The translations under genes and the position numbers were made by a program. Positions 1-64,000 of a DNA stretch of 64,000 bases are shown in pieces. The DNA is from Neolewinella agarilytica (lineage in GTDB: Bacteria; Bacteroidota; Bacteroidia; Chitinophagales; Saprospiraceae), in the NCBI RefSeq assembly GCF_900110645.1, contig NZ_FOFB01000026.1, positions 1-64,000 of the forward strand, given 5' to 3'. The notes beneath the pieces were generated by a model that did no database searches, was not told the origin of the DNA, and worked only from the letters and a program-made list of their open reading frames with translations. Numbering within the stretch: the stretch's first letter is position 1; each line of letters begins with the position of its first letter.

Positions 1-60
1 AAAGGACTCACCGTCCGTCAAGCTTATGAAGCAAAAATGAAATCTAATCCGGCAGCCTAA
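1..60 (+). CDS. C-terminal end of an unidentified gene (partial)
   Basis: Frame 1 is open from the window edge to a TAA at 58-60 and reads a basic, Ala-rich tail of 19 residues ending NPAA. The gene starts outside the window, so only its end can be seen and no family can be named. The composition looks like coding DNA of this genome, and no other start lies near. The following 160 bases carry no gene before the convergent terminator of the next one. Confidence 0.5.
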   Translation, partial: KGLTVRQAYEAKMKSNPAA

Positions 61-159
61 TCAGAAGCTACTGTCCACTTTTATGAGGAGGTCCAAAAAG
101 GTAGATTTTACCATTCTACCGTCTACCATTCAACAGACTACAAACTACAGACTAACACA

Positions 160-181
160 GGGCGCGGCCGCAGGTGCAAGG
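160..181 (-). repeat. Interspersed 20-base motif, copy 1
   Basis: Minus-strand copy of the motif TTGCACCTGCGKCCGCGCC, here with G at the variable position. It lies between the partial gene and the convergent gene, outside coding sequence. Confidence 0.7.
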
Positions 182-223
182 AAGGTTGAAGGGAGCTGTG
201 GTTTTCAGGACAAACTCCTCCAC

Positions 224-257
224 AATAAAACCCTCGACCAGTGCACTGATCGAGGGT
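224..257 (-). terminator. Rho-independent terminator
   Basis: On the minus strand a hairpin with 8-bp outer arms (ACCCTCGA / TCGAGGGT), with inner CAGTGCACTG pairing, is followed by TTTATT. It lies 33 bases past the stop of the gene at 291-1223 and closes that operon. Confidence 0.75.
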
Positions 258-290
258 ATCCAGTTATTGTAAAACAAGAGGTAGTTATTC

Positions 291-1223
291 TTACTTCTCG
301 GCGGTGGCCTTCACGACCTTCATCAGTTCCTGAACCTGAGCTTTAAGCTCATCAATTTCCTTTTGCTGTTGCAGCGTATAGAGCGTCAATTCTTCGATGG
401 TAACCATCTGCCGGTGAACGATATCAGATACTTCCATCCCGTCCTCCATTTCTGCCGCAGAGGGAATGTTCGGAAGGTGACCGTATGCCTCGATGTAGGC
501 CCGTAAGTCTGCCAGTGAGCGCAGTTCGTATTCAGGAGCAAAAACATAATCGCCCCAGTTCTGGCTCAACTGAACCCGTACTTCCTCGAAGGCTGCTTTG
601 CCGTCAACAAACATTTTATACTCATCAGTGTCAAAGCCTCCTGCGGAGTTGGTCCCGACGTAGAGGTGGTCAACGATGGCACTGCCGCGAACGTCCAGGT
701 TACGACGGGGGCTGGAGGTTCCTACCCCTACCCGACGGGTTTCTTCTGGAGTACCTTCGTCATACAGGCGAGCCGACAGAATACTCTTGTTATTAACCAG
801 GAGGGAGGTAAACTTATAGTTCGCAGTATTATAGTTCATTACAAAGTTCTTATTCTCGCTATCCCGTAATGCCATAATGTCTCCAATAGTTGTACGATAC
901 CCTATGAGTCTGCCTAGTGCCTGATTGAGACTGTCCCGGAGAACGAGTTGAGAGTTAGACGGATGATCCGAACGGAGACCAAGACCGGTAGTACCATTCT
1001 TGGTTAGCCGAAGATTGTTCCCGAACAAAATGGTAGTACCTTCTAAGCGAAGGTTACCACTGAGGTGGAGGGACTGTAATGGGCTAGTGACTCCGATGCC
1101 AACTCTTCCCGTCCGGTAAATACTATTAACGGTATTATCGGGCCCATCCCATTGTTGGGCGGAGAGGGTGGTCATACTTACTACCAGTAAGCAGGACAAT
1201 AGTAAAAAGGTATACTTTTTCAT
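291..1223 (-). CDS. Secreted tail-fibre-like surface protein, unknown function
   Basis: 310 residues from the ATG at 1223, chosen because MKKYTFLLLSCLLVVSM then forms a Sec signal peptide ending near SAQQ. A longer reading from 1265 would place 14 charged residues ahead of it. The body has short glycine-rich segments (TGRVGIGVTSP, RRVGVGTSSP) typical of Bacteroidota proteins that resemble phage tail-fibre necks. The last 60 residues are a predicted coiled coil rich in Glu, Leu and Gln, where an S74-type chaperone domain would sit in related proteins; I do not see the S74 catalytic Ser-Asp pair clearly. It is the last gene of an operon behind DUF1800 and DUF1501 genes (45-base gap) and has its own terminator. 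Function is not known; a trimeric surface fibre is an inference. Confidence 0.75.
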   Translation of the reverse strand: MKKYTFLLLSCLLVVSMTTLSAQQWDGPDNTVNSIYRTGRVGIGVTSPLQSLHLSGNLRLEGTTILFGNNLRLTKNGTTGLGLRSDHPSNSQLVLRDSLNQALGRLIGYRTTIGDIMALRDSENKNFVMNYNTANYKFTSLLVNNKSILSARLYDEGTPEETRRVGVGTSSPRRNLDVRGSAIVDHLYVGTNSAGGFDTDEYKMFVDGKAAFEEVRVQLSQNWGDYVFAPEYELRSLADLRAYIEAYGHLPNIPSAAEMEDGMEVSDIVHRQMVTIEELTLYTLQQQKEIDELKAQVQELMKVVKATAEK

Positions 1224-1268
1224 AACTGAAAATTTTTCTTTTGCTTTAGTAAGCTCCATCAGCAAGTG

Positions 1269-3206
1269 CTAGAAGGAGTTATTTGTGTTTTTGATGACCT
1301 GAAAAGCACTGGAACCCTTCTCTGTACGCACCAGAGCGAAGTAGGTCCCACCCTTCAGGCGGTTAGTATTAAGGCGGAAAGTGTAGTAATTGTCTCGGTA
1401 GAAACTGTGAGCGATGGAGAAGTCTACTACCCTTCCCTGCGAATCAACCAGTGCCATTTGCACCTTTTTCTGCTCCTCTTCCAGACGGAAGCTGACGTTC
1501 AGATGGTCGATAAAGGGGTTGGGGTAAGCTTCGAGTGCCTCCAGCTGCAGGTTTTGTCCTTTTCGATCGATCTTCAGCTGATCGAATTCGTCCTGTGGAA
1601 TAGCTACTTCGTCTGCAACAGACGCTGCAATGGCCTGCTTACTAAGCGGGGAGACGATGTCGCAATCCCCAGGGAAGATGAGCACATTACTGCCTTCAGG
1701 AGCTACAAAACCAGGTGCCAGAGTGACGTAATTACAGTCCGTGATTTCCACCAGGGGCTCATCCAATGGTAAAACTGCTCCGGCAATCGGAACGGCCATA
1801 TTGAATACGTGGGGCTGGGAGGGGTCACCCAGTCCATTACCCGTTTCCGGTAGCGGCGCACAGGTGGGATCAGCCACCTGAGTGGGTGCCACCAAATCGA
1901 TACCGCTATTTTTAAAGGGTAGGAAACCAGCAGCGGTTAAGGCGCCATCATCAGCTCCCAGCCACTTGTGCAGTAGTTCCGTAAACACTTCCCGGTAATC
2001 GTGTTGCCGGTTAAGCGGTGCTCCATTATCGAGTGTGGTCAGGTCCAGGTTCGTACCCCGGACTCCGCCATCCAGATGTTTACCGAATACCATCATGGAG
2101 CTAAGCGTTCCATGATCCGTTCCACGGTTAGCGTTTTCGGTGGCTTTCCGACCGAATTCGGAGAAGGTGACCGTCATTACCCGATCATCAATCGCCATGG
2201 CCGACAGATCGTCCTGAAAAGCTTTTACCCCTTCGGATAGCATTTCGAGAAGATTGAAATGATTGCCTTCTCCGGGGTCTGTTCCAATCTGGTTTACGTG
2301 CGTATCGAAGCCCGTCATATCCACCAGGAATATTTTGGTCTTGCTACCGCCATTAAGCAAGCGGGCGACGGTTTTCAACTGGTTGGCCAGGTAAGTATCC
2401 GGGTAGTTGGCAGCGATACTGTTTCTGCCATTATTGAAGACGCGGGATATGCGCTCGGCATATACCTCACTGTCCTTTTCAACCGCTGCAATGTATTCCA
2501 GCTTTTTGCCGTAATGAGAATCCGGAATGTTAGCAATCGGATCAAGGCCAACCTGAGAAACCAGGGTAAAGAAGCCTGCAGGATCCTGACCACTAAGGTT
2601 AATCGCCAGTGCATGCTCTTCCAGCGAGTGGAAGCCAAGCGAGGGTTTCTTATTACCCAGCTGGATACCCACGGGATCAGGCATGATCGGTGAAGGCGTA
2701 CCAATTGCTTCCGGATAATTGTATTTCAGGTAGCGGCCCATCCAGCCGTCAGGGATACTGAAGTTAGCCGGTTGGCCGTCTCCACCCGTCAGCATCAGGT
2801 CTGTAGACTTGAAGTGAGACCTGTTGTGCGTTGGGTAGCCAACGCCTTGAATGATGGTCGCTTTGCCCTGGTCGTAGAGGCTTTTGATTGCCGTCATACC
2901 GGGGTTTAAGCCAATCTGATCAGCGGCAGGCAAAGTAGAATCCAGCGTAATGTAAGCCCCGGGGCCTGTTTGCGGCACCTTGATCGTCGGCCGTAAGCCA
3001 GCATATGTATCGTAGCTCGCAATAGGAATAATGGTATTAAGCCCGTCATTACCGCCCCGCATTTGAATAACGACCAGGCAACGGTTTTGAACGTCTCCAC
3101 AATCCAGCGCCTGCAACAGACCCAAAGATTCAAAGGCTTTTACCGGCACCGCGTTCAGCAACAAAGGGACGGGTGCAGCAAGTTTGAGAAAATTTCTCCT
3201 TTTCAT
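1269..3206 (-). CDS. DUF1501 protein with Tat signal and T9SS sorting domain
   Basis: 645 residues from the ATG at 3206. The start was chosen because KRRNFLKLAAPVPLLLNA is a twin-arginine signal, a hallmark of DUF1501 proteins; upstream codons to 3314 overlap the preceding gene. DUF1501 proteins belong to the alkaline-phosphatase/sulfatase-like superfamily. The motifs RGGNDGLNT, HNRSHFKSTD, FDTHVNQ and TFSEFGRKATEN...DHG are present and are the conserved family blocks. The last 85 residues (YPNPFIDHLNV...GGTYFALV) are a T9SS type A sorting domain, so the product should be exported and surface-attached or released. It follows the DUF1800 gene by 16 bases, and the pair is conserved in many Bacteroidota and Planctomycetota. 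Substrate unknown. Confidence 0.9.
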   Translation of the reverse strand: MKRRNFLKLAAPVPLLLNAVPVKAFESLGLLQALDCGDVQNRCLVVIQMRGGNDGLNTIIPIASYDTYAGLRPTIKVPQTGPGAYITLDSTLPAADQIGLNPGMTAIKSLYDQGKATIIQGVGYPTHNRSHFKSTDLMLTGGDGQPANFSIPDGWMGRYLKYNYPEAIGTPSPIMPDPVGIQLGNKKPSLGFHSLEEHALAINLSGQDPAGFFTLVSQVGLDPIANIPDSHYGKKLEYIAAVEKDSEVYAERISRVFNNGRNSIAANYPDTYLANQLKTVARLLNGGSKTKIFLVDMTGFDTHVNQIGTDPGEGNHFNLLEMLSEGVKAFQDDLSAMAIDDRVMTVTFSEFGRKATENANRGTDHGTLSSMMVFGKHLDGGVRGTNLDLTTLDNGAPLNRQHDYREVFTELLHKWLGADDGALTAAGFLPFKNSGIDLVAPTQVADPTCAPLPETGNGLGDPSQPHVFNMAVPIAGAVLPLDEPLVEITDCNYVTLAPGFVAPEGSNVLIFPGDCDIVSPLSKQAIAASVADEVAIPQDEFDQLKIDRKGQNLQLEALEAYPNPFIDHLNVSFRLEEEQKKVQMALVDSQGRVVDFSIAHSFYRDNYYTFRLNTNRLKGGTYFALVRTEKGSSAFQVIKNTNNSF

Positions 3207-3222
3207 GTTTTTTTCTTTTGGG

Positions 3223-4851
3223 CTAGAGCAATTGGAATTCAGGTGCACGCAGTAGTACCTGGATGAGTTGATCGATCGGGATGCGTACGTCCGCGTCTGA
3301 TCCGCCCGCTTCATATGTTTCCCATTCTATTCTCCAGTTGATGGCACTGAGCCCTTCCAGAAAAATATCATGCAGGAAATAACCTCGTCGGTTGCCAGAT
3401 GGCGCCTCTGGAAAAAGGTAGGGCAATAATTCATCCATGATGACGCCTGCTTGTTTCGGCGACGATATTTCACTCTCCAGATAAGCAACACTGTCGAGCT
3501 TAACGCCACCAAGCGAACCAGGTGAAAGTACCCTGCGGCCCGTTACCAGCATCTCTCCTAGCTTGTAACGGGAGACGATAGTGCTGGAGACAAACCAACT
3601 CTTATCGTAGGTTGGGTCCTGATAATAGGCCTGATAGCCAGCTACGGAGTCGGGGGCAAATATTTCCAGTCCGGAGGCCTGTAAGTAAACGTTTCTTATC
3701 CCCCCCAGCCAGAAGTTCCTGTAAAAACTGGTCGGGTCCGTAACCTGATCGGGTAGATCTACTTTGAAAAAACTAACCGAGTGGCAAAGCAGATCCAGAG
3801 GAGATTTAATGATACTCCCGATGGTTTCATCTGCCCCGTCAGCATCATCTAAATCAAAAAAGTGCTCGCTATGCAACAGCTGTCGCAGCACTGGCATCAT
3901 TTCAAAGTTGTTGGCGATAAAAGTATCGGCCAGTGGCTCGATAATGTCCTGTTCAACTTCTGCCGTAATGGTGGGCCGTACGAAGAAGCGATACATCCGC
4001 CGGCAGAAGAACCTTGCTGTTTCCCGCTTGGCGAATACCATATCCACGAAGTCGTTTAACTCACCGAGCATTCCTGCCTGGTTAGTTGCACCAGTGATTG
4101 TCTGCCCGTCAAAAGCTGCGCTGAATGTCTTATCTCCCAGGCTATGATAATTGAAAAGAGCCCGACCGCTGTGGATACCTGTATCAGGATCGATGTAGGC
4201 ACTCGTTCTTGGCGCGACTTTAAAGCCGGAGAAAACCCGGGCGGCCTGGATGACGTCATCCTCCGTATAATTCGCTGCTCCAGATAGATTTTCTTTGCCT
4301 ATGGTAAAGAGTTCCAGGAACTCACGTCCGTAGTTTTCATTTTGAGATGCCCGGGTGCTGAGGTTGTTGTCGAGATAAATCAACATATGATTGTTGAGGG
4401 TCATCTTGACGGCAAAATCCCGGAAATTACCCATAGCGAAGTGACGCAACAGAGACAGATAGTCAAAGAAGTTTTCACCATGCCGGGCGGCACCTTTGGT
4501 ATGACTCGTAGTAAAGGTGTTATGAAGAAACAGCATCATCCGGTGATTGACGGTCTCATCCTGAATAGCTTCATTAAACCACCAACCACAGATGTAATGC
4601 CGCCCGGATCCCCGGGGGCTGGCAGCTGTATTATCCACCACGCCAATCCACTCTTGTCCGGTATTAGGATCAATCGGCGCGGGAACCGTCAATGGCAACG
4701 GAGCTTGTAATAAAACGTCGAGGGCATCCGACGTGGGCATCCCCGTAAGTAGGTCTATTTGCCAACGGGTATACCGTAAACATGACCTACGAAGCAGGTG
4801 AGCTGCTAAGCGAGCATTTAGTGTCCCATTATAGGGACTGATAGAAGCCAT
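3223..4851 (-). CDS. DUF1800 family protein
   Basis: 542 residues, about the usual family length. It opens with SPYNGTLNARLAAHLLRRSC, close to the canonical DUF1800 opening (A-x-HLLRR-xx-FG), and carries ARELLELFTIG-like (NYGREFLELFTIGKEN), AARVFSGFK and AQHLLHSEHFF-type segments of the family. No signal peptide is evident. DUF1800 proteins are encoded next to DUF1501 proteins and their role is unknown. It is first in the operon 4851-291. A second DUF1800 gene occurs at 59434-61029. I found no convincing promoter box in the 400 bases upstream. Confidence 0.9.
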   Translation of the reverse strand: MASISPYNGTLNARLAAHLLRRSCLRYTRWQIDLLTGMPTSDALDVLLQAPLPLTVPAPIDPNTGQEWIGVVDNTAASPRGSGRHYICGWWFNEAIQDETVNHRMMLFLHNTFTTSHTKGAARHGENFFDYLSLLRHFAMGNFRDFAVKMTLNNHMLIYLDNNLSTRASQNENYGREFLELFTIGKENLSGAANYTEDDVIQAARVFSGFKVAPRTSAYIDPDTGIHSGRALFNYHSLGDKTFSAAFDGQTITGATNQAGMLGELNDFVDMVFAKRETARFFCRRMYRFFVRPTITAEVEQDIIEPLADTFIANNFEMMPVLRQLLHSEHFFDLDDADGADETIGSIIKSPLDLLCHSVSFFKVDLPDQVTDPTSFYRNFWLGGIRNVYLQASGLEIFAPDSVAGYQAYYQDPTYDKSWFVSSTIVSRYKLGEMLVTGRRVLSPGSLGGVKLDSVAYLESEISSPKQAGVIMDELLPYLFPEAPSGNRRGYFLHDIFLEGLSAINWRIEWETYEAGGSDADVRIPIDQLIQVLLRAPEFQLL

Positions 4852-5285
4852 AGAGTAGTTTTTTTTAACGGATGATTGAAGTGGTGCAAACTAAAACTCA
4901 ATAGAATTGAAGGAAAAACCTTGACACTGGACATACCTGTAATTACAATTTACCGTAAGGCCGTTTAAGCCTGAGTAAATTCCATACGAGTTCGTCCGGT
5001 CATTTCGGGGTCTGAAGAAAAAAATAAAAACAAGACTACCTGAGGTCAGATAGCTAGCTTATGAACACTTAGTTTACACGAATAATGCAGGTTTACTTTT
5101 ATGTGTAGAAATGAGAGAACTATTAAACAGACACTCAAAATCAACTAATGCTGATCTGAACGGTGGCGTAATATAGTACGCCTTTTCATTTTTTAAGAAA
5201 ATAAAAGAGGGTGACAAGCACATTTTTAAAAAAAGCCCAGGGACAATTGCCTGACGCGAAGAATAAAACCTGAAACAGATAGCCC
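4852..5285. other. Intergenic region without recognisable gene
   Basis: 434 AT-rich bases between the DUF1800 start and the stop of the OmpA-domain gene. The longest reading frame here (5074-5289, minus strand) has no start context and no protein-like composition. The promoter of the DUF1800 operon should lie here, but I cannot place it. Confidence 0.5.
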
Positions 5286-5711
5286 TCAAATTACCACCCG
5301 GCGAAAAATAATGTCCACCCGGCGGTTACTCAGTTTCCCTTTCCAGGTGGCGTTATCAAAACTCGGCGAATCCTCGCCGAGTGGTAACAAATGTATCGCT
5401 CCTTCCGGTACGGGATAGGCAATAAGCCGTTCTTTCACGGAGCGGGTCCGGTAGTCCGATAAGCGAAGATTATAGTCTCGATTCCCGATATCATCAGTAT
5501 GCCCCTGCACCTCTACTTCGTAGCCTTTAATATCAGGGATACCATCCAGAAAATCCCGCAGGCGGGTCGCCTGCTCCTGATCGATATAGTAGCTTCCGCC
5601 TCCGAAGAAGATGCTGATCTGATAGTCCTGATCCGTTGGGGAAATGGTGTTTTGGGCCTGGGCGCAAACGCAGGTGCAAAGGAACGTCAAGAAGAGCAAG
5701 GTGCGAAGCAT
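5286..5711 (-). CDS. Small OmpA-domain periplasmic protein
   Basis: 141 residues from the ATG at 5711, which gives a clean Sec signal (MLRTLLFLTFLCTCVCAQAQ); the frame is open to 5741 but adds ten polar residues. The mature part is almost only an OmpA C-terminal, peptidoglycan-binding domain. YEVEVQGHTDDIGNRDYN is the family motif (G-HTD-x-G-x-x-x-YN), followed by LSDYRTRSVKERL and a final NRRVDIIF. There is no beta-barrel domain, so it is more like a free peptidoglycan-binding periplasmic protein. The interspersed 20-base motif is built into the end of the signal peptide (CTCVCAQ). It is monocistronic by spacing. Confidence 0.85.
   Translation of the reverse strand: MLRTLLFLTFLCTCVCAQAQNTISPTDQDYQISIFFGGGSYYIDQEQATRLRDFLDGIPDIKGYEVEVQGHTDDIGNRDYNLRLSDYRTRSVKERLIAYPVPEGAIHLLPLGEDSPSFDNATWKGKLSNRRVDIIFRRVVI
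5660..5682 (-). repeat. Interspersed 20-base motif, copy 2 (inside a gene)
   Basis: Copy with TTT at the variable centre (GCACCTGCGTTTGCGCCC on the minus strand). It is read in the signal peptide of the OmpA-domain protein as CTCVCAQ. Confidence 0.65.
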
Positions 5712-6066
5712 AGGTTTCAATTGGTTAGCTAAGTCAATCAACTAAAACAACCCCCTAAAAGTTGGATGCTTCTGACAATCAGCCCGTTAAAGTCAAATGC
5801 AGCTACACAACGAAGGCTTTTTTGAAGAAAATGGCAGAAGTAAAAAAATAGAATCGTTTGGCCGGGGCCCTCTCAGGTCCCTTGAGCCGAATTGTAAGGA
5901 CCTTATAGCGTCGCGAAGCGACCTGCATTCAACCACTGCTAAAGTTTTGTTAACAACCCAAAAAAGGCGCTAAACAGCTCTTCAGCTGGTTTTTTCACCC
6001 ACGCTGCTTACTCCGTTTAAAGAAAGGGATGTTAGGTCTACCACCCCTTGCTCCTCGTCCCTTCTT

Positions 6067-6088
6067 CTGCACCTGCGTGTAGCGCCCC
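6067..6088 (+). repeat. Interspersed 20-base motif, copy 3
   Basis: Plus-strand copy, CTGCACCTGCGTGTAGCGCC, with two differences from the consensus; intergenic. Confidence 0.6.
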
Positions 6089-6127
6089 AAAACCTCGCAA
6101 CCCCGTATAAACACGAGCCTACAGGGC

Positions 6128-6157
6128 AAAAAAAAGCCCGAGCGCGAAGCGCTCAGG
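6128..6157 (-). terminator. Rho-independent terminator
   Basis: On the minus strand a 10-bp stem (GCCTGAGCGC / GCGCTCGGGC, one G-U pair) with a three-base loop is followed by eight T. It stands about 115 bases after the stop of the large secreted protein at 6273-9251. Confidence 0.85.
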
Positions 6158-6272
6158 CACAAACAATCATAATCTCATGAAAAAAAAGACGACCTAAAAA
6201 AGTTCTTTGCCGGGTGTAAAAACCACGACTATATTTTTATAACATCCTAACGCTCAATTCGGTTGGGATATT

Positions 6273-9251
6273 TTAGTTTATGACGATCCGGCCAGCTCCT
6301 GTCTTATATCCACCGCCGGTTACTTCATAGAAGTAAGTGCCCGCGGGAATGGAGGGCCGAATGAGCTCAAATTGATTCCCGTTGAAGTGTTGCTGAAAGA
6401 CCTTGCGGCCAGCAGCGTCAAAGAGAGAAAAATTGAACTTCGTATTTGGTGCTTCCCAGCCCGTGATGCGTACCGTTGTACGATCACTTAGTGGATTAGG
6501 ACTCACCGTTATGGCAACACCGGTTGCTTCTGGCAAGTTGCGGTCAGAGCTGAGCAGACAGTTCTCGCTGAGGAGATCGTCACACCCAACCACGTGGCGC
6601 ACTTCTTGAGCGAAGGCCGGCGACTGGTAGTCAAAATAAACGGCAGCACGATTTCTGATTACGGTACCCGTTATATTATTCGGTTTTTGGGACAGTCGGT
6701 ATGAGACATAGCCCGATCGGGTAACCGCGTCAGCTTCCCCCGTGCCGCCGCCTGAAAAAATTCGGATTGAATCAAACGTGATCTTCAGGATGCCGCCCTG
6801 GTAAAGGACGAAATCATAGGGATGACTCGAGGCCCCCATCTCCAGGCTGTTGAATTCCAACTGCTCGGGTAAGGTGTCTCGGATGACCACGCGTTCAAAA
6901 GTGTTGTTGTCTGGTATAGCGAAGAATACGGTGTATTCAATGTCAGTTTTGGGGATTATAATTGAGTCCTGATAGCCACGGGGGTAGGCCGTCAGTTGAA
7001 TAGGGGCGCTATCATCCAGAGCAACAACTTCTTGGGTTAAAATGTCAAGGAAAAGATCTCCGTCGTTATCGGAGAACTGGGCAACGAAGCCCGTTGTGAA
7101 AGCACTGCTGCCTTCGGTTTGGCATCCTTCCACTACTGCTGTAGGAAAAAGGCTGCCGGGGTGCCCCTCCGATTGTTCGGCGATGAGGCGGTAGGTACTG
7201 ACGTCTCCCTCGGGGAGGTTGACGTTTACTTCGATTGATTCATCCACATCGAGCATGAAATCTCCACGCGTGTTGAGGATGATGTCTTCCACCACAACGT
7301 AGCTGTTGGTGGTCGTCATGGGGCCGGAACCGGCGTTAGTGATGGTGAAGGAAATTCCTTCGAGCCGGTCACAACGGCTGGTTACGACGATGCTGGAGCG
7401 GTCCCAATCATCACTTACCGGAGCGCAGTTGAGGATCGGGAAGATCGTTGCCTGGCTGCTCAGGGCCTGCCCTTCCGTGATGTCGCTGCAAGCGACGCGG
7501 GCGGTCAGGGTGATGGTGCCTTCCGTACCCGGGGCGAGGTCACCGACGTCGAAGACCAGTTCCTGTCCGTCCTGGTTGGCCGGCGCGGGGCTGGCGTTGA
7601 GGAAAGTCAGATGTTCGTCGAGGGTAAGTTCGACGCTGGCCCCGGTGGCGATGTCCGACCCGGAGTTACCGTAATTGATCGTTATCAATTGGGTATCACA
7701 CTGGATGGCGGGGGTGGCGCTGAGGGCTACTTCCAGCAACGGACAGTCAATGGCGGGTTGAAGCGCAAAATCATGGAAGTTACTGTCGTAAGGAGCCGTG
7801 AGATCAACCGTTAGCGGGTCAGGTTCACAGAGGTTCCAACGGTCATTCTTGCGCAGCAGACTCAGTTCGTATTCTCCGCGGTCTACCCGCAGGTCATAGT
7901 TGCCGAGTGAGTCGGTACTGCCAAAGAAGGTGGCCGTTTCGCTTTCTGCCTGTATCAGCCAGCCGGCAAGCCCGAGGTCACCTTCCTGGAAGGGGCCACA
8001 GTCATTGTCCGCCGGGTAGTAGACCTTTCCCCGGAGGTAGTTGGTCTGCAGGTCACCGAGGTCATCCGTTTTGAACAGCGTCATTTCGTTGCCCAGTACG
8101 CCGGAGATTCTTGAGGTATAAGCGGCCAGCGCATAACCACCGTCAGTGGTTGGTGCGAGGGATTCGCCGATATCCGTAGATTCTTCGTCGCCAAGGCGGC
8201 GCTGCCAGATCGGTTGGCCGTCGGTAGCGTTTACCTTCAGCATCAATACGTCAAAGTTGGCGGCTCCGGGAGTTGTTTGACCAACGGCGACGAGGCTTTC
8301 ACCACCGTCTTCTTCGATCACGCCGTTCAGTTCATCGTCGAACGTAGAAGCGTCAAATTCCCGGTACCATAGCTGCTCTCCGTTGAGATCAGTTTTGCCG
8401 ATTAAGGCTTTATTGAAATTATTCGTAGAACCGACGAAAACCAGGTTGTCGTCAGAAGTGCGAATGATATCTTCTATTTGTTCATTCTCGGTGTCCGTGC
8501 CGAAGGTGCGCGACCAGGTCGGCGTTCCGTCAGCGGAAAGTCCGTAAAGAGCGATGTCGAAATCAACCCGTCTTGGATCTTCCACGTTAGCGCCGACGAT
8601 GAAGTCACCCGCAGGGGTTACAATCGTACCAACGCCTTCGTTGTTACCTTCTCCGCCAAGGAGTGTGCGCCAGACTAACTGCCCTTCGTCATCAATTCTG
8701 ATGACCAGGATGTCATTGCCAGTACCGTCTTCTTTTTTCCGGTAACCGGTAAGGAGATAACCTCCGTCCGGTATGCGGATAATTTGGCGGCCGCGCTCAT
8801 CAATACCTCCTTCGCCGTAGGAACGGCTGAAGACCAGGTCTCCTTTGCGACTAAGCTTTAGGAGATAAGTCTCATCCGGAGAGTCAACGGTTTCCTGCCG
8901 GTGCCCGATAATGAAGAAGCCACCATCTGGCGTCTCGATCACATCTTCTCCCTGCTCAATGAAGCCTTCGTCGTAGCGACGAGACCAAACAAGTGTACCG
9001 TCAACATCGGTGCGGACTACAAAAATGTCAAAGTCATTGTCGTCCCCCAATTCACCCTGCGAACTGCCCACCTCGGCATAACCGTGGTCGTTAGTTTGCA
9101 GTACTGCCCGACCGAAGTCTTGCTTGGGACCGCCAAACGATTTTTCAAAACCCTGACCACTTACGGTAAAACAGAGACAAAGCAAGGCCAGAGCCAGTAC
9201 CGCGCGGCGGCACCGACGACCAAAGGCCATAACTGTGGGTCGCTGTTTCAT
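6273..9251 (-). CDS. Large secreted beta-propeller-like protein with T9SS sorting domain
   Basis: 992 residues from the ATG at 9251. The frame is open to 9368, but only the internal Met gives the signal-like CRRAVLALALLCLCFTVSGQ. Residues about 25-400 contain around eight repeats of the kind DGGYLLTGYRKKEDGTGND-I-V-R-D-G-W, the delta-60/WD40-like repeat used in secreted Bacteroidota propellers. A short Cna-B-like segment follows (GKVYYPADNDCG...WLIQAES), then a DUF11/CARDB-like segment (NYGNSGSDIATGASVELTL). The last 80 residues (VSPNPLSDRTTVRI...PAGTYFYEV) are a T9SS type A sorting domain. The predicted product is a large surface or secreted adhesin-like protein with no enzymatic motif visible. 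It stands alone with its own terminator. Confidence 0.85.
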   Translation of the reverse strand: MKQRPTVMAFGRRCRRAVLALALLCLCFTVSGQGFEKSFGGPKQDFGRAVLQTNDHGYAEVGSSQGELGDDNDFDIFVVRTDVDGTLVWSRRYDEGFIEQGEDVIETPDGGFFIIGHRQETVDSPDETYLLKLSRKGDLVFSRSYGEGGIDERGRQIIRIPDGGYLLTGYRKKEDGTGNDILVIRIDDEGQLVWRTLLGGEGNNEGVGTIVTPAGDFIVGANVEDPRRVDFDIALYGLSADGTPTWSRTFGTDTENEQIEDIIRTSDDNLVFVGSTNNFNKALIGKTDLNGEQLWYREFDASTFDDELNGVIEEDGGESLVAVGQTTPGAANFDVLMLKVNATDGQPIWQRRLGDEESTDIGESLAPTTDGGYALAAYTSRISGVLGNEMTLFKTDDLGDLQTNYLRGKVYYPADNDCGPFQEGDLGLAGWLIQAESETATFFGSTDSLGNYDLRVDRGEYELSLLRKNDRWNLCEPDPLTVDLTAPYDSNFHDFALQPAIDCPLLEVALSATPAIQCDTQLITINYGNSGSDIATGASVELTLDEHLTFLNASPAPANQDGQELVFDVGDLAPGTEGTITLTARVACSDITEGQALSSQATIFPILNCAPVSDDWDRSSIVVTSRCDRLEGISFTITNAGSGPMTTTNSYVVVEDIILNTRGDFMLDVDESIEVNVNLPEGDVSTYRLIAEQSEGHPGSLFPTAVVEGCQTEGSSAFTTGFVAQFSDNDGDLFLDILTQEVVALDDSAPIQLTAYPRGYQDSIIIPKTDIEYTVFFAIPDNNTFERVVIRDTLPEQLEFNSLEMGASSHPYDFVLYQGGILKITFDSIRIFSGGGTGEADAVTRSGYVSYRLSQKPNNITGTVIRNRAAVYFDYQSPAFAQEVRHVVGCDDLLSENCLLSSDRNLPEATGVAITVSPNPLSDRTTVRITGWEAPNTKFNFSLFDAAGRKVFQQHFNGNQFELIRPSIPAGTYFYEVTGGGYKTGAGRIVIN

Positions 9252-9451
9252 TAGAAGTATTTTCAGGTCGCTATCCGTTGATTGCCTTACAAAGGTGGGG
9301 CGGCAAAGCGCCCTCACCAAGAACACTATCAGCGGTTTGTTGAAAAAAATAGCGTATTTTTGTTTCATGTCAGAACACCTTTTTTTGCCTCAAAGCCTTA
9401 TAAATACTGGTCAAAATAAAGTAACGATCCTGAAAAATTTGTTGAACAAAC

Positions 9452-10885
9452 ATGTCTAGCACCGTTGAAAAAAATCCCCTTATTTCCCTTTATCAGTCAT
9501 TTGACAAGTCAGATGGCCGACGGTTAGGTAAATGGCTGGACGGACCAACGCACAACCAAAGAGAGGACGTTCGCGCGCTACACGCCTACCTCACGGGGAA
9601 TGATGACCGCCTTTATAAAACGTCTGCACTCACTAAAACGCGCATCTGGAAGCGGATTTTCCCCGGAGAAGACTTTGACGATGCCCGATTGCGACAAACC
9701 TTCCACTGGGCGCTGAAAGCAACGGAAGCTTTTATCGCCTACGAACACTGGAATGGCCGGGCCATCAACCCGCAGCTTTCGCTCATTTCCGGCCTGCGGC
9801 AGCGGGGCTTGCTTTCCGCTACGCAGCGAAGCATCCGTAAAGCCAGGCAGCTACAGGAACGGGCAACCATCCGCAACGAGACTTTCCATCGGAGCCAGTA
9901 TCAGCTGGAACTGGAGTACGACGAATACCGGGTGTATCATCAGCTATTGGAAAAGCCACGGTTTCAGGAGATTGCCGATTCGCTGGATCTTTCCTACCTC
10001 ATCGAAAAGCTCAAGGTGAGCTGTAACATGCTCTTCCATGCGCGGGTATACCGCGAAGAGTTTGATGTTCACTTTCTGGATGAGGTGCTCGAATACGTCC
10101 GCCGCTTCGACCTGGATAAATATCCGGCGCTGGCCATTTACTTCTACATCTATCGGGGTTTCACGGAAGCGGATGAGCAAGGAGAAAATATTAGCTTACT
10201 GCGGGACACCGTATCTACGCATGGTGACTCCCTGACCGCCATCGACCGTCGCTACGTATTCCTGATGGCCATCAACATCTGTATTTCCAACATGAACCTC
10301 GGGCAGGAAGCATATGTCCGGGAGTCTTTCGAGTGGTATCGTCTCGGTCTGGAACAGGACGTTATCGCCAAGCACGGGCAGATGACCCGCACGACCTACC
10401 TTAATATAGTATCCAACGCCATTAAACTGAAAGAATACGATTGGACGGCTGGCTTTATCGAGACCTACACCCATCAGCTGGAAGAAGACGTGCGGGAAAA
10501 CACAGAACGCTTCGCCCGGGCCCGCCTGGGTTACGAGCAAAAGGACTACGACACCATCATGCCGCTTCTTGTTCAGGTAGACTTTAAGCACCCGGTCTAC
10601 AACCTGCTGGCCAAGACGCTCCTGCTGAAAATCTATTACGAACTGGATGAGTACGATGCACTGGACAGCCAGATCGACAGTATGACGACCTATATCCGCC
10701 GTAAGGAACTTTCCGATCTTCACCGGGACAACTTCAATAACATAGCCCGGCTGACCCGTCAGCTTAGCCGCATCGGTCCGGGACGGAAGGGTAAATTGGC
10801 CGCTCTCCGGAAAAAAGTAGAGGCTACCAGCCCGCTTAGTGATAAAAAATGGCTGCTGGAGCAGATTGATGAATTTGGTTTGTAG
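9452..10885 (+). CDS. Conserved helical protein of unknown function
   Basis: 477 residues; the ATG at 9452 opens a clean frame and the next Met is far inside. It has no signal peptide or membrane segment. The sequence is rich in helix-forming, TPR-like stretches (LRDTVSTHGDSLTAIDRRYVFLM, WTAGFIETYTHQLEEDV, YNLLAKTLLLKIYYELDEYD), so a cytoplasmic helical-repeat scaffold is likely. I recognise the general type from Saprospiria and relatives but no assigned function. It is divergent from the large secreted gene at left (200 bases between starts) and followed by 205 bases with a REP-like palindrome. Confidence 0.75.
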   Translation: MSSTVEKNPLISLYQSFDKSDGRRLGKWLDGPTHNQREDVRALHAYLTGNDDRLYKTSALTKTRIWKRIFPGEDFDDARLRQTFHWALKATEAFIAYEHWNGRAINPQLSLISGLRQRGLLSATQRSIRKARQLQERATIRNETFHRSQYQLELEYDEYRVYHQLLEKPRFQEIADSLDLSYLIEKLKVSCNMLFHARVYREEFDVHFLDEVLEYVRRFDLDKYPALAIYFYIYRGFTEADEQGENISLLRDTVSTHGDSLTAIDRRYVFLMAINICISNMNLGQEAYVRESFEWYRLGLEQDVIAKHGQMTRTTYLNIVSNAIKLKEYDWTAGFIETYTHQLEEDVRENTERFARARLGYEQKDYDTIMPLLVQVDFKHPVYNLLAKTLLLKIYYELDEYDALDSQIDSMTTYIRRKELSDLHRDNFNNIARLTRQLSRIGPGRKGKLAALRKKVEATSPLSDKKWLLEQIDEFGL

Positions 10886-11035
10886 TGCCGACGGCCAAGG
10901 ACTCCCGGATCGTGTACCTACTCTTTTCAGTAATCCTTTTACCCGGTAAGGGTCGCTTCGCTCCCTTACCCGGCTTGACGCATAGTAAATCAACCAATCA
11001 TTAGCCCGTAAAATGTCGTACCAATTTCAACGATA

Positions 11036-11053
11036 CGCCGACTAAAGTCGGCG
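11036..11053 (-). repeat. REP-like palindrome
   Basis: CGCCGACT-AA-AGTCGGCG is a perfect 8-bp palindrome. On the minus strand it is preceded by TTTGTAG, the GTAG head typical of REP elements. Its relative is the inverted pair at 22111-22172. It lies 38 bases ahead of dapD. Confidence 0.6.
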
Positions 11054-11090
11054 CTACAAACTACCTTCGCTTCCCCAAAAAAATTACAGC

Positions 11091-11912
11091 ATGAAAGACG
11101 TACAAGCCATCATCGAAGCCGCCTGGGACCAACGCGAGCTGCTCAAAGAAGCCCACACCCAGGAAGCCATTAACGCCGTTATCGAAGAATTGGATAAAGG
11201 TCGCCTGCGGGTGGCAGAACCCAAGGCTGACGGCAGCGGATGGCAAGCCAACGAATGGATCAAGAAAGCCGTGGTGCTCTACTTCCCCATTCGTAAGATG
11301 GAAACCATCGAAGTAGGGCCCTTTGAGTTTCACGACAAGATGGCGCTCAAAAAGGATTACGCCAGCCAGGGCGTACGGGTCGTGCCTCACGCCATCGCGC
11401 GCTATGGTGCGTATCTGGAAAAAGGTGTCATCATGATGCCCAGCTACGTCAACATCGGCGCCTGGGTTGGCAGCGGCACCATGGTAGACACCTGGGCAAC
11501 GGTCGGTAGCTGCGGGCAGATTGGCCGCAACGTTCACCTGAGCGGAGGCGTTGGTATCGGTGGCGTACTGGAGCCACTGCAGGCAACACCTACCATTATT
11601 GAAGATGACTGTTTCATCGGCTCCCGTTGCATCGTAGTGGAGGGTGTCCGCGTTGGCAAAGAAGCTGTTTTGGGCGCTAACGTGGTCCTCACGCAGAGCA
11701 CCCACATCATTGACGTGACGGGCAGCGAGCCAGTTACCCACCGGGGCTACGTGCCGCCGCGCTCAGTCGTCATTCCCGGCACCTATACCAAGAAATTCCC
11801 GGCGGGCGATTATCAGGTAAGCTGTGCACTCATCATCGGACAGCGCAAAGAAAGTACGGATAAGAAGACGAGCCTGAACGCAGCGCTGCGGGAGCATGAT
11901 GTAGCCGTGTAA
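11091..11912 (+). CDS. dapD: 2,3,4,5-tetrahydropyridine-2,6-dicarboxylate N-succinyltransferase
   Basis: 273 residues, standard length for DapD. It transfers succinyl from succinyl-CoA to tetrahydrodipicolinate in the succinylase branch of lysine and meso-diaminopimelate synthesis, in the cytoplasm. The N-terminal helical domain (IIEAAWDQRELL) is followed by WIKKAVVLYFPIRKME. The left-handed beta-helix hexapeptides then run from about residue 105 (VVPHAIARYGAYLEKGVIMMPSYVNIGAWVGSGTMVDTWATVGSCGQIG), with the family signature GGVLEPLQATPTIIEDDCFIGS. It is first of a forward cluster with recF and a DJ-1 gene, though 116 bases and a strong hairpin separate it from recF. Confidence 0.97.
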   Translation: MKDVQAIIEAAWDQRELLKEAHTQEAINAVIEELDKGRLRVAEPKADGSGWQANEWIKKAVVLYFPIRKMETIEVGPFEFHDKMALKKDYASQGVRVVPHAIARYGAYLEKGVIMMPSYVNIGAWVGSGTMVDTWATVGSCGQIGRNVHLSGGVGIGGVLEPLQATPTIIEDDCFIGSRCIVVEGVRVGKEAVLGANVVLTQSTHIIDVTGSEPVTHRGYVPPRSVVIPGTYTKKFPAGDYQVSCALIIGQRKESTDKKTSLNAALREHDVAV

Positions 11913-11920
11913 GGTTTTCA

Positions 11921-11943
11921 GGGCGCAGCACGCAGGTGCAAGG
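11921..11943 (-). repeat. Interspersed 20-base motif, copy 4
   Basis: Minus-strand copy (TTGCACCTGCGTGCTGCGCC) starting 8 bases after the dapD stop. Confidence 0.65.
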
Positions 11944-11950
11944 TTTGGGG

Positions 11951-12003
11951 GTATCTGCACCCTCCGGATGCAGCATTTTTCCGCAGCCGGAGGGTGCAGA
12001 TAC
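11951..12003. repeat. Long perfect hairpin between dapD and recF
   Basis: Two 17-base arms (11951-11967 and 11987-12003) are exact reverse complements around a 19-base loop that contains ATTTTT. It lies 38 bases past the dapD stop and 25 bases before the recF start. It could end dapD transcription or be a palindromic repeat; it has no T-run after the second arm, so it is not a textbook terminator. Confidence 0.7.
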
Positions 12004-12028
12004 CCGCCAGTCCGTACCTTGCGCGTCC

Positions 12029-13165
12029 ATGCATCTCACCTCCCTCATCCTCACCCAGTTCAAGAACTACGAGTTCCAGCGGCTGACGCTCAGCCCACGG
12101 CTGAACTGTTTCGTGGGGGCTAACGGGGCGGGAAAAACGAACCTCCTGGAAGCGGTATACTACCTCTGTATGGGCAAGAGCTACAACAGCTCTCCGGACC
12201 AATATGCCGTGAGACACGGCGATGACGGGAGCCGGCTGGAGGGGCTCTTTGGTTTTGACGCAGAGGATGCTAAGTCGGAAAAGGACCGCATCGTCATCAA
12301 AATACAGAAGCGGAAACGGAAAATCATCGAGCGCAACGGGACGGCCTATGAGCGACTCACGGAGCACGTTGGCCGCTACCCCGTTGTCATCATCGTACCG
12401 GACGATAGCCGCCTGGTGCTGGAAGGCAGCGAGATTCGACGGCGGCTGCTGGACAATAGCCTCAGTCAGACCGACCCCGTTTACCTCAGCCACCTCGTGG
12501 CTTATAACAAACTCCTCGCTAACCGCAACGCCCTGCTCAAAGAGCTCGATGGCCGAAAAGACACGACCGGCCTGCTGGACATCTACGATCAGCAGATGCA
12601 AGCGCCCGTAGCCTATATCCTGGAAAAACGCCAGGCTTTCATCGGCCCCTTCACAGAATTGCTCACCGAAGCCTACGCCGCCATCAGCGGTGAGCGGGAA
12701 AGCGTGGCCATCACCTACAAGAGCCAGCTGCACGATACTCCCTGGCTAGAGCTGATGGCCGAGCGACGCGAGAAGGACCGCGTTCTGCAACGTACCACCG
12801 CCGGCATCCACCGGGACGATCTGGTGTTTACGCAGGACGGTCATCCCCTGCGCCGGGTCGCCAGCCAGGGACAGCTCAAGTCGTTCGTCCTCTCCCTCAA
12901 GCTGGCGCAGTACCGACTACTGGAGCGGGGCACCCGTCGGCCGCCCATTCTGTTGCTGGACGATATCTTTGACAAGCTCGATCGCGACCGCGTCCGCCAG
13001 CTCCTCGAGCTGGTACTGAGCTCTGCCTTCGGGCAGGTCTTCATTACGGACACCGACCCGGAACGGGTAACGGCGCTCATTGACGGTAAGGACGCTACTG
13101 ACTGGAAGCGCTTCCTCGTCGCCGAAGGGAAGATCGAACAGGAAGAAGATTCCACTGCTGTTTAA
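12029..13165 (+). CDS. recF: DNA replication/repair protein RecF
   Basis: 378 residues from the ATG at 12029 (MHLTSLILTQFKNYE), the usual RecF opening; the upstream extension to 11936 runs through the hairpin and is not coding. RecF is an SMC-like ATPase that works with RecO and RecR to load RecA at gapped DNA. Walker A is GANGAGKTNLLEA (about residues 31-43), the ABC signature is ASQGQLKSFVLSLKLAQ and Walker B is ILLLDDIFDKLD. Length and all motifs are intact. It is followed after 104 bases by the DJ-1-like gene. Confidence 0.95.
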   Translation: MHLTSLILTQFKNYEFQRLTLSPRLNCFVGANGAGKTNLLEAVYYLCMGKSYNSSPDQYAVRHGDDGSRLEGLFGFDAEDAKSEKDRIVIKIQKRKRKIIERNGTAYERLTEHVGRYPVVIIVPDDSRLVLEGSEIRRRLLDNSLSQTDPVYLSHLVAYNKLLANRNALLKELDGRKDTTGLLDIYDQQMQAPVAYILEKRQAFIGPFTELLTEAYAAISGERESVAITYKSQLHDTPWLELMAERREKDRVLQRTTAGIHRDDLVFTQDGHPLRRVASQGQLKSFVLSLKLAQYRLLERGTRRPPILLLDDIFDKLDRDRVRQLLELVLSSAFGQVFITDTDPERVTALIDGKDATDWKRFLVAEGKIEQEEDSTAV

Positions 13166-13211
13166 TCCCTTCCCCTTTGGGGACCGAGGCGATAGCCGAG
13201 GGCAGGGGCTC

Positions 13212-13233
13212 ATTGCACCTGCGTCCGCGCCCC
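13212..13233 (+). repeat. Interspersed 20-base motif, copy 5
   Basis: Consensus copy ATTGCACCTGCGTCCGCGCC in the recF to DJ-1 spacer, 37 bases ahead of the DJ-1 start. Confidence 0.75.
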
Positions 13234-13269
13234 CTGCTGAGCTTGCCAAAGTGCCCAAAAAACATCATT

Positions 13270-13830
13270 ATGAAAGTCGCCTACATCCTTTTCGACGGTA
13301 TCACCCTGCTGGATTTCATCGGCATTTACGATCCGCTCTGCCGCCTGCGCGCTCAGCATCACCTGCCCGACTTTAGTTGGGACCTTTGCGCCATGATGCC
13401 CAGCATCCAAGACTCCTTCGGGCTGGAAATAACGGTTGATCTCGTTGCCCCTGATCTATCCGCTTACGATATGATCATCGTTCCCGGCGGCTTCGGCACC
13501 CGCAGCCTGCAAACTGACTCAGCCTTCCTGCAGTGGCTGGCGACGGCGGAAGAAGTGCCCAAAAAAGCTTCTATCTGCTCCGGTGCACTACTTCTGGGCG
13601 CGGCTGGTTTCCTGAAGGGGCACCGGGCCACTACCCACTTCAATGAATACGAAACCCTGGCGCCTTTCTGCCGCGAAGTCGTCCGGGAAAGAATTGTGGA
13701 CGACGGCGCGGTGATTACCGCTGGTGCCGTCGCCTCTTCGCTTGACCTGGGGCTGTATCTCTGCCAGCAACTAGCGGGCGTGCAAGCCGCCGAAGCCATC
13801 CGTAAAAGCATGAATTATCTTGGACGCTAA
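13270..13830 (+). CDS. DJ-1/PfpI family protein
   Basis: 186 residues from the ATG at 13270 (MKVAYILFDGITLLDFIG); the frame upstream crosses the interspersed motif and is rejected. The nucleophile elbow ASICSGALLLGAAGFLKG places the reactive Cys near residue 103, and IIVPGGFGTR is the conserved first motif. With LLDFIG near residue 15 and ATTHF after the elbow, the protein is closest to the isonitrile-hydratase-like/transcriptional-regulator branch of DJ-1/PfpI, but it lacks the AraC domain. Substrate is not predictable. It is convergent with the large gene at right. Confidence 0.85.
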   Translation: MKVAYILFDGITLLDFIGIYDPLCRLRAQHHLPDFSWDLCAMMPSIQDSFGLEITVDLVAPDLSAYDMIIVPGGFGTRSLQTDSAFLQWLATAEEVPKKASICSGALLLGAAGFLKGHRATTHFNEYETLAPFCREVVRERIVDDGAVITAGAVASSLDLGLYLCQQLAGVQAAEAIRKSMNYLGR

Positions 13831-13915
13831 TGGTCAAGTCTGCCCGGAGTGATGGTCCTCGAAGCGTCCATTTTCCGAAGCGTAGCGCAGGATAAAATGA
13901 TCCTTTGAGCGTCCA
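13821..13915. repeat. Inverted and direct copies of AGCGTCCA
   Basis: TGGACGCT at 13821-13828 pairs with AGCGTCCA at 13863-13870, which is followed by TTTT; a second AGCGTCCA lies at 13908-13915. It sits between two convergent genes and may act as a weak terminator with a long loop. Confidence 0.35.
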
Positions 13916-13926
13916 TCTATCCACTC

Positions 13927-16900
13927 CTACCGTAACAACATCACATCCCCCGACAAAACCTCGGAGCCCATTCCCCGGTCATCCCGGTAAGTGACTTCGA
14001 TGACGTAGAGGTAAACGCCCACGTCCAGCAACTGCCCCCGGGCATTACCGTCCCAGGGTGTGTTGAGGTCCTCGGTGATGAAGAGTTGATCTCCCCAACG
14101 GCTAAAGACCTGTAGTTTGTAGCTCAGAATTTCCAGCTCCTCATCGAAGCCCGGAGCAAAGTCATCGTTGATACCGTCAAAGTTCGGTGAGAAGGCATTC
14201 GGCAAGTATGCCTGGAAGTAGACACACTCCCGGAACTGCACGTTTACCGTATCCCGGTTGATACAGCCATCGTTATCGATTACGGCGATGATCCGACCCG
14301 GCTCCGTGACTTCGAATTCAGGACCGGTGAGGCCGTCAGGCCAAAATATTAGTCCATCGCCAGCCGTAGGTGTAAGCGTAAAGCGAACGTCGTCACAGGC
14401 AGTGGTGTCCGGACCGAGATCCAGCACGGGCAACGGAGCGATACTAAGCGACACGGAGTCGCGGGCAACGCAGCCATTGCTATCCGTGATGTCTACCCAG
14501 CGAATGCCGGAGTCGGCGAAATCCCGGCGAAGGTCCGTGCTGTCGTCGTTCCAGCGCACCTGGCCGAGGCCAGATGGGACGACGACGGTAAGCAGTTCGC
14601 CTTCGCAGGCGGTCTGGTCGTCTCCCAGGGAAAAGTCAGGCAGTGCGAGGAAGGAAACCTCCAGGCTGTCTTCGGTTGTACAGCCCGCATTGCTAACGGC
14701 TACGCGGTAGCGGCCCGCCGTATTGACGGTAAAGGTGGCGGCTTCCGTTCCGTCTTGCCAGATGCCGGTTTGCCCGGCATTCAGCACGACGGGTGTTCCG
14801 GTACAGGCAGCGGTATCAGGGCCAAGCTCTACCACCGGCGGGGCAAGGAAATCGACCGTAAAGTCAGCGACTACCGTACAGGTACCGAATACCGCTTCGA
14901 GTTGGTAGGGACCAGCGACATCGGTACTGAAGTCCGGCCCACTCTGGCCGTTACTCCAGCTGAAGCTATCGGCGGCAGACATACTGGTAAAGTTGAAGGT
15001 TTCACCCTGGCAGCGGACGTATTCCGCGTCGAGGTCAACGGCGTTCTGATCGGCGAAGTTGACGTTGATCGTGTCGCTCACCGTGCAGGCACCGTTGGTC
15101 ACGTCAACGAAGTATTGCCCGGAGGTCGTAACCGTGAAGGTTGAGCTGCTGCTCCCGTCTTGCCAGATACCGGTTTGCCCGGCATCGAGCTCCAGGCTGG
15201 GCGCCGTGCACAGCACGGTGTCATTGCCCAGCTCAACTACTGGTGGCGCCAGAAAGGTCACCTCGAAGTTCTGGCTGATGGTACAAGTACCGATCCTTGC
15301 GTCCAGCGTGTAGGGGCCCGCAACATCGGTACTGAAATCCGGGCCGGTTTGTCCGTTACTCCAGCTGTAGCTATCGGCCACGGTCATCGTAGTAAGCCGG
15401 AAGGTGGTGCCGAGACATTCTTCGTAGCCGGAGACGACGTCCAGCATCGGTAAATCCGGGAAGGTGACGTTGATGGTGTCGCTGGCTGTGCAACCGCTGA
15501 CTTCAATCTCAACGAAGTATTGCCCCGAGGTAGTCGCCTCGAAGGTTTGGTCTCCGCTGTTGTCCTGCCAATTATAGTTTACTCCGGCGATTCCGGCATC
15601 GAGGAGAAGCTGGTCGCTATCGCACACGATGGTGTCGTTACCGAGGTTAACGGCCCCGGCATCTACATAAGAGATCACGACACTGTCTCTTACGGGACAG
15701 CTGCCATTGGTCGCCTCCACCCAGTAGGTTCCAGGTTGATCTCCGGAGAACATAGCATCCATTGATCCGTCTTGCCACTGAAAGGACTCCGCCGTCACGT
15801 CTGCCGTAATGCTGAAGTCCTCGCCCGCACAAGCGATCTGATCCATCCCCAGATTTACCGTCGGTAGTTGGGTGACGGTAAGGAAGGTGGTATCCGTTTC
15901 CGTACAGCCGCCCAGGTCAACCAATACAGAATACTCGCCTTCCGTCCTGGCAACAAAGATTTCTTCGCCGCTACCGTCCTGCCAGGTGTAGTCGGCGGAG
16001 TTAATACCGGCATCCGCGTCCAGGATCAGGCTGTCTCCGGCGCAGATGACGGGGTCGTCGGGCAGGTTAACGGTAAAGGCCAGGGCATCGAGTACTTCTA
16101 CGGTATCCCGGATTATACAATTGGACTGGAAGGTTACCTCCACAGCATAAATACCGGATTGATCCGTAACGAAGGTGGTGTCCGTAGAACCGTCTTGCCA
16201 CAAATAGCTTTCTCCTGGGCTGAAGTTGAAGGCATCGAGCGTGATGTCTTCGCCGGCGCAGAGCGCCCGGTCTTCGCCCAGGAAGCCAACGGTCTGAAAC
16301 TGGGGAGCCGTCTCAAAGGTCCAGTTGACGTTTGAGTTCGCAATATCCGTACTTCGGGAGCCCGCCAGGAAGTTGGCCCCACCAACGCCGGTGCTGTTTT
16401 GCATCTGGATGAAGTCGGCCAGTATCTCCGCCTCAGCGGGCATACTCACCCTTGCCTGGGTACCCAGCTGGCTGGAGGACAGAGAAATGGGCGTACAGTT
16501 ATTCCCGATGATCTGCCAGTATTTTTCAATGGTCTGGGTTTGGTCAGCGGCGAAGACGTAGCTTTTGCCGGGGGCGCAGATGAGGGTGTCGGTGGTAAGC
16601 TCTAAGGCCAGTTCACCGTTGCCGTTAAAGACGACAGAGTTGGTAGTCAGGAATTGGTCCTCCGCGAGATCTTCAAAGAGTAGCTGCCCATCTCCGGCGG
16701 GGTTGCTGAAGAGCACATCGTGCAGGCGCACTTGTTCGTCTACCCGTACGATGGCATTTTGTGCCTTTAGCTCTACCAGTGAATTGCCTGGATTGATGGT
16801 TAGGTTGGATACGTTTTCAACAAATAATGCATAGTCAAAAAAGACCGACTCTTGTGACAGGATGAAATGCGCGTCTCCCAAATTGAGCACCTTTGGATCA

Positions 16901-19701
16901 TTACCAAAACGCGACCGAATCTCCAGAAGTCTCACTTCCTCGTTGGCAAAGGTTACCGTACCGGTAATATGCCAAAACTGATCTCCTGAAAGGTTATCCT
17001 CAAAAGTATATTCGCCCGTTCCCCGCATTTCGATAAACCCGAGCTTACTGCCTCCGGTACGGACCGAGTAATCTCCAATACCAATAAGCTTTAACTGAGC
17101 GCCAAAAGCCAGGTCGGCGGCATTAGTAAAGTTGCCGTAACAATTTAATTCACCGACATAAAAATTGACATTAGTGGGAATGTCAGCGGCCCAGCTAATG
17201 TCTTTACAGTAGGCAATTTTGGTCGCAAAATTTTGTATCTCGAAGAAAGGGTCGGCGGTGGAGTTATTATCAAAAAATACATTATCAAGTGCCGTCGGCA
17301 CACATTCACCTCCTGGCCCACCAGAGCTTAACGACCAATGACCGGTGTCATACCATTCTCCAGTACCTCCTACCCAGTATAGATCCCGACCTGCGTCTCC
17401 GTTGATTTGCCAGCCATAGTTACCACCACCGTCAATGGAATTATTGGCTACAGCAGGTACACCACCGACAATTTCGACGTCAATCAGGTTAAGCCGATCA
17501 AACACCTGCCCCGGCGGCAATTCAATACGGGCAGAATCTCCCCGAAGGTAAGTACGCAGGCTGACAAGACCACCCTCACAATCTCCGTTGGCATCCAGTT
17601 CGGTAACGGTCTGTGTTCTACCACTGGTAAGGTCATAGGTGTGCCCCGCCTGTAAGTAGAGATAGTTGAAATTATTATCAGAATCAATGGAACCGTTAAA
17701 GTAAAAGATGACAGAGTCGGCTGCCGCCTGAAGAGGCTGCCCGTTAGTCTGATCCCAAAGGTTATGCGTCCAACCCCCACGGGAAACATTAAAGCGAACG
17801 ACGTTAAAGGCTATGGGGCTATTCCCACTCATGGCCATGGTTCCGTTAAACCCACCCGTAAAATCAATGACGGAGGTGCCTGCGTCAAAGGTAAGATTAG
17901 TGGTAAACAGGTTCATGTTAGTGAAAAAGAACGTGGTGTTCCGCGACTCAAGCGTAATGTGAGAACTCCCCAGGAAGAGTCCTCGCGTTTGCTCCACTGT
18001 AGATTCGAAAAACTGGGCGTTTATGGGTTGATCGTTAGTCCTTAGTGTACCTGAAAGCAAGTTGATGGCTTCTTCTGTATAGAAGGAATCCTGTAAAATC
18101 CATTCGCCACCACCTTCAAAGGTAGTGTTCAAATTAAGGTGTTGTCGGTTCAGGGCAATGGTATTACCGGTTTGGCTGGAGGCAAAGAAATAGTCTCCGG
18201 CAAAGGAGTGGGTCATGGCCTCCGCAAACTGCAGGGAGCCGGAGATACGGAGTCGGTTGGCAAGCGGCCCGGCTAGGTCTGGTGTTCCGGTTACCCCCAT
18301 CCAGCTCATATTCCGACAGCTTGCGTTTTCAACATTGACCGTAACGGTTTGCCCCGCCCCGTTGAAAGAGTTTACGTCAAAAAACACATCATCGGTCACA
18401 GACGGAACACAACCACTCGGGCCGCCACCGCTGGTGGCTGACCAATGCATCGGGTCGTTCCAGTTACCCGTTCCTCCAATCCAGAAAAAAGTCTCCGTGG
18501 GTTTTTCGTTAATCGTCCATCCTGGGTTATTTCCCAGGTCAACTGCATTGTTTGCGGTAAAAGCACCACCTCCGGTTCCGTTAATTGAACGTAGTGACAC
18601 ATAGTCAACAGTAATCGGGTTACTGGCATTAAAAATCGCGGGATTGACGGCATCCGTCCCCGCTATATCAATACTCGCAGTGCAGTCCCCCGTAGCTTCC
18701 AGATTACCTAAGGTGTAAGTACGGAACCCCTCGAAAGTATACGACTGTCCGATGTGCAGGATGAGGTTATCTATGCTTTGGTCACCGGTAACAAGCGTTC
18801 GGTGAAAAAGCTCCAGCTCTCCGATATTAAGCGTAGGGTAATTGAAGGACGAGAAGCCCGGCCGGAGGTAAGGAAAATCAGAACTGCCCATTGGGGCACT
18901 CAGTACCACACGGTTAAAATCAATGGTGCCGGTTCCTTCCACAATAGCGTCGATGGAATTGCCCCTGAAGTCAATTGTCGAGTTCCCCGGATCAATGGTC
19001 AGGTTGGTCGCGTCCAGATACATGGGGAAAAACCAACGGTTGTAGAACGCATTAGCGAAAGGCTCGTAGGTACTTTCGGTGATAATGATTTCGCTATTCG
19101 TCAGACTCAGATTACGGACTGCCGTACCGGTACTGTGAAAATATCCACAGATGAGGTCCTGATTATTCAGGTTCAGCTCGCCTTCCAAAAGATTAAATGT
19201 GCTGTCAACGGAAAGTGTACCATTCAGCGTCCAGTCCCCACCTCCCGAAAAAGTGATGGTTTGCCCAGCCGATTGATTAGAAAAATCAATGGTGTTTCCT
19301 GTTTCGTTTCCGGTAAAAACCATCTGCCCGTCAAACTCGAAAGTCATCCCCGGGTCCAACTGCCAGCTACCAAAAACCGTAAAGGTGGTGCTGGACGGAC
19401 CGATGAGCGTAGGGTTATTCGTCACCCCGGCAAAGCTCAGGTTACGACAGAAAGCAATGTCTGTATTCAGGTTGACCGATTGCCCGCCAGCCGTGAAGGA
19501 ATTGGCCGTAAAAAAGACGTCGTCATTTGCCGTAGGCGCCTGGGAATGAGTGGTTACTCCACCGTCCGTCGTTGCCCAGTGGCTAATGTCGGACCAGTCG
19601 CCACTACCTCCGACCCAGAAGTAATCTGCGGCAGAAAGCGAATTTGTGTTGAAAAGGCACAGCAGTATCAGACTGCATAGGTAGGTTAATCGGTAAAACA
19701 T
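13927..19701 (-). CDS. Giant multi-domain surface protein with T9SS type B (CHU_C) end
   Basis: 1924 residues from the ATG at 19701, chosen for the signal peptide MFYRLTYLCSLILLCLFN. The first 1200 residues hold three large units, each opening with a FWVGGSGDWSDISHW-type line (YFWVGG, FFWIGG, LYWVGG) and a DDVFFD-NSF segment, separated by beta-helix-like stretches. Then come ten tandem Ig/PKD-like units of about 65 residues (LG-D-x-x-C-x-G-x-x-x-L-D-A, WQDGS, G-Y-V, C-x-x-x-D-x-v). The end (YLPNAFSPNFDGINDDFAP...GVYLYVIEV) is the gliding-motility-associated C-terminal domain, a T9SS type B signal. It should be an exposed adhesin-like filament. It is the longest gene of the window and is monocistronic. 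Confidence 0.93.
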   Translation of the reverse strand: MFYRLTYLCSLILLCLFNTNSLSAADYFWVGGSGDWSDISHWATTDGGVTTHSQAPTANDDVFFTANSFTAGGQSVNLNTDIAFCRNLSFAGVTNNPTLIGPSSTTFTVFGSWQLDPGMTFEFDGQMVFTGNETGNTIDFSNQSAGQTITFSGGGDWTLNGTLSVDSTFNLLEGELNLNNQDLICGYFHSTGTAVRNLSLTNSEIIITESTYEPFANAFYNRWFFPMYLDATNLTIDPGNSTIDFRGNSIDAIVEGTGTIDFNRVVLSAPMGSSDFPYLRPGFSSFNYPTLNIGELELFHRTLVTGDQSIDNLILHIGQSYTFEGFRTYTLGNLEATGDCTASIDIAGTDAVNPAIFNASNPITVDYVSLRSINGTGGGAFTANNAVDLGNNPGWTINEKPTETFFWIGGTGNWNDPMHWSATSGGGPSGCVPSVTDDVFFDVNSFNGAGQTVTVNVENASCRNMSWMGVTGTPDLAGPLANRLRISGSLQFAEAMTHSFAGDYFFASSQTGNTIALNRQHLNLNTTFEGGGEWILQDSFYTEEAINLLSGTLRTNDQPINAQFFESTVEQTRGLFLGSSHITLESRNTTFFFTNMNLFTTNLTFDAGTSVIDFTGGFNGTMAMSGNSPIAFNVVRFNVSRGGWTHNLWDQTNGQPLQAAADSVIFYFNGSIDSDNNFNYLYLQAGHTYDLTSGRTQTVTELDANGDCEGGLVSLRTYLRGDSARIELPPGQVFDRLNLIDVEIVGGVPAVANNSIDGGGNYGWQINGDAGRDLYWVGGTGEWYDTGHWSLSSGGPGGECVPTALDNVFFDNNSTADPFFEIQNFATKIAYCKDISWAADIPTNVNFYVGELNCYGNFTNAADLAFGAQLKLIGIGDYSVRTGGSKLGFIEMRGTGEYTFEDNLSGDQFWHITGTVTFANEEVRLLEIRSRFGNDPKVLNLGDAHFILSQESVFFDYALFVENVSNLTINPGNSLVELKAQNAIVRVDEQVRLHDVLFSNPAGDGQLLFEDLAEDQFLTTNSVVFNGNGELALELTTDTLICAPGKSYVFAADQTQTIEKYWQIIGNNCTPISLSSSQLGTQARVSMPAEAEILADFIQMQNSTGVGGANFLAGSRSTDIANSNVNWTFETAPQFQTVGFLGEDRALCAGEDITLDAFNFSPGESYLWQDGSTDTTFVTDQSGIYAVEVTFQSNCIIRDTVEVLDALAFTVNLPDDPVICAGDSLILDADAGINSADYTWQDGSGEEIFVARTEGEYSVLVDLGGCTETDTTFLTVTQLPTVNLGMDQIACAGEDFSITADVTAESFQWQDGSMDAMFSGDQPGTYWVEATNGSCPVRDSVVISYVDAGAVNLGNDTIVCDSDQLLLDAGIAGVNYNWQDNSGDQTFEATTSGQYFVEIEVSGCTASDTINVTFPDLPMLDVVSGYEECLGTTFRLTTMTVADSYSWSNGQTGPDFSTDVAGPYTLDARIGTCTISQNFEVTFLAPPVVELGNDTVLCTAPSLELDAGQTGIWQDGSSSSTFTVTTSGQYFVDVTNGACTVSDTINVNFADQNAVDLDAEYVRCQGETFNFTSMSAADSFSWSNGQSGPDFSTDVAGPYQLEAVFGTCTVVADFTVDFLAPPVVELGPDTAACTGTPVVLNAGQTGIWQDGTEAATFTVNTAGRYRVAVSNAGCTTEDSLEVSFLALPDFSLGDDQTACEGELLTVVVPSGLGQVRWNDDSTDLRRDFADSGIRWVDITDSNGCVARDSVSLSIAPLPVLDLGPDTTACDDVRFTLTPTAGDGLIFWPDGLTGPEFEVTEPGRIIAVIDNDGCINRDTVNVQFRECVYFQAYLPNAFSPNFDGINDDFAPGFDEELEILSYKLQVFSRWGDQLFITEDLNTPWDGNARGQLLDVGVYLYVIEVTYRDDRGMGSEVLSGDVMLLR

Positions 19702-19782
19702 GGGATGGTGTGTGTTATTCGCCAAAGAATACACGGAAAGGCTCTTCGAAGATAAGCCTTTATTGTCACAACGAAGCTTATC

Positions 19783-19804
19783 CGGCGCGACCGCAGGTGC
19801 ATGG
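19783..19804 (-). repeat. Interspersed 20-base motif, copy 6
   Basis: Minus-strand copy (ATGCACCTGCGGTCGCGCC) in the 268-base spacer between the giant surface protein start and the recG stop. The spacer holds nothing else I recognise. Confidence 0.65.
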
Positions 19805-19969
19805 TTTGTTAAAGAAGGCAATGTTTTATGACGCTGAAGCAGGCCTTGTTACGCTCGGGCCTGGGTCGCTACACGACTATTTTTCACCACAAATAAATAC
19901 AGATTCACTACGTGGCTGCTTCGCGGTAAAGCGCAGACTTTGTCATTCACACATTCACCTATTTACTCC

Positions 19970-22102
19970 CTAAGATATCCGTCCCCACCCCTTCACTGCT
20001 GCCATATACTTCGCCAGATGGGCCTTGAGTGGAGCGTATTGCGGGTTGTCTAGTTTGGGGTCTGCTTCCAGGATGTCCTTCGCCCGGTCCCGGGCGACGG
20101 AGAGAATTCGTCCATCCTTCGCCAGGTCAGCAATGCGCATTTGCAGCACGCCAGACTGCTGTGTCCCGTCAATCATCCCCGGCCCGCGCAGGCGGAGGTC
20201 TGCCTCAGCGATCTTGAAACCGTCGGTAGTCTCCACCATGGTTTTAATGCGTTCGCGGCTCTCTTTACTCAGCTTCACGCTGGAGAGCAGAATACAGTAA
20301 GATTCTTCGGCACCCCGCCCCACCCGGCCCCGCAGCTGATGCAACTGGCTCAGCCCGAAGCGTTCGGTATGCACGATGACCATGATCGTTGCATTGGGTA
20401 CGTTCACTCCTACTTCGATGACGGTAGTAGCCATCATCAGCTGCGTCTCTCCGTTTTTAAAACGGGCCATCTCAGCATCTTTATTCTCCGGCTTCATTTT
20501 ACCGTGAACGACGCTGATCTGGTATTCGGGCGGCGGGAATTTGTGCCGCATCTCGTCGTAGGCTTCTTCAAGCGCCAGCAGGTCGAGTTTTTCGTTTTCT
20601 TCAATGAGCGGATACACGATGTAGGCCTGCCGCCCCTTAGCAATCTCTTCCCGGATACGGCCAAACACCCGCTGCCGGCGGTGCTCCGTGAAGTGGACTG
20701 TCTGAATCGGCGTCCGCCCCGGGGGCAGTTCATCGATCACACTGACGTCCAGGTCACCGTAGGCCGTCATGGCCAGCGTCCGGGGGATGGGCGTAGCCGT
20801 CATCACCAACACGTGCGGCGGGTAGGGCTTGTTCTTAACCCAGAGTTTTGCCCGCTGCTTCACGCCAAAACGGTGCTGCTCATCAATGATCGCCAGACCG
20901 AGATTCTTAAACACAACCGTAGGCTCGATCAGCGCGTGGGTGCCGAGCAGGATATCTATCTTGCCCTCAGCGAGATCTTCAAGAATGGCCTTGCGGGCCT
21001 TCCCCTTCACGCTGCCGGAGAGAAACTCCACCCGCAGGTCCATCCCCTCCAGGTATTCGGTGATACCCTCAAAGTGCTGGTAAGCCAATATCTCCGTCGG
21101 GGCCATCATGCAGGCCTGGAAACCATTGTCCAGGGCCATGAGCATACTCAGCAGGCCAACCATTGTTTTGCCCGAGCCTACGTCTCCCTGCAGCAGGCGG
21201 TTCATCTGTACCCCACGACCGAGGTCGTGGCGGATTTCCTTGACGACCCGTTTCTGGGCTCCGGTAAGTTCAAAGGGCAGTTTCTCCGTATAAAAGCGGT
21301 TAAACGTCTCGCCGATACTACCAAAGGTGTAGCCCGCCACCTGGTTCTCCCGCACAACTTTCAGTTGCAGCAATCGCATCTGTAGCAGGAAGAGTTCCTC
21401 GAACTTCATCCGGCGGCGGGCAGCTTCCAGCTCGGCCTGGTTAGCGGGCAGATGAATGGCCTTCAGGGCGGGGATGCGGGGCATGAGGCGTAGCTCCGTC
21501 ATCAGGTGATCGGGGATGATCTCCGGAACGTCCGTCGCCTTCAGCTCGTCGAAGAGGGCGCGGATCAGCTTGCGCCGCCCCCGGGCATCAAGCCCCCGCC
21601 GGTTGAGCTTTTCTGTGCTGGAATACACGGGCTCAAAGGTGGCATTCTCCGCCGAAGGCGCGCGTTTAGCCGCCTCCATCTCCGGGTGGGTGATGCTCAG
21701 CTTTCCGTTGAACTCCGTCACCGGCCCGTAGCAGATGTATTCCTCCCCAACGATGAACATATTGCTCAGCACGTTGATGCCTCTGAACCAGACGAGCTCG
21801 AGGGCAGCACCGCTGTCGTCCCGCAGGCGACCGACCAGGCGCATGGCCCGGCCATTGCCTTTGACGTTTAGTGAGGTAAGCTTCCCCTTCACCTGCACGG
21901 CCCCTTCGTTGGGGATAATGTCGATGATGCGGTGAAACTTCGTCCGGTCTACGTACCGAAAGGGATAGGCGTGCAGCAGATCCCCCAGCGTGTGAATCTG
22001 AAGCTCCTCGCCCAAAAGCTTCGCCTTGGCCGGTCCGATGCCCTTGAGGTAGGCGACGGTTCGGTCGAGGGTGGCGGCCTTGTTGGTGGCGGGGGTGGGC
22101 AT
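19970..22102 (-). CDS. recG: ATP-dependent DNA helicase RecG
   Basis: 710 residues from the ATG at 22102 (MPTPATNKAATLDRTVAYLKGIGPAKA); the frame upstream runs through an inverted repeat and is not coding. RecG remodels stalled forks and Holliday junctions. The N-terminal wedge/OB domain (VQVKGKLTSLNVKG...YCYGPVTEFNGKLSITHPE) is followed by helicase motif I GDVGSGKTMV, motif II DEQHRFG, motif III TATPIPRTLAMTAYGDLD and the C-terminal block HQLRGRVGRG...CILL. All motifs are intact. Downstream of it is the His-rich lipoprotein gene on the same strand upstream in transcription, separated by the REP-like inverted pair. Confidence 0.97.
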   Translation of the reverse strand: MPTPATNKAATLDRTVAYLKGIGPAKAKLLGEELQIHTLGDLLHAYPFRYVDRTKFHRIIDIIPNEGAVQVKGKLTSLNVKGNGRAMRLVGRLRDDSGAALELVWFRGINVLSNMFIVGEEYICYGPVTEFNGKLSITHPEMEAAKRAPSAENATFEPVYSSTEKLNRRGLDARGRRKLIRALFDELKATDVPEIIPDHLMTELRLMPRIPALKAIHLPANQAELEAARRRMKFEELFLLQMRLLQLKVVRENQVAGYTFGSIGETFNRFYTEKLPFELTGAQKRVVKEIRHDLGRGVQMNRLLQGDVGSGKTMVGLLSMLMALDNGFQACMMAPTEILAYQHFEGITEYLEGMDLRVEFLSGSVKGKARKAILEDLAEGKIDILLGTHALIEPTVVFKNLGLAIIDEQHRFGVKQRAKLWVKNKPYPPHVLVMTATPIPRTLAMTAYGDLDVSVIDELPPGRTPIQTVHFTEHRRQRVFGRIREEIAKGRQAYIVYPLIEENEKLDLLALEEAYDEMRHKFPPPEYQISVVHGKMKPENKDAEMARFKNGETQLMMATTVIEVGVNVPNATIMVIVHTERFGLSQLHQLRGRVGRGAEESYCILLSSVKLSKESRERIKTMVETTDGFKIAEADLRLRGPGMIDGTQQSGVLQMRIADLAKDGRILSVARDRAKDILEADPKLDNPQYAPLKAHLAKYMAAVKGWGRIS

Positions 22103-22110
22103 TGGGGTTG

Positions 22111-22172
22111 TTTGTACCGCCGACTGAAGTCGGCGGATGATTAACTCCGCCGACTTCAGTCGGCGGTACAAA
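22111..22172. repeat. REP-like inverted pair (BIME-like), 26-base perfect arms
   Basis: Arms 22111-22136 and 22147-22172 are exact reverse complements around a 10-base loop. Each arm itself contains the palindrome CCGCCGACT-AAGTCGGCGG type core preceded by TTTGTAC. It lies 5 bases past the lipoprotein stop and 8 bases before recG. The single unit at 11036-11053 shares core and head. No RAYT transposase lies in the window. Confidence 0.8.
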
Positions 22173-22177
22173 CAAAA

Positions 22178-22693
22178 TTAGTGATTGTGGTCGTGTCCAC
22201 CCTCACCGTGGTCATGATCGTGACCGTCGCCATGGTCGTGTCCACCACCAACGAGTTCATTGGCTGCGGCGATGGCCGTCGTCATGGCCGTTTCAACCTT
22301 AGCGACGTCGGCAGCCTCTTCCTTAATGTAAGTGATGATGGCATCGTTGTCCATATTGGCCCGCAGATCATCGAGGGACTTGAGGCCCTTCATCCAGTTC
22401 ATCATGCCGTCATTAGCATCTTCGAGCTGTTCGTTGGCGGCTTCGAGGAGGTCTTTGCGGTCAGCGGCGAGGTCTTCGGCCTTCAGCTCTTCGGCGATGG
22501 CGCGCTGGGCGGCAGTGATTTTACCCATCATCGGCATTACCCGGTCGTGGGCGTCCATCATGCCTTCGTAGGCTTTGTCCTGGCCGGCCATGGCAGCTTC
22601 CATGGCAGCTTCTTCAACGGCGACGCTGTCGCCTCCGCCGCAGGCGGTGAAGAGAAGAGATAAAAGGAGAAAAGGGAAAAAGGAAAGCTTCAT
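22178..22693 (-). CDS. His-rich lipoprotein
   Basis: 171 residues. The lipobox LLFTAC places the lipidated Cys at residue 18, after a hydrophobic signal. The body is a helical, Ala/Glu/Met-rich segment, probably a small bundle. The last 24 residues are a His/Asp/Gly run (HDHGDGHDHDHGEGGHDHNH), a likely metal-binding tail. Similar Bacteroidota proteins are annotated only as hypothetical or inclusion-like. A role in metal storage or delivery at the outer membrane is an inference. It precedes recG on the same strand, but the REP-like pair between them probably separates expression. Confidence 0.85.
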   Translation of the reverse strand: MKLSFFPFLLLSLLFTACGGGDSVAVEEAAMEAAMAGQDKAYEGMMDAHDRVMPMMGKITAAQRAIAEELKAEDLAADRKDLLEAANEQLEDANDGMMNWMKGLKSLDDLRANMDNDAIITYIKEEAADVAKVETAMTTAIAAANELVGGGHDHGDGHDHDHGEGGHDHNH

Positions 22694-23088
22694 AATCGTT
22701 GATTTGTATGATTGATTTCAGGGAGCGGGTAACGGGCCGGGAGCATTGCTTTTCAACCTTTCCTTGCACCTGCGGCCGCGCCCCAATGATTGGCAAAAAT
22801 ACGGATTGCAGGTGGAGACGCGCTTTTTCATCCGATACATCTTTTGCTGACGCAGTCGTAAAAGTTTATTGGATGTATAAAAGCGCAAGGAGCAGCATGG
22901 TTCAACAGCGCCGCCCCGGCATTGACACACCGGACTATCGGCCAGCTCCTCTCCGTGTAGACAAGTTAATTGATAAAAGCATTACTCCCCTGTGGTGCTT
23001 CGCGCTTTCTGACACAAAAGACACACAGGCACATAGTGCACACAGAAGAGTCCGTAGCACTACGCTCGTTTTGAGCTAACCACCTTAT
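22694..23088. other. Intergenic region with one motif copy
   Basis: 395 bases between the lipoprotein start and the receptor stop. It carries the interspersed motif at 22762-22784. Short frames here lack start context; I see no RNA gene. Confidence 0.5.
22762..22784 (+). repeat. Interspersed 20-base motif, copy 7
   Basis: Plus-strand copy with G at the variable position (CCTTGCACCTGCGGCCGCGCC); the flanking CC is also conserved. Confidence 0.75.
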
Positions 23089-25212
23089 CTACCTCCATAA
23101 AATGCGATAACTCAATACGGGGATCAGGCCGAGTTGCAGCCGCTCCTCCGGCCGGTCGAGGAAAGCATCGTAGTAGACGTTACCGACGTTCTGCACACCC
23201 GCCACGTTCTGGATGTCGAGGGCCAAAGTCGTGGTGGTTTTCGTTCGCGTTTTGGTTTTGTAGAGGCGGAGGTCGGGGCGGAAGTAGGTGCCTAGGTCAT
23301 TAATGAATCCACCAGACAGATCCTGTGGTGTGAAGTAGTCGCGAATATTGTTCTCACGAGAATCGGGCGGTGCAACGACTTCTCCGTACCGCTCTCCACC
23401 ATGAGCAATCAGAGCGAGGTTAAGCCCATAGCTACGGTTCCGTTTTTTACGGTCTATTCCCGGCCACTCACGACCCAGCGTCAGTTTCGTGACAAAATCA
23501 ACAGAATACCTGTCTTTCTCGTAGCCGCTGACTTGCTCAGTTTCTGCGCTAAGTAGCGTAAGACTACCCCGATAGTACCAGCCTTCTGATTTTTTTCCGC
23601 CACTGGCTTCCAGCTCCATCCCATACCGGCGACTTCTGGCTGTAGTGTTAAAGCTGAGGCTCGGATCAGGTTCCAGAAAGGAAGAACTACTCACCAAATA
23701 ACCATCTGCTGTGGCGGCAAGATCATTATCTGAAAACTGGTAGAAAAGCGTTGTCCGGGTATTAATCCTCCCCAATTTAGTGCCGTAAGCCGCACTGAAC
23801 TGGGTAGCTCTCACTGGCTTTCGGCTACCCTGACAATTATCGCAATTACTGGCTGCCAACAATGGTGCGCGGCTCAAAACTTCACTCGTAAGATTGAGTA
23901 TCCCCTTTTCAAGCCGGTAATCAAAACTCAAGCGGGGAGCAAAAACGGTCCCTTCGATGGTCCCGGTGTAACGGTCGGCCCGCAGCGCACCGTTAATCGT
24001 CGTTTTACCAATGATTTTCTTTAACCCTACGAAGGGGCTGATTGCAGTGGATGTACTGAAGAAATTTAAAAACTCCGTGCTCCCGTGCAGGCCAAAGCTC
24101 GTAAAAGAAAAATTATTCCCGGCCGTTTGCTCAATCCATTCGGCTCCTATCCACACTTCGCTGTCATTGCTGATTTCCCTGCGATACTGAACGTTTCCAT
24201 TGATGAATTTGTAGGTGGAAAAAAGTTCAGCGCGGTCCAGTCCGGAACTTCTGGAAGACTGAATTCTTTCCGGCTTTGTTTCTGAATAAGAAAGGCCAGC
24301 GCTCATCGTCCCACTACCAATTTGCTGCTGAAAGCTAAGCCCTCCGATGGTCAGGTCACTCTGAAAGTCAATGTCAAACAGTCCTTTTTGCTCCGTAAGC
24401 CCCTCTTCATCCGGCCGCGTAAATTCATTACTACTGCTACCATAAATACCAAAGAGGCTCAGCTCTCCCCCCTCCCATTCATGATGCAAATGCCCGTTTA
24501 AATCCGCAAAGCGAATTTCCTCTCCGCCAAAATCCACGCCCATATCAGCCAGCAGGCCGGTGAAGCTGTAGCGGCCGTTGACGAGGTAGCTGGTTTTGCC
24601 CGACTTACCGATCGGCCCTTCGGCCATCAGATCAAAGCCAATGAAACCGGTCTGGGCCTGGTATTTACGTTTGGTTTTGCTGCCGGGTCGCAGGCGGAGG
24701 TCAAAGGTGCCACCGGTGGCGTGGCCGTATTCGACGGGCAGACCGCCCGCCAGAAATCCGGAGTTGTCCAGCATTTGGGCGGAGATGGCGTTGACGCCGC
24801 CGCCGTTGAGGGTCGGGAAATCGTAAAAGGTACCGGCGTTGGCGGTGTGGTTGGGATTCACGATGGCCAGTCCGTTGATGCGCCAGAGGTTGGCATTAGG
24901 CGTGTTACCGCGTACGCTGAGGTGGTTGGCCTGGTCGTTGGTCTGCACGACACCGGGTAGCAGGGCTACCAGTCGGGCGGGATCATAAAAAGTACCGGGC
25001 AGTCGGTAGACCTCCTCAATCGTGAAGCGTTGAGCCAGTGGGCTTACCGGGGTATACTGTGCGCGGACCTCCGCGCCGGGCAAGTCGTAGATGCCGCCGA
25101 AGGAGAGGGTGTCCTGAGAAGAAAGGAGTAAGGGGAGGAGGAGTAAAGGAAAAAGGAGGAAGGGAGGAAAGGGGGAAAGGGGAAAGGATAAGGAAGAAGT
25201 AAAGTGTTTCAT
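23089..25212 (-). CDS. TonB-dependent receptor
   Basis: 707 residues from the ATG at 25212; the signal peptide is unusually Phe/Pro/Leu-rich (FPLSPFPPFLLFPLLLLPLLL) and the DNA there is an A/G-rich run on the plus strand. After it comes a plug domain (EEVYRLPGTFYDPARLVALLPGVV...LSVRGNTPNANLWRINGL) and a 22-strand-type barrel ending in an aromatic-rich strand (VLSYRILWR), as expected for outer-membrane insertion. The carboxypeptidase-regulatory domain usual in SusC-like proteins is absent, and no SusD gene is adjacent. It should import a ligand driven by TonB/ExbBD; the ligand is not predictable. The gene is monocistronic. Confidence 0.9.
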   Translation of the reverse strand: MKHFTSSLSFPLSPFPPFLLFPLLLLPLLLSSQDTLSFGGIYDLPGAEVRAQYTPVSPLAQRFTIEEVYRLPGTFYDPARLVALLPGVVQTNDQANHLSVRGNTPNANLWRINGLAIVNPNHTANAGTFYDFPTLNGGGVNAISAQMLDNSGFLAGGLPVEYGHATGGTFDLRLRPGSKTKRKYQAQTGFIGFDLMAEGPIGKSGKTSYLVNGRYSFTGLLADMGVDFGGEEIRFADLNGHLHHEWEGGELSLFGIYGSSSNEFTRPDEEGLTEQKGLFDIDFQSDLTIGGLSFQQQIGSGTMSAGLSYSETKPERIQSSRSSGLDRAELFSTYKFINGNVQYRREISNDSEVWIGAEWIEQTAGNNFSFTSFGLHGSTEFLNFFSTSTAISPFVGLKKIIGKTTINGALRADRYTGTIEGTVFAPRLSFDYRLEKGILNLTSEVLSRAPLLAASNCDNCQGSRKPVRATQFSAAYGTKLGRINTRTTLFYQFSDNDLAATADGYLVSSSSFLEPDPSLSFNTTARSRRYGMELEASGGKKSEGWYYRGSLTLLSAETEQVSGYEKDRYSVDFVTKLTLGREWPGIDRKKRNRSYGLNLALIAHGGERYGEVVAPPDSRENNIRDYFTPQDLSGGFINDLGTYFRPDLRLYKTKTRTKTTTTLALDIQNVAGVQNVGNVYYDAFLDRPEERLQLGLIPVLSYRILWR

Positions 25213-25371
25213 GATCGGGCGCAGAATTGAGGGGAGATGGTGCCTTTTAGCAAGCTCAGACGAGGCCGTGCTACAGAGCTTGCCAAATGTGCTGGTGCAA
25301 GGTAAGTTCTTTGGGGAGCAATGCATCGTCATCCACAACTTTGAGACGAAGGTTTGACATTTTCTGCGCGC

Positions 25372-25401
25372 GGGGTCCGGGGTTCGAGCCCTCACTGCCC
25401 C
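25372..25401 (+). pseudogene. Truncated copy of the tRNA-Val 3' end
   Basis: About 30 bases match the variable loop, T-arm and acceptor 3' strand of the tRNA at 25537-25611, with one inserted C and one lost C. No 5' half precedes it. It looks like the remains of a tandem tRNA copy or of an older recombination at this site. Confidence 0.6.
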
Positions 25402-25475
25402 GGCATGATTCTCTGCCTGAGGCCGGTGCCGTTTTACGAAGCTTTAGAAGTTGTCAGATATTTTTTCATCAACGC

Positions 25476-25507
25476 TTGCACAAGTCCACAAACTTATCCT
25501 ATCTTTG
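25476..25507 (+). promoter_or_regulatory. Bacteroidota-type promoter of tRNA-Val
   Basis: TTG at 25476-25478, 21 bases, then TATCTTTG at 25500-25507 (consensus TAnnTTTG). The expected start site is about 20 bases ahead of the tRNA. Confidence 0.7.
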
Positions 25508-25536
25508 CGGTCCGTTAGGGGAAATGTCTCCGAAAA

Positions 25537-25611
25537 GGGCGGTTAGCTCAGTTGGTTTAGAGCACCTCGTTTACACCGAGGGGGTCGGGGGTTCGAGCCC
25601 CTCACTGCCCA
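25537..25611 (+). tRNA. tRNA-Val (anticodon TAC)
   Basis: 75 bases folding as a standard cloverleaf: acceptor GGGCGGT/ACTGCCC (one G-U), D-arm GCTC/GAGC, anticodon arm CCTCG-TTTACAC-CGAGG with TAC, and T-arm GGGGG-TTCGAGC-CCCTC. CCA is not encoded. Its last 16 bases are part of the attachment repeat shared with 56665-56681, so the element at right has rebuilt the tRNA 3' end. Confidence 0.97.
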
Positions 25612-25612
25612 C
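25596..25612 (+). repeat. Left attachment site (attL core)
   Basis: AGCCCCTCACTGCCCAC, 17 bases across the tRNA-Val 3' end, identical to 56665-56681. The integrase gene begins 170 bases inside. Confidence 0.85.
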
Positions 25613-25639
25613 ACGTTTTCCAACAAAAGTTGGACATTT

Positions 25640-25680
25640 AAGCCGCAATCCTGCGTTTTCAGGGGTTGCGGCTTTCTTTT
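25640..25680 (+). terminator. Terminator after tRNA-Val, supplied by the element
   Basis: AAGCCGCAA pairs with TTGCGGCTT, with inner CCTG/CAGG, followed by TCTTTTT. It lies 28 bases past the tRNA and inside the element. Confidence 0.8.
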
Positions 25681-25781
25681 TGCGCTCACTTCGTCAAACT
25701 TTTTGTGTTTATATAGGCTTATTTGCTTATAATTGGGATGCTTTTCTACCCTATTTCTAAACATCCTAAGCTTTTCTGAGA

Positions 25782-26924
25782 ATGACTGTTCGAGCGCTAT
25801 TGTGGAAGCACTCCGTCCGGAAGGATGGAACTTCTAACATCAAAATTTACTCCTACCAGGAAGGAAAGAAGAAATACGTCAAGACAAAATTCTATGCTCT
25901 CCCAAAAGATTGGGACGAACGCCGGGGGAGGTTAAAGCCTCGTGCGCCGTTTGCAGCTAAAATTAACGCCATTCTTGGACGCCTGGAGATGGAAGCCAAA
26001 GGAGAGATGATGGGCGTCCGCTCTTCACTTATACGTTTCGTAGCTGAGTACGTCGAAGATTGTCGGGACGGCCGCGAAGGACTTAGAAAAGGTACCTGGA
26101 AGAAATTCATCAGCTTCCGGAATAAGCTTCAGACTTATAAAGACTCCAGGCAACTGGAGGATATTACCTTCTCGCAGATCGATCTTGCCTTTTATGCTGA
26201 CTTCAAGAATTTCTTACGCGACTCAGGTACCGGCCGCTCCGGAGTAGCGAACCACATCAAACATCTGAAGAAGTTCATGCAACTAGGCCTTGATCGAGGA
26301 CTACATAATAATGTAGCCTTCAAAGCCAAGTCCTTCAAAGCAGAGCGCATACGGCCCAACGACAAAATTTATCTGACACCGGAAGAGATCTCGACCATGG
26401 CCAACCTTGACCTATCAGGGTTTCCAAGCCTGGAGAAAGAGCGTGATCGATTCCTCGTGTCTTATTATCTGGTTATGCGCTTTGGTGATAGCCTTCGAAT
26501 CAATGAGGGTAGCATCAGCCAGCACAACGGCCGCTACTACTACAAAAACATTGCTGAAAAAACGGAGACAGTGAGCTTTGTCCCGATCAAGCCAGCGGCC
26601 TTAAAACTGATCCGGAAGCACAACTATGATTTTACCGGAGATACTAACCAGGAAGCCAACAAGAAATTGAAGAGGATTGCGGCAATGGCAGGCTTCTTAA
26701 CCAATATGGCGGAACCTGGCGCTCCGCATCAACCTAAGTGTTCGTTAGTGACGACGCACACGGCGCGTAGGAGTGCAGCAACAAATATGCACCTGGCTGG
26801 CATGCCATTGAGCGAAATCATGCAGCTGGGGGGATGGAGATTTGAGGCAACACTGAAGCAGTATTTATTGGCGGGTGGTTTGGATCTGGCGCATATTAGT
26901 GCGGATCGGGAGTTTTTCCTGTAA
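25782..26924 (+). CDS. int: Tyrosine site-specific integrase
   Basis: 380 residues. The Bacteroidota-type N-terminal arm-binding region (KHSVRKDGTSNIKIYSYQEGKKKYVKT), a SAM-like core-binding domain (about 85-190) and the catalytic domain follow in order. Catalytic residues visible: Arg in YYLVMRFGDSLR, HTARRSA (H-x-x-R), the GGWRFEAT segment in place of GH-x-x, and Tyr in LKQYLL. It reads away from tRNA-Val with the attachment core just upstream, so it should integrate and excise the 31 kb element. No separate excisionase is obvious; the HTH protein at 27243 is a candidate. Confidence 0.95.
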   Translation: MTVRALLWKHSVRKDGTSNIKIYSYQEGKKKYVKTKFYALPKDWDERRGRLKPRAPFAAKINAILGRLEMEAKGEMMGVRSSLIRFVAEYVEDCRDGREGLRKGTWKKFISFRNKLQTYKDSRQLEDITFSQIDLAFYADFKNFLRDSGTGRSGVANHIKHLKKFMQLGLDRGLHNNVAFKAKSFKAERIRPNDKIYLTPEEISTMANLDLSGFPSLEKERDRFLVSYYLVMRFGDSLRINEGSISQHNGRYYYKNIAEKTETVSFVPIKPAALKLIRKHNYDFTGDTNQEANKKLKRIAAMAGFLTNMAEPGAPHQPKCSLVTTHTARRSAATNMHLAGMPLSEIMQLGGWRFEATLKQYLLAGGLDLAHISADREFFL

Positions 26925-27068
26925 AAAACTCCTTAATAGAATTCAATATACTTAGGCTATGTATATAACCCAATGCTTGATCCGTCTCCATTTATTGGAA
27001 ACGTATTCTGAAGCGTTTCGCAGTAGCCAATACCTTGCAATCATTGTTCACCCCTAAAACATAGTATA

Positions 27069-27179
27069 ATGGGTAAATCACAGAAGCCAAAGGTTAGCAA
27101 ACCACGCAATTGGCCAAGTAAGAACCCCGGACAAAAGTCTGGCGGTAATCGAGACAACAACCCAAAGCAGTCTCGTTAG
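27069..27179 (+). CDS. Small basic conserved peptide
   Basis: 36 residues, opening MGKSQKPKVSKPRNWPSKNP and continuing with a Gly/Asn/Gln-rich tail ending KQSR. It is highly basic, Pro/Asn/Gly-rich and without hydrophobic core. I associate peptides of this composition with integrated elements of Bacteroidota, though I cannot name a family. The codon use and the isolated ATG after the integrase support it. It may bind nucleic acid. Confidence 0.55.
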   Translation: MGKSQKPKVSKPRNWPSKNPGQKSGGNRDNNPKQSR

Positions 27180-27242
27180 TATATTTACTGTAGGTACGGC
27201 GCTACTTTGAAGTGTCGTACCTACTCCTAAACACGAAATTTC

Positions 27243-27641
27243 ATGTTCTTATTTATCTTACTCTATTTAGTCGTTTACGTTACAATCTTAACCTGGACCT
27301 TTACTAAAGCAGAGATCGCTCAAGAGTACGGTGTGACACGGCCTACATTAAGGAAATGGATTCGATACTTCAGTTCGCGAACTGATTATGAGACGTGGAA
27401 GCGACGAAGAAAATTTTCAGGCAAAGAAGTTTTATCACTCATTTGTGAACTTGGCTGGCCTAACAGCACAAACTGTCTCACTAAAGGGCAGATCAAAGAG
27501 CAGTGCGAAACTGAGTATCAAACTATAACTGACATGGTTCAGCTGAACGCGGCAAAGCTCGGTATTGATATCAACGCATATCGTAACGTTGATATATTTC
27601 CGCCTTCGTTATCACAGCGTATAGTCGCAGTAATGGGATAG
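27243..27641 (+). CDS. Helix-turn-helix protein, possible excisionase or regulator
   Basis: 132 residues as read. KAEIAQEYGVTRPTLRKWIRYF is a clear HTH of the kind that reads DNA in recombination-directionality factors and small regulators. The first 20 residues are very hydrophobic (MFLFILLYLVVYVTILTW) and may be an untranslated leader if a non-ATG start is used; alternatively the protein is membrane-tethered. It ends 157 bases before the convergent end of the late operon. Confidence 0.55.
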   Translation: MFLFILLYLVVYVTILTWTFTKAEIAQEYGVTRPTLRKWIRYFSSRTDYETWKRRRKFSGKEVLSLICELGWPNSTNCLTKGQIKEQCETEYQTITDMVQLNAAKLGIDINAYRNVDIFPPSLSQRIVAVMG

Positions 27642-27797
27642 CAGACCCAATCAAGATTACCAGACAAGTATAATTTAAAAGGCCTCTGCATTTTCTCTCG
27701 TTTCACATAGCTCACAAAAGAAGCCGCCTCCCCAATAAAGGAAAGACGGCCCACCAAAACGCATAACATGAAATAGTTGCTATGCGACCTGTAATGT

Positions 27798-28412
27798 CTA
27801 TGCTGCGGCAATAGCGCGATCTTTCGCCTGAGCGATCGATTGAACCGTACGGGTACGGTTAAAGACTTCGATATCCGCCAACTCCTCAGCTCCTTCGGCT
27901 ATACCTGTTTCCAGGGCTTCAAGAACGAAGGAAAGAATGATGGGGTCTTTGATCACGTTTTCAAGAACGGGTACCGTCAGGTCAGTAACAACGTACTCCT
28001 GGACTTCAGGATTCAAGATGAAAGCATCGAGGACTTCCTCGGCTTGCCCGGCGTTGTCAGGATCTTCGTCAGCCAATAACTCTGCAGCACCAAGCACAGG
28101 GACAGAGAGTAAAGTCAGACCACGCGAAAGGCGTGGGTTAACGATGCTGGCAATCTTTTCTTTGATCACACCTGCAGCCAGCGGAATGGCTTCTACGGAG
28201 AAGAAGGATTTTACAATGGCGTTGACCTGGCCACCGTTGTCTGGGTTGCTGTCTGAGATAGCGCGTACCAGGTTCTTACAACCCATCAACAGGGCCATGA
28301 CCAGCGTCTGCAGCGCAGGTGAAGGAATAAAAGATATCAGCCGGGGAGCGTAGATATCAAGAGCGCGGGCAATAAGGCCACCGGCGAAGCCTGGGATAAT
28401 ACGAGTCTTCAT
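27798..28412 (-). CDS. Late-operon helical protein with internal duplication
   Basis: 204 residues from the ATG at 28412 (MKTRIIPGFAGGLIARALD); the frame upstream to 28511 overlaps the previous gene. The body has two related halves marked DSNPDNGGQVNAIVKSFF and DEDPDNAGQAEEVLDAFI, each followed by a hydrophobic helical stretch. Helices such as LISFIPSPALQTLVMALLMG could lie in a membrane. No family recognised. It is the last gene of the leftward operon. Confidence 0.65.
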   Translation of the reverse strand: MKTRIIPGFAGGLIARALDIYAPRLISFIPSPALQTLVMALLMGCKNLVRAISDSNPDNGGQVNAIVKSFFSVEAIPLAAGVIKEKIASIVNPRLSRGLTLLSVPVLGAAELLADEDPDNAGQAEEVLDAFILNPEVQEYVVTDLTVPVLENVIKDPIILSFVLEALETGIAEGAEELADIEVFNRTRTVQSIAQAKDRAIAAA

Positions 28413-28492
28413 GCGAAAAGCATTTTGGGTTAAAAAATGATCCGCAATCGGAAAGATGGAGAGCCAACTCCTTTGGGTTAATGCTATGAGAA

Positions 28493-29746
28493 CTATCTGT
28501 TTTTGATCCAATAGAGCCCGGCGAATAGCATCACTCCGGGAATCAGTATTGAGTTGTTGTTTGTTGTGCCAACCCCGAAAAGCGTCTGCTCATTGCGGGC
28601 GTGTGCTTGTACTTCGCTAGACTTTGCACGAAGTCCCTGATAAGCTAAACGGGCATTTCTCAATGCACGTTCCAAGGGTGCTGTAATGTCTGCTACCTGC
28701 TTGGGAGTTGCTCCCTGAGCCGCTAGTCGACTTACTTTAGCCTTCAGCTCCTTATCGATGTCGAAAACGGTTTTTTTCGCCTCTTCGAGCTGAGCGTTGT
28801 ACTGGCGTTCAACGGGGGAAAGCTGAACTGCAGATTGTATGTTTAAACGCTCCTCCAGCTGGCCGAAGGTGGTCCGTCTGTTAATGATCGATGCCAGGCG
28901 CTGCGCAAATTTCGTTTCGCTGTTAACCTGGCCAGATCCGCTACCGTAACCACTTCGGGTAACGAGCCATTCATATAACTCATCTTCGTGTGAATTAGTG
29001 AGCGCCGGCACTTTGCGCCGAGCGTTGCCAATCCATCGACCTACGTTATTGATGATCGTTTTACTGTCTGCCTGACCGTTTGACATTGCTTCCAATGCTC
29101 TCCAGGTCTTTCCGGTCGGAGAAAGAAAACTGAAGGCCAGGATGGTGTTTGCATTCCGGCCTTCCAGTCGTTTTGCGTTCGCTTGCATTGCACCTGCGTC
29201 CGCGCCTGATTCTCGTTGTCTTCTGTAGAAGGTCGCGCGTTCTAGGTCAGTTTCTTTTGTACTCAGGGTATTACTCTCCAGCGCTATCTTTTTCGCTGCA
29301 GCCAGAGAACCAGAAAACAGTTTGGCCGGAATAGAACAAAAGCCACGACTGCCTATTTTTTCACCCTCAGCGCAAAGCTGGGTAAATGCTTCAAAGCGGC
29401 TATGACCGGAAAGCACGAAGAGCCCACCAGCTGGGTTTTTCCAGACGGTAATTGCGTCCATATTCGCCCACCTAAAAGAACCTGACTTCACAGCCTCCAT
29501 AATGTTCTGAACACTGCGCAGACTGTACGGCGCAGCGCGGTTCTGAAACCATTCATGAGCGACGCGAATGTCCTTCAATGGTATCAGGTCGATCCCCGAG
29601 CTCCTGCCCTTTCCGGCCGGACCAAGTTTTACACCATCTTTGCTTTTCAAGCCCTGATGCCAATTACAGGCTCCGCGACGCTTGTGCGTCGAGTAAGTCC
29701 CATCTTTACAGGGATAGATAACACGGGGCTTTTTACGTAAGATCAT
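28493..29746 (-). CDS. DUF3761-ParB domain protein with C-terminal membrane anchor
   Basis: 417 residues. Residues about 10-35 (YPCKDGTYSTHKRRGACNWH) resemble the Cys-His DUF3761 domain. Residues 50-160 are a ParB/Sulfiredoxin-fold domain (IDLIPLKDIRVAHEWFQNR...LFVLSGHSRFEAF, with the GHSR/H motif). The middle is helical with a coiled coil (VERQYNAQLEEAKKTVFDIDKELKA). The last 18 residues (SILIPGVMLFAGLYWIKN) form one membrane segment. ParB domains in phage polyvalent proteins act as nucleases or CTPases on incoming DNA; membrane anchoring is unusual. Its start overlaps the stop of the muramidase gene by 4 bases. One copy of the interspersed motif lies inside, read as ADAGAMQ. Confidence 0.75.
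   Translation of the reverse strand: MILRKKPRVIYPCKDGTYSTHKRRGACNWHQGLKSKDGVKLGPAGKGRSSGIDLIPLKDIRVAHEWFQNRAAPYSLRSVQNIMEAVKSGSFRWANMDAITVWKNPAGGLFVLSGHSRFEAFTQLCAEGEKIGSRGFCSIPAKLFSGSLAAAKKIALESNTLSTKETDLERATFYRRQRESGADAGAMQANAKRLEGRNANTILAFSFLSPTGKTWRALEAMSNGQADSKTIINNVGRWIGNARRKVPALTNSHEDELYEWLVTRSGYGSGSGQVNSETKFAQRLASIINRRTTFGQLEERLNIQSAVQLSPVERQYNAQLEEAKKTVFDIDKELKAKVSRLAAQGATPKQVADITAPLERALRNARLAYQGLRAKSSEVQAHARNEQTLFGVGTTNNNSILIPGVMLFAGLYWIKNR
29188..29206 (+). repeat. Interspersed 20-base motif, copy 8 (inside a gene)
   Basis: Exact consensus TTGCACCTGCGTCCGCGCC on the plus strand, opposite to the direction of the ParB-domain gene, which reads it as GADAGAMQ. Confidence 0.75.
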
Positions 29747-30534
29747 GACAAGAGTATGTAAGTCAGTGCGGCAATCGTGACGGTGGCCAGGACGTTTCCT
29801 CCTGACGTAGTGGGCATTCCTTCAACGTAAACGAAGCTATCAATTCGGCGCAGCCAACCACGTAGGAAAACGTTCTGGGAAGAGTCGTTGGCTACAATAT
29901 GATGATAGTATTGGCGGCGCCGATTTTTATACGCATCGTGTACTGCCCGGGGTGGCGCTGAAATCAGTGCTGCATGGGTATTGGGGCCATATCGGTTATC
30001 CGGAGTAACGCCAAGAACTTCCTGCATCAGGCGAACGCCCTGGCCATGATTAATTATCCCGTCCAAGAAGATATTCGCCACTTGCTGGTCTGGAAGCTGA
30101 TCGCCGGAGATGCGATCCCAATACAGCCGCTTAAAAATGGATATCGCTGTACTTCTGGGCATGGTGCGCATATCACTTTCAGATGGTGGCCGCCCGAGGT
30201 GTATTTCGTAGACTTGTGCATTGATGCCCCAATTGGTTCCTACCAGTTGCCTCAGGGAATTATAGTTTCCTCGATCCTGTGGTAGTTTCTGATAGCCCGC
30301 TTCATGATCGGCTACGATGTTATAGGCAATTTCAAAATTAGCCATTGGAATCGGGGTTGTCTCTTCCTCTCCTGGCATGGAATGGGGAACAGGAGGAGGG
30401 GTGGCAGGAATGGTGTCACGAATAATTTCAGGAACCGGTACAGGGACAGCAGGAGCGACTTTCTCCCTTATCAGAAAGTAATAGGCGAGCCCTACGACGA
30501 TGGCCAGTGCGACAACAATTAAGAAGGTATTCAT
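29743..30534 (-). CDS. GH108-type muramidase with membrane anchors
   Basis: 263 residues. An N-terminal membrane segment (FLIVVALAIVVGLAYYFLI) and a Pro-rich linker precede a GH108 lysozyme domain: IVADHEAGYQ with the catalytic Glu near residue 78, TNWGINAQVYE and RLYWDRISGDQLP. A PG_binding_3-like end follows (VTPDNRYGPNTHAAL). A second hydrophobic segment closes the protein. The family cleaves peptidoglycan for phage lysis or entry. No holin or spanin pair is evident next to it; the anchors suggest it is carried in a membrane, perhaps that of a virion. Confidence 0.85.
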   Translation of the reverse strand: MNTFLIVVALAIVVGLAYYFLIREKVAPAVPVPVPEIIRDTIPATPPPVPHSMPGEEETTPIPMANFEIAYNIVADHEAGYQKLPQDRGNYNSLRQLVGTNWGINAQVYEIHLGRPPSESDMRTMPRSTAISIFKRLYWDRISGDQLPDQQVANIFLDGIINHGQGVRLMQEVLGVTPDNRYGPNTHAALISAPPRAVHDAYKNRRRQYYHHIVANDSSQNVFLRGWLRRIDSFVYVEGMPTTSGGNVLATVTIAALTYILLS

Positions 30535-30539
30535 AGGGG

Positions 30540-31922
30540 CTATTTGTGGGAAAGAGAAGCGCGGCAGAAGGCCATCATTGATGCTCGTGCTTTTTTCAGT
30601 AGTGCCTTGTTTGGGTATACAGGGTGACCATACTGTGAACTGGCAAGGAACCGATTTCTCTTTCCTTGCTTTTTTAGCTCTTGGTTAATCATTGCCTCGA
30701 AAGCACGCGCCCAAATTTCATTATTGCGAATCCAGTATTCAGGTGCATCCTTGATCCTCTCTCTGTAAGCATTCATGCTCCCATCTGGATTAAGCATAAT
30801 CTTTGCCAGAGCGGTTTCCATTAGTCCGCGTGGCGTTTTCCGGCCACGCTCCGGTAGGTCAGTGCTGGTGGATCGCCACGCACGTAGATCACGTTGTCGA
30901 GGCCAAAGGTGGAAGTCTATTGCGTGACCATATTCATGGGCCAGGGTACCAGCTCCCTTAGTCCGAGTTAGGTTAATCAGGATGTAGCGGGAATTATAGG
31001 TAGCAGCGGCTCCACCACCTTTCCCTCTTGCGCCGTAGGCGATGGCCAGGGTTCCATTAAGACCAATTCTCTTTTGCGGTGTACGTAGAATTTGAGCCAG
31101 ATCCGTCAGACTTTCATCGATGGCCACCAGGGCTTGCTGTCGTTCGTCCTGTGGCACCCAATTACCAAACTCAATACTGTGAAGTCCGAACCTCTCTACT
31201 ATCGCCGGTGCATTGGCCGTGTACACCGTGTAGCGTTTTTTGCGTCCAGAATAGTCTTTCTCAGTAAGCCTCTTTTTCTCCAGCCAGTAGGAGTCTACCC
31301 GACTACCTGGTTTAATTGGCGTAGTATCGGTCGCCTTTCGAGCAGAGCCAATTGGCAACGCCCTCACCTCTCCGAGTGAAGGCAAGAGTTGGCGATCTTC
31401 AGCGGGAAGACTGTAGTACTTTGTCACGCCCATTGTTGCGATCGCTCCGTAGCCTAGTTGCCCAACTAAGGAGTTAGCATCAAAAGTCTTTTTCGCCGCG
31501 TAGGCAGTCCCTAATAGCAAAAGCCAGGGCGGAAGGCGAAACAGTCCCAGAAGACTATTCTCGCCTTCTCCTGAAGCTCCTGGCAGACTTCCACCTCCAC
31601 AAGTAAAATCTACAATTGGCGGAAGATATTGAAGCTGGTTTAGGTGCCCAATGATTTGCGCCCTGGTGACACCTGCCCCAGAGAGCGTTCTCACCATCTT
31701 GTAGCACTTTTCCCCGTCAGGTTTTCTTCCCGTCAACGCCATAAAGACCAAAGAAGGGTAAATAGTAACTCCTACCGACTCCGGTGGCACTGAAGAAAAA
31801 GGGCTCCCTTTTACCTCCTCAAAAATGCTATCAACTGCCGGATGACGGTCGTAGACAAAACTTTGCAACATTGCGCTGAAAGCAACATTGCCATCATTGA
31901 ACCCAAGGAGGAGAAATTTCAT
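30540..31922 (-). CDS. LPD1-like zincin metallopeptidase domain protein
   Basis: 460 residues. The middle has a membrane-like segment (PPWLLLLGTAYAAKK, about 131-145). The C-terminal half reads GLNGTLAIAYGARGKGGG...YILINLTRTKGAGTLAHEYGHAIDF with the HExxH zinc motif at about 329-333. This arrangement matches the LPD1 domain (large polyvalent protein-associated domain 1) known from phage and conjugative polyvalent proteins. A processing or counter-defence peptidase is the likely role. It lies between the muramidase gene (5-base gap) and a small gene (28-base gap). Confidence 0.75.
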   Translation of the reverse strand: MKFLLLGFNDGNVAFSAMLQSFVYDRHPAVDSIFEEVKGSPFSSVPPESVGVTIYPSLVFMALTGRKPDGEKCYKMVRTLSGAGVTRAQIIGHLNQLQYLPPIVDFTCGGGSLPGASGEGENSLLGLFRLPPWLLLLGTAYAAKKTFDANSLVGQLGYGAIATMGVTKYYSLPAEDRQLLPSLGEVRALPIGSARKATDTTPIKPGSRVDSYWLEKKRLTEKDYSGRKKRYTVYTANAPAIVERFGLHSIEFGNWVPQDERQQALVAIDESLTDLAQILRTPQKRIGLNGTLAIAYGARGKGGGAAATYNSRYILINLTRTKGAGTLAHEYGHAIDFHLWPRQRDLRAWRSTSTDLPERGRKTPRGLMETALAKIMLNPDGSMNAYRERIKDAPEYWIRNNEIWARAFEAMINQELKKQGKRNRFLASSQYGHPVYPNKALLKKARASMMAFCRASLSHK

Positions 31923-31950
31923 GGCTATTGATTTTCAAAAGGTAAAGGAA

Positions 31951-32334
31951 CTACCAGCCTTCAGGCAGCAGCGAAACATCCGCGACCTCAAGAGAGGTAT
32001 AGGTTGGGTACTTGTCTTTAGCTTCTTCATGAAGCAGGTCCAGCACTTTAGCTTCAGTAGGTGGCACAACCATCCCTTCCACTACATCATCCTCGATGCG
32101 AATATTCACGTACTGGTGAAAGCCGTGGCTGGCGGGCATGGCCACGCCGATCGTTGGCATACCTAAGCGGCCGGTGAACTGGTATTTTTGAGGCGTAGCA
32201 TTGAGCTGAGCGACTTTCGCGCCTGCACACTGGCAAGGCTCCTTCAGCTTCGCCTCCAGCTCGCTAATGCGTTGGTGGGCGGCGGCGACGCTGCCTTGCT
32301 TTGGGGCTTTCTTTTGGTTCGTTTTGGTATTCAT
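31951..32334 (-). CDS. Late-operon small protein, unknown
   Basis: 127 residues. A Lys-rich start and a short coiled coil (HQRISELEAKLKEPCQCAG) lead into a mixed alpha/beta part. No signal peptide or membrane segment, and no family recognised. It starts 2 bases after the stop of the preceding membrane protein, so it is translated with it. Confidence 0.65.
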   Translation of the reverse strand: MNTKTNQKKAPKQGSVAAAHQRISELEAKLKEPCQCAGAKVAQLNATPQKYQFTGRLGMPTIGVAMPASHGFHQYVNIRIEDDVVEGMVVPPTEAKVLDLLHEEAKDKYPTYTSLEVADVSLLPEGW

Positions 32335-32336
32335 GG

Positions 32337-32945
32337 TTACTTAAGTTGAGGTTCAGAAATCTGGTCATCACGGACAGCTATGCCACCGACACCAGTAGTA
32401 TTGTTGAATTGATCTTTGAGGGGATATTTCCAGCTGTGCCAGGCGATTATTTTGTCGCCCATTCGGGAATACTCGATGTTATAGATGACCCGGTCTTCTG
32501 TTAGAACTTTAAGGTCATTTTCCCGGTAAGTCCGAGCTAAATCCTTATCCGGCCAGATCTCCAGGTCTGTCCGGAATAAGATGGAATCCGGATTAATGCC
32601 GTTCGGGATGGCCAGGCTCAAATCAAAGGCCCGATTTTTATAGTTGTAGTGGCCCGTGCTAAACTTTGCCCACTCCGGTAAGGGGCTGGATCTTCGTGCA
32701 GAACTCAAAAACGCAAAGCCTTTCTGAAGTGCTTTTAGCTCTTTCGATTGTGTACTGATGGTTGCCTGATACGCTGCCTCTCTGACTTCTGCTCGTTCAA
32801 TCTGATAATTGTAGTCCAGCCGGTTCTGGTCGCGCAGCTCCGTATAGCCCCAAACCAGTACCACCAGTACTGCACCAATACCGCCTTTAGCGACATTGGC
32901 CAATATCTTTTTCCAGTAATCGGAGAGGATTATTTGCGGGGTCAT
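32337..32945 (-). CDS. Late-operon single-pass membrane protein
   Basis: 202 residues. One N-terminal membrane segment (GGIGAVLVVLVWGYTELR, about 20-37) is followed by a coiled-coil stalk (IERAEVREAAYQATISTQSKELKAL) and a beta-rich head. Its start overlaps the stop of the spike candidate (TAATG). It is a plausible virion membrane protein or spike anchor; no family known to me. Confidence 0.7.
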   Translation of the reverse strand: MTPQIILSDYWKKILANVAKGGIGAVLVVLVWGYTELRDQNRLDYNYQIERAEVREAAYQATISTQSKELKALQKGFAFLSSARRSSPLPEWAKFSTGHYNYKNRAFDLSLAIPNGINPDSILFRTDLEIWPDKDLARTYRENDLKVLTEDRVIYNIEYSRMGDKIIAWHSWKYPLKDQFNNTTGVGGIAVRDDQISEPQLK

Positions 32946-35299
32946 TACTTCAGGATTTTTACGGTGAATATTCCACCGGCGGGGTCAGCAATAGACGCCG
33001 AAGAGTTGGTTACTCGTACAGTGACAGTATTCGCAGATGATACCCAGGCGAAGTAGCTTAAATCAGGAGACACGGCAGAGTTCGGAACGCCAAGTGCGAC
33101 GGCATCACCGAGGGCTGCACCCGCTACAGTGATAGTGAGATCTTCGTCTGACATGGAGGCAATGCCTGGGTAGTCTAGGGTGGCGGTGGCGGTTAGATTT
33201 CGAGATGCAATTAGAGCTTCGGTCTGTGACAAGGTTGTCAGAGAATTAGAGGACAAAGCAGGTAGAGCGTTCGTAGCTTCACGACTACCAAAATTTCCAT
33301 TAAAATCAAATGAAACATGGCTACCTTCTGCTTGCGGGACGACGTTCCCTTCTCTTAGAAAATATAGATTACCTTCAGTTGAATTAAGTTCTTTTCGCGT
33401 CCTGACTTCTCTCCAATAAGACTCTGTCCCCTGACTTCCAAAATTAGTCACAAAAGCAAAGCGTCCTGGCCGAAAGAAGTAAGGATTATTGTTTTTGTGC
33501 GTAAGAGCTAAAGCCCCATCCACATAGACAGACATAGAGTCCAGTCCTATTTTTCTCCATTCGATTTCATGCTCTGTGTCTGTTGACAAAACGTTGCTTG
33601 CAGTCGTATAAAGTAAGTTTCCATTATTGATGTTTCGGAACAATCTTAGATCATTACCCCAAGCCAAAAGCATCACTCCTACTGATGACGGATGATTATC
33701 TAGACCCATAACAACTCCTCCACGGCTGCTGGTATTGATCCTGTCGTAAGTATAATTAATGGTCACGGAACTGTCTGGGTGAAAATAGCCAGCGTCAGTC
33801 CATTCGGAGATATAAACCGGATTACTGTTTTCGAGATACACAAAGTCTCTCTTCGTACCTGGCAAGACTTGGAGATACTTGTTTCCGTTACGCTCTGTAA
33901 TTACTGGTGCAGCATCATACACCTCCCAGCTTACAAGGGTATCTCCCAACGATGTCTCTTCAATCGGGACAGAAAAATTTTCAATAGTATCAACTACACC
34001 TGAGATAGTTGTCCCCTGTTTCGGTAATGTTTTCGCAGCTGTAGTAAGCTGATCATAGGCAGCATGGAAGACTACATCGTGTCCTAGTGTGTTCGGGTGT
34101 ACTGGATCGCCCAACAAGGCGTTACCTCCATTCGTAGACATTGCAGACTTCGGGTCAAACATCCTGACGCCATACTCTGAAACCATCGCTACCATTGAAT
34201 CACGAAACTCCTGTTGTATTTCGAGGGTAGCAGCTGTATCGGTAAAACCTGTTGAGATTGTTACCTCATAAGCGGCAGGAATATCATACCAGTAATCAAG
34301 TGCCACAACTATATTTTCAGGAGGATAGCCCCTATCAAGAATAATTGAATCAAGAGATTCGCGGTAGTCATTTATGAATGTACTAACGCTGTAATTACCT
34401 CCAATATCCCAACGGAAATCATTTGTCACGTATGCAAGAAAAAGAGGATTGAATTGAGAGTCAAAGTCAGGCACTACACCCGCTGCAATACGGTCAATAA
34501 AGTTATCTGGGTGAGGTAGGCCAGTAACAGTGTTAATTGTGTTTTGCACAGTAGACCCACCAACAGCGCCATTTGATTCAGACGCATTAAACGCATCTGC
34601 TAATTTCCTAGACCATCTATTTTCCTCGCGGGGTGTTGCTACCTGTCCAAAGGTTATGCTGTTTCCATAATACCGGAAAACGCCACCTTTCAAGTCGAAG
34701 GGGTAGGTTTTACCTGTTGGCGGCTCATAAATAGCGAACAATGTGTTTTCATCAATAACACGGAAAGCAGGAATTACAATTCTGTCGGGAACGGTGTCAG
34801 TTAGGTATCGATTTACATAATACATCTTACCTACTGCGAAATTGTGTCCAGGTGCCTCTACAATACCTGTACTAATTACTTGGAAGCGATCTTGATCAAT
34901 CAGTTGTACAATTCCTGAATGTCTACCTGTATAATGCGCATCACTGTAGGTGAAATAGTTATTGACAGCTCCTACGGCATCTCCCGAAACGAACCCATGC
35001 AGAGGTTGATAGTACGTGCGTGTGCGTATGTATGCCTGCACTGTATCTCTTGCCACTGATTGTGCGTAGGCCTGGTCAGTCAGGCTATTGGCTGTAAGTT
35101 GCGCCTCAGAAACTCCTCCAGCCAGCAACGTATCACGCCCCACGACAACCCCATCCCGCCAATACTGCAAAATAGAGTCCTGAACTAATCGCGTACTATC
35201 CACCATCCCAACGGTCCCAGGCGTAAAACCCTGGCCCGCAGACTGCCCAAAACCAGCCACCGAAACCAATACCAGCAAAAGGATTAAAATTTTCTTCAT
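32945..35299 (-). CDS. Secreted spike candidate with SGNH hydrolase and LamG-like domains
   Basis: 784 residues. It has a Sec signal peptide (MKKILILLLVLVSVAGFGQS), then a fibre-like region (about 25-200). An SGNH/GDSL hydrolase domain follows with the nucleophile in YYGNSITFG (Ser near 214), block III TNDFRWD and the Asp/His pair in DPVHPNTLGH (398 and 401). Residues about 450-640 form a LamG/concanavalin-like sandwich. The C-terminal 120 residues are Ser/Thr/Ala-rich with a beta end. SGNH domains on phage spikes deacylate surface glycans. A cleavable signal peptide on such a protein is unusual for a tailed phage. It overlaps both neighbours by 1-4 bases. Confidence 0.8.
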   Translation of the reverse strand: MKKILILLLVLVSVAGFGQSAGQGFTPGTVGMVDSTRLVQDSILQYWRDGVVVGRDTLLAGGVSEAQLTANSLTDQAYAQSVARDTVQAYIRTRTYYQPLHGFVSGDAVGAVNNYFTYSDAHYTGRHSGIVQLIDQDRFQVISTGIVEAPGHNFAVGKMYYVNRYLTDTVPDRIVIPAFRVIDENTLFAIYEPPTGKTYPFDLKGGVFRYYGNSITFGQVATPREENRWSRKLADAFNASESNGAVGGSTVQNTINTVTGLPHPDNFIDRIAAGVVPDFDSQFNPLFLAYVTNDFRWDIGGNYSVSTFINDYRESLDSIILDRGYPPENIVVALDYWYDIPAAYEVTISTGFTDTAATLEIQQEFRDSMVAMVSEYGVRMFDPKSAMSTNGGNALLGDPVHPNTLGHDVVFHAAYDQLTTAAKTLPKQGTTISGVVDTIENFSVPIEETSLGDTLVSWEVYDAAPVITERNGNKYLQVLPGTKRDFVYLENSNPVYISEWTDAGYFHPDSSVTINYTYDRINTSSRGGVVMGLDNHPSSVGVMLLAWGNDLRLFRNINNGNLLYTTASNVLSTDTEHEIEWRKIGLDSMSVYVDGALALTHKNNNPYFFRPGRFAFVTNFGSQGTESYWREVRTRKELNSTEGNLYFLREGNVVPQAEGSHVSFDFNGNFGSREATNALPALSSNSLTTLSQTEALIASRNLTATATLDYPGIASMSDEDLTITVAGAALGDAVALGVPNSAVSPDLSYFAWVSSANTVTVRVTNSSASIADPAGGIFTVKILK

Positions 35300-36666
35300 C
35301 GGACGTAGGATATTATAGCCTCCGCACCAGTAGCATCGATGCGGATTGAGTTCTGTAATAGTTTGCCCTCGGCTGCACTCCAGGCAGTAGACCAGCCGGT
35401 TGGATAATTGATCCGCTCACCATCCAGGACGACGCCAACCGGGCCGCTGGTCACGTAGATAGAAATACTGTTATAGGTGGCAGCTGTGAGCGTCGTGTCT
35501 ACGTCTGCAGCTGGGAAGTGACCAGGCAGGTTTAGTACATCGCTGCATATATCCACGCAGTCGCTCAATATGACAGGATCCGGCGTGAGCTCGGCGCAAA
35601 TAGCTGGAGACACATCACAGAAAGCCGTTTCATTCGAGTTCTGAGCTCGCAGAGAAGTATTGATATCGAGCTCAGGCTGAAGCTCCAGGGGAAACAGTCT
35701 GTCATAGCCCACGTAGATGGCAAATTCGCTGGTGAATATGCCTTCACATTCTTCGTTGTAATTGTTGGTGTTGGTAGTCGCTCCGATGGCGGGAGTATTC
35801 AGTCCAACCAAACCATTGGGCGTTGTGGCCGTGATCAAATAGTCCGCGTCTCCTGGTCGTGGCTGGGTGACGTAAGGGAAAGCAGGTTCATGTAGCAACT
35901 GCGTGAAAATCGAAACGTTATTCCCAAAACTGGCAGAAGTCGTAACCGCGTTAACCGTTGATGGTACTGCCTCATTCAAGACAAGAAGGAAAGCCGCTGC
36001 CATTTCCGTAGCGTTACCTCCGTCAAATTCAAAATCATCTGGGTCGAGCGTAAGTGCAGGATAGGACGCCTGAACGGTTTGAGGATTCAGATCTATACTG
36101 ATCACTGAAGAAGAGGAACCAGAATTGTAAAGCCGTAGGTCTACCTGATCAACGTATTGACCAGGAGCCGTGAAAGTCCATAAATACTGCAGTCGGGTAT
36201 TTGCGCTGATCGCTTGCGTATGGGTTAAGGTGTCACGGTGTACGGTAACGCCATTAACCTGGCCCTCACAACGTCGCCGGACAACCTCTTGGAATTCTAC
36301 ATCGAATTCCTGATCTACCCCTCCCCTTATTGCTGTCACTCGGTGATTCTCCTGGGTAATGGTATACTCACACTGACAATCTTCATATAGATCATCGAGA
36401 GGGTTACGTAATGAGGTGCGCAAATCAAAATCCTCACAAGTGAAGAGAGTGCCTGTAGACGCATAAACATTACCCAGAACCGGGTCAATATCAATTACAT
36501 CAAGCGTAGCCATATTCATCATTCGCTTGAACCGCACCAGCTGGCCAGGTGCAACACTGTCCACCATGCACCAGCTTACGTACTCAGCATCGATCCGGTT
36601 ACCCACTTGGGCGCGGACGCAGGTGCAGAGTATGCCGATAAAGAGCAATGTGAGGAGTATGCGCAT
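35296..36666 (-). CDS. Secreted Cys-containing beta-rich protein, virion candidate
   Basis: 456 residues with a Sec signal peptide (RILLTLLFIGILCTCVRAQ). The rest is beta-rich with about 14 Cys, a pattern for an exported, oxidised protein. QLLHEPAFPYVTQPRPGDADYLITATTPNG and the Cys-rich CDVSPAICAELTPDPV region are distinct but match no family I know. It overlaps the spike candidate by ATGA. The interspersed motif lies in its signal peptide (CTCVRAQ). Confidence 0.7.
   Translation of the reverse strand: MRILLTLLFIGILCTCVRAQVGNRIDAEYVSWCMVDSVAPGQLVRFKRMMNMATLDVIDIDPVLGNVYASTGTLFTCEDFDLRTSLRNPLDDLYEDCQCEYTITQENHRVTAIRGGVDQEFDVEFQEVVRRRCEGQVNGVTVHRDTLTHTQAISANTRLQYLWTFTAPGQYVDQVDLRLYNSGSSSSVISIDLNPQTVQASYPALTLDPDDFEFDGGNATEMAAAFLLVLNEAVPSTVNAVTTSASFGNNVSIFTQLLHEPAFPYVTQPRPGDADYLITATTPNGLVGLNTPAIGATTNTNNYNEECEGIFTSEFAIYVGYDRLFPLELQPELDINTSLRAQNSNETAFCDVSPAICAELTPDPVILSDCVDICSDVLNLPGHFPAADVDTTLTAATYNSISIYVTSGPVGVVLDGERINYPTGWSTAWSAAEGKLLQNSIRIDATGAEAIISYVR
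36609..36630 (-). repeat. Interspersed 20-base motif, copy 9 (inside a gene)
   Basis: CTGCACCTGCGTCCGCGCCC on the minus strand, read as CTCVRAQ at the signal cleavage region. Confidence 0.75.
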
Positions 36667-36683
36667 GGTGTAAACTCAAAAGT

Positions 36684-37388
36684 TTAGTTTTCGACGATCA
36701 CCGTCAGGATGGTTCCGGTTGCATCCCAGGACACCGCCGGAGCCGTTCGGTATTGTTGAGTAGAATGATTGTAATTCGCCTTGAACGAAGTGCAGCTCCC
36801 AGGGATTAATATTGACGCAGCGGCATTGATGGTCACGACTGCATTAGAGGTGCCATCATTACATATTTCATAGCTGAAAGCTCCTGCGGCAAAAGTCCCC
36901 GTGCCCGTAGAATTGGTTCTGCTAATGGTACTCGTTATTGAAGTCGTACAAGGCCCCGTGTAAACCGTTCCGGCGACTGTGTAGGCGGTGGATAGGTCAA
37001 GCCCGAAATCGGCCGTAGCGGTCGCCGTAGAGGTATTGTCCGTAAAGACAGCTACCCGGTAAAAAGGCGTTCCTGAATCACAGAGTGAGAGAACCGAAAC
37101 CGTATAATCAGGGCCACCGCCACCACTGCCACCATCACAAGCGCCAGCCGTTGGGGTGCCGGTCAGCGTATAAGCGGCACCAGCAGCGTCTACGTAGCCC
37201 AGGGAAGTCGGGGTTGCTACACCGACGACATACTGCAGAACCTGAAAGGCAGTAGTCCCATCATCACAAACAGGAACAAGTTCGATGTCTACGATGGGAC
37301 CACCGACCTCCCCTACCTGTGCAGAAAGGTTGAAAGAGAGTGCGGCCAGTAGACAGACCGCAAAAAGGAGTTTTGCAAAAAACTTCAT
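36684..37388 (-). CDS. Secreted repeat protein, virion candidate
   Basis: 234 residues with a Sec signal peptide (KFFAKLLFAVCLLAALSFNLSAQ). Two tandem repeats of about 50 residues follow (VPVCDDGTTAFQV...AGAC and LSLCDSGTPFYRV...YTGPC). This CD-G-F-x-V...PYTVxGxV-C pattern recalls repeats I know from phage tail and capsid-decoration proteins. The C-terminal part is another beta domain. Its first codon overlaps the stop of the previous gene (ATGA), and it lies 17 bases ahead of the next. Confidence 0.7.
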   Translation of the reverse strand: MKFFAKLLFAVCLLAALSFNLSAQVGEVGGPIVDIELVPVCDDGTTAFQVLQYVVGVATPTSLGYVDAAGAAYTLTGTPTAGACDGGSGGGGPDYTVSVLSLCDSGTPFYRVAVFTDNTSTATATADFGLDLSTAYTVAGTVYTGPCTTSITSTISRTNSTGTGTFAAGAFSYEICNDGTSNAVVTINAAASILIPGSCTSFKANYNHSTQQYRTAPAVSWDATGTILTVIVEN

Positions 37389-37756
37389 ATCGTGTTTGGA
37401 TTGAAGGTGGAAGAGGATGGATAAGCGACGTCAAGCCAGAAAGTCTTTCCGTCCGGGTTATTGATGATGACTTCAGGGACGAAGTCTTGTTTCAGGTTTA
37501 CACGGTCTGTTTGTGCCTCCTTTGCGAAGGAGCCACCGTAAGCGATTGCCTCACCGTTGACGGTGATCTGGCCGCCCGTAGGATCGGCGTGTCTCAGGTA
37601 TACGCTGTACGCACCAGCGGGTAGTGTTAGGCTTCCGTTGCGGTCGCCGCGAAACTGCTTTTGCACTCCGGCCGTAACCGGAGCGACATTCACAGCGATA
37701 TTATCCAGGGCGACGTTTATCATAGCGGCCGCACCTTCTTTTCTCATTTCAGGCAT
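37385..37756 (-). CDS. Small beta-rich late-operon protein
   Basis: 123 residues, predicted all-beta (MINVALDNIAVNVAPVTAG, GSLTLPAGAYSVYLRHADP, EVIINNPDGKTFWLDVAYP) without signal or membrane segment. Such short beta proteins behind capsid genes often are minor capsid or cement proteins, but no homology is recognised. Three bases separate it from the gene before it and four overlap the gene after it. Confidence 0.65.
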   Translation of the reverse strand: MPEMRKEGAAAMINVALDNIAVNVAPVTAGVQKQFRGDRNGSLTLPAGAYSVYLRHADPTGGQITVNGEAIAYGGSFAKEAQTDRVNLKQDFVPEVIINNPDGKTFWLDVAYPSSSTFNPNTI

Positions 37757-37759
37757 GGC

Positions 37760-38149
37760 TTAGTGTTTGCGCCGCATAACGCGGATATCGAGATAATTAC
37801 CGGGCAGGGTAAAGGGTGGATCAGCATCCGCTTCAGCTGGTAATGGAGTCTTTGTAGGCGTTTCGGTGAGAAAGCGAATTTGATATGCGTGATCGATCCC
37901 TGGGCCCGCCGTGTCGCCTTCAATGAAGGCCTCACCCGGAAGAAGTATTTGCTGATCGTCAATCAATACCGGAGCTTGTCCACGGTTGATAAAGCGAACG
38001 TGCACCATACCGTCATGCCGAAAGCTTCGGTCATCCTGGTATTTCACTTCCCGGACGATCTCCAGCTTTGCGCCGGTGAGTCGCTTCAGCAGTAAAACCA
38101 TACCGCGAAGATTTCCAAGAACATCATGGGTCGGTTTGATCACGTTCAT
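37760..38149 (-). CDS. Small late-operon protein, unknown
   Basis: 129 residues with a helical start (NLRGMVLLLKRLTGAKLEIV) and a beta-rich remainder (HVRFINRGQAPVLIDDQQILLPGEAF). It is translationally coupled to the gene before it by an ATGA overlap. No family recognised. Confidence 0.65.
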   Translation of the reverse strand: MNVIKPTHDVLGNLRGMVLLLKRLTGAKLEIVREVKYQDDRSFRHDGMVHVRFINRGQAPVLIDDQQILLPGEAFIEGDTAGPGIDHAYQIRFLTETPTKTPLPAEADADPPFTLPGNYLDIRVMRRKH

Positions 38150-38946
38150 TTCACCTGATTTATGAGCATGGAGAGATAGGTCTTCGCCTGGCCGGGGTCG
38201 GACTGCGCGAAGAGCACAACTGCCCGAAGCGCGTCATTCGGGTGAATGTCAGGGATGAGCTGGCCGAGAGCAAACAGGTCGTTGTAAGCCTGATCCATGC
38301 TCAGGGAACGAGAAGCGGCCGCGCTGCCTGCTGGCGGAGATGCTGGTACTTCGTTAATCGGCGGTGCCGGGGTTTCCCCCGCGCCCATCGTCCCGAGCTG
38401 AGGAGTAGGCTTATTGACTAATCCTTTCAGAATGTCAATGCCACCAGCTAAAAGCTGCTGTTGAATGCCGGGCTCCATGAGCCCTTCAATCTCCGCTTCT
38501 TTCTGGTTAACCTGTTGCGTTAGTTCCATGATATCTTTCATATCACGAATCCGGCCCTCGAACATTTCCCGCTGAAGGTTCAGCATCGCCTGAGTTTGTG
38601 CGTCAATGCCAGCGGTGGAAGTTCCTGAGCTACCAATACCCGCCACTGCACCTGCGGTTGCGCCCCATTGCACGTAGTAGGTCGGGCTATTACTGGTGTT
38701 GTCCGAAACGTTGCGTTTCAACGTCACCTTCCCTACCCCACCGGGAGACTGCTCGACGAACATCTGAAATTGCATCCAGCTGTATTCGAGCAGCTCCTCT
38801 TCGGAGATAACGCCGTCCGCATCGGGGCGAAACTTGGTCATGAGCTCACGCGACCGCCGGGCATTGTGAATCGTCCAGTAAGGCGATTCCTCAATGAAGA
38901 AGCGGTGCATGAATTGCTCAACGGTAAGGGTGGAGAATGCTGCCAT
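38146..38946 (-). CDS. Late-operon protein with coiled coil, scaffold-like
   Basis: 266 residues. The N-terminal 60 residues are helical with an EF-hand-like loop (DADGVISEEELL). A glycine-rich linker leads to a coiled coil (MFEGRIRDMKDIMELTQQVNQKEAEIEGLM) and a Pro/Ala-rich stretch before a helical end. The order resembles scaffolding or assembly proteins that sit next to capsid genes, but this is inference. The start coincides with the stop of the beta protein before it (TAATG). A motif copy is inside, read as GATAGAV. Confidence 0.65.
   Translation of the reverse strand: MAAFSTLTVEQFMHRFFIEESPYWTIHNARRSRELMTKFRPDADGVISEEELLEYSWMQFQMFVEQSPGGVGKVTLKRNVSDNTSNSPTYYVQWGATAGAVAGIGSSGTSTAGIDAQTQAMLNLQREMFEGRIRDMKDIMELTQQVNQKEAEIEGLMEPGIQQQLLAGGIDILKGLVNKPTPQLGTMGAGETPAPPINEVPASPPAGSAAASRSLSMDQAYNDLFALGQLIPDIHPNDALRAVVLFAQSDPGQAKTYLSMLINQVK
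38645..38666 (+). repeat. Interspersed 20-base motif, copy 10 (inside a gene)
   Basis: CTGCACCTGCGGTTGCGCCC on the plus strand, opposite to the gene, which reads it as GATAGAV. Confidence 0.65.
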
Positions 38947-39380
38947 TACTGACGGACGTATTCAATTTGAATTTCGAGAACGGTGTTGTTTTGGATACTC
39001 GCGCCATTCTGTACGACCATCGCACTATCTGACATCGTGATCTTTCCAGGGAGGCTGAGCTCAAAAGGACAGCCAGCTTCATTAGCCGCGAGGATCTGGC
39101 TCAGGTAGAGGTGGGTAACCACCTCATCAGAACCGTTTCGGAGCGTGATGTAAGCCGTGTCAAAAATTGCTTTGGCTGCAGTAGTGCTACCGTCACGCAA
39201 TTGAATAGCGGGCGGCGTCACGTAGAGGCCAACGGCATGATGACCTTCCACCGTAGAGCGCTCCTCCAGCCGGTAATCTTTCACGTTCGCCTTCAGGGGA
39301 ACGATGATGTTTTCCCGCCAGACGGCCGGGCCGTTAGCACCTTCCCTGAAGGCACCACGGGGGATGTTTTCGTAAGCCAT
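38946..39380 (-). CDS. Beta-rich protein, second capsid candidate
   Basis: 144 residues, almost entirely predicted beta strands (WRENIIVPLKANVKDYRL, AVGLYVTPPAIQLRDG, AKAIFDTAYITLRNG, NTVLEIQIEYVRQ). No signal or membrane segment. Its size and strand pattern suit a single jelly roll. It sits directly after the major-capsid candidate, beyond an intervening terminator. Two adjacent single-jelly-roll genes are the capsid arrangement in sphaerolipovirus-type viruses; homology here is not shown. Confidence 0.6.
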   Translation of the reverse strand: MAYENIPRGAFREGANGPAVWRENIIVPLKANVKDYRLEERSTVEGHHAVGLYVTPPAIQLRDGSTTAAKAIFDTAYITLRNGSDEVVTHLYLSQILAANEAGCPFELSLPGKITMSDSAMVVQNGASIQNNTVLEIQIEYVRQ

Positions 39381-39394
39381 TGCTTCGGATTAGA

Positions 39395-39432
39395 AAAAGG
39401 TCCGGACCAACCGGAGCCAGCCCGGACCTTTT
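39395..39432 (-). terminator. Terminator directly after the capsid candidate
   Basis: The minus strand folds AAAAGGTCCGG with CCGGACCTTTT (11-bp arms, 16-base loop, run of T). It lies inside an otherwise continuous operon, 29 bases past the capsid candidate's stop. Partial read-through would give that gene far more transcript than those downstream, as is common for major capsid genes. Confidence 0.8.
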
Positions 39433-39460
39433 CAGCGATTAAATTGGTTTGCGGCCTTGC

Positions 39461-40138
39461 CTACTTCGCAAAGAGGAAGTTGTTGGCACCTTCCAGGATG
39501 GCCCCGTCAAGGATCACATACAGGAAGTTCTTACGGTCAGCAGTACCGGCAATGAGGCTGCGGTCCTGACCATCTACGCGGAAAGTGAGGTTGCTCTTAT
39601 CCGCACCGGCAAAGCCGATGGAAGCCCCCAGGGGAACGATCTCACAACCGTTACGAACGTTCTTGGTGGTGCCGGAAGACTGTGTCTCCGGAACGCGGCA
39701 GAAAGGCAGCGTGGCGTGGTCCTCAATGCGCTTATTCGTACCGCTGGTGAGCGTGAACTTGGACATGAAGACGAGATTCACCTGCTGCGCTTCAGTCAGC
39801 TCTCCGGCATTAGCTGCGGGGCCGTCAAAAATGGCAGCGTCAGCATGACTTACCGGAAGAGCAGCGGACAAAACAGGAACGCCATTGACCATCGGAGCTC
39901 CCAGAACGCCAACGCTCATTCCGACAGCCAGGAAGCCGTCCCGATCGCTCAGACCGATAGAAGGGAAATACTTCTGGTCTCGTTCGTTGATCGAAACCAG
40001 GTATTCGTTTTTATTGGGGTCCAGCTCAACGATGAGGTGAAGCTGGTGAGGACGGGCTACGTCCTTGCTCATTCCCATGGAGACGGCCATTTCCTGTGCC
40101 ATCTTAGTGGCAATACCACGATTATTATTGGGGTACAT
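39461..40138 (-). CDS. Major capsid protein candidate
   Basis: 225 residues with no signal or membrane segment and a mostly beta prediction (HQLHLIVELDPNKNEYLVSIN, FLAVGMSVGVLGAPM, VNLVFMSKFTLTSG, KSNLTFRVDGQD, KNFLYVILDGAIL). It is followed at once by a strong terminator, preceded by small basic and membrane-active proteins, and next to a 144-residue beta protein. Position, spacing and terminator argue for the most abundant virion protein; I recognise no known capsid family in the sequence. A HK97-fold seems unlikely at this length and without a protease or portal nearby. Confidence 0.5.
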   Translation of the reverse strand: MYPNNNRGIATKMAQEMAVSMGMSKDVARPHQLHLIVELDPNKNEYLVSINERDQKYFPSIGLSDRDGFLAVGMSVGVLGAPMVNGVPVLSAALPVSHADAAIFDGPAANAGELTEAQQVNLVFMSKFTLTSGTNKRIEDHATLPFCRVPETQSSGTTKNVRNGCEIVPLGASIGFAGADKSNLTFRVDGQDRSLIAGTADRKNFLYVILDGAILEGANNFLFAK

Positions 40139-40212
40139 TATTCTTGATTATGGAGTAAGGAGAGGGAGGAAGAGCCAACTTCACAAGGTCATTCCGTGGG
40201 AAACTGCATCGC

Positions 40213-40671
40213 CTAAAGCGTTGCCATTTCCAAGTTCTCTACGCCAAGCATGGCGGGGCTGTCATAATTACTACCACTGATGCTCAGGGGGATTTCCGTC
40301 AGGCTGGTGCCGAGGCCACCAAGACGTTGGTAGATATCACCAGCGGAGCCAATCGCCACGAATTCCGGTGCGAACTTCTGGCCAAGCTCAATGGCTCCCG
40401 TGGCAGCCATACCAAGACCTGCCATCTTCAGGCGGCGGTCTTTTACCGTTGTTGCCAGGTAGGCACCTCCGGCCGCTTTCAGGACGGGAATTACCTTACC
40501 AAGCATATCAGCTTGCCCTTCCGGGATGTAAGAGTTAATTAATTTGTTGGCCACTACACTAGCGAGAGCGCCAGCGGCGACGGCCAGGCCGTCTTCCATG
40601 GTGACCTTAGTAGAGCGGGAGGACGATTTACGACGTGCCATACCTGATACTTTGGATTTGCAACCACACAT
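40213..40671 (-). CDS. Small basic/amphipathic late-operon protein
   Basis: 152 residues from the ATG at 40671 (MCGCKSKVSGMARRKSSSR); a start at 40641 (MARRKSSSRSTKV) is also possible. A basic N-terminus precedes Ala/Gly-rich amphipathic helices (DGLAVAAGALASVVANKLIN, VLKAAGGAYLATTV, AGLGMAATGAIELG) that may associate with a membrane. No family recognised. The combination of a basic tail and membrane-seeking helices suits a protein linking genome and membrane in a virion. Confidence 0.6.
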   Translation of the reverse strand: MCGCKSKVSGMARRKSSSRSTKVTMEDGLAVAAGALASVVANKLINSYIPEGQADMLGKVIPVLKAAGGAYLATTVKDRRLKMAGLGMAATGAIELGQKFAPEFVAIGSAGDIYQRLGGLGTSLTEIPLSISGSNYDSPAMLGVENLEMATL

Positions 40672-40734
40672 AATTAAGGGGGGTTGTTGAGGTTTAAGAA
40701 TCACCAGGACGCAAAGCGCGGCCGGTGGGTTGGA

Positions 40735-40977
40735 TTACTTTTTACGACGTTTGGTAAGCTTGCGCTTTTTCTTCGTTGTGCCGATACCAGCACTACAGCC
40801 CCGATTGATAACCTTGTTGGCTGAAGCGGTTGCCTCTGTTCGTGTCTTGTTGCCCTTTTTTACGGCGTCATCTATGTAGGCTTTCTTTGCCTTGTTAAGA
40901 CTCGCCTTAGTAGTGCGCCCAGCGCAGTGACTGGCTTTGGCTTTTTGCAAGCGCTGGTATTTTGTGGTCTTTGCCAT
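40735..40977 (-). CDS. Very basic small protein, probable nucleic-acid binder
   Basis: 80 residues, about a third Lys/Arg, ending KKKRKLTKRRKK, with two Cys. No membrane segment. Such proteins condense DNA in virions or bind RNA. It lies between the transglutaminase-like gene and the amphipathic protein with gaps of 28 and 63 bases. Confidence 0.65.
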   Translation of the reverse strand: MAKTTKYQRLQKAKASHCAGRTTKASLNKAKKAYIDDAVKKGNKTRTEATASANKVINRGCSAGIGTTKKKRKLTKRRKK

Positions 40978-41005
40978 GATGGGGGAGATTGATTTTGATT
41001 AGTGA

Positions 41006-42502
41006 TTAAGCCAAGGCTTTAAGCAGCAGGAGTCCACCACCACCCAAAAGCAATGGCGAAAGGCTCCCCCCACCCTGCCCGGTGGCGTTGGCCTGTCGTT
41101 GTAGACGGGCCTCTTCCTCGAAGAGTGTTGGATCTGACATTGTAGATTGATCGACGGTACCAGCATCAGCGGGAGATTTTTTGAAAATGCCCGCTATCTT
41201 CTCCACGATCTGAACTACCACCGTAATGGCGGAAACAATAGCCGTGATGACGGCTCCAACTTGGGGCGCTCCACCTTCAATAGCGATCTGCTGGGGTGTT
41301 TTACCGGTTTGCTCCAGGATGCCGTTCAGGGCAAGTCCTTTAAGCTGCTCGGGATCGAATTTACCGAGCTTCTGGATAAAGTTGAAAGTCTTGTCTTGCG
41401 CCTTGATTCGGTTTTTGATAGCCGGACTTTTGACCTTATTCCGGCCCTTCAGCAGACTAAAAATGAAGAATGGCCCCATTTTCTTGCCAATGCCATTAAA
41501 GACCCAATTCACAAACTTTTTGAAGACGCTGGAAATCGCCTCTCCCACCTTCTTAAACCAGTCTTTCACCTTACCAAAAAGTCCGCTTACACCTGCTGGT
41601 GTTGGGATGGCAACGCTAAAGTCGGGGAAAGCTGGCCGGCGCTTCTTCGTGCTGTCCTTCAGGATGCTTAACACTGTTTTCCGGAGCGTTAGGTTTTTCA
41701 CCGAACCGATACCGGAGATATCACCGCGACGCATCGCGACGGCAGCGGCCCGGAATTCAGCCTTATTTCCCTTTTCTGGCGTTACCCTTTCCAGGATATC
41801 AAAGCGATCCGCCCAGAGCCATTGGTCCAGCTCTCCAGCCGTCATTTTCGTGACGTCGGTATTCGGGTTGATAGAGGGAAGCTCACGGCCTATTTTTTCA
41901 ATATCCGCAAGCGTAGTTTTGAGTTGTCCGATGATGGCCTCTTCTGAAGCATTCATATTGATGTTGCCCAGGGTCATAGTAGAGCCCAGCTGGTAAAGAC
42001 CTGCTTTCACTTTGATGTCTTTTTTCTTGGTGTAGCGCTTCTCCGTTCCGAAGCGGCCACCGTGTTGAACTTTATAGACGACGTCTACCGGTATCTCCTG
42101 ACCATTCAGGATAGCGACAGGGTAAACGTGACGAAACTCTCTCGTCCCGTAGGCGGCATATCGAATCAAGTGATCCACGCCAATGTTTTGCAGCACTGAG
42201 CTGATGAAAGCCGTGTAGCTTTTGCAGTCCCCTACCCTCTTATTGTTGAGGTAGGCCGGTGTTTGCACCCACTGGCTGCCTGCTGGATCTTCTTTGTAGG
42301 TGAAATGCCGCTCCACCCAATTGAACAGCCGTTGCAGACCGCGACGAGTGGGCTCAAACTGCCGCGAAAAGGTTTTCGTTTCGTGGGCGTAGCCCTCCAC
42401 CACGTCTTGCACCACCTGCACAATGTCTTTCGTGCGGTAGTCTTCTTTGCGAAGCGTAGGCCCCTTGGCCGGAGGTGGGATCAATGTGGTGGCTCTACTC
42501 AT
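41006..42502 (-). CDS. Transglutaminase-like cysteine peptidase domain membrane protein
   Basis: 498 residues. Residues 50-150 form a transglutaminase-like domain with the C/H/D triad visible: GDCKSYTAF (Cys 93), FRHVYPVAI (His 125) and IPVDVVYK (Asp 140). The middle holds amphipathic helices (FGKVKDWFKKVGEAISSVFKKFVNWVFNGIGKKMG) and a hydrophobic span (VGAVITAIVSAITVVVQIVEKIAG). The end is a hydrophobic anchor (LSPLLLGGGGLLLLKALA). It may process virion or host proteins, or be an entry enzyme. It overlaps the gene before it by ATGA. Confidence 0.75.
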   Translation of the reverse strand: MSRATTLIPPPAKGPTLRKEDYRTKDIVQVVQDVVEGYAHETKTFSRQFEPTRRGLQRLFNWVERHFTYKEDPAGSQWVQTPAYLNNKRVGDCKSYTAFISSVLQNIGVDHLIRYAAYGTREFRHVYPVAILNGQEIPVDVVYKVQHGGRFGTEKRYTKKKDIKVKAGLYQLGSTMTLGNINMNASEEAIIGQLKTTLADIEKIGRELPSINPNTDVTKMTAGELDQWLWADRFDILERVTPEKGNKAEFRAAAVAMRRGDISGIGSVKNLTLRKTVLSILKDSTKKRRPAFPDFSVAIPTPAGVSGLFGKVKDWFKKVGEAISSVFKKFVNWVFNGIGKKMGPFFIFSLLKGRNKVKSPAIKNRIKAQDKTFNFIQKLGKFDPEQLKGLALNGILEQTGKTPQQIAIEGGAPQVGAVITAIVSAITVVVQIVEKIAGIFKKSPADAGTVDQSTMSDPTLFEEEARLQRQANATGQGGGSLSPLLLGGGGLLLLKALA

Positions 42503-42981
42503 GAAAAGCTGAAGAAGTTCATGGTGAGCCGGACGGGCAACTCCCGCCCATTGGACAGAAAGAGCGATCCGGAAATATCAATCGGTGCCAGCGCTGCCCC
42601 TCTGCCACCTTCCAGTAATCTCTGTAAGTGAATCAGAAAAGAACCCGCCGGAACCCGCAAACGAAGAGGCACCTCAACCGTTCGGGCATTGGGCAACAAC
42701 ACATTTTGGTTGGCCCTGATATTTCCCAGGTAACCGCCTTGCTGCGAGAAATTGAGACTAACCGCCGTAAGTCGGATATCCGGTCCCAGGGTTTGCTTCA
42801 GAAAAAGCCGAATATCAATAGTTGCCAATACCCGACCAGCTTCAATACGCATAGCAATATCCTGCCGACGAATACCGGCAAGATCATACGTAAAACGGTC
42901 TAAGATTGCTCCGGAGACCCGGCTGCCTACCAACTGGTAGAGCAGGGCCAGGCCGCCAGCAACCTTGAGGAGTTGGCTCAT
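42499..42981 (-). CDS. Membrane-anchored LEA14-like beta protein
   Basis: 160 residues. A short hydrophobic start (LKVAGGLALLYQLVGSRVSGAIL) is followed by a beta sandwich reminiscent of LEA14/WHy domains (VLATIDIRLFLKQ, IRLTAVSLNFSQQGGYLG, VEVPLRLRVPAGSF, LPVRLTMNFF). LEA14-like domains occur in membrane-associated proteins of many kinds. It is coupled to the transglutaminase-like gene by ATGA. A 110-base spacer without gene precedes it. Confidence 0.65.
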   Translation of the reverse strand: MSQLLKVAGGLALLYQLVGSRVSGAILDRFTYDLAGIRRQDIAMRIEAGRVLATIDIRLFLKQTLGPDIRLTAVSLNFSQQGGYLGNIRANQNVLLPNARTVEVPLRLRVPAGSFLIHLQRLLEGGRGAALAPIDISGSLFLSNGRELPVRLTMNFFSFS

Positions 42982-43091
42982 ATCCTTCTGATTGCGAATC
43001 CGAATATGAGGGCAGTCCAGCGGTCACGCTGCAAACAACCGCAGCCACCGCGAATTAGGAATAACCAGCGCAGCACAAACTTTTTAACGCA

Positions 43092-43388
43092 TCAAATATC
43101 CTCCGGTGCCCGCTCTCCGATGGCCATTTCTTCAGCCTGGGGCAACTCCTCCGCGTCGAGGTTGGTGATGTTATAATGGCGATATATGTGGGCAGAAAGG
43201 ATAGGATCGAAGGTCCGGGAACGCTTCAGGTCTTTCTCGTAGCTGTACCCCCACCCTTCCAAGAGCTCGTCCGGTAATATGCGGGACCAAAGCACCCGGT
43301 AGGAGACTTTGAAGTACGAAACAAGATCAAATTTGGTGAGGCAACGAGGGCGACGCGGCTTACGCGGCGCATTAGTGAAAGCTGACAT
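43092..43388 (-). CDS. First gene of the late operon, small basic protein
   Basis: 98 residues from the ATG at 43388 (MSAFTNAPRKPRRPRCLTKFDLV); the frame is open to 43460 but that would start upstream of a more natural site. The N-terminus is basic and the rest helical (SYFKVSYRVLWSRILPDELLEG...KRSRTFDPILSAHIYRHY). It could be a DNA-binding regulator of the operon. It is 108 bases downstream of a good promoter. Confidence 0.6.
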   Translation of the reverse strand: MSAFTNAPRKPRRPRCLTKFDLVSYFKVSYRVLWSRILPDELLEGWGYSYEKDLKRSRTFDPILSAHIYRHYNITNLDAEELPQAEEMAIGERAPEDI

Positions 43389-43502
43389 ACTGAATACAAT
43401 GAGGATGACTTGGCAAATTCGCCTAAAACAACCTCCGTTCACGCTCAACTTTAGCTTCAATTTAGCCTAACTCTGGCCTTAATTTTGCCTGGGATATTAT
43501 TA

Positions 43503-43534
43503 CAAATATACATGTGTAAGAACCTGCATACAAA
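43503..43534 (-). promoter_or_regulatory. Promoter of the leftward late operon
   Basis: On the minus strand TTTG (43534-43531), 20 bases, then TATATTTG (43510-43503): both boxes match the Bacteroidota consensus. It faces the gene at 43092-43388 and would drive the operon to 27.8 kb. Confidence 0.75.
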
Positions 43535-43608
43535 TAGCTCCAAACACATATCATTTTTTGCACTATCTTCGTGATGCAATGAGAGCTATGTACACAAGCG
43601 ATACAGAA

Positions 43609-43646
43609 GCCCCGCACTACGGCCGTAGTGCGGGGCATTTTTTATT
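43609..43646. terminator. Strong palindromic terminator between dam-like gene and late operon
   Basis: A perfect 28-base palindrome (14-bp stem GCCCCGCACTACGG with its complement, 43609-43636) is followed on the plus strand by ATTTTTTATTT. As a minus-strand terminator for the methylase gene it would lack a T-run, so it best stops plus-strand transcription coming from the spacer. Confidence 0.8.
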
Positions 43647-43681
43647 TAGGGTTGCGCTTCTAGGTTAATCATTATCAATTA

Positions 43682-44539
43682 CTAAAAAAGCCGCTGCTGC
43701 CTCTGCATCGCTGACACTAAAGGATTCAACCAAAGCATCTCCGTAGCCTTCGCCGTTTTAGCCCCACCGCAGAATGCTCCAGTCTGTGCCGTTTTCGTTC
43801 TCTTCTCCCACCCTGCCCTGCCATACCAGTCTTCATACTCCTGGCACTGGTAGCCGGATAGAATGACCATACCGGTTAGCTTATTTGCCCAATCAAATAA
43901 CTCTTTGTGAGCATCCATTCCCCGGAGTTCATGCTTGTAGTACTTCCCTTTACTGGAACGTGTAGCTCCAGGATAAGGAGGGTCCAGGTAATGAAGTGTA
44001 TCCGGCCGGTCGTGCTGCTCACAAATTTTCTGGGCAGGATGGTTTTCAATAATCACTCCTTTCAAGCGATCGGTTATCAGTTCCAAAGCCTTTGTATGCT
44101 CCTTGAAATCACGTGTTATAATATGATGACCTGCTGTAGAAGATCGCCAGCCATTAGCTTTCCTATCCAACGACTTCGCCGGATTATGTGCCTGCATGGC
44201 TAATACAACGGTCCTACGTGCCTGCTCAATCGGTAGCTCGCTAAGCTCGTAGCAAGCTAAAAATTCATCCCTTGAATATGGCGTAAGGTCTAACAATCGT
44301 CGAAGCTCTGAAGATGATTCTTTGTCTCGAAGAACCTTAAATAGATTTACGATCTCCTGATTCAAGTCATTATAGATCTCGACACGTGCTGGTTTTTTCT
44401 TCATCAATACTGATCCGGCTCCTCCAAAGCCTTCAACGTAGCATCGATGCTTTGGAAAGTGCTCGATTACCCAATCAGCTAAACGCCACTTGCCACCGTA
44501 GTAGCGGATTACTGGTCTTGTTGGCACTCTATTCATCAT
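43682..44539 (-). CDS. Dam-type N6-adenine DNA methyltransferase (D12 class)
   Basis: 285 residues. The SAM-binding motif is VEGFGGAGSVLM (about 34-45), preceded by IRYYGGKWRLADWV, and the catalytic motif is LDPPYPG (DPPY). This is the order of the D12/Dam family, which methylates adenine in short sites such as GATC. Phage-borne copies protect viral DNA from host restriction or control packaging. No partner nuclease lies beside it. A second, unrelated D12 methylase is at 54321-55514. Confidence 0.9.
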   Translation of the reverse strand: MMNRVPTRPVIRYYGGKWRLADWVIEHFPKHRCYVEGFGGAGSVLMKKKPARVEIYNDLNQEIVNLFKVLRDKESSSELRRLLDLTPYSRDEFLACYELSELPIEQARRTVVLAMQAHNPAKSLDRKANGWRSSTAGHHIITRDFKEHTKALELITDRLKGVIIENHPAQKICEQHDRPDTLHYLDPPYPGATRSSKGKYYKHELRGMDAHKELFDWANKLTGMVILSGYQCQEYEDWYGRAGWEKRTKTAQTGAFCGGAKTAKATEMLWLNPLVSAMQRQQRLF

Positions 44540-44599
44540 CTTACGTTTTTAAAGCCACCGGAGGACAGCAATCCCACCCTCCGGCAACCACACATTAAA

Positions 44600-44743
44600 A
44601 TTTTAGTTAACTGACTGTCAGCACCCTTATCCGTCGCACGTTAACCTTTCGGTTGAAGTTCTTTCGGCAGCGGGGCGAACAGTGTTTCGCGTTGGCCCTG
44701 CGGTGGCTTATATCGATGCCACACGCAGGATCAGCGCACCGTC
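44600..44743 (-). ncRNA. Structured spacer, possible small RNA
   Basis: Read on the minus strand it contains a long hairpin (44729-44697, CCTGCG-x2-TGGC / GCCA-x-CGCAGG), then GCGAA-ACACTG-TTCGC, then AACC-GAAA-GGTT with a GNRA loop. No reading frame is present. It follows the membrane protein stop directly, so it may be a 3' element of that mRNA rather than an independent RNA. Confidence 0.35.
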
Positions 44744-45628
44744 TTACCCCGCCGCCATATTCAGATTGTTCTCCTGGGCGGCCTGCGCGTTTCCCCTCAG
44801 CTCCTCAAATTCGATGTAAGCGTCATCGGTGAAGGGCTTGGAGACTTCGGCGAGCTTTTCCTCGTCAGTGAGGGGTCGGTTGCTGTCTTGGTCGTCAGCA
44901 GGAGGGGCGGGGGGCGGGCCTTCATTGCCTTTCACCTTTGCTTGCACCTGCGTTCGCGCCTCCATCGTCATTTCTGCCTGCCCCATGTTGGTAGTGATCC
45001 GCTTCCATTCGCGGGCGGCTTCCGCTTCGGCGAATTGATCGATGTTATCGATCATACGCTCCGCGACGCGCTCCGTCACCTTCATGGCCAGCTCCGTGCG
45101 CTGCTGCCGGTACATGGCCGCCAGGGTAGACTGCAGTTCTGAATCAATGCGGGCCTCCATTGTCTCCGGGGAAGCATTTTTGTAGTTGAAAGCCGTGACG
45201 AAGTGAGACGCCAGTAAAATCGTACTCAGCGCCAGCGCAGTCATCCCGATGCCGTCGTACATGGACGACAAATCAACGAGGGGAGTAGTAAGCGCCAGCT
45301 GCACCGCACTGATCGCCGTGCTGGACCACATACTGAAGCCAGACATATTCTCCGACATCAGGCGTTGCTCCGGACTGATACCGTCACGCCGGGCAGCAGC
45401 ATCCCAGCCGAAGGCGGCCACGTCGTAGATGAGTGCGAAGGCAATACCACCCAAGATGGCGGATGCCGTAGGGTGTCCCGTGGGGATCATGTACGCACCG
45501 TAGGTGAAGCCAAAGGCGAAGGTGAGCCCGCCGTTCAGCAGCCGCATCAGCGTGCTGAAACTTCGCCACTGACCATTGGCACTAATGGCCGCCGTGCTGA
45601 TTGAAAACTTATTAGAAAATAATCCCAT
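44744..45628 (-). CDS. Polytopic membrane protein of the element
   Basis: 294 residues. About four membrane segments lie in the first 150 residues (LLNGGLTFAFGFTYGAYM, ASAILGGIAFALIYDVAAF, SSTAISAVQLALTTPLV, GMTALALSTILLASHFVTAF), then a long helical cytoplasmic part with an Ala/Glu-rich coiled coil and an acidic tail. No family recognised. It follows two micro-membrane genes. A motif copy is read as ARTQVQAK. Confidence 0.75.
   Translation of the reverse strand: MGLFSNKFSISTAAISANGQWRSFSTLMRLLNGGLTFAFGFTYGAYMIPTGHPTASAILGGIAFALIYDVAAFGWDAAARRDGISPEQRLMSENMSGFSMWSSTAISAVQLALTTPLVDLSSMYDGIGMTALALSTILLASHFVTAFNYKNASPETMEARIDSELQSTLAAMYRQQRTELAMKVTERVAERMIDNIDQFAEAEAAREWKRITTNMGQAEMTMEARTQVQAKVKGNEGPPPAPPADDQDSNRPLTDEEKLAEVSKPFTDDAYIEFEELRGNAQAAQENNLNMAAG
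44940..44963 (+). repeat. Interspersed 20-base motif, copy 11 (inside a gene)
   Basis: CTTGCACCTGCGTTCGCGCC on the plus strand, opposite to the membrane protein gene, which reads it as ARTQVQAK. Confidence 0.75.
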
Positions 45629-45729
45629 AACTTTGATAATGATTAGGGGACCGCCGCTCCGTCAAGTTAAGCGGCCCCTGGTTTGAGAAATGGCTCCACT
45701 CCCTTCATTGGGGGCGGGGCTGTTTTGAT

Positions 45730-45813
45730 TTAGAAGCGTACTATGACGTTGAGTATGACCATGAGTACGATAAGGCCAATTAGCACCTTGTTGAGGGTCT
45801 TATAATTATTCAT
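45730..45813 (-). CDS. 27-residue single-pass membrane peptide
   Basis: A short frame with a polar start (MNNYKTLNK) and one membrane span (VLIGLIVLMVILNVIVRF). It starts 10 bases after the stop of the 32-residue peptide gene and lies on the same strand as its neighbours. Too short for homology; the composition and position beside another micro-membrane gene support it. It may be a virion membrane or holin-like peptide. Confidence 0.55.
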   Translation of the reverse strand: MNNYKTLNKVLIGLIVLMVILNVIVRF

Positions 45814-45823
45814 CTTTTTAATT

Positions 45824-45922
45824 TTAAGCCCGGACGATCATCAAACAGATCATCATCAGGCAAGTGAGCAGGACCGTAATGATCAGTGATTCGACTACCC
45901 GAGGGTTGGGTTCGTATTTCAT
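45824..45922 (-). CDS. 32-residue single-pass membrane peptide
   Basis: Reads MKYEPNPRVVE then LIITVLLTCLMMICLMIV and a short basic end. Its ATG overlaps the TGA of the preceding gene (ATGA at 45922-45919), the same coupling used throughout this element, which is good evidence that it is translated. Role unknown; membrane or lysis peptide is an inference. Confidence 0.65.
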   Translation of the reverse strand: MKYEPNPRVVESLIITVLLTCLMMICLMIVRA

Positions 45923-46263
45923 CGGATGCCTACGGTTAGTTGATCGAGTTTTGCCAGGATCGTTTCTGATTCGTGCTTCCAGGCAGTCGGTACTTCTGTA
46001 TTCAGGAGTAATCGTTTCAGGGCAAGTAATTCGGCAGTAGTCATTTTCAGCTTACAGGCTTGACCGTCTCTGAATTTGTCCTGCTTTCTTCGGAAAAGCT
46101 CCTGCACGTTGCATAACTCCAGGAGCCGGTTGGCTTTATGAGCTTCGGAAACCATGACGCCCGGAATGAAGTGATTGAAAAACCACATTTCGTGCGCCGT
46201 GAAGGAAACTTTGTAACTGAGCTCCAGCCGGATATTGTGCGGGGTAGCGGGGACCGGCTTCAT
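45919..46263 (-). CDS. Early-block protein, unknown
   Basis: 114 residues from the ATG at 46263 (MKPVPATPHNIRLELSYKVSF), chosen because it abuts the stop of the gene before it (TGATG). A longer frame to 46338 overlaps that gene. The protein is helical (MTTAELLALKRLLLNTEV) without membrane segments. No family recognised. Confidence 0.6.
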   Translation of the reverse strand: MKPVPATPHNIRLELSYKVSFTAHEMWFFNHFIPGVMVSEAHKANRLLELCNVQELFRRKQDKFRDGQACKLKMTTAELLALKRLLLNTEVPTAWKHESETILAKLDQLTVGIR

Positions 46264-46595
46264 CAATGATTGTTGTGATAATGCCATTGGCCCTGCTTGT
46301 AGGTGGCCAGGGTTGGCCCGAAGCGGCTGGCGGAACAATCATAGATTTCTGCCCAGGCTACTTTGCCCTTGAATTTGGGCTTCTCGATGACGCCCAGCAG
46401 CTGAGCAAGGGCGGCGTCGAAGTTGCGGTTGAATCGAGTGTCTGAAAAGATCGTCCAGGGGCCGTCGAGCTGGTGATTGTGAAAGCGGACGGCCAGCTTC
46501 AGCTTTCCGTCGCAGCTACGCCGGTCCTTGCTGCCGCGCTTCGCTTTTCGCTTTGCAGCGGCGTCCGGTGGTGGGGTGGGGGTGGGTTGAACCAT
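46263..46595 (-). CDS. Early-block small basic protein, unknown
   Basis: 110 residues: a Pro-rich, then Lys/Arg-rich start (MVQPTPTPPPDAAAKRKAKRGSKDRRS) and a mixed beta/alpha body (KLAVRFHNHQLDGPWTIFSDT). It follows the winged-helix gene by 12 bases. No family recognised. Confidence 0.6.
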   Translation of the reverse strand: MVQPTPTPPPDAAAKRKAKRGSKDRRSCDGKLKLAVRFHNHQLDGPWTIFSDTRFNRNFDAALAQLLGVIEKPKFKGKVAWAEIYDCSASRFGPTLATYKQGQWHYHNNH

Positions 46596-46607
46596 GAGAA
46601 AAATGAT

Positions 46608-47900
46608 TTAGGAGGCGACCGCGTTGATGGTCGCCTGGGTGGATAATTTGTCTTTGAAAAGTTGGAAGAGCGCCGGACCTCCTTTTTTCTGGAGGCGCTG
46701 ACGGATAACGCGGAGCGTTTCATCTACGTCGCCGGTCTTGCTGTCGTTGGCCCGCCAGTAGATTTTCAGGCAACGCCCAATCTCCTGGTTGATCGCAGCT
46801 TTCTTCAGCTGGTGTTGTTGGGTCTTGTGCCAAGACTTGGAGCGGCGGAATCCGTTGGGGTTGCGAACATCAAACCAGACGGAAGGAATCGGCACGAAGG
46901 CCTTTTTGCCCGCCAGGAACCGCCGTTCGAGCCAGCCGCCCACCAGATCGATGCGGTTGACGAACTCCAGCGCCGCCGCTTTCCAGGTGTTGGGATTGCC
47001 GTAGACGAAGAACTCCGCCAGGGCAATGCGCCCGCGCTCTTCTTCGTCAGGGGTGAGGTAGCCGGGTTGAAACTGATCGAGCTCGCTCATGGCGTGATCC
47101 CACACGGTATCGAGCAGACGGTCCAGCTGCTTGCGCTGCGGCGCGGTGAGCTCACTGGTGAGTTCCTCCATCGTGTCCGGACGGGTAGCCGCGGGAACTT
47201 TTTTTCGCGGAACTTTTTTTGAGGGTAAAGTGTCCGGCGGGTTAGTGGCAGGGTTGTCGCTGCTGGGGTGGTAACCCGTTCCGGTATCCGGTTCGGTAGC
47301 TTGTTCGGTACCCGGCTGCTGCTGGTCGGCGTCAGCTGGTGCGAACGCATTAGCGTTCGTATCGCTGGAAGCCGTGCCGCTTAATTCATTCAATTGATTG
47401 GTACCCTGTCTGGTTACCGAAGGTGATAGGGTATCCGGCAAATTTTGCCGCATAGCGGCCGCTTGGGGCCGCAGGGCGGGGAGGGGGTTACGGAAGATCG
47501 AAACAACGTTTCCCGCGTCCCTGGCCGTCGTTTCCTGCAAGTACAGAAGGTCCGTGTTGAGCTGAATTTCAAAACTGGCGTTACTACCGTGGAAGATCTT
47601 TTTGAGGAAGCCAGCGGCGCTTAAACGCTTAATGAGGTTGCGCACCGTCCGTTCACACCGGCGTAGCATTTTGGCCAGTTGCACGTTGTTGGTCCTGATC
47701 GAGCGAATAAGATCACCCTGCGGACCAGGACGCTTACAAGATTGATAATGGCCCGTTTCCATTTTCAGGAGGCGTACCAGCACTTTCATGGTTTCCAGGT
47801 GCGCCCCTTTCAGGCGTTGTCCGCAGCTGAGAGACTTGTTGTGCTGGTCAAATAGTTCCTCCATGAGGATATAAGACTTCGCTGGGTGAATTACTAACAT
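46608..47900 (-). CDS. Winged-helix DNA-binding protein, possible replication initiator
   Basis: 430 residues from the ATG at 47900; a start at 47864 (MEELFDQHNK) is possible. Residues about 60-115 (NNVQLAKMLRRCERTVRNLIKRLSAAGFLKKI) form a winged helix of the kind found in plasmid and phage replication proteins. A long disordered Pro/Thr/Asp linker leads to a C-terminal helical domain (LDRLLDTVWDHAMSELDQF...FVYGNPNTWKAAALEFVNRI). No P-loop, HUH or primase motif is visible, so initiator function is only a guess from position and fold. Confidence 0.65.
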   Translation of the reverse strand: MLVIHPAKSYILMEELFDQHNKSLSCGQRLKGAHLETMKVLVRLLKMETGHYQSCKRPGPQGDLIRSIRTNNVQLAKMLRRCERTVRNLIKRLSAAGFLKKIFHGSNASFEIQLNTDLLYLQETTARDAGNVVSIFRNPLPALRPQAAAMRQNLPDTLSPSVTRQGTNQLNELSGTASSDTNANAFAPADADQQQPGTEQATEPDTGTGYHPSSDNPATNPPDTLPSKKVPRKKVPAATRPDTMEELTSELTAPQRKQLDRLLDTVWDHAMSELDQFQPGYLTPDEEERGRIALAEFFVYGNPNTWKAAALEFVNRIDLVGGWLERRFLAGKKAFVPIPSVWFDVRNPNGFRRSKSWHKTQQHQLKKAAINQEIGRCLKIYWRANDSKTGDVDETLRVIRQRLQKKGGPALFQLFKDKLSTQATINAVAS

Positions 47901-48080
47901 TTTACGCTTGTTGCAATGAGTATGGAAAAAAGGTGACCGGCCCGCGAGCCGGCCACCTGGTTCAACCCGGCCCGTAGGCCGCGCTGCTGAGGTATCTTGA
48001 AGAATCCGAAGAGAGAGAATGGGGCCAGAAGACGACAACCAGCCCCCTCAGTAATCTCTCATGAAAACAAATTCTACTCG

Positions 48081-48160
48081 TGCCGGGGGAAGGAATCGAA
48101 CCTCCTGAGAACACGCTTGACGTCATGACGTGGCCACGCCCATGCGTGGAAGACCCCGGC
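48081..48160 (-). tRNA. tRNA-like RNA 1, non-canonical body
   Basis: On the minus strand a perfect 7-bp acceptor GCCGGGG/CCCCGGC and a T-arm GGAGG-TTCGATT-CCTTC with a textbook T-loop are present. The D-like arm is CCAC-GCATGGGC-GTGG but set four bases from the acceptor, and the anticodon-like arm (CACG...CGTG) has a 13-base loop containing TGACGTCA. No normal anticodon loop can be drawn, so amino acid identity is not assigned. It may be a decayed tRNA, a mimic or another structured RNA. Confidence 0.5.
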
Positions 48161-48213
48161 TAAAAGCCCCGACCCACACAGGCCGGGGAAAACACACTAT
48201 TACACCTATTTCG

Positions 48214-48301
48214 CGCCAGGAGAGGGAATCGAACCCTCCGTTGGGGTGATTAATCTTGGTACTAGCTGAGATCAGTTTAAACCCCGGTTGCCGTCCCTGG
48301 C
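48214..48301 (-). tRNA. tRNA-like RNA 2, non-canonical body
   Basis: On the minus strand a 7-bp acceptor GCCAGGG/TCCTGGC (one G-U) and a perfect T-arm GAGGG-TTCGATT-CCCTC are present. A three-pair mini hairpin (CGG-CAA-CCG) replaces the D-arm, and one long arm (GGGT...ACCC with inner TGATCT/AGATTA) replaces the anticodon arm. Hairpins lie on both sides (48307-48330 and about 48165-48190). Same T-loop as its neighbour 54 bases away. Confidence 0.5.
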
Positions 48302-48306
48302 AAATG

Positions 48307-48330
48307 CCCCTGGTCAATCATAGCCAGGGG
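48307..48330 (-). repeat. Hairpin ahead of tRNA-like RNA 2
   Basis: CCCCTGG and CCAGGGG are 7-base perfect arms around 10 bases. It begins the structured non-coding block 48081-48330 when read on the minus strand. Confidence 0.6.
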
Positions 48331-48369
48331 CCGAACATCCCTATGTTGAAAATGAAATGAGGTAAGTCT

Positions 48370-48696
48370 TTACCAGGGGAGTTCTCCGACCTCAATCATC
48401 AGGCCGTGTACTCGATCCAGTTCTTTTTTGTTCTTGATTTCCTGCAGGTAGGTCCGCACCATGTAGGGGGCCAGGATCGGCTTCCGGTCGGTGCCGCCAA
48501 TTCGGATGGCCCGTCGTTGCTTACTGCAAGTCGTGCTGTGCGCCCGGTAAATCGTATAGCCCTTTTCGCCGTTGGCATAAAGGATATCGCCGTCTTCAAT
48601 TTCGGTGGAGGAATAAAAATTCATCCGCTTACCCGTTTCAATCTGAACGGGCGTGATGAGGGAAAGCGTTGGGGAAACAAGGTCAATGATTCGCAT
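48370..48696 (-). CDS. Early-block small protein, unknown
   Basis: 108 residues from the ATG at 48696 (MRIIDLVSPTLSLITPVQIE); a frame to 48729 adds a basic leader that overlaps the spacer. Predicted alpha/beta, with EDGDILYANGEKGYTIYRAH suggesting a small beta barrel. No family recognised. It is the third gene of the leftward early block. Confidence 0.6.
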   Translation of the reverse strand: MRIIDLVSPTLSLITPVQIETGKRMNFYSSTEIEDGDILYANGEKGYTIYRAHSTTCSKQRRAIRIGGTDRKPILAPYMVRTYLQEIKNKKELDRVHGLMIEVGELPW

Positions 48697-48757
48697 GAAA
48701 AAAGGGGTGGGCGCTGAACGCCGGTGCAATGAGAAGTTGAAAAAGCAGAGGGGAGGG

Positions 48758-49090
48758 TCAGAGTAGGTACACGTCGCCAGCTTTGACGCGCACGGCCAGG
48801 GTTTCGACTTCCTGGCGGGAGTAAGTAAAAGGCTTGCACTGTCCGAAAATGGTCAGGTGGCCATGGTCCCGGCACCACTGCAAAAACTTGTGATGGCCCG
48901 ACTTATTCGGGCGCTTACCGAGAGCAATCGCTACTTCATCGCCGGTCATCCAATCGGATTTCTCTTTCCGGTTCGCCAGTAGCTCGTTGGTACGGCGTTG
49001 CTCTTCCAGCAGCTGAGCGTTTACTTCCATCAGCTGCGAGAAGGCTTCTGCCAGCGTGGGCGGTAGGGGAGCGTTTAGAACAAGTCCCAT
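48758..49090 (-). CDS. Early-block protein with DNA-binding-like C-terminus
   Basis: 110 residues from the ATG at 49090, which overlaps the stop of the gene before it (TAATG). A helical start (LAEAFSQLMEVNAQLLEEQRR, coiled coil) is followed by MTGDEVAIALGKRPNKSGHHKFLQWCRDHGHLTIFGQCKPFTYSRQEVETL. This has the layout of the helix-turn-helix DNA-binding proteins of Bacteroidota elements. Probable regulator or excision factor. Confidence 0.65.
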   Translation of the reverse strand: MGLVLNAPLPPTLAEAFSQLMEVNAQLLEEQRRTNELLANRKEKSDWMTGDEVAIALGKRPNKSGHHKFLQWCRDHGHLTIFGQCKPFTYSRQEVETLAVRVKAGDVYLL

Positions 49091-49437
49091 TAGGCGGCAA
49101 CATTTACACGGCCCAGCTGGCAACCCTGGGGGTGCAGCATCTTATCGAATTCAGAAACGGTGCATCCGTCCAGGCCAGCGCCGAAGTTGATCACCAACTC
49201 CCCAAACCAATCTTTGATCTTTAGCAGGTCGGCAAAAGCTGCTAACTCATCAGCCGGAAAATCCCGGGGAGTGTTAATCCGTCGAGTAAGGCGGGTAGTC
49301 GTGTAATCCATCCCTAAACGGTGGCCCATTTCGTTGGCAAACTGGCTCCGGGATTTCCCTTGCTCCCTAAGTCGGTCCTCAACGAACCGCTCCAGGGTAG
49401 GGGTCACTAATTGTTTTGTCTTTGCGGTAGGAAACAT
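49090..49437 (-). CDS. Cro-side HTH regulator
   Basis: 115 residues. SRSQFANEMGHRLGMDYTTTRLTRRIN is an HTH of XRE-like layout. It is transcribed divergently from the repressor gene at 49665 across a 227-base control region, the classic arrangement of a Cro-type protein at the head of the early operon. The length and position support a regulatory role; family membership is not certain. Confidence 0.7.
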   Translation of the reverse strand: MFPTAKTKQLVTPTLERFVEDRLREQGKSRSQFANEMGHRLGMDYTTTRLTRRINTPRDFPADELAAFADLLKIKDWFGELVINFGAGLDGCTVSEFDKMLHPQGCQLGRVNVAA

Positions 49438-49518
49438 GGCAATGAGATTGTAGTACCCGTCTGCCCGGGCATGGGATGCCCCGTCCGCCCATTAGCAACT
49501 TTTACGGGCAAAACTCAA

Positions 49519-49546
49519 ACTTTATGGTACTGATGTTATACTTTTG
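49519..49546 (+). promoter_or_regulatory. Promoter in the lysogeny control region, repeated at 56802
   Basis: TACTTTTG at 49539-49546 fits the TAnnTTTG box; the -33 box is weak. The 27 bases 49519-49545 match 56802-56828 with three differences. It points toward the repressor gene at 49665. Confidence 0.55.
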
Positions 49547-49547
49547 G

Positions 49548-49562
49548 GTTAGTATCTCTAAC
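49548..49562. promoter_or_regulatory. Candidate operator
   Basis: GTTAG-TATCT-CTAAC, an inverted repeat with 5-base arms at the expected start of the repressor transcript. A single copy is weak evidence for an operator. Confidence 0.35.
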
Positions 49563-49664
49563 TTTACAGTACAAATATGTGCAGTTTAAATCAACAAGTG
49601 CAAATAAAATTGAACATTTGTAGATTTTTACAAAACGTTTCGCTCTTGTATTTGGATTAAACCT

Positions 49665-50027
49665 ATGTATTTAGCAAAGAACCTTAGCCATTTAAGTCAT
49701 GAAAAGCGAGTAAACAATGCCGCCTTGGCTAAAATGTTAAATATTTCTAGATCGCAGGTTGGTAACTATATGACGGGTACTTCAGCTCCAAAAATTGAAA
49801 CTTTAATTCAATTAGCCGAGTTCTTCGACGTCAATCTCGACGACCTCATTCTGAAGGATTTGAGCCAGGAAGCTGGCCGTCCGTTTGGCGCTGAGGGGGA
49901 AGGTCAGGAAGAGGCTGATTCTACGCTGAAGCGGATGAATGAGCTTCTGGAGCAGCGGGTAAAGGTTGTTGAGATGGCGCTGAAAGAAGAAAACCCTGAA
50001 CTGGCTAAGCGGCTGGGGATAGAGTAG
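49665..50027 (+). CDS. XRE-family repressor (CI-like)
   Basis: 120 residues. The HTH (VNNAALAKMLNISRSQVGNYMTGTSAPKIETLIQLAEFFDVNLDDLI) spans about residues 15-62, and the C-terminal half is a coiled coil (STLKRMNELLEQRVKVVEMALKEENPELAKRL) for dimerisation. No LexA/CI-type Ser-Lys peptidase domain is present, so induction would not be by RecA-driven self-cleavage. It faces the Cro-side gene and heads a rightward operon of small membrane proteins. Confidence 0.85.
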   Translation: MYLAKNLSHLSHEKRVNNAALAKMLNISRSQVGNYMTGTSAPKIETLIQLAEFFDVNLDDLILKDLSQEAGRPFGAEGEGQEEADSTLKRMNELLEQRVKVVEMALKEENPELAKRLGIE

Positions 50028-50067
50028 ATTTTTTAACCTAGCCTTTTGGCTTGAAAACCTATACCCT

Positions 50068-50325
50068 ATGAAACATAAAGGTGAAATACTTGATACTAGC
50101 GGAGAGCTCGTAGGAAAATATGAGTTTGATGATGATGGCATTATGCCCTTTATTCTCGTGAATAATCAACAGAAAACTATTAGTATAAGTACGAGCAAAG
50201 CGGGGATGTCATCGTCCCGACGGAATACTTCTCAGTCTAAACAATCCCCTGTAAAGTCTTGGGATGAAGCCAAAGAATTTATCTACTCTTGTTTTGATCA
50301 GGAGGTGGAAATTAAGCAGGGTTGA
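50068..50325 (+). CDS. Small protein of the repressor operon, unknown
   Basis: 85 residues, MKHKGEILDTSGELVGKYEF then a Ser/Lys-rich linker and an acidic, helical end. No membrane segment. It follows the repressor by 40 bases. No family recognised. Confidence 0.6.
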   Translation: MKHKGEILDTSGELVGKYEFDDDGIMPFILVNNQQKTISISTSKAGMSSSRRNTSQSKQSPVKSWDEAKEFIYSCFDQEVEIKQG

Positions 50326-50336
50326 ATACTGGCCAC

Positions 50337-50501
50337 ATGACCGTCCTGCAACGCCTCCGCTACCTCCTATGCCTACCGATGAACCTGTTTTGGGTTCCGG
50401 AAAATCCTAGTGAGAATGAGCTTTATAGCTTTGTGGAGATTGCTGGGTTTTATGGGGTTTGGGGGGTGTTGATTTGGTGGATTTTGGACCAGTACAAATA
50501 G
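50337..50501 (+). CDS. 54-residue membrane protein
   Basis: ATG at 50337, TAG at 50499-50501, 12 bases after the previous stop. Reads MTVLQRLRYLLCLPMNLFWV, an acidic middle (PENPSENELYS), then GFYGVWGVLIWWILDQY, one or two membrane segments. It fits the tight spacing of the operon (5 bases to the next start). Confidence 0.6.
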   Translation: MTVLQRLRYLLCLPMNLFWVPENPSENELYSFVEIAGFYGVWGVLIWWILDQYK

Positions 50502-50506
50502 CAAAT

Positions 50507-50872
50507 ATGACTAAGGATAATAACCAGCCTAAAGAGATCAATGCCCCTGATGAAGATACCATTGTAAATTTCAAACTTAAGCAGCTATACAAGATAGGAG
50601 CGGCCGTAGTCGTAGTCATAGGTCTAATTACTGGCGGATATGCCGTCTACAGTAATATGGAGAACAGATTAGCAAACATGGAGGCTGATAAGTCTCGTTT
50701 CCAGTCTGTTGTGAGGGCTGAATTGCCCGAGTTGGTCGAAAAAGAAGTCCGTAAAAGACTCAAACGTGACAATCAAATCGTTACTTTGTTGAACGACTAT
50801 ACATGTGATGAGTTAGCTCTTCACGTGTCAGATCTCAAAAAGATCATCGATTTGAAAAACTGTCCACAATGA
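50507..50872 (+). CDS. Single-pass membrane protein with coiled coil
   Basis: 121 residues from the ATG at 50507 (MTKDNNQPKEINAPDED); the frame upstream overlaps the 54-residue gene. One membrane span (IGAAVVVVIGLITGGYAVYS, about 30-49) is followed by a coiled coil (NRLANMEADKSRFQSVVR) and a charged end. Its TGA overlaps the next start (ATGA). Confidence 0.7.
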   Translation: MTKDNNQPKEINAPDEDTIVNFKLKQLYKIGAAVVVVIGLITGGYAVYSNMENRLANMEADKSRFQSVVRAELPELVEKEVRKRLKRDNQIVTLLNDYTCDELALHVSDLKKIIDLKNCPQ

Positions 50873-51513
50873 CGCTTCAACTCTTAGAATCAATTCTGTA
50901 CTGGCTAAAGCTACTCTTGGTAGTTTTGTGCTGCTCTTTGGTAGCGGCCGCCGTGGCTGCTTACATATCTCTTAATGCTCGTTTGGATCAGTTGGAATCT
51001 GGTCCAACAATAGAATTATCGGATAATCTAATTTGGTCGCTTATTCAGGATACCACAATTGAGGAATCTTCTGAATTAGGAGGCTTTAGGGAAAACCTTA
51101 CAGCCGCTTTAGTAGTCTATGACGAAGCAAACATTGTGCCTGAGTTGAGCGAGATGGAAATCATTAATTTCAAACGGGCAATAGATATGTTAAACCCCAG
51201 AAATATCAACTTTAAATTAAAGCTTGTTGAGTTTTTGGAGGGCCCAATGGACGTTCAAAAACTAATGGCCATTTTTGATAAAGACCCACTACAATTTGAT
51301 TTGATTTTTGCTTTGATTCCTCAATACGGTTCTGCTGAAGAGCCTTTGTTCCTGGTCAATGGCTTGGACATAAAGCAAAAGCTCAGTTTAATTGATCAAG
51401 TGCCTCGAAATTTACCAGCCACCCACCTAGTCGCCAGAAACGAACTGGATAGTCTATGGAATGTAGAAAAGCTGGCTTTAAGCATTGGTAATCTTGGTCG
51501 AAGGCATGACTAA
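50869..51513 (+). CDS. Single-pass membrane protein, possible exclusion protein
   Basis: 214 residues. An N-terminal membrane span (LLLVVLCCSLVAAAVAAYIS) and a helical soluble domain outside or inside the cell. Coupled by ATGA to the gene before it, so the two probably work together. Membrane proteins expressed with a repressor during lysogeny often block superinfection; this is inference. Confidence 0.65.
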   Translation: MTLQLLESILYWLKLLLVVLCCSLVAAAVAAYISLNARLDQLESGPTIELSDNLIWSLIQDTTIEESSELGGFRENLTAALVVYDEANIVPELSEMEIINFKRAIDMLNPRNINFKLKLVEFLEGPMDVQKLMAIFDKDPLQFDLIFALIPQYGSAEEPLFLVNGLDIKQKLSLIDQVPRNLPATHLVARNELDSLWNVEKLALSIGNLGRRHD

Positions 51514-51543
51514 AGCCATACCGTAATGATTTGTATAGCAATC

Positions 51544-51580
51544 AAAAGGCCCCGATCGCTCACCAGCGGCCGGGGCTTTT
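51544..51580. terminator. Bidirectional terminator
   Basis: AAAAGGCCCCG and CGGGGCTTTT pair around a GC-rich loop, with T-runs on both strands. It ends the rightward repressor operon (30 bases past its stop) and stands between it and the convergent HAD gene. Confidence 0.8.
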
Positions 51581-51908
51581 CCATGTCTAAAAACTTTAAT
51601 GTGTTTCAAAACTTGCACAATTAAAAACAAAGTGTTTGTTTTACATTCTCTCTTGTTGCAAACTTCAAACACAATTGAATCCTACTAAAGAGGCTAGAAT
51701 CCGGCGCATCCGCGCGGAGCTGGCCACTGCATGCCCAGCACGTCGTTTCGTGCTAATGATCCAACTGATCGCCCTTTATGGGCGAAGCTGATGCTTTTGT
51801 TTATCTCTGCACTGTTTCCTGCTGCTTGGCCTTTTGAGTCCATATCGAAACATACTTGTTTTGTGATGAATTCATACTGCCTGGTGGTTTGTCTCCTAGG
51901 TGAGTTTT
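51581..51908. other. Spacer between repressor operon and cargo island
   Basis: 328 bases. An unassigned frame from a TTG near 51675 reads NPTKEARIRRIRAELATACP and about 20 further residues, and another starts with ATG at 51731, but neither has a convincing start. No RNA gene seen. Confidence 0.4.
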
Positions 51909-53300
51909 TTACCGGTCATTTAAAGTAGAACTAACGGGATCTAAGAAATAAGAGATTATAGCAATTATTATCAGTGTTAAGAAGAGTAGCCCATAAAAAA
52001 CATAGTATTTATTCCTAGAATGAATTTTTTTATCCTTGTAAAAACTATGAGGACTTTCTTTACCAATTGCATGTGTAAGTCTCATCTCTGGAAGCTTATG
52101 TGCCCACCGATCCTCAATGTAAATACCTTGTTTCACTGCCCCAATCAGCAACTTATGATACCAAGCCCTATCCATATAAAAAAAAGCAAACATGATAAAT
52201 AAGCCTGTAACAGCTACGCCGGTCGACAATGGAATTTCCAACTCTGAAATTTTCACTGAAAATCCTTCTTTAATCAGAAAACCAATAGCTCCAATTATAA
52301 ATGTAAAAGTAGTTAATGCTATGTTTCTTATTCTGAGTTCAATATCATTAAAGTGCTGTTGGACATCAATCGTCTTTTGCCAGATCGTAATAACATGACT
52401 AACATTCTCATGGTAATTAATCTCATCAAATGGGAAAAATTCAAAATGATCAAGTATTTCCTCAAAGGATTTTTCCAACCTAAGGCTTGGAATTGGATTA
52501 TCTCCATTATCCTTGTTATACTTGGCTTCGCGTAGAATATCTTCATCAGTCCAGTGAGAAACTTCCTTTAGCAGCTCGTATATTTTAGAGTCTGTATTAC
52601 TACCATAGGCCGCATGAATAGAGAATACATCAGCATCAATTGCCATGGATACGTCTTTATCCAGCTTATCTCCTATATACAAAGTGTTTTGTTTAGAAGC
52701 ATTGAAATCTTTCAAAATAATTTCAAGTATCTCTGGAGCTGGCTTCAAAGTACCCTTAGAAAGGTATCTAAACTGAGTATGCTTTGGTTCCCAGTGGTCT
52801 TCTGGGTAAAATCGATCAACACTTGTTGGTTTACCGTTATCAATAGGAGAATAAACAAAATCAATTAAGCCGTCTAATTTAAGATGTTCTAACCTTTGCT
52901 TTGTGAAGAACGCATTAGACTCTGTAAATGCTATGACTAAGACTCCATGCTTTTTAAGTTTTAAAAGGGTTTCGTATACGCCTGAATAAAGTTCTAAGTT
53001 GTTTTTCTTAAGGTGATAATACTCGTGCAAAATACTCATGCCTTTAGCATTTCTCACATCAACTTTAGACTTTTGCTCTTCGGTTAATGAAGTCAACTCT
53101 TTATACACGTATGAGGATTCGGAGGTACCGTAACGTTTGTGAAGGTTCCTAAAATCTTTTTTGAGTTCTGGTAGTGGAATCGAGAATTCAGAGCTTATAC
53201 GATTTAAGTATGGCTCAAATGAGGCATGCCACATCCGTAACCAATCCCATAGAGTATTATCCAAATCTGTGACTACTACATTAACTCGCTTCATATTCAT
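51909..53300 (-). CDS. HAD hydrolase fused to a membrane domain, candidate defence effector
   Basis: 463 residues. The HAD motif I is TDLDNTLWDW (Asp 12 and 14), motif II ITFTES-like (VIAFTESNAFF), then KPAPEIL and GDKLDKDVSMAIDAD as motifs III/IV, so the phosphatase core is complete. From about residue 315 come two membrane spans (IALTTFTFIIGAIGFLI, VAVTGLFIMFAFFYMD) with the downstream segment YHKLLIGAVKQGIYIED, and a third span near the end. The 2TM-plus-amphipathic layout recalls SLATT-like effector domains of defence systems. AT-rich compared with the late operon and placed beside a restriction-modification system. Confidence 0.75.
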   Translation of the reverse strand: MNMKRVNVVVTDLDNTLWDWLRMWHASFEPYLNRISSEFSIPLPELKKDFRNLHKRYGTSESSYVYKELTSLTEEQKSKVDVRNAKGMSILHEYYHLKKNNLELYSGVYETLLKLKKHGVLVIAFTESNAFFTKQRLEHLKLDGLIDFVYSPIDNGKPTSVDRFYPEDHWEPKHTQFRYLSKGTLKPAPEILEIILKDFNASKQNTLYIGDKLDKDVSMAIDADVFSIHAAYGSNTDSKIYELLKEVSHWTDEDILREAKYNKDNGDNPIPSLRLEKSFEEILDHFEFFPFDEINYHENVSHVITIWQKTIDVQQHFNDIELRIRNIALTTFTFIIGAIGFLIKEGFSVKISELEIPLSTGVAVTGLFIMFAFFYMDRAWYHKLLIGAVKQGIYIEDRWAHKLPEMRLTHAIGKESPHSFYKDKKIHSRNKYYVFYGLLFLTLIIIAIISYFLDPVSSTLNDR

Positions 53301-53467
53301 AAATTTTGCTGTTGCAAGATAGCGATTAGTTACTAAGGTGCTCCTTAAACCACTTATCCCTACTCCTTGATAGGAACGTAAGCATCTTCTTATTTTTCAG
53401 AGATTATGCTAACTATAGTATGTGGCCTGCTCAGCTAAATAGAGGTAGTATTGCACACCCTGAGAAA

Positions 53468-53683
53468 ATGAAGAGTAAAACTGATATTCTAGTTCATTTT
53501 GGCTTGAGAGTTAGAGAACTAAGGACGCAAAACGGAATGTCTCAAGAGCAACTGGCTTTCAAAGCTGGAGTGCATCGTACCTACATCGGTATGATTGAGA
53601 GAGCAGAAAAAAACGTCACGCTCATTAGTATTGAAAAGTTGGCTAATGCCTTAGGGGTTTCAATCACTACCTTATTTGAATGA
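53468..53683 (+). CDS. Controller (C) protein of the restriction-modification system
   Basis: 71 residues from the ATG at 53468 (MKSKTDILVHFGLRVRELR), the typical length of C proteins. HTH: MSQEQLAFKAGVHRTYIGMIERAEKNVTL, very close to the C-protein consensus (SQE-LA-AG-HRTYIG-IERGE-N). It activates its own gene and the nuclease gene, delaying restriction until methylation is established. A palindrome ACTATAGT at 53412-53419 is a possible C-box half. The nuclease gene begins 5 bases after its stop. Confidence 0.88.
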   Translation: MKSKTDILVHFGLRVRELRTQNGMSQEQLAFKAGVHRTYIGMIERAEKNVTLISIEKLANALGVSITTLFE

Positions 53684-53687
53684 CCCT

Positions 53688-54278
53688 ATGGCTTTAGAAG
53701 ATCATCTTCCCCCTGAAATACTAGCAATGTATGAAGTGTACGAATGGCGACATGCCGCTGCCGTTCTTCGCTATGAGTTCCCGGCAGAATTTGAGGATGT
53801 ACTGGGCCTACTTAACACATTTAGGCTGACTAGGACAGACATACTAACCAAGGGAGGGAGAAAGAGCCCGATGGCAATAAAACTTGACAGCTATCTTTAT
53901 GAACGTGAATGGATAGAGAAGGACTTCGATACTAAAATTGTGGTTGATGGTGTCGTCAATGAAACTCCTACTCATAAAGTAGATTGTTACAGAAACAGAG
54001 TTGCATTGGAAGTTGAATGGAACAACAAAACTGAGTTCTACGATAGAGATCTAAATAACTTTAGGCTCTTACACGATCGAGAGGTTATAAGCCTTGGCAT
54101 CATTGTTACGAGAGCGACTGAATTGCAAACAATTTTCAAACGGTTAGGGAAAGGCTCCTCTTATGGAGCCTCTACAACACATATGGACAAGCTTGTCCCT
54201 AAGATTGATGGAGGCTCAGCAGGAGGCTGCCCAGTGCTAGTCTTTGGAATAAAAGCAGCTCTTTACGTAGAAGAGTAG
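53688..54278 (+). CDS. BglII-family type II restriction endonuclease
   Basis: 196 residues from the ATG at 53688; an in-frame TTG at 53676 is less likely. The segment HKVDCYRNRVALEVEWNNKTEFYDRDLNNFRLL carries D-x8-E-x-E (Asp 99, Glu 108, Glu 110). From memory BglII uses Asp84, Glu93 and Gln95 with the same spacing, so the third residue here is Glu as in BamHI. It should cut a GATC-centred site; the exact site is not predictable. It follows the C protein and precedes the methylase. Confidence 0.8.
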   Translation: MALEDHLPPEILAMYEVYEWRHAAAVLRYEFPAEFEDVLGLLNTFRLTRTDILTKGGRKSPMAIKLDSYLYEREWIEKDFDTKIVVDGVVNETPTHKVDCYRNRVALEVEWNNKTEFYDRDLNNFRLLHDREVISLGIIVTRATELQTIFKRLGKGSSYGASTTHMDKLVPKIDGGSAGGCPVLVFGIKAALYVEE

Positions 54279-54320
54279 ATAAAAAGTTGTTTCTTCGTGC
54301 CAGCTAAAACAAACTTAAGT

Positions 54321-55514
54321 ATGGTTAAGAGCTTGACACCTGACATGCCGCATATAATCAAGTATATGGGGTCAAAACGCAACCTCCTTGATTTTGTAGT
54401 AGAATCTATTGACAGTGTTCGAACCGGTAAAGATCAAAGGCTTTACGATCTATTCGCAGGGTCTTCTGTTGTTGGTGGGTCGTTTAGAAATAAAATGCCT
54501 GTCACTTGTAATGACGTTCAATCTTACTCTGGGCTAATAGGAAGAGTTTATTTAAACAACTACAACTGGGAAGCCTTCCCTGATAACGTATTGTCACGAA
54601 TAGTTAAAAAAGCTGAAAGTCATATAAAACGTTTTCACAAAGCTCATCCAGGTTTTGAGCTCAGTTATCCTGAACTTCCTAGTCTCAAGGAAACACTAAT
54701 TCTTGAAAAAAAGCAACAGCAACTCATTGACCTTAAGTTCGACACTAAGGATCATCTTTTTACAAAATATTTCAGTGGTACTTATTGGTCTTTTGACCAG
54801 TGCCTTTGGATAGATGCTTTATCTTCAGTGGCTAGGTCTAAACCTTACAAGAACACTTTCTTAGCGGATTACATAATCGGCTGCCTCATGTTTTCAATGG
54901 CATATTGCTCTCAAAGTACTGGACATTATGCACAATACAGAGATGTCACAAAGGATAATCTTTCAGATATTCTGATGTATCGAAAAAAGAAAATTTTGCC
55001 ACTTTTTGAAAGCAAGTTTAAATCTTTGGCCCAATACTTCAACGGCTGCAACAATACTGAACACGATCACCAAACAACGAATTACGACTTTAGAGAAGCT
55101 CTAAAATACATCGAGCCTAATTCAATTGTTTACGCTGATCCTCCGTATCAGTTTGTTCACTACAGCCGGTTTTACCATGCTCTTGAAACTTTGGTAAAGT
55201 ACGATTATCCTGAAGTCAAATTTAAAGGTCGGTATCGCACTGATCGCCATCAATCAGATTTTTGCATTAAGTCAAAAGTACGAGGTGCCTTTACTGACCT
55301 TTTTGCAAATGTCGCAAGTGCAGATTCATCACTAGTTTTAAGTTATAGTGAAACAGGAATGATCTCTTTTGATGATCTTTTGAGGCTTGCCAAAGAGACT
55401 ATGAAAGGGTACAAAGTAGAGGTCAGAGAACTTGATTATATTCATAGCACCATGGGCAGACAAAAAGACAAAAGTCGAAAGGTCGTAGAAGTAATGCTTA
55501 TTTGCAGTAAATAG
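54321..55514 (+). CDS. D12-class adenine-specific DNA methyltransferase of the R-M system
   Basis: 397 residues from the ATG at 54321; an in-frame GTG at 54297 is possible. KYMGSKRNLLDFV and LYDLFAGSSVVGG form the SAM pocket, and IVYADPPYQFVHYSR the DPPY catalytic motif, with a long insert (target recognition domain) between. It should methylate adenine in the site of the adjacent nuclease. A pairing of BglII-like nuclease with a D12 adenine methylase is uncommon as far as I recall. AT-rich throughout. Confidence 0.88.
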   Translation: MVKSLTPDMPHIIKYMGSKRNLLDFVVESIDSVRTGKDQRLYDLFAGSSVVGGSFRNKMPVTCNDVQSYSGLIGRVYLNNYNWEAFPDNVLSRIVKKAESHIKRFHKAHPGFELSYPELPSLKETLILEKKQQQLIDLKFDTKDHLFTKYFSGTYWSFDQCLWIDALSSVARSKPYKNTFLADYIIGCLMFSMAYCSQSTGHYAQYRDVTKDNLSDILMYRKKKILPLFESKFKSLAQYFNGCNNTEHDHQTTNYDFREALKYIEPNSIVYADPPYQFVHYSRFYHALETLVKYDYPEVKFKGRYRTDRHQSDFCIKSKVRGAFTDLFANVASADSSLVLSYSETGMISFDDLLRLAKETMKGYKVEVRELDYIHSTMGRQKDKSRKVVEVMLICSK

Positions 55515-55528
55515 TCCAAGCTAGTTAC

Positions 55529-56545
55529 TTACAGTTTCAACACCTTTTGTCCTAGCCCATTGACCATTAGAATGTAGAACCCACTTTCTAGTCTAGAGAA
55601 GTCTATATCTACTGATTTTATGGTTTTTTTTTCGTAAACTATCTTGCCATAATGATTAATCACTATCACATTTACTATTTCTTCAGTCCGAAGAAATAGA
55701 ACATCTATTACTGGATTGGGAAAAAGCTTAACCTCTATTGCTGACTGATACTCTACCCCCGTTACCCCTTCACAGTATGTCCTCTCCACTAAAGTACTAT
55801 CCAAGATAAAAGGGTTAGGCAAATCATCCTGATATTTTGCAATCATAAACGTCCGTTCCCATTCTGCTTCATCCACCGGATCTTCCTGGTGCCAGCGGCA
55901 TAGTGTTTCCCGCTGCTCTTCAAAAAAATCCGGATCGGCGGCTAGTGCTTCCTCCTTATACATCGTGTAGAAATAGATCATGGCCCGGGCGATGTCTCCC
56001 TTCTTTGATTCTCTGGGCTCAAAGGCACCGTTGATCCGTTCACTATAGAGATCAACATCAACATTTGGGGGGCTGCTCTGGCTTTCGTTCAGATAAAACC
56101 AGGAGGTAGTTTCCTGGTCGTTGATGTCCTCGAAGGGAAAGTTGTTCCTTGAGGCGTTTACGGCCGTCCTGGAGGGAAAGAGGTGGTGCATATCGGAAAA
56201 GCCGTTTCCGTTCCTTGCTCCCTTACTCCTGGGGTAGGTGTGTTCGGCGTTGATACCATCAGAGGCACCATCCATAAATAGATGAATCGATGGATCAACA
56301 CCAGGCGGCAGATAGAGCTTGTGGCCGGTGTAGATGCCACTCACGCTGTCGTTCTTGATGTCGATGGTGCCGTAGAGAATATCGCGGGCGGTGCCGTAAT
56401 CAAGTACAGAGGTTGTCTTGTAGCTGGCCACCACTTGTTGCATTAGCTCTTCGCCTGTGAGCTCAGGGAAAACAGGAGTGTGATTTTGGGCATTGAGGTG
56501 GTAAGTCAGCAATAAACAGAAAATTATTCTCAGGCCGTGCATCAT
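55529..56545 (-). CDS. Secreted endonuclease I family protein with T9SS sorting domain
   Basis: 338 residues; start at 56545 or the next Met at 56542. Signal peptide HGLRIIFCLLLTYHLNAQ. The nuclease core has NAEHTYPRSKGARNGNGFSDMHHLFP...NASRNNFPF, the beta-beta-alpha-metal core of endonuclease I (His in EHTYP, Asn/His downstream). The last 75 residues (KLFPNPVIDVLFLRTEE...LESGFYILMVNG) are a T9SS type A signal. It degrades extracellular DNA for nutrients or defence. It lies inside the element, 120 bases from the right attachment site. Confidence 0.88.
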   Translation of the reverse strand: MMHGLRIIFCLLLTYHLNAQNHTPVFPELTGEELMQQVVASYKTTSVLDYGTARDILYGTIDIKNDSVSGIYTGHKLYLPPGVDPSIHLFMDGASDGINAEHTYPRSKGARNGNGFSDMHHLFPSRTAVNASRNNFPFEDINDQETTSWFYLNESQSSPPNVDVDLYSERINGAFEPRESKKGDIARAMIYFYTMYKEEALAADPDFFEEQRETLCRWHQEDPVDEAEWERTFMIAKYQDDLPNPFILDSTLVERTYCEGVTGVEYQSAIEVKLFPNPVIDVLFLRTEEIVNVIVINHYGKIVYEKKTIKSVDIDFSRLESGFYILMVNGLGQKVLKL

Positions 56546-56664
56546 TTTTTCTGCAAAGGTATCTATTGGTTTCTCTTACGATAGTTTTTAGTGACCAGTG
56601 CTAAATTTTTTCTAAAAATTTCCGCTACCTCATTTGACTATCAGTCACTTACAAACTTAAAACA

Positions 56665-56681
56665 AGCCCCTCACTGCCCAC
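56665..56681 (+). repeat. Right attachment site (attR core)
   Basis: Identical 17 bases to 25596-25612, AGCCCCTCACTGCCCAC, without any tRNA upstream part. This is the original 3' end of tRNA-Val displaced by the element. Confidence 0.85.
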
Positions 56682-56690
56682 TTATCACAG

Positions 56691-56724
56691 CGCCCATCTC
56701 TACTTCGGTAGGGATGGGCGTTTG
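56691..56724 (+). terminator. Original tRNA-Val terminator left beyond attR
   Basis: CGCCCATCTCTAC-TTCG-GTAGGGATGGGCG (13-bp stem, one G-U, UUCG loop) followed by TTTGTGGTTTT. It starts 9 bases past the attachment core and fits the tRNA unit before integration. Confidence 0.8.
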
Positions 56725-56801
56725 TGGTTTTAGGATTATGCGGTTTGCCCTGTTTTCAAGTCAAGCGATTCGCCTGAAGGGATTTTTTGTTTCTTTTTTG
56801 G

Positions 56802-56828
56802 ACTTTACGGCACTGATGTGATACTTTT
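56802..56828 (+). repeat. Promoter-like 27-base repeat shared with the element's control region
   Basis: Matches 49519-49545 at 24 of 27 positions (ACTTTAyGGyACTGATGTkATACTTTT). It lies outside the element, 213 bases ahead of the lipoprotein gene it points to. Confidence 0.55.
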
Positions 56829-57041
56829 AAGAATTAAGATTGACACTAAACTCTTAACTAGTTTTTCCGCGTACTAAACATCACTTAATGCAATGGTAGC
56901 CATTTCTGTACTCAGCGTTATCCCTCCTCTTCACTTCTGAAAGGATTTAAGCTAAAAACAAGTTTCTTGCTTTGTGCTGCTACCGTTTACTAATGTGTAT
57001 GAAAAGTCATTAACAATCTATCTTTTGACAAAAACTAATGT

Positions 57042-57440
57042 ATGACACGTCTTTTAACCCTTATTCTACTTTCCATGCTATTTATGACGTGCGAAATTCC
57101 CCATGACAGCAACACCCAAGAAAACGTTGTGCCCCCCTACACCATCGTCGCCTCCGTTGCTGGTTCGAAAAACCAGGCTAATATTCAGCGAATAGTCCAC
57201 ACTGTCTTAGTCGACAGTTCTTATTTAGATAAAATTGAATCTGACATCCTGCCTTCCCTTGCCAAGAAGTACGATGATAGAAACATGAATCAATTTCTAT
57301 TATACTCAAAAGATCCAGTAGATATACTTGCTTTAAAAGAGAAAAGCATAACGGATATCTATAAAGCCGCAAAGAAAGGTTCTATTGCTCTAATCAATAA
57401 GTCGAGTGTAGATGACGGAATTTTACTCTATGAGTATTGA
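57042..57440 (+). CDS. Small lipoprotein, unknown
   Basis: 132 residues. Lipobox LFMTC (Cys 17) after a hydrophobic signal. The mature part is mixed alpha/beta (TIVASVAGSKNQANIQRIVHTVLVDSSYLDKIESDILPSLAKKYDDRNMNQFLLYS). No family recognised. It is the first host gene right of the element. Confidence 0.7.
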   Translation: MTRLLTLILLSMLFMTCEIPHDSNTQENVVPPYTIVASVAGSKNQANIQRIVHTVLVDSSYLDKIESDILPSLAKKYDDRNMNQFLLYSKDPVDILALKEKSITDIYKAAKKGSIALINKSSVDDGILLYEY

Positions 57441-57520
57441 CCTAGCAATAGCTTAGCAGCTTCTTCCACAGGCAGGAAGTGCTGAAGGTATTCGACTTCA
57501 CAGTTGAGGGGCAGCTTCAT
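57428..57520 (-). pseudogene. Remnant resembling the N-terminus of AlkB-type dioxygenase
   Basis: A 30-residue minus-strand frame reads MKLPLNCEVEYLQHFLPVEEA and stops at the end of the lipoprotein gene. The opening recalls AlkB-like 2OG-Fe(II) dioxygenases (EVEYIPxFLSxEEA). The rest of such a gene is missing, so a truncated copy is the likeliest reading. Confidence 0.35.
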
Positions 57521-57762
57521 GGTGGTTTACTTTTACATGCAGGTAAGATAGTCTGCTATTTACCAGATTCGTCCGACCGCCTTCGTCAGGTGCTTTCACG
57601 CCGACGACGAGCGTTCCGACGAGTGGGAGTAAGCCAGCAGTCCGCCGAACTCGTCAGACCAACTTTTCAGCATTTTTCCCAGCTTCGCAGGCGAAAAGTG
57701 GTAAAAAATGGTCGAACAAGCGGCTCTCAGCCTTCAGCTCTCCCTTGCTCCTTTACCCCTTG

Positions 57763-57783
57763 CCTGCACCTGCGTCCGCGCCC
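57763..57783 (+). repeat. Interspersed 20-base motif, copy 12
   Basis: CCTGCACCTGCGTCCGCGCC on the plus strand in the 326-base spacer between the remnant and the DUF1501 stop; the spacer holds no gene. Confidence 0.75.
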
Positions 57784-57846
57784 AACACCTGCCCCTTCCG
57801 CCGCGCGGCGGCCACTACCTTACTACAATACTCCCCCCCTACATTA

Positions 57847-59397
57847 CTACCTCCCTCCCTTCACCAGGCGTCGACTAGCCACCGAAGCGCCAGCCTGCAG
57901 TCGTACGAAGTAAGTGCCCGTCGGATACTGGTTCATATCCAACTCAAACTGATGTGTACCCGCAGGCAGCGTCCGGCTGAAGATTCGTTGGAGTAAACGA
58001 CCGGAGACATCGCTGAGGCTTAACTCCGTGTGCCCGCCTTCTACCTCAAAGCTAATCTGCGCCCGACCGGCCGTAGGGTTGGGCCATAGCTTTACCCGCA
58101 AATCTTTGATGACCTCGTCGTTTGTGCTCACACTGGCACAGCCCTCTAAAATTGGTAGGCGGACATAATCATGGCCGAGCACCGAACGCACCCGTTCGGG
58201 CTCCAGCCCAAACCAGTCTTCAAAGACCGTCCCGTAAACATCGCGGAAGTCATATTGCAGCGGCACCCCTTCATTGACGTCAACGTCCGGGCTTACCTCT
58301 GCATTATCTCCCAGAACCCCGGCATTAACACAACTCCCCATCAGGAAAAGGGGGGCGGCCGTTCCATGATCCGAGCCCAGGCTTAGATTAGACCGGATGC
58401 GACGACCAAACTCTGAGAAGGTCATTGACAGCACCCTTTTCTCGAGGCCCTGAGCCGTCAGGTCATCATGGAAAGCCTTAAGGGAGCTGCCCAGCGACTC
58501 CATTAACGTGGCATATTCGCCATTGGAGGTGTCGTTCGGCAGCACCTGGTTAGCGTGGGTATCAAAGCCGCCAAGGTTAACAACGTAGACATTCGTCTGC
58601 AGCCCCCCGCTAATCATGTAGGCGACGTTTTTGAGCTGCTCGGCGAGTCGGTTATCCGGGTATTCCACCAGGCTCTGGCCGCGCGCGGCAATTTCCTGCA
58701 CAGCGGCACCGTAGGCATTGGCCTGTACGATGCTGGTCCGTAGAAAACCAAGTTCATCACCGTACTGATCGTCCGGCAGCGGAGTGTCGTCTCCGCCAGC
58801 CAGTGCCAGCAGGTTGAACGGATTACTGATGGCCATACTGAAGTTCACGCCCACTCCCTGGCAGGTCTGGGTAACCTGATTGCCCAGGGCAATGGCAAAG
58901 GGGTGTGGATGCTCCTCGTTGGGATAATTATCCGGGAAGTCAGCAAAGTCTTCCTGGTAATTGCGCCCCAGCCAACCACTGGTCACTACCTCTCTGGCGT
59001 CAGAGGCTGACGTCCAAATATCTGTGGAACGGAAATGCGAGCGGTTCTGATCTGGGTAGGCGACGCCCTGTACGGCGACCATTTTCCCCTCCTGATACAG
59101 CTCATGCATACCGGCAGCAGAAGGGTGGAAGGCGAGGTTATTATCAATGCCCAGCAGACGATCTTCAGGGACCATCAGGTTCTGCCTCACCTGCATCAGG
59201 TTGGCGTACTGATCGAGGGGAACCAGCGTGCTCAGGCCGTCATTACCGCCATTGAGCTGAATGAGGACGAGCACCCGGTCAGAGTCCGGGTCCACCAGCG
59301 AACGAAGCGTTCGCGTCAGGTGAGCACTCAGTGGGTTGTTAGCTAATAAAGGGAGGCTTAGAGCACCACCCGTGCGAAGAAAATTTCGGCGATTCAT
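57847..59397 (-). CDS. DUF1501 protein with Tat signal and T9SS sorting domain (second copy)
   Basis: 516 residues. MNRRNFLRTGGALSLPLLANN is a twin-arginine signal. Family blocks match the first DUF1501 protein: LNGGNDGLSTLVP, QNRSHFRSTDIW, GGFDTHANQ, TFSEFGRRIRSN and DHGTAAP. The last 80 residues (LWPNPTAGRAQISFEV...GTYFVRL) are a T9SS type A domain. Shorter than the copy at 1269-3206, which has an extra region before the sorting domain. It follows its DUF1800 partner by 36 bases. Confidence 0.9.
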   Translation of the reverse strand: MNRRNFLRTGGALSLPLLANNPLSAHLTRTLRSLVDPDSDRVLVLIQLNGGNDGLSTLVPLDQYANLMQVRQNLMVPEDRLLGIDNNLAFHPSAAGMHELYQEGKMVAVQGVAYPDQNRSHFRSTDIWTSASDAREVVTSGWLGRNYQEDFADFPDNYPNEEHPHPFAIALGNQVTQTCQGVGVNFSMAISNPFNLLALAGGDDTPLPDDQYGDELGFLRTSIVQANAYGAAVQEIAARGQSLVEYPDNRLAEQLKNVAYMISGGLQTNVYVVNLGGFDTHANQVLPNDTSNGEYATLMESLGSSLKAFHDDLTAQGLEKRVLSMTFSEFGRRIRSNLSLGSDHGTAAPLFLMGSCVNAGVLGDNAEVSPDVDVNEGVPLQYDFRDVYGTVFEDWFGLEPERVRSVLGHDYVRLPILEGCASVSTNDEVIKDLRVKLWPNPTAGRAQISFEVEGGHTELSLSDVSGRLLQRIFSRTLPAGTHQFELDMNQYPTGTYFVRLQAGASVASRRLVKGGR

Positions 59398-59433
59398 ACT
59401 TTTGAAATTGCTCCTTGGCGGAGGGTGGTGAAA

Positions 59434-61029
59434 TTAAACGAGTTGGAATTCGGCCAGACTAAAGACGGCCCGGAAAAGATCACGCAGTTTAGCAGCCACA
59501 CTGGCGGCCAGGTCTTCGTCATTCGGGTTAGCCAGATGGTCTCCGTATTCAACCGTCCACTCAAAGTCGGGCAAACCAGGAATGAGGGTTTCTTTTAAGT
59601 TGGCCAGTTGCCCCGCCGAAAGAGGCCGTGGGAGCAAGCGCTCCACAATACCGGTGATGAGGGCATTCGGTTCCGTTGCGTTGGGGATTTGGGCGATCCA
59701 CGCCAGGTAATCGTAAGTGGCGCGTACACCATCTCCTACCCCGAAGCCATTTATACCGGTCATGGTCCGGGTAAATCGAGTCCGTTCCTGCAGCGTGCTG
59801 CCATTGATCCAGATACGGTAAAAAGAGGGCTCCTGATAGTAGGCTTCCCAGCCGGCGACGGAAGGAGGGTTGAAGTACTCCATATCCATTAAGGTCGCAC
59901 GGGCATAGTAGTAATTTAGCGTCCGCCGTTCCTGGTCGAAGTTGAAGTCAGCGAGCTGATGGTCGTGGTTAAAAGTCCGCATAAGGCCCGCTACGAGTTG
60001 AAGCGGGTTCTTGATCATCGGCCCCAGATTGTCCGCATTGTAAAAATGCTGGCTCATGAAGAGAGCACGAAGTACGGGCCGGATTTCAAAATCGTTCTGC
60101 GTCAGAATCCGGGCCATCGGCACGATGATGTCGGTTTCTACCTGATCCGGAATTTTATAGTAGACGAAATGGCGATACAGCTTCCGGCAGATGTAAAGAG
60201 CGGTAGCTGGTTGCTGAAAAATACGGTCAACCACATGCTTATACTCTTCCTCTCCGGCATCGGTGATGATGTCGTTGTTGAAGTGATAGCTGAGCTGCTT
60301 ATCTGACGTATCGTGGAGGTTAGCCTGAAAGTAAACTTCGGGCTCCTGGCCGGGAACAGTGCTGTAAAGATAGCGCGTACGCCAACCGGTGAGCGCCCTT
60401 GCGAGCGCCCGCACGTCTTCTTCCGTGTAGTTGCTATAGTCTCCGTCCCCAATCTGAGGTCCCTTACCAACGGTAAAAAGTTCCAGTAATTCCCGGGCGA
60501 AGTTTTCGTTGGGGGATGCTACAAAGTTTTGGTTTCCATTGAGGAAAACCAACATGGCCTTATCTACCACGACCCGTTTGATCAACTCCCGAAAATTGCC
60601 AAAAGCAAAAGTCTCCAGCAGCATGTGATTATCGTAGCGAACCTGCGCCTGACCACCACCAGCAATGGCGAAATGGTTGGACCAAAATTCAACCATTCGC
60701 TCCCGGGCAGAGAGCCGTTCTTTACGGATATTATCCATCACCCAGGCGCGAAGGGACCGATTTCGGTAGGTATTCAGGTTGACACCTGCCGCAAGCGGCT
60801 TTCCGGGCCAGGGCCGGCCAAGGGGGACGTTCGGGTCCAACAAATAATCGTAGTTGATGGGCGGATCGGGAAGCGGCCGGTCTTCGAGCAGTAGGTCTAC
60901 GGCGGAGGATAAATCCATCCCGGACAGTTGGTCAAGTTCTTCGGGCCGAAGACCGAAACCGGTTCGCCGTAGAAGGTGAGCGGCCTCTTTGGCGGTCCAT
61001 TCACCGGCGTACGGCGCCAGGCTCATCAT
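59434..61029 (-). CDS. DUF1800 family protein (second copy)
   Basis: 531 residues from the ATG at 61029 (MMSLAPYAGEWTAKEAAHLLRRTGFGL), which best matches the family opening; the frame is open to 61056. Contains WSNHFAIA, NFARELLELFTVGKG, ALARALTGWRTRY and FMSQHFYNADN, the family blocks. The two DUF1800 proteins in the window are clearly related but diverged. It is first in a two-gene operon with DUF1501. Confidence 0.9.
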   Translation of the reverse strand: MMSLAPYAGEWTAKEAAHLLRRTGFGLRPEELDQLSGMDLSSAVDLLLEDRPLPDPPINYDYLLDPNVPLGRPWPGKPLAAGVNLNTYRNRSLRAWVMDNIRKERLSARERMVEFWSNHFAIAGGGQAQVRYDNHMLLETFAFGNFRELIKRVVVDKAMLVFLNGNQNFVASPNENFARELLELFTVGKGPQIGDGDYSNYTEEDVRALARALTGWRTRYLYSTVPGQEPEVYFQANLHDTSDKQLSYHFNNDIITDAGEEEYKHVVDRIFQQPATALYICRKLYRHFVYYKIPDQVETDIIVPMARILTQNDFEIRPVLRALFMSQHFYNADNLGPMIKNPLQLVAGLMRTFNHDHQLADFNFDQERRTLNYYYARATLMDMEYFNPPSVAGWEAYYQEPSFYRIWINGSTLQERTRFTRTMTGINGFGVGDGVRATYDYLAWIAQIPNATEPNALITGIVERLLPRPLSAGQLANLKETLIPGLPDFEWTVEYGDHLANPNDEDLAASVAAKLRDLFRAVFSLAEFQLV

Positions 61030-61370
61030 GCTGTTAATACGTAAGGTTGTTCCCATAAAGCAATGATTGCGGTTGGTTTATTGAAAGAACAACTGGGGAA
61101 AAGCAAAACGCTGGTAAGTTCCGTATGAATGACTTAGTACGAGCAAGAATATTATGCCAAAAAGCTGATACATACATCTGGTTACCAACGAAGTAAAAGC
61201 TTCAAAACTTGTCCTTCTACTTTTAAAGATCGGGAATTTAGTATTTACCCTACCTCAAAAGTGGACTTTTTTCACTCTCGAAGTAGCCGGACAGCCATGT
61301 ATCATTATGTTTGCCTGAGGTACAGGCCGAAGGAGCGGCACGCCATTCGTTACTTACAACGCCCTCTTTT

Positions 61371-61392
61371 TGCGCGGACGCAGGTGCAATGG
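61371..61392 (-). repeat. Interspersed 20-base motif, copy 13
   Basis: ATTGCACCTGCGTCCGCGCA on the minus strand; faces copy 14 across 56 bases. Confidence 0.75.
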
Positions 61393-61448
61393 GGCGACCT
61401 TTAAAAGCAGGGGGAAGTACGCCTGAAAACATAGCTTCTCCAAAGCTC

Positions 61449-61470
61449 CCTGCACCTGCGTCTGCGCTGC
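61449..61470 (+). repeat. Interspersed 20-base motif, copy 14
   Basis: CCTGCACCTGCGTCTGCGCTGC on the plus strand, 17 bases past the stop of the thioredoxin-like gene. Confidence 0.65.
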
Positions 61471-61487
61471 CATCAGCAAAGCCTTCT

Positions 61488-62465
61488 CTACTTTCGTGCC
61501 ATCATCGTCATCTTCTCCCAGCCTTCGGCAATGGGCAGCAGGTACAGTTCAGCCCCGGCCGAAGCACCTCCCCGGATAGATTGATATAAGGCCAGTTGTT
61601 TCGGACTGAGATAGTACGTTACGTCTTTCCCCCGGTGTAATCCTGCATTAATCTTCGTTTTCTGCACCTCCGTAAGTGGCAGGTAGACGAAGTCAGTTTT
61701 CTGCATCTGCTTGTAATGGTCTTTCTTCGCAATCCGGTACCCCGAGGTGCCCTCCGCTGGCTTAATGTCTTTTTGAGCGGCATAGTTAGTAAGCTGAAGG
61801 TCCGTCACAGTGGCGGGATCATAAACGACCTTAACGACTTCGTGCCCGCCCAGAAAGCCGGGCTCCGTGGTCAGCACGCCTTCCTTATTGCCCAGATGAT
61901 GCTCCCCGCTCCAGAAACAGTACATCTGATAATACGCCTCCTTTACCGGAGCATCCGTAGCCGTCAGTTCCAGCTCCAGGGCTTTCATATAACCGGGAAT
62001 CGGATCTCCACAATCTTCCAGCACTTGTTTCATCGCCGTGAAGAGTCCCTTTGGCGAATAATTCCCGGCTACGCGCTCCACCAGGTTTTTTCCTCTGGCA
62101 TCGACGATGCGCACTACGGGGTTATTCCAGGAAGGCTCACCGTAGGCTTCCAGCACTTTCCGGTCAGCTCCGCCTTTGTTGTTAAAAATTGCCAGGGGCA
62201 CAAATTCGTTCTCAATGGCCTCCACCATCAGCGGGTGGCTTAAAGTCGAGGTCCCGTATCGTTGGCATGTAGCACAGCCGGGAACCTCCTGAAAAAGGAT
62301 CAGTACGGGCTTGTTGGTCCTGGCGGATTCTGCCAGTGCTTCATCATAATCACGGAACCAGCTAACCTTGCCTAACTCATCCCTTTGCCCTTCCACCTGC
62401 GTGCGGGTTTGGGCAAATAGCGTTGTCGCCATCAGGAAGGCAGCGATAATCAGTACGTTTTTCAT
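61488..62465 (-). CDS. Thioredoxin-like domain fused to a degenerate MsrA-like domain
   Basis: 325 residues with a signal peptide (MKNVLIIAAFLMATTLFAQ). The N-terminal half is thioredoxin-like (NKPVLILFQEVPGCATCQRYG, CxxC at 64-67; ...PVVRIVDARG). The C-terminal half resembles peptide methionine sulfoxide reductase A: YCFWSGEHHLGNKEGVLTTEPGFLGGHEVVKVVYDP, keeping Cys 183 of GCFWG but with Ser-Gly in place of Gly-Cys. A periplasmic repair or redox role is likely. It stands alone; divergent from the DUF2723 gene. Confidence 0.8.
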   Translation of the reverse strand: MKNVLIIAAFLMATTLFAQTRTQVEGQRDELGKVSWFRDYDEALAESARTNKPVLILFQEVPGCATCQRYGTSTLSHPLMVEAIENEFVPLAIFNNKGGADRKVLEAYGEPSWNNPVVRIVDARGKNLVERVAGNYSPKGLFTAMKQVLEDCGDPIPGYMKALELELTATDAPVKEAYYQMYCFWSGEHHLGNKEGVLTTEPGFLGGHEVVKVVYDPATVTDLQLTNYAAQKDIKPAEGTSGYRIAKKDHYKQMQKTDFVYLPLTEVQKTKINAGLHRGKDVTYYLSPKQLALYQSIRGGASAGAELYLLPIAEGWEKMTMMARK

Positions 62466-62650
62466 AGTAAATACTTTTATGTGCTATGGAATGTCCGAAG
62501 GGTAAGATACGTTGTATCACCTTCTCTCAATCCGGTTTGAATGTGTGGGTGCGGACAGTTTGACCGGGGGAAAAGGCGATAAATACGCCCTAAAAGCCCG
62601 CCCATTAACTAACGTTAACCCTACCTAACCCTTATGCCCCGATAAAATGC

Positions 62651-62658
62651 TAGCTTTG
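62651..62658 (+). promoter_or_regulatory. Possible promoter box of the DUF2723 gene
   Basis: TAGCTTTG fits TAnnTTTG, 55 bases ahead of the start codon; no clear -33 box upstream. Confidence 0.35.
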
Positions 62659-62713
62659 CCGTGCTAATTTGGCCGCTGTAAGTTGGCGGCCTTGTATCAG
62701 ACCTTACCTACCC

Positions 62714-64000
62714 ATGGGAAAATTGAATCGCCTGCACCAATTAACCGGATGGCTCGTTTTTGGAATCGCCGCCATCGTTTATCTGCTTAGCGCAGAGCGA
62801 ACCGGCAGTCTTTGGGACTGCGGAGAGTTCGTGCTCGGTGCCTATAAAATGCAAGTCGTTCACCCGCCGGGAGCACCGCTCTTCCTGCTCATCGGACGCA
62901 TCTTCTCTATTTTCGGAGGCGGCCTCTCCGCCGAAGCGGGCAGCAACCCCGCCATGATTGCTTTTGCCGTTAACGCCATGTCAGGAATCTGTACGGCATT
63001 CGCGGCGGCTTTTGTGGCCTGGATGACTATCATGCTCAGCAAAATTGCCCTGTTGGGCCGTGACGAGACGGCTGAATTGGGTAGTGGGCAGAACGTAGCC
63101 GTAGCCGCCAGTGGGCTGGTAGCCGGCCTGGCGACTGCCTTCAGCACCTCTGTCTGGTTCTCCGCCGTAGAGGGTGAGGTATACGCCATGTCGCTGTTCT
63201 TCACCTGTCTTACGGCCTGGGCCATGATTCGTTGGTACGCCAAGCCAGACACTCCCGAAGCCGATCGCTGGTTGTTATTCGCTCTTTTTGCCTCCGGCCT
63301 CTCTATTGGTGTCCACCTTTTATCGATCCTGACGATCCCCGCCATGGGCATCTTCTACTACTTCAAGAAAAAGAATGATACCAACCTGGTGGGCTTAGGC
63401 CTCTCCGTTATTGCGGGTGTAGCTATCATCATCTTCATCCAGAGCTTCATCATTGTGGGCATCCCCACAATCTGGCAGTTTTTTGAGATTCCGATGGTGA
63501 ATGGTGGAATGCCCGTACACTCCGGACTTATTCCAACGCTACTCTTGCTGGCAGCGGTTATGTTCTTTGGCCTCCGCTATGCGCACCGTAAGAATAATGC
63601 CGTACTCCAACAAATCATGGTTGGCTTCGGTCTTATGGTTATCGCCTTCAGTACCGTCGGGGTTGTTGTTCTTCGCGCTGAAGCCAAGACGCCGGTGAAT
63701 ATGAATAACCCGGACAATGTCACCAGTCTGCTGCCCTACCTCAACCGGGAGCAGTACGGCGAACGGAGTCTGCTTTACGGACAAACCTTTACCGCTGAAG
63801 TAACCAACACGGAAGTAACACCCCGCTACGGACTCGTGGACGGCAAGTACGAGCCAAATGTTACTCAGAAAATTACGCCGGAGTACAGCAAGAAAATGTT
63901 CTTCAGCCGGATGTACGACAACACCCAGGGAAGAGTTAGTCTCTACAAACAATGGATGGGCCTCGACCCCTCTCAACCACTACCGCGTGGACGCCCTAAT
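62714..64000 (+). CDS. DUF2723 family membrane protein (partial, runs off the window)
   Basis: 429 residues to the window edge with no stop. LTGWLVFGIAAIVYLLSAERTGSLWDCGEFVLGAYKMQVVHPPGAPLFLLIGRIF is the conserved DUF2723 opening, followed by many membrane segments. The family is related to glycosyltransferases of the PMT/GT-C type and is widespread in Bacteroidota, presumably adding sugars to exported proteins or lipids. The acidic pair near WDCGE corresponds to the GT-C catalytic Asp/Glu. The ATG at 62714 fits the family start. Confidence 0.9.
   Translation, partial: MGKLNRLHQLTGWLVFGIAAIVYLLSAERTGSLWDCGEFVLGAYKMQVVHPPGAPLFLLIGRIFSIFGGGLSAEAGSNPAMIAFAVNAMSGICTAFAAAFVAWMTIMLSKIALLGRDETAELGSGQNVAVAASGLVAGLATAFSTSVWFSAVEGEVYAMSLFFTCLTAWAMIRWYAKPDTPEADRWLLFALFASGLSIGVHLLSILTIPAMGIFYYFKKKNDTNLVGLGLSVIAGVAIIIFIQSFIIVGIPTIWQFFEIPMVNGGMPVHSGLIPTLLLLAAVMFFGLRYAHRKNNAVLQQIMVGFGLMVIAFSTVGVVVLRAEAKTPVNMNNPDNVTSLLPYLNREQYGERSLLYGQTFTAEVTNTEVTPRYGLVDGKYEPNVTQKITPEYSKKMFFSRMYDNTQGRVSLYKQWMGLDPSQPLPRGRPN

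Follow-up and report, generated by a model that had tools for sequence, protein, structure and literature searches.

In all likelihood the two small genes analysed here code for proteins of a viral shell; the virus would be tailless, contain a membrane and lie dormant as an insertion in a marine bacterium. They lie in a 64,000-nt stretch of DNA (the window), where an earlier note had singled out a 225-residue capsid candidate with a terminator of its own and a 144-residue partner behind it. We consider it probable that they belong to the capsid section of a late operon, and that the virus, a temperate and tailless relative of the phage SSIP-1 that probably has an internal membrane, resides at a tRNA-Val gene, with the 225-aa protein as its major capsid protein. 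This reading is well supported by synteny, by a hairpin that recurs in 15 of 18 gaps downstream of the corresponding genes, and by profile comparisons in which the SSIP-1 protein gp46 is the best match.

An integrative element at tRNA-Val

The 225-aa ORF, the hairpin and the 144-aa ORF are carried by an integrative element of about 31 kb in a Lewinella-type genome, whose borders are established by an exact 17-nt direct repeat of the tRNA-Val 3' end, in copies 31 kb apart:

25537..25612, plus strand: tRNA-Val(TAC), found by ARAGORN; its last 17 nt are the left attachment repeat (25596-25612)
25782..26924, plus strand: tyrosine integrase adjoining the tRNA gene (Pfam Phage_integrase, SAM_5 and Arm domains)
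46608..48038, minus strand: winged-helix protein, candidate replication initiator (weak matches)
49090..49437, minus strand: 115-aa regulator, divergent from the repressor (E 0.0075)
49665..50027, plus strand: phage-type repressor, 120 aa
56665..56681, no strand assigned: right attachment repeat, identical to the 3' end of tRNA-Val

Homologues of the integrase in genome G015 lie one next to tRNA-Val and one next to tRNA-Lys. The low-GC right part of the element holds cargo.

The ORFs of this presumably active provirus are intact and conserved in two further Lewinella copies of the element, and its Persicobacter relatives take the form of plasmids. These observations, together with the homologues of three SSIP-1 virion proteins described below, argue against a degenerate tailed prophage, a satellite or some other non-virion element whose hairpin would be an ordinary terminator, a reading that we regard as very improbable even though it could appeal to the cargo and to the fact that a search by pattern only detected a Walker-A motif in no real gene of the element. 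Pfam and PHROG scans of the structural genes likewise gave no meaningful match to terminase, portal, HK97 capsid or tail genes, apart from a tape-measure match (E 8.7e-5) that falls in a C-terminal part of the transglutaminase protein. A tailed prophage was considered and rejected. Other scan matches were weak (scaffold, 0.12; minor head/DNA pilot, 0.0038; tail assembly, 0.093, on a 456-aa protein), as was a small-terminase match of the winged-helix protein (0.0066).

The probable late operon

The two ORFs are present at the lengths claimed in the earlier note, and the operon is continuous as it had stated, with gaps of at most 30 nt each from about 42.98 to 27.8 kb, except for 80 nt after the 225-aa gene and 74 nt ahead of it. 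In order of transcription, all on the minus strand, the features are:

42499..42981, minus strand: 160-aa protein ahead of the transglutaminase; conserved in this block, its family having 22 members at E<=1e-3
41006..42502, minus strand: transglutaminase-fold protein with a hydrophobic C terminus, homologous to gp34, a structural protein of SSIP-1
40735..40977, minus strand: 80-aa basic protein
40213..40704, minus strand: small membrane protein of 163 aa, homologous to gp44, another structural protein of SSIP-1
39461..40138, minus strand: 225-aa protein of the MCP1A family, the candidate for the major capsid protein
39395..39434, minus strand: hairpin between the 225-aa and 144-aa genes, terminator-like, with a T run
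38946..39380, minus strand: 144-aa protein, putative second capsid-module protein and positional counterpart of SSIP-1 gp47
38146..38946, minus strand: 266-aa protein, with homologues in G015, L050 and L051, elsewhere doubtful
37385..37756, minus strand: 123-aa small protein whose profile also matches a 234-aa protein
32945..35299, minus strand: protein with a GDSL domain and an N terminus resembling a signal sequence, a candidate for receptor binding or for a spike
32337..32945, minus strand: membrane protein, possible holin (hydrophobic stretch; weak Pfam BhlA match below the cut-off)
30540..31922, minus strand: LPD1 protein of the large polyvalent type, HExxH-like motif by eye, homologue in L056
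29743..30534, minus strand: GH108 endolysin, SSIP-1 ORF31 homologue (E 8e-5)
28493..29746, minus strand: ParB-like protein, homologous to residues 1805-2167 of SSIP-1 gp43

The first 11 residues of the 163-aa protein may reflect a wrong start, the G015 homologues starting at MCGC. No homologue of the GDSL-domain protein was found in the G015 stretches read, where proteins of 542 and 561 aa precede the 202-aa homologue.

Conservation in related loci

A 225-type gene occupies the same place in 30 further loci, in Lewinella, other Saprospiraceae, other Bacteroidia families and Persicobacter plasmids, and a 144-type gene was recognised in 17 of them. A 225-type protein (212-302 aa) is encoded just downstream of the gene for the transglutaminase or for the membrane protein in 16 of 19 Saprospiraceae neighbourhoods, the remaining three stopping just past the transglutaminase gene, and in 8/8 neighbourhoods from the wider class. 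The resulting alignments comprise 18 rows for the 225 family (A5; there is also a 20-row set) and 17 for the 144 family (A6), whose domain is tandemly duplicated in three loci (L053-L055). In 17 of 20 loci, C-ending NNY codons lie above the median for the locus, which we counted in favour of the capsid reading; the signal is mild, with rank 1 in three of the 20 where 1.5 would be expected.

The lineage came to light through a family search with the transglutaminase and a class search with the membrane protein. The first search for relatives with the 225-aa protein matched 2 of 198 genomes (the source genome and G015), and the only match of a genome-contig scan was Lewinella sp. W8. Searches of the order, class and phylum with A1, A2 and A4 yielded the genus only, plus two weak matches (E ~0.003 and ~0.009). 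Neither the 225-aa protein nor two distant members of its family had a tblastn match among the phage records (50,697 in the former search), and viral-contig scans gave none for the 225-aa, 144-aa, 498-aa and 417-aa proteins and A9; with gp45 and A4, the sole match was a record as long as SSIP-1. In the genomes and plasmid records of the related loci, genes of the block carry no viral annotation, or no annotation at all.

These distributions bear on whether the 225-aa product might be a minor virion protein, the real major capsid protein being another product of the block such as the 144-aa, 266-aa or 234-aa protein. In favour of this, the 144-aa protein is the more conserved of the two between the two Lewinella hosts (83%, versus 74-75%). 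Nevertheless, the presence of the 225-type gene in all the loci counted as opposed to the patchier 144-type gene, the placement of the hairpin, the synteny with gp44-gp46 and the link that profiles give to gp45/gp46 all speak against such an arrangement, which we hold to be unlikely.

Relation to SSIP-1

SSIP-1 is a tailless membrane phage, an unclassified dsDNA phage described with two capsid-protein types. Three of its genes that are annotated as structural in its record, gp34, gp43 and gp44, have homologues in the element as judged by sequence calculation. The transglutaminase-fold protein matches gp34 at a blastp E of 9e-8 (E 1.9e-38 by a profile whose alignment includes the SSIP-1 row), and the ParB-like protein matches gp43 with 27% identity over 387 columns (E ~1e-26). 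For the 163-aa family, a profile of 29 rows, none from SSIP-1, ranks gp44 best of 57 SSIP-1 proteins (E 5.8e-6; next 0.014) and, with hhalign, best of 56 (P 4.8e-4); when SSIP-1 and Persicobacter are left out, the 18-row profile still ranks it best of 57 (E 1.5e-4), and fourth of 110 with hhalign (P 0.027). Pairwise shuffling against the SSIP-1 proteins gives z 27.8 for the ParB-like protein, 10.1 for the transglutaminase and 9.2 for the endolysin, while the 225-aa and 144-aa proteins do not rise above the rest, single-sequence comparison giving no link for them. C-terminal membrane anchors are not decisive as a hallmark (2/18 element genes, 10/57 in SSIP-1, 1/21 host ORFs).

The SSIP-1 genes gp45 and gp46 are adjacent paralogues of about 210 aa each (26% identity, E 1e-12) located ahead of a hairpin, and they are the likelier capsid pair of that phage than neighbours of the 225/144 type. 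The 225-aa gene, preceded by the gp44 homologue, occupies the position of a likely SSIP-1 capsid gene. Homology between the 225 family and gp45/gp46 is suggested by position, with sequence links that are weak one by one: profile comparison gives P 0.0034 with gp46 (best of 110), P 6.6e-4 and 5.5e-4 with gp45+gp46, and P 7.5e-4 with a second family, MCP1B; gp45 alone gives P 0.18, MCP1B versus gp45+gp46 P 0.19, and the Persicobacter pair P 0.56 with the 225 family and P 0.31 with gp45+gp46. The match of the 144 family to gp47 (P 0.04, second of 110) is not significant. An internal repeat in gp47 is suggestive (P 0.01).

A hairpin conserved by position

The earlier note had also described a terminator with an 11-bp stem 3' of the 225-aa gene. 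A stem is indeed found there, starting about 27 nt past the stop codon, and the 11 bp are the core of a longer one of 17-18 pairs (A-U and G-U counted) capped by a 4-nt loop and accompanied by a T run, so that the hairpin in the window has the G+C-rich stem and T tract of an intrinsic terminator. How exceptional it appears varies with the stretch folded: z is -4.6 for 61 nt (0/200 shuffles equally stable), -2.5 for 90 nt (4/200), and -2.6 and -2.3 over the 80-nt gap. An 86-nt stretch spanning the gap ahead of the 225-aa gene gives no hairpin signal (z +1.7).

The related loci are more telling. Of the 18 gaps tested 3' of 225-type genes, 15 have hairpins at z<=-2 (6/7 in a second set), while the two gaps that precede the gene have them in only 1/19 and 0/17; the gp46-gp47 gap of SSIP-1 is among those with a hairpin, and its gp45-gp46 gap has none. 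Locus L055 has none either, and those of L069 and L070 are weak. Since these hairpins share their place in most related loci but not their sequence, they exceed what chance would produce. Their position fits a device that raises the output of the 225-aa gene, in keeping with the boost of the upstream gene proposed in the earlier note; a clear T tract (>=5 T in 8) is found in 9 of 18 hairpins, so that they may act by termination or by stabilising 3' ends. RNA polymerase would traverse the transglutaminase, basic-protein, membrane-protein and capsid genes in that order, and the hairpin, by ending some transcripts or protecting 3' ends, would let the capsid message exceed that of the genes behind it. 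The 163-aa protein may be a small membrane protein beneath the shell, and the 144-aa protein a second, less abundant component of the shell module (penton, spike base or minor capsid protein).

Fold evidence and the proposed jelly-roll pair

Structure prediction and fold comparison, which the earlier note had suggested as a check, were carried out with limited yield. From three-row alignments that predate the 18-row alignment of the 225 family, AlphaFold gave a mean pLDDT of 28.2 for the 225-aa protein and 38.5 for the 144-aa protein (eight strands, two helices), values at which neither model can be relied upon. Of what the earlier note had observed, which otherwise holds, the all-beta character of the 144-aa protein is the one point not confirmed. 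A Foldseek comparison of the 144-aa model with viral structures returned 176 matches at E<=10 but none at E<=0.001, and was set aside as meaningless. Searches of PDB, Pfam and PHROG with the families gave no credible match.

The earlier note had likened the pair to viruses with two single-jelly-roll capsid proteins, and the 225-aa and 144-aa subunits could conceivably mix in one P23-77-like shell. They are adjacent and co-conserved, SSIP-1 is itself described as a two-capsid-protein virus, the two families have a short motif in common (P 0.02, 23 columns), and the single or tandem 144-aa domain recalls the P23-77 small and large capsid proteins, which have one and two barrels, respectively (PMC4958249). 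We nonetheless find this pairing doubtful: the likely SSIP-1 pair precedes the hairpin while the 144-aa gene follows it, in the place of gp47, and if the hairpin reduces expression of the second gene compared with the first, the two proteins would be made in unequal amounts; the poor models, moreover, give no fold. The interpretation in the earlier note is supported in part: the position of the 225-aa gene, its weak gp46 match and the conserved hairpin favour this protein as the probable major capsid protein.

Implications

Jointly, these results lead us to put forward, tentatively, that SSIP-1 might be one tip of a broad Bacteroidia lineage whose members are temperate membrane viruses that lack tails and are either integrated or plasmid-like; that some of them, including this element, might lack a packaging NTPase and so either form their shells around the DNA or use a motor of the host; that the small beta-domain protein of the capsid block, single and in tandem, might represent a living series from single to double jelly-roll; and that a hairpin kept by position might set the capsid dose. 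SSIP-1 has so far been an unclassified single isolate, and 30 further loci turn this orphan into a lineage with apparently temperate members that might be inducible in hosts available in culture, Lewinella and Persicobacter among them. With 18 and 17 sequences, the families are deep enough for a direct test of the fold. The tandem 144-aa domain bears on the origin of double jelly-roll capsid proteins, the missing ATPase on DNA packaging in such viruses, and the hairpin offers a clear example of an RNA element for which position alone is kept.

Comparison with known systems

FLiP (Finnlakeviridae) and the Odin group have double jelly-roll capsid proteins, and the packaging ATPase is reported missing in these groups (PMC5894146). 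FLiP resembles the element in its Bacteroidota host, and a packaging ATPase was not found here either; however, the element is larger, its candidate of ~225 aa has no family match in Pfam, PHROG or PDB, and a rolling-circle replication protein is not among its matches. A FLiP-type element was considered and rejected. The group of Sphaerolipoviridae, Helvetiavirae-type viruses and the Thermus phage P23-77, with two single-beta-barrel capsid proteins and a packaging ATPase, would have in common with the element the tailless membrane plan and the small, adjacent capsid proteins proposed here, but PDB, Pfam and PHROG provide no sequence link and the Walker-A pattern disclosed no such ATPase. SSIP-1 differs in its size (44 kb, versus about 31 kb) and in having two paralogues where the element has one 225-type gene; the element, unlike SSIP-1, is integrated at a tRNA gene with an integrase and a repressor, matches only part of the 2319-aa gp43, and yields no gp40-type ATPase by the Walker-A pattern, gp40 (the predicted packaging ATPase of SSIP-1) having no significant match outside SSIP-1 in the related loci searched. 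Even so, the element has homologues of gp34, part of gp43, gp44 and the endolysin, and it shares with SSIP-1 the order of membrane protein, capsid candidate, hairpin and next gene.

The two genes and the hairpin between them

The earlier note had described a 225-residue candidate major capsid protein, a stem and a 144-residue protein in succession, and both its coordinates and its description, apart from the all-beta character given to the 144-residue protein, proved correct: the two open reading frames were found as given, with a strong hairpin between them.

39461-40138, minus strand, 225-aa open reading frame, upstream of the 80-nt gap
38946-39380, minus strand, 144-aa open reading frame, downstream of the 80-nt gap

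The hairpin begins about 27 nt past the stop codon and consists of 17-18 pairs with a 4-nt loop and a T run. Its stability reaches -29.1 kcal/mol in a 61-nt stretch (z -4.6, matched by 0 of 200 shuffles), with z -2.5 in a 90-nt stretch (4 of 200) and z -2.6 and -2.3 in two runs over the whole gap; folding the gap upstream of the 225-aa gene gave no hairpin (z +1.7). A perfect 12-bp stem, terminator-like on both strands (z -6.1), lies at 43609-43636, upstream of the late operon.

Related loci and their distribution

A family search found the 498-aa transglutaminase protein of the element in 18 of 298 genomes, counting the window genome and the related Lewinella genome G015, and 19 neighbourhoods were taken from the positive genomes other than these two. 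Three of them (L063, L065, L066) end a short way past the transglutaminase gene; the remaining 16 continue with a 225-type gene, which belongs to the window's own family in 15 and to a second family, MCP1B, in one (L068), where no membrane-protein gene was recognised. The small membrane protein was found by a class search in 8 of 198 genomes, the window genome included, and all 8 neighbourhoods from the other seven genomes carry a 225-type gene of 212-246 aa after the gene for it, one belonging to the window's family and seven to MCP1B. Seven of these 8 also hold the transglutaminase gene, the eighth lying on a 3-kb contig. A further 225-type locus occurs in another family of the same order (G158).

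Three Persicobacter plasmids look like plasmid-form relatives of the window's virus. Those of 48.8 and 47.6 kb (L069, L070) have the transglutaminase, membrane-protein and MCP1B genes, and that of 53.2 kb (L094) has a gene of the MCP1B family (E 2.8e-34), a membrane-protein gene that is doubtful (0.009) and, in the 14.7 kb read, no transglutaminase gene; the species of this last plasmid has a second match of equal score on a 1.07 Mb replicon. The further loci with a 225-type gene thus number 30 (2 copies in G015 + 16 + 8 + 1 + 3), and a 144-type gene was recognised beside it in 17. One contig (C44 of G1287) bears two capsid blocks, L051 and L052, separated by about 26 kb, which suggests two elements side by side. 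A 96-aa opposite-strand frame at L067:12281-12571 matches MCP1B (E 3.8e-15), in a locus that has a 225-family gene as well.

A hairpin conserved in position

The gap after the 225-type gene reaches z<=-2 in 15 of 18 loci (median -3.6), as against 1 of 19 for the gap before it and 0 of 17 for the next gap upstream; positions further upstream gave 1/7 and 2/10, and further downstream 0/7. The count leaves aside L004, a near copy of L005 (z -4.1 in another run), and also L064 and L067 because their gaps measure 9 and 0 nt. Among the 15 is the gp46-gp47 gap of the tailless membrane phage SSIP-1 (-37.4 kcal/mol, z -3.9), the gp45-gp46 gap (z +0.2) not being among them; at this place L055 has no hairpin, and L069 and L070 have weak ones (z -1.9 and -0.9 respectively). 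Ten loci formed a second set, in which z<=-2 was found in 7 for the 90 nt downstream of the gene and in 2 for the 90 nt upstream. The next gene begins within about 22 nt in L088, L089 and L090, the 90-nt downstream stretch there being mostly coding, and among the seven loci with a real gap the proportion is 6/7 (exception L076).

Since the hairpin sequences of distant loci are unrelated to one another while the position is kept, the conserved property is the position of the hairpin. A T tract (at least 5 T in 8) accompanies 9 of 18 hairpins; partial termination is the best fit for half of the hairpins, and protection of the 3' end would account for all.

The two protein families

AlphaFold, run from three sequences each, returned no usable fold for the 225-aa or the 144-aa protein, and nothing credible emerged from PDB searches with the 225-family and 144-family alignments or from Pfam and PHROG scans of the 225-family members. 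Codon choice offers a hint of expression: in NNY pairs, the 225-type gene exceeds its locus median for C-ending codons in 17 of 20 loci, ties with it in two and falls below it in one, but ranks first in only 3 of 20 (1.5 expected).

Iteration gave 16 members of the 144-aa family, to which L067, itself below threshold, was added in the alignment. The long versions of the protein (287-350 aa) are the following.

L053:13858-14757
L054:5793-6656
L055:14064-14981
L076:8193-9245

The first three (287-305 aa) are two copies of the 144-aa domain: the profile of the short members matches the C half at P 8.8e-12 and the N half at P 4.1e-10, and one half matches the other at P 2.3e-4. The 350-aa member of L076, whose C half matches the 144 profile (P 1.7e-6) and whose N half does so doubtfully (P 0.006), is possibly a fourth tandem duplication.

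The element around the genes

A tRNA-Val gene ends in 17 nt (25596-25612) that are repeated exactly at 56665-56681, and a tyrosine integrase follows this tRNA gene; together with a repressor these features mark out about 31 kb as a temperate element.

49665-50027, phage-type repressor

The window is the start of its contig (C39) in a genome of 6.2 Mb. G015 holds at least 2 copies of this element type, with nearly identical late genes and each split over contigs, and three integrases homologous to that of the window (contigs C26, C27 and C2), one adjoining tRNA-Lys and another tRNA-Val.

The low-GC part of the element (37-41%) contains restriction-modification-like cargo.

53420-55514, control protein (87 aa), 200-aa protein and D12-class methyltransferase

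The 200-aa protein is a possible restriction enzyme, with no match in a PADLOC search. A 463-aa HAD-type hydrolase at 51909-53300 matches the PADLOC Hydrolase and Hydrolase-TM models and is a candidate defence gene of the element. A second D12 DNA adenine methyltransferase (43682-44539) has matches in L057 and L060 and none in those parts of G015 that were read. Proteins of 234, 456 and 784 aa are encoded in succession at 32945-37388, and their N termini, judged by eye, resemble signal peptides, which is unusual for virion proteins; the last, which has a GDSL esterase domain, lacks a homologue in those parts of G015 that were read.

Tailed-phage genes and packaging ATPase

When the structural genes were scanned against Pfam and PHROG, nothing of meaningful score pointed to a terminase, portal, HK97 capsid or tail protein. 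Of the phage structural families just one scored below 0.001, a tape-measure family (8.7e-5) that matches the transglutaminase protein in its C-terminal part; weak matches link the 225-aa protein to a scaffold family (0.12), the 456-aa protein to a tail-assembly family (0.093), a 460-aa protein to a minor head/DNA-pilot family (0.0038) and a winged-helix protein to a small-terminase family (0.0066). When open frames of 70 codons or more in all six frames were scanned for motifs, the Walker-A pattern appeared in just three of them, all short, on the plus strand and lying opposite genes. P-loop proteins are present in several relatives, outside their capsid block. The packaging enzyme of SSIP-1 is predicted to be gp40 in the excerpted text of PMC4124505, and a packaging ATPase is also missing in the Odin and FLiP groups according to excerpts of PMC5894146.

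Relationship to SSIP-1

Against 50,697 phage records, SSIP-1 is the sole match of the transglutaminase protein, and the 417-aa ParB-like protein matches SSIP-1 and, weakly (E 3e-5), a 4.7-kb faecal record without annotation. By protein comparison, the ParB-like protein corresponds to gp43 (E 1e-26), the transglutaminase protein to gp34 (E 9e-8) and the window endolysin to ORF31 (E 8e-5); the SSIP-1 record annotates gp34, gp43 and gp44 as structural. The ParB-like protein is matched as well by a 997-aa protein at L069:29141-32134 that has ArdC-type and zincin domains, a match that suggests an anti-restriction role of gp43-type proteins.

With SSIP-1 and Persicobacter rows left out, the membrane-protein profile matches the Persicobacter genes (2.8e-10 and 4.4e-8) and puts gp44 first among the 57 SSIP-1 proteins in hmmsearch (E 1.5e-4; next 0.029), hhalign placing it only fourth of 110 (P 0.027); once the profile takes in all 29 rows from outside SSIP-1, gp44 comes first in hmmsearch (E 5.8e-6, next 0.014) and in hhalign (P 4.8e-4, best of 56). 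Adjacent paralogues, gp45 and gp46 (26% over 175 columns, E 1e-12) are, as we infer from that state, probably the SSIP-1 capsid proteins. The 18-sequence profile of the 225 family ranks gp46 best of 110 proteins tested (P 0.0034, 134 columns); it gives P 0.18 with gp45 alone, 6.6e-4 with a gp45+gp46 profile (5.5e-4 after adding two members) and 7.5e-4 with MCP1B over 120 columns. Against this, MCP1B gives P 0.19 with gp45+gp46, and the Persicobacter pair alone gives P 0.56 with the 225 family and P 0.31 with gp45+gp46.

Excerpts of PMC4958249, PMC6356626 and PMC5332951 present SSIP-1 as a tailless phage with a membrane and two capsid-protein types, belonging to the single-beta-barrel group, and its fold carries a question mark in an excerpt of PMC6260650. 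Among the matches listed, as titles and abstract openings, in literature on Lewinella/Saprospira/Persicobacter, SSIP-1, FLiP and tailless membrane phages, there is no account of such proviruses. The 144-aa protein matches gp47 by position, the sequence comparison of its family with gp47 not being significant (P 0.04). Given the membrane-protein and 225-family profile matches, the order membrane protein, 225-type gene, hairpin, next gene probably corresponds to gp44, gp45/gp46, hairpin, gp47 of SSIP-1. We file the element as a relative of SSIP-1 and outside Sphaerolipoviridae, because the motif scan found in it no gene for a packaging ATPase and no usable fold was obtained for its capsid candidates.
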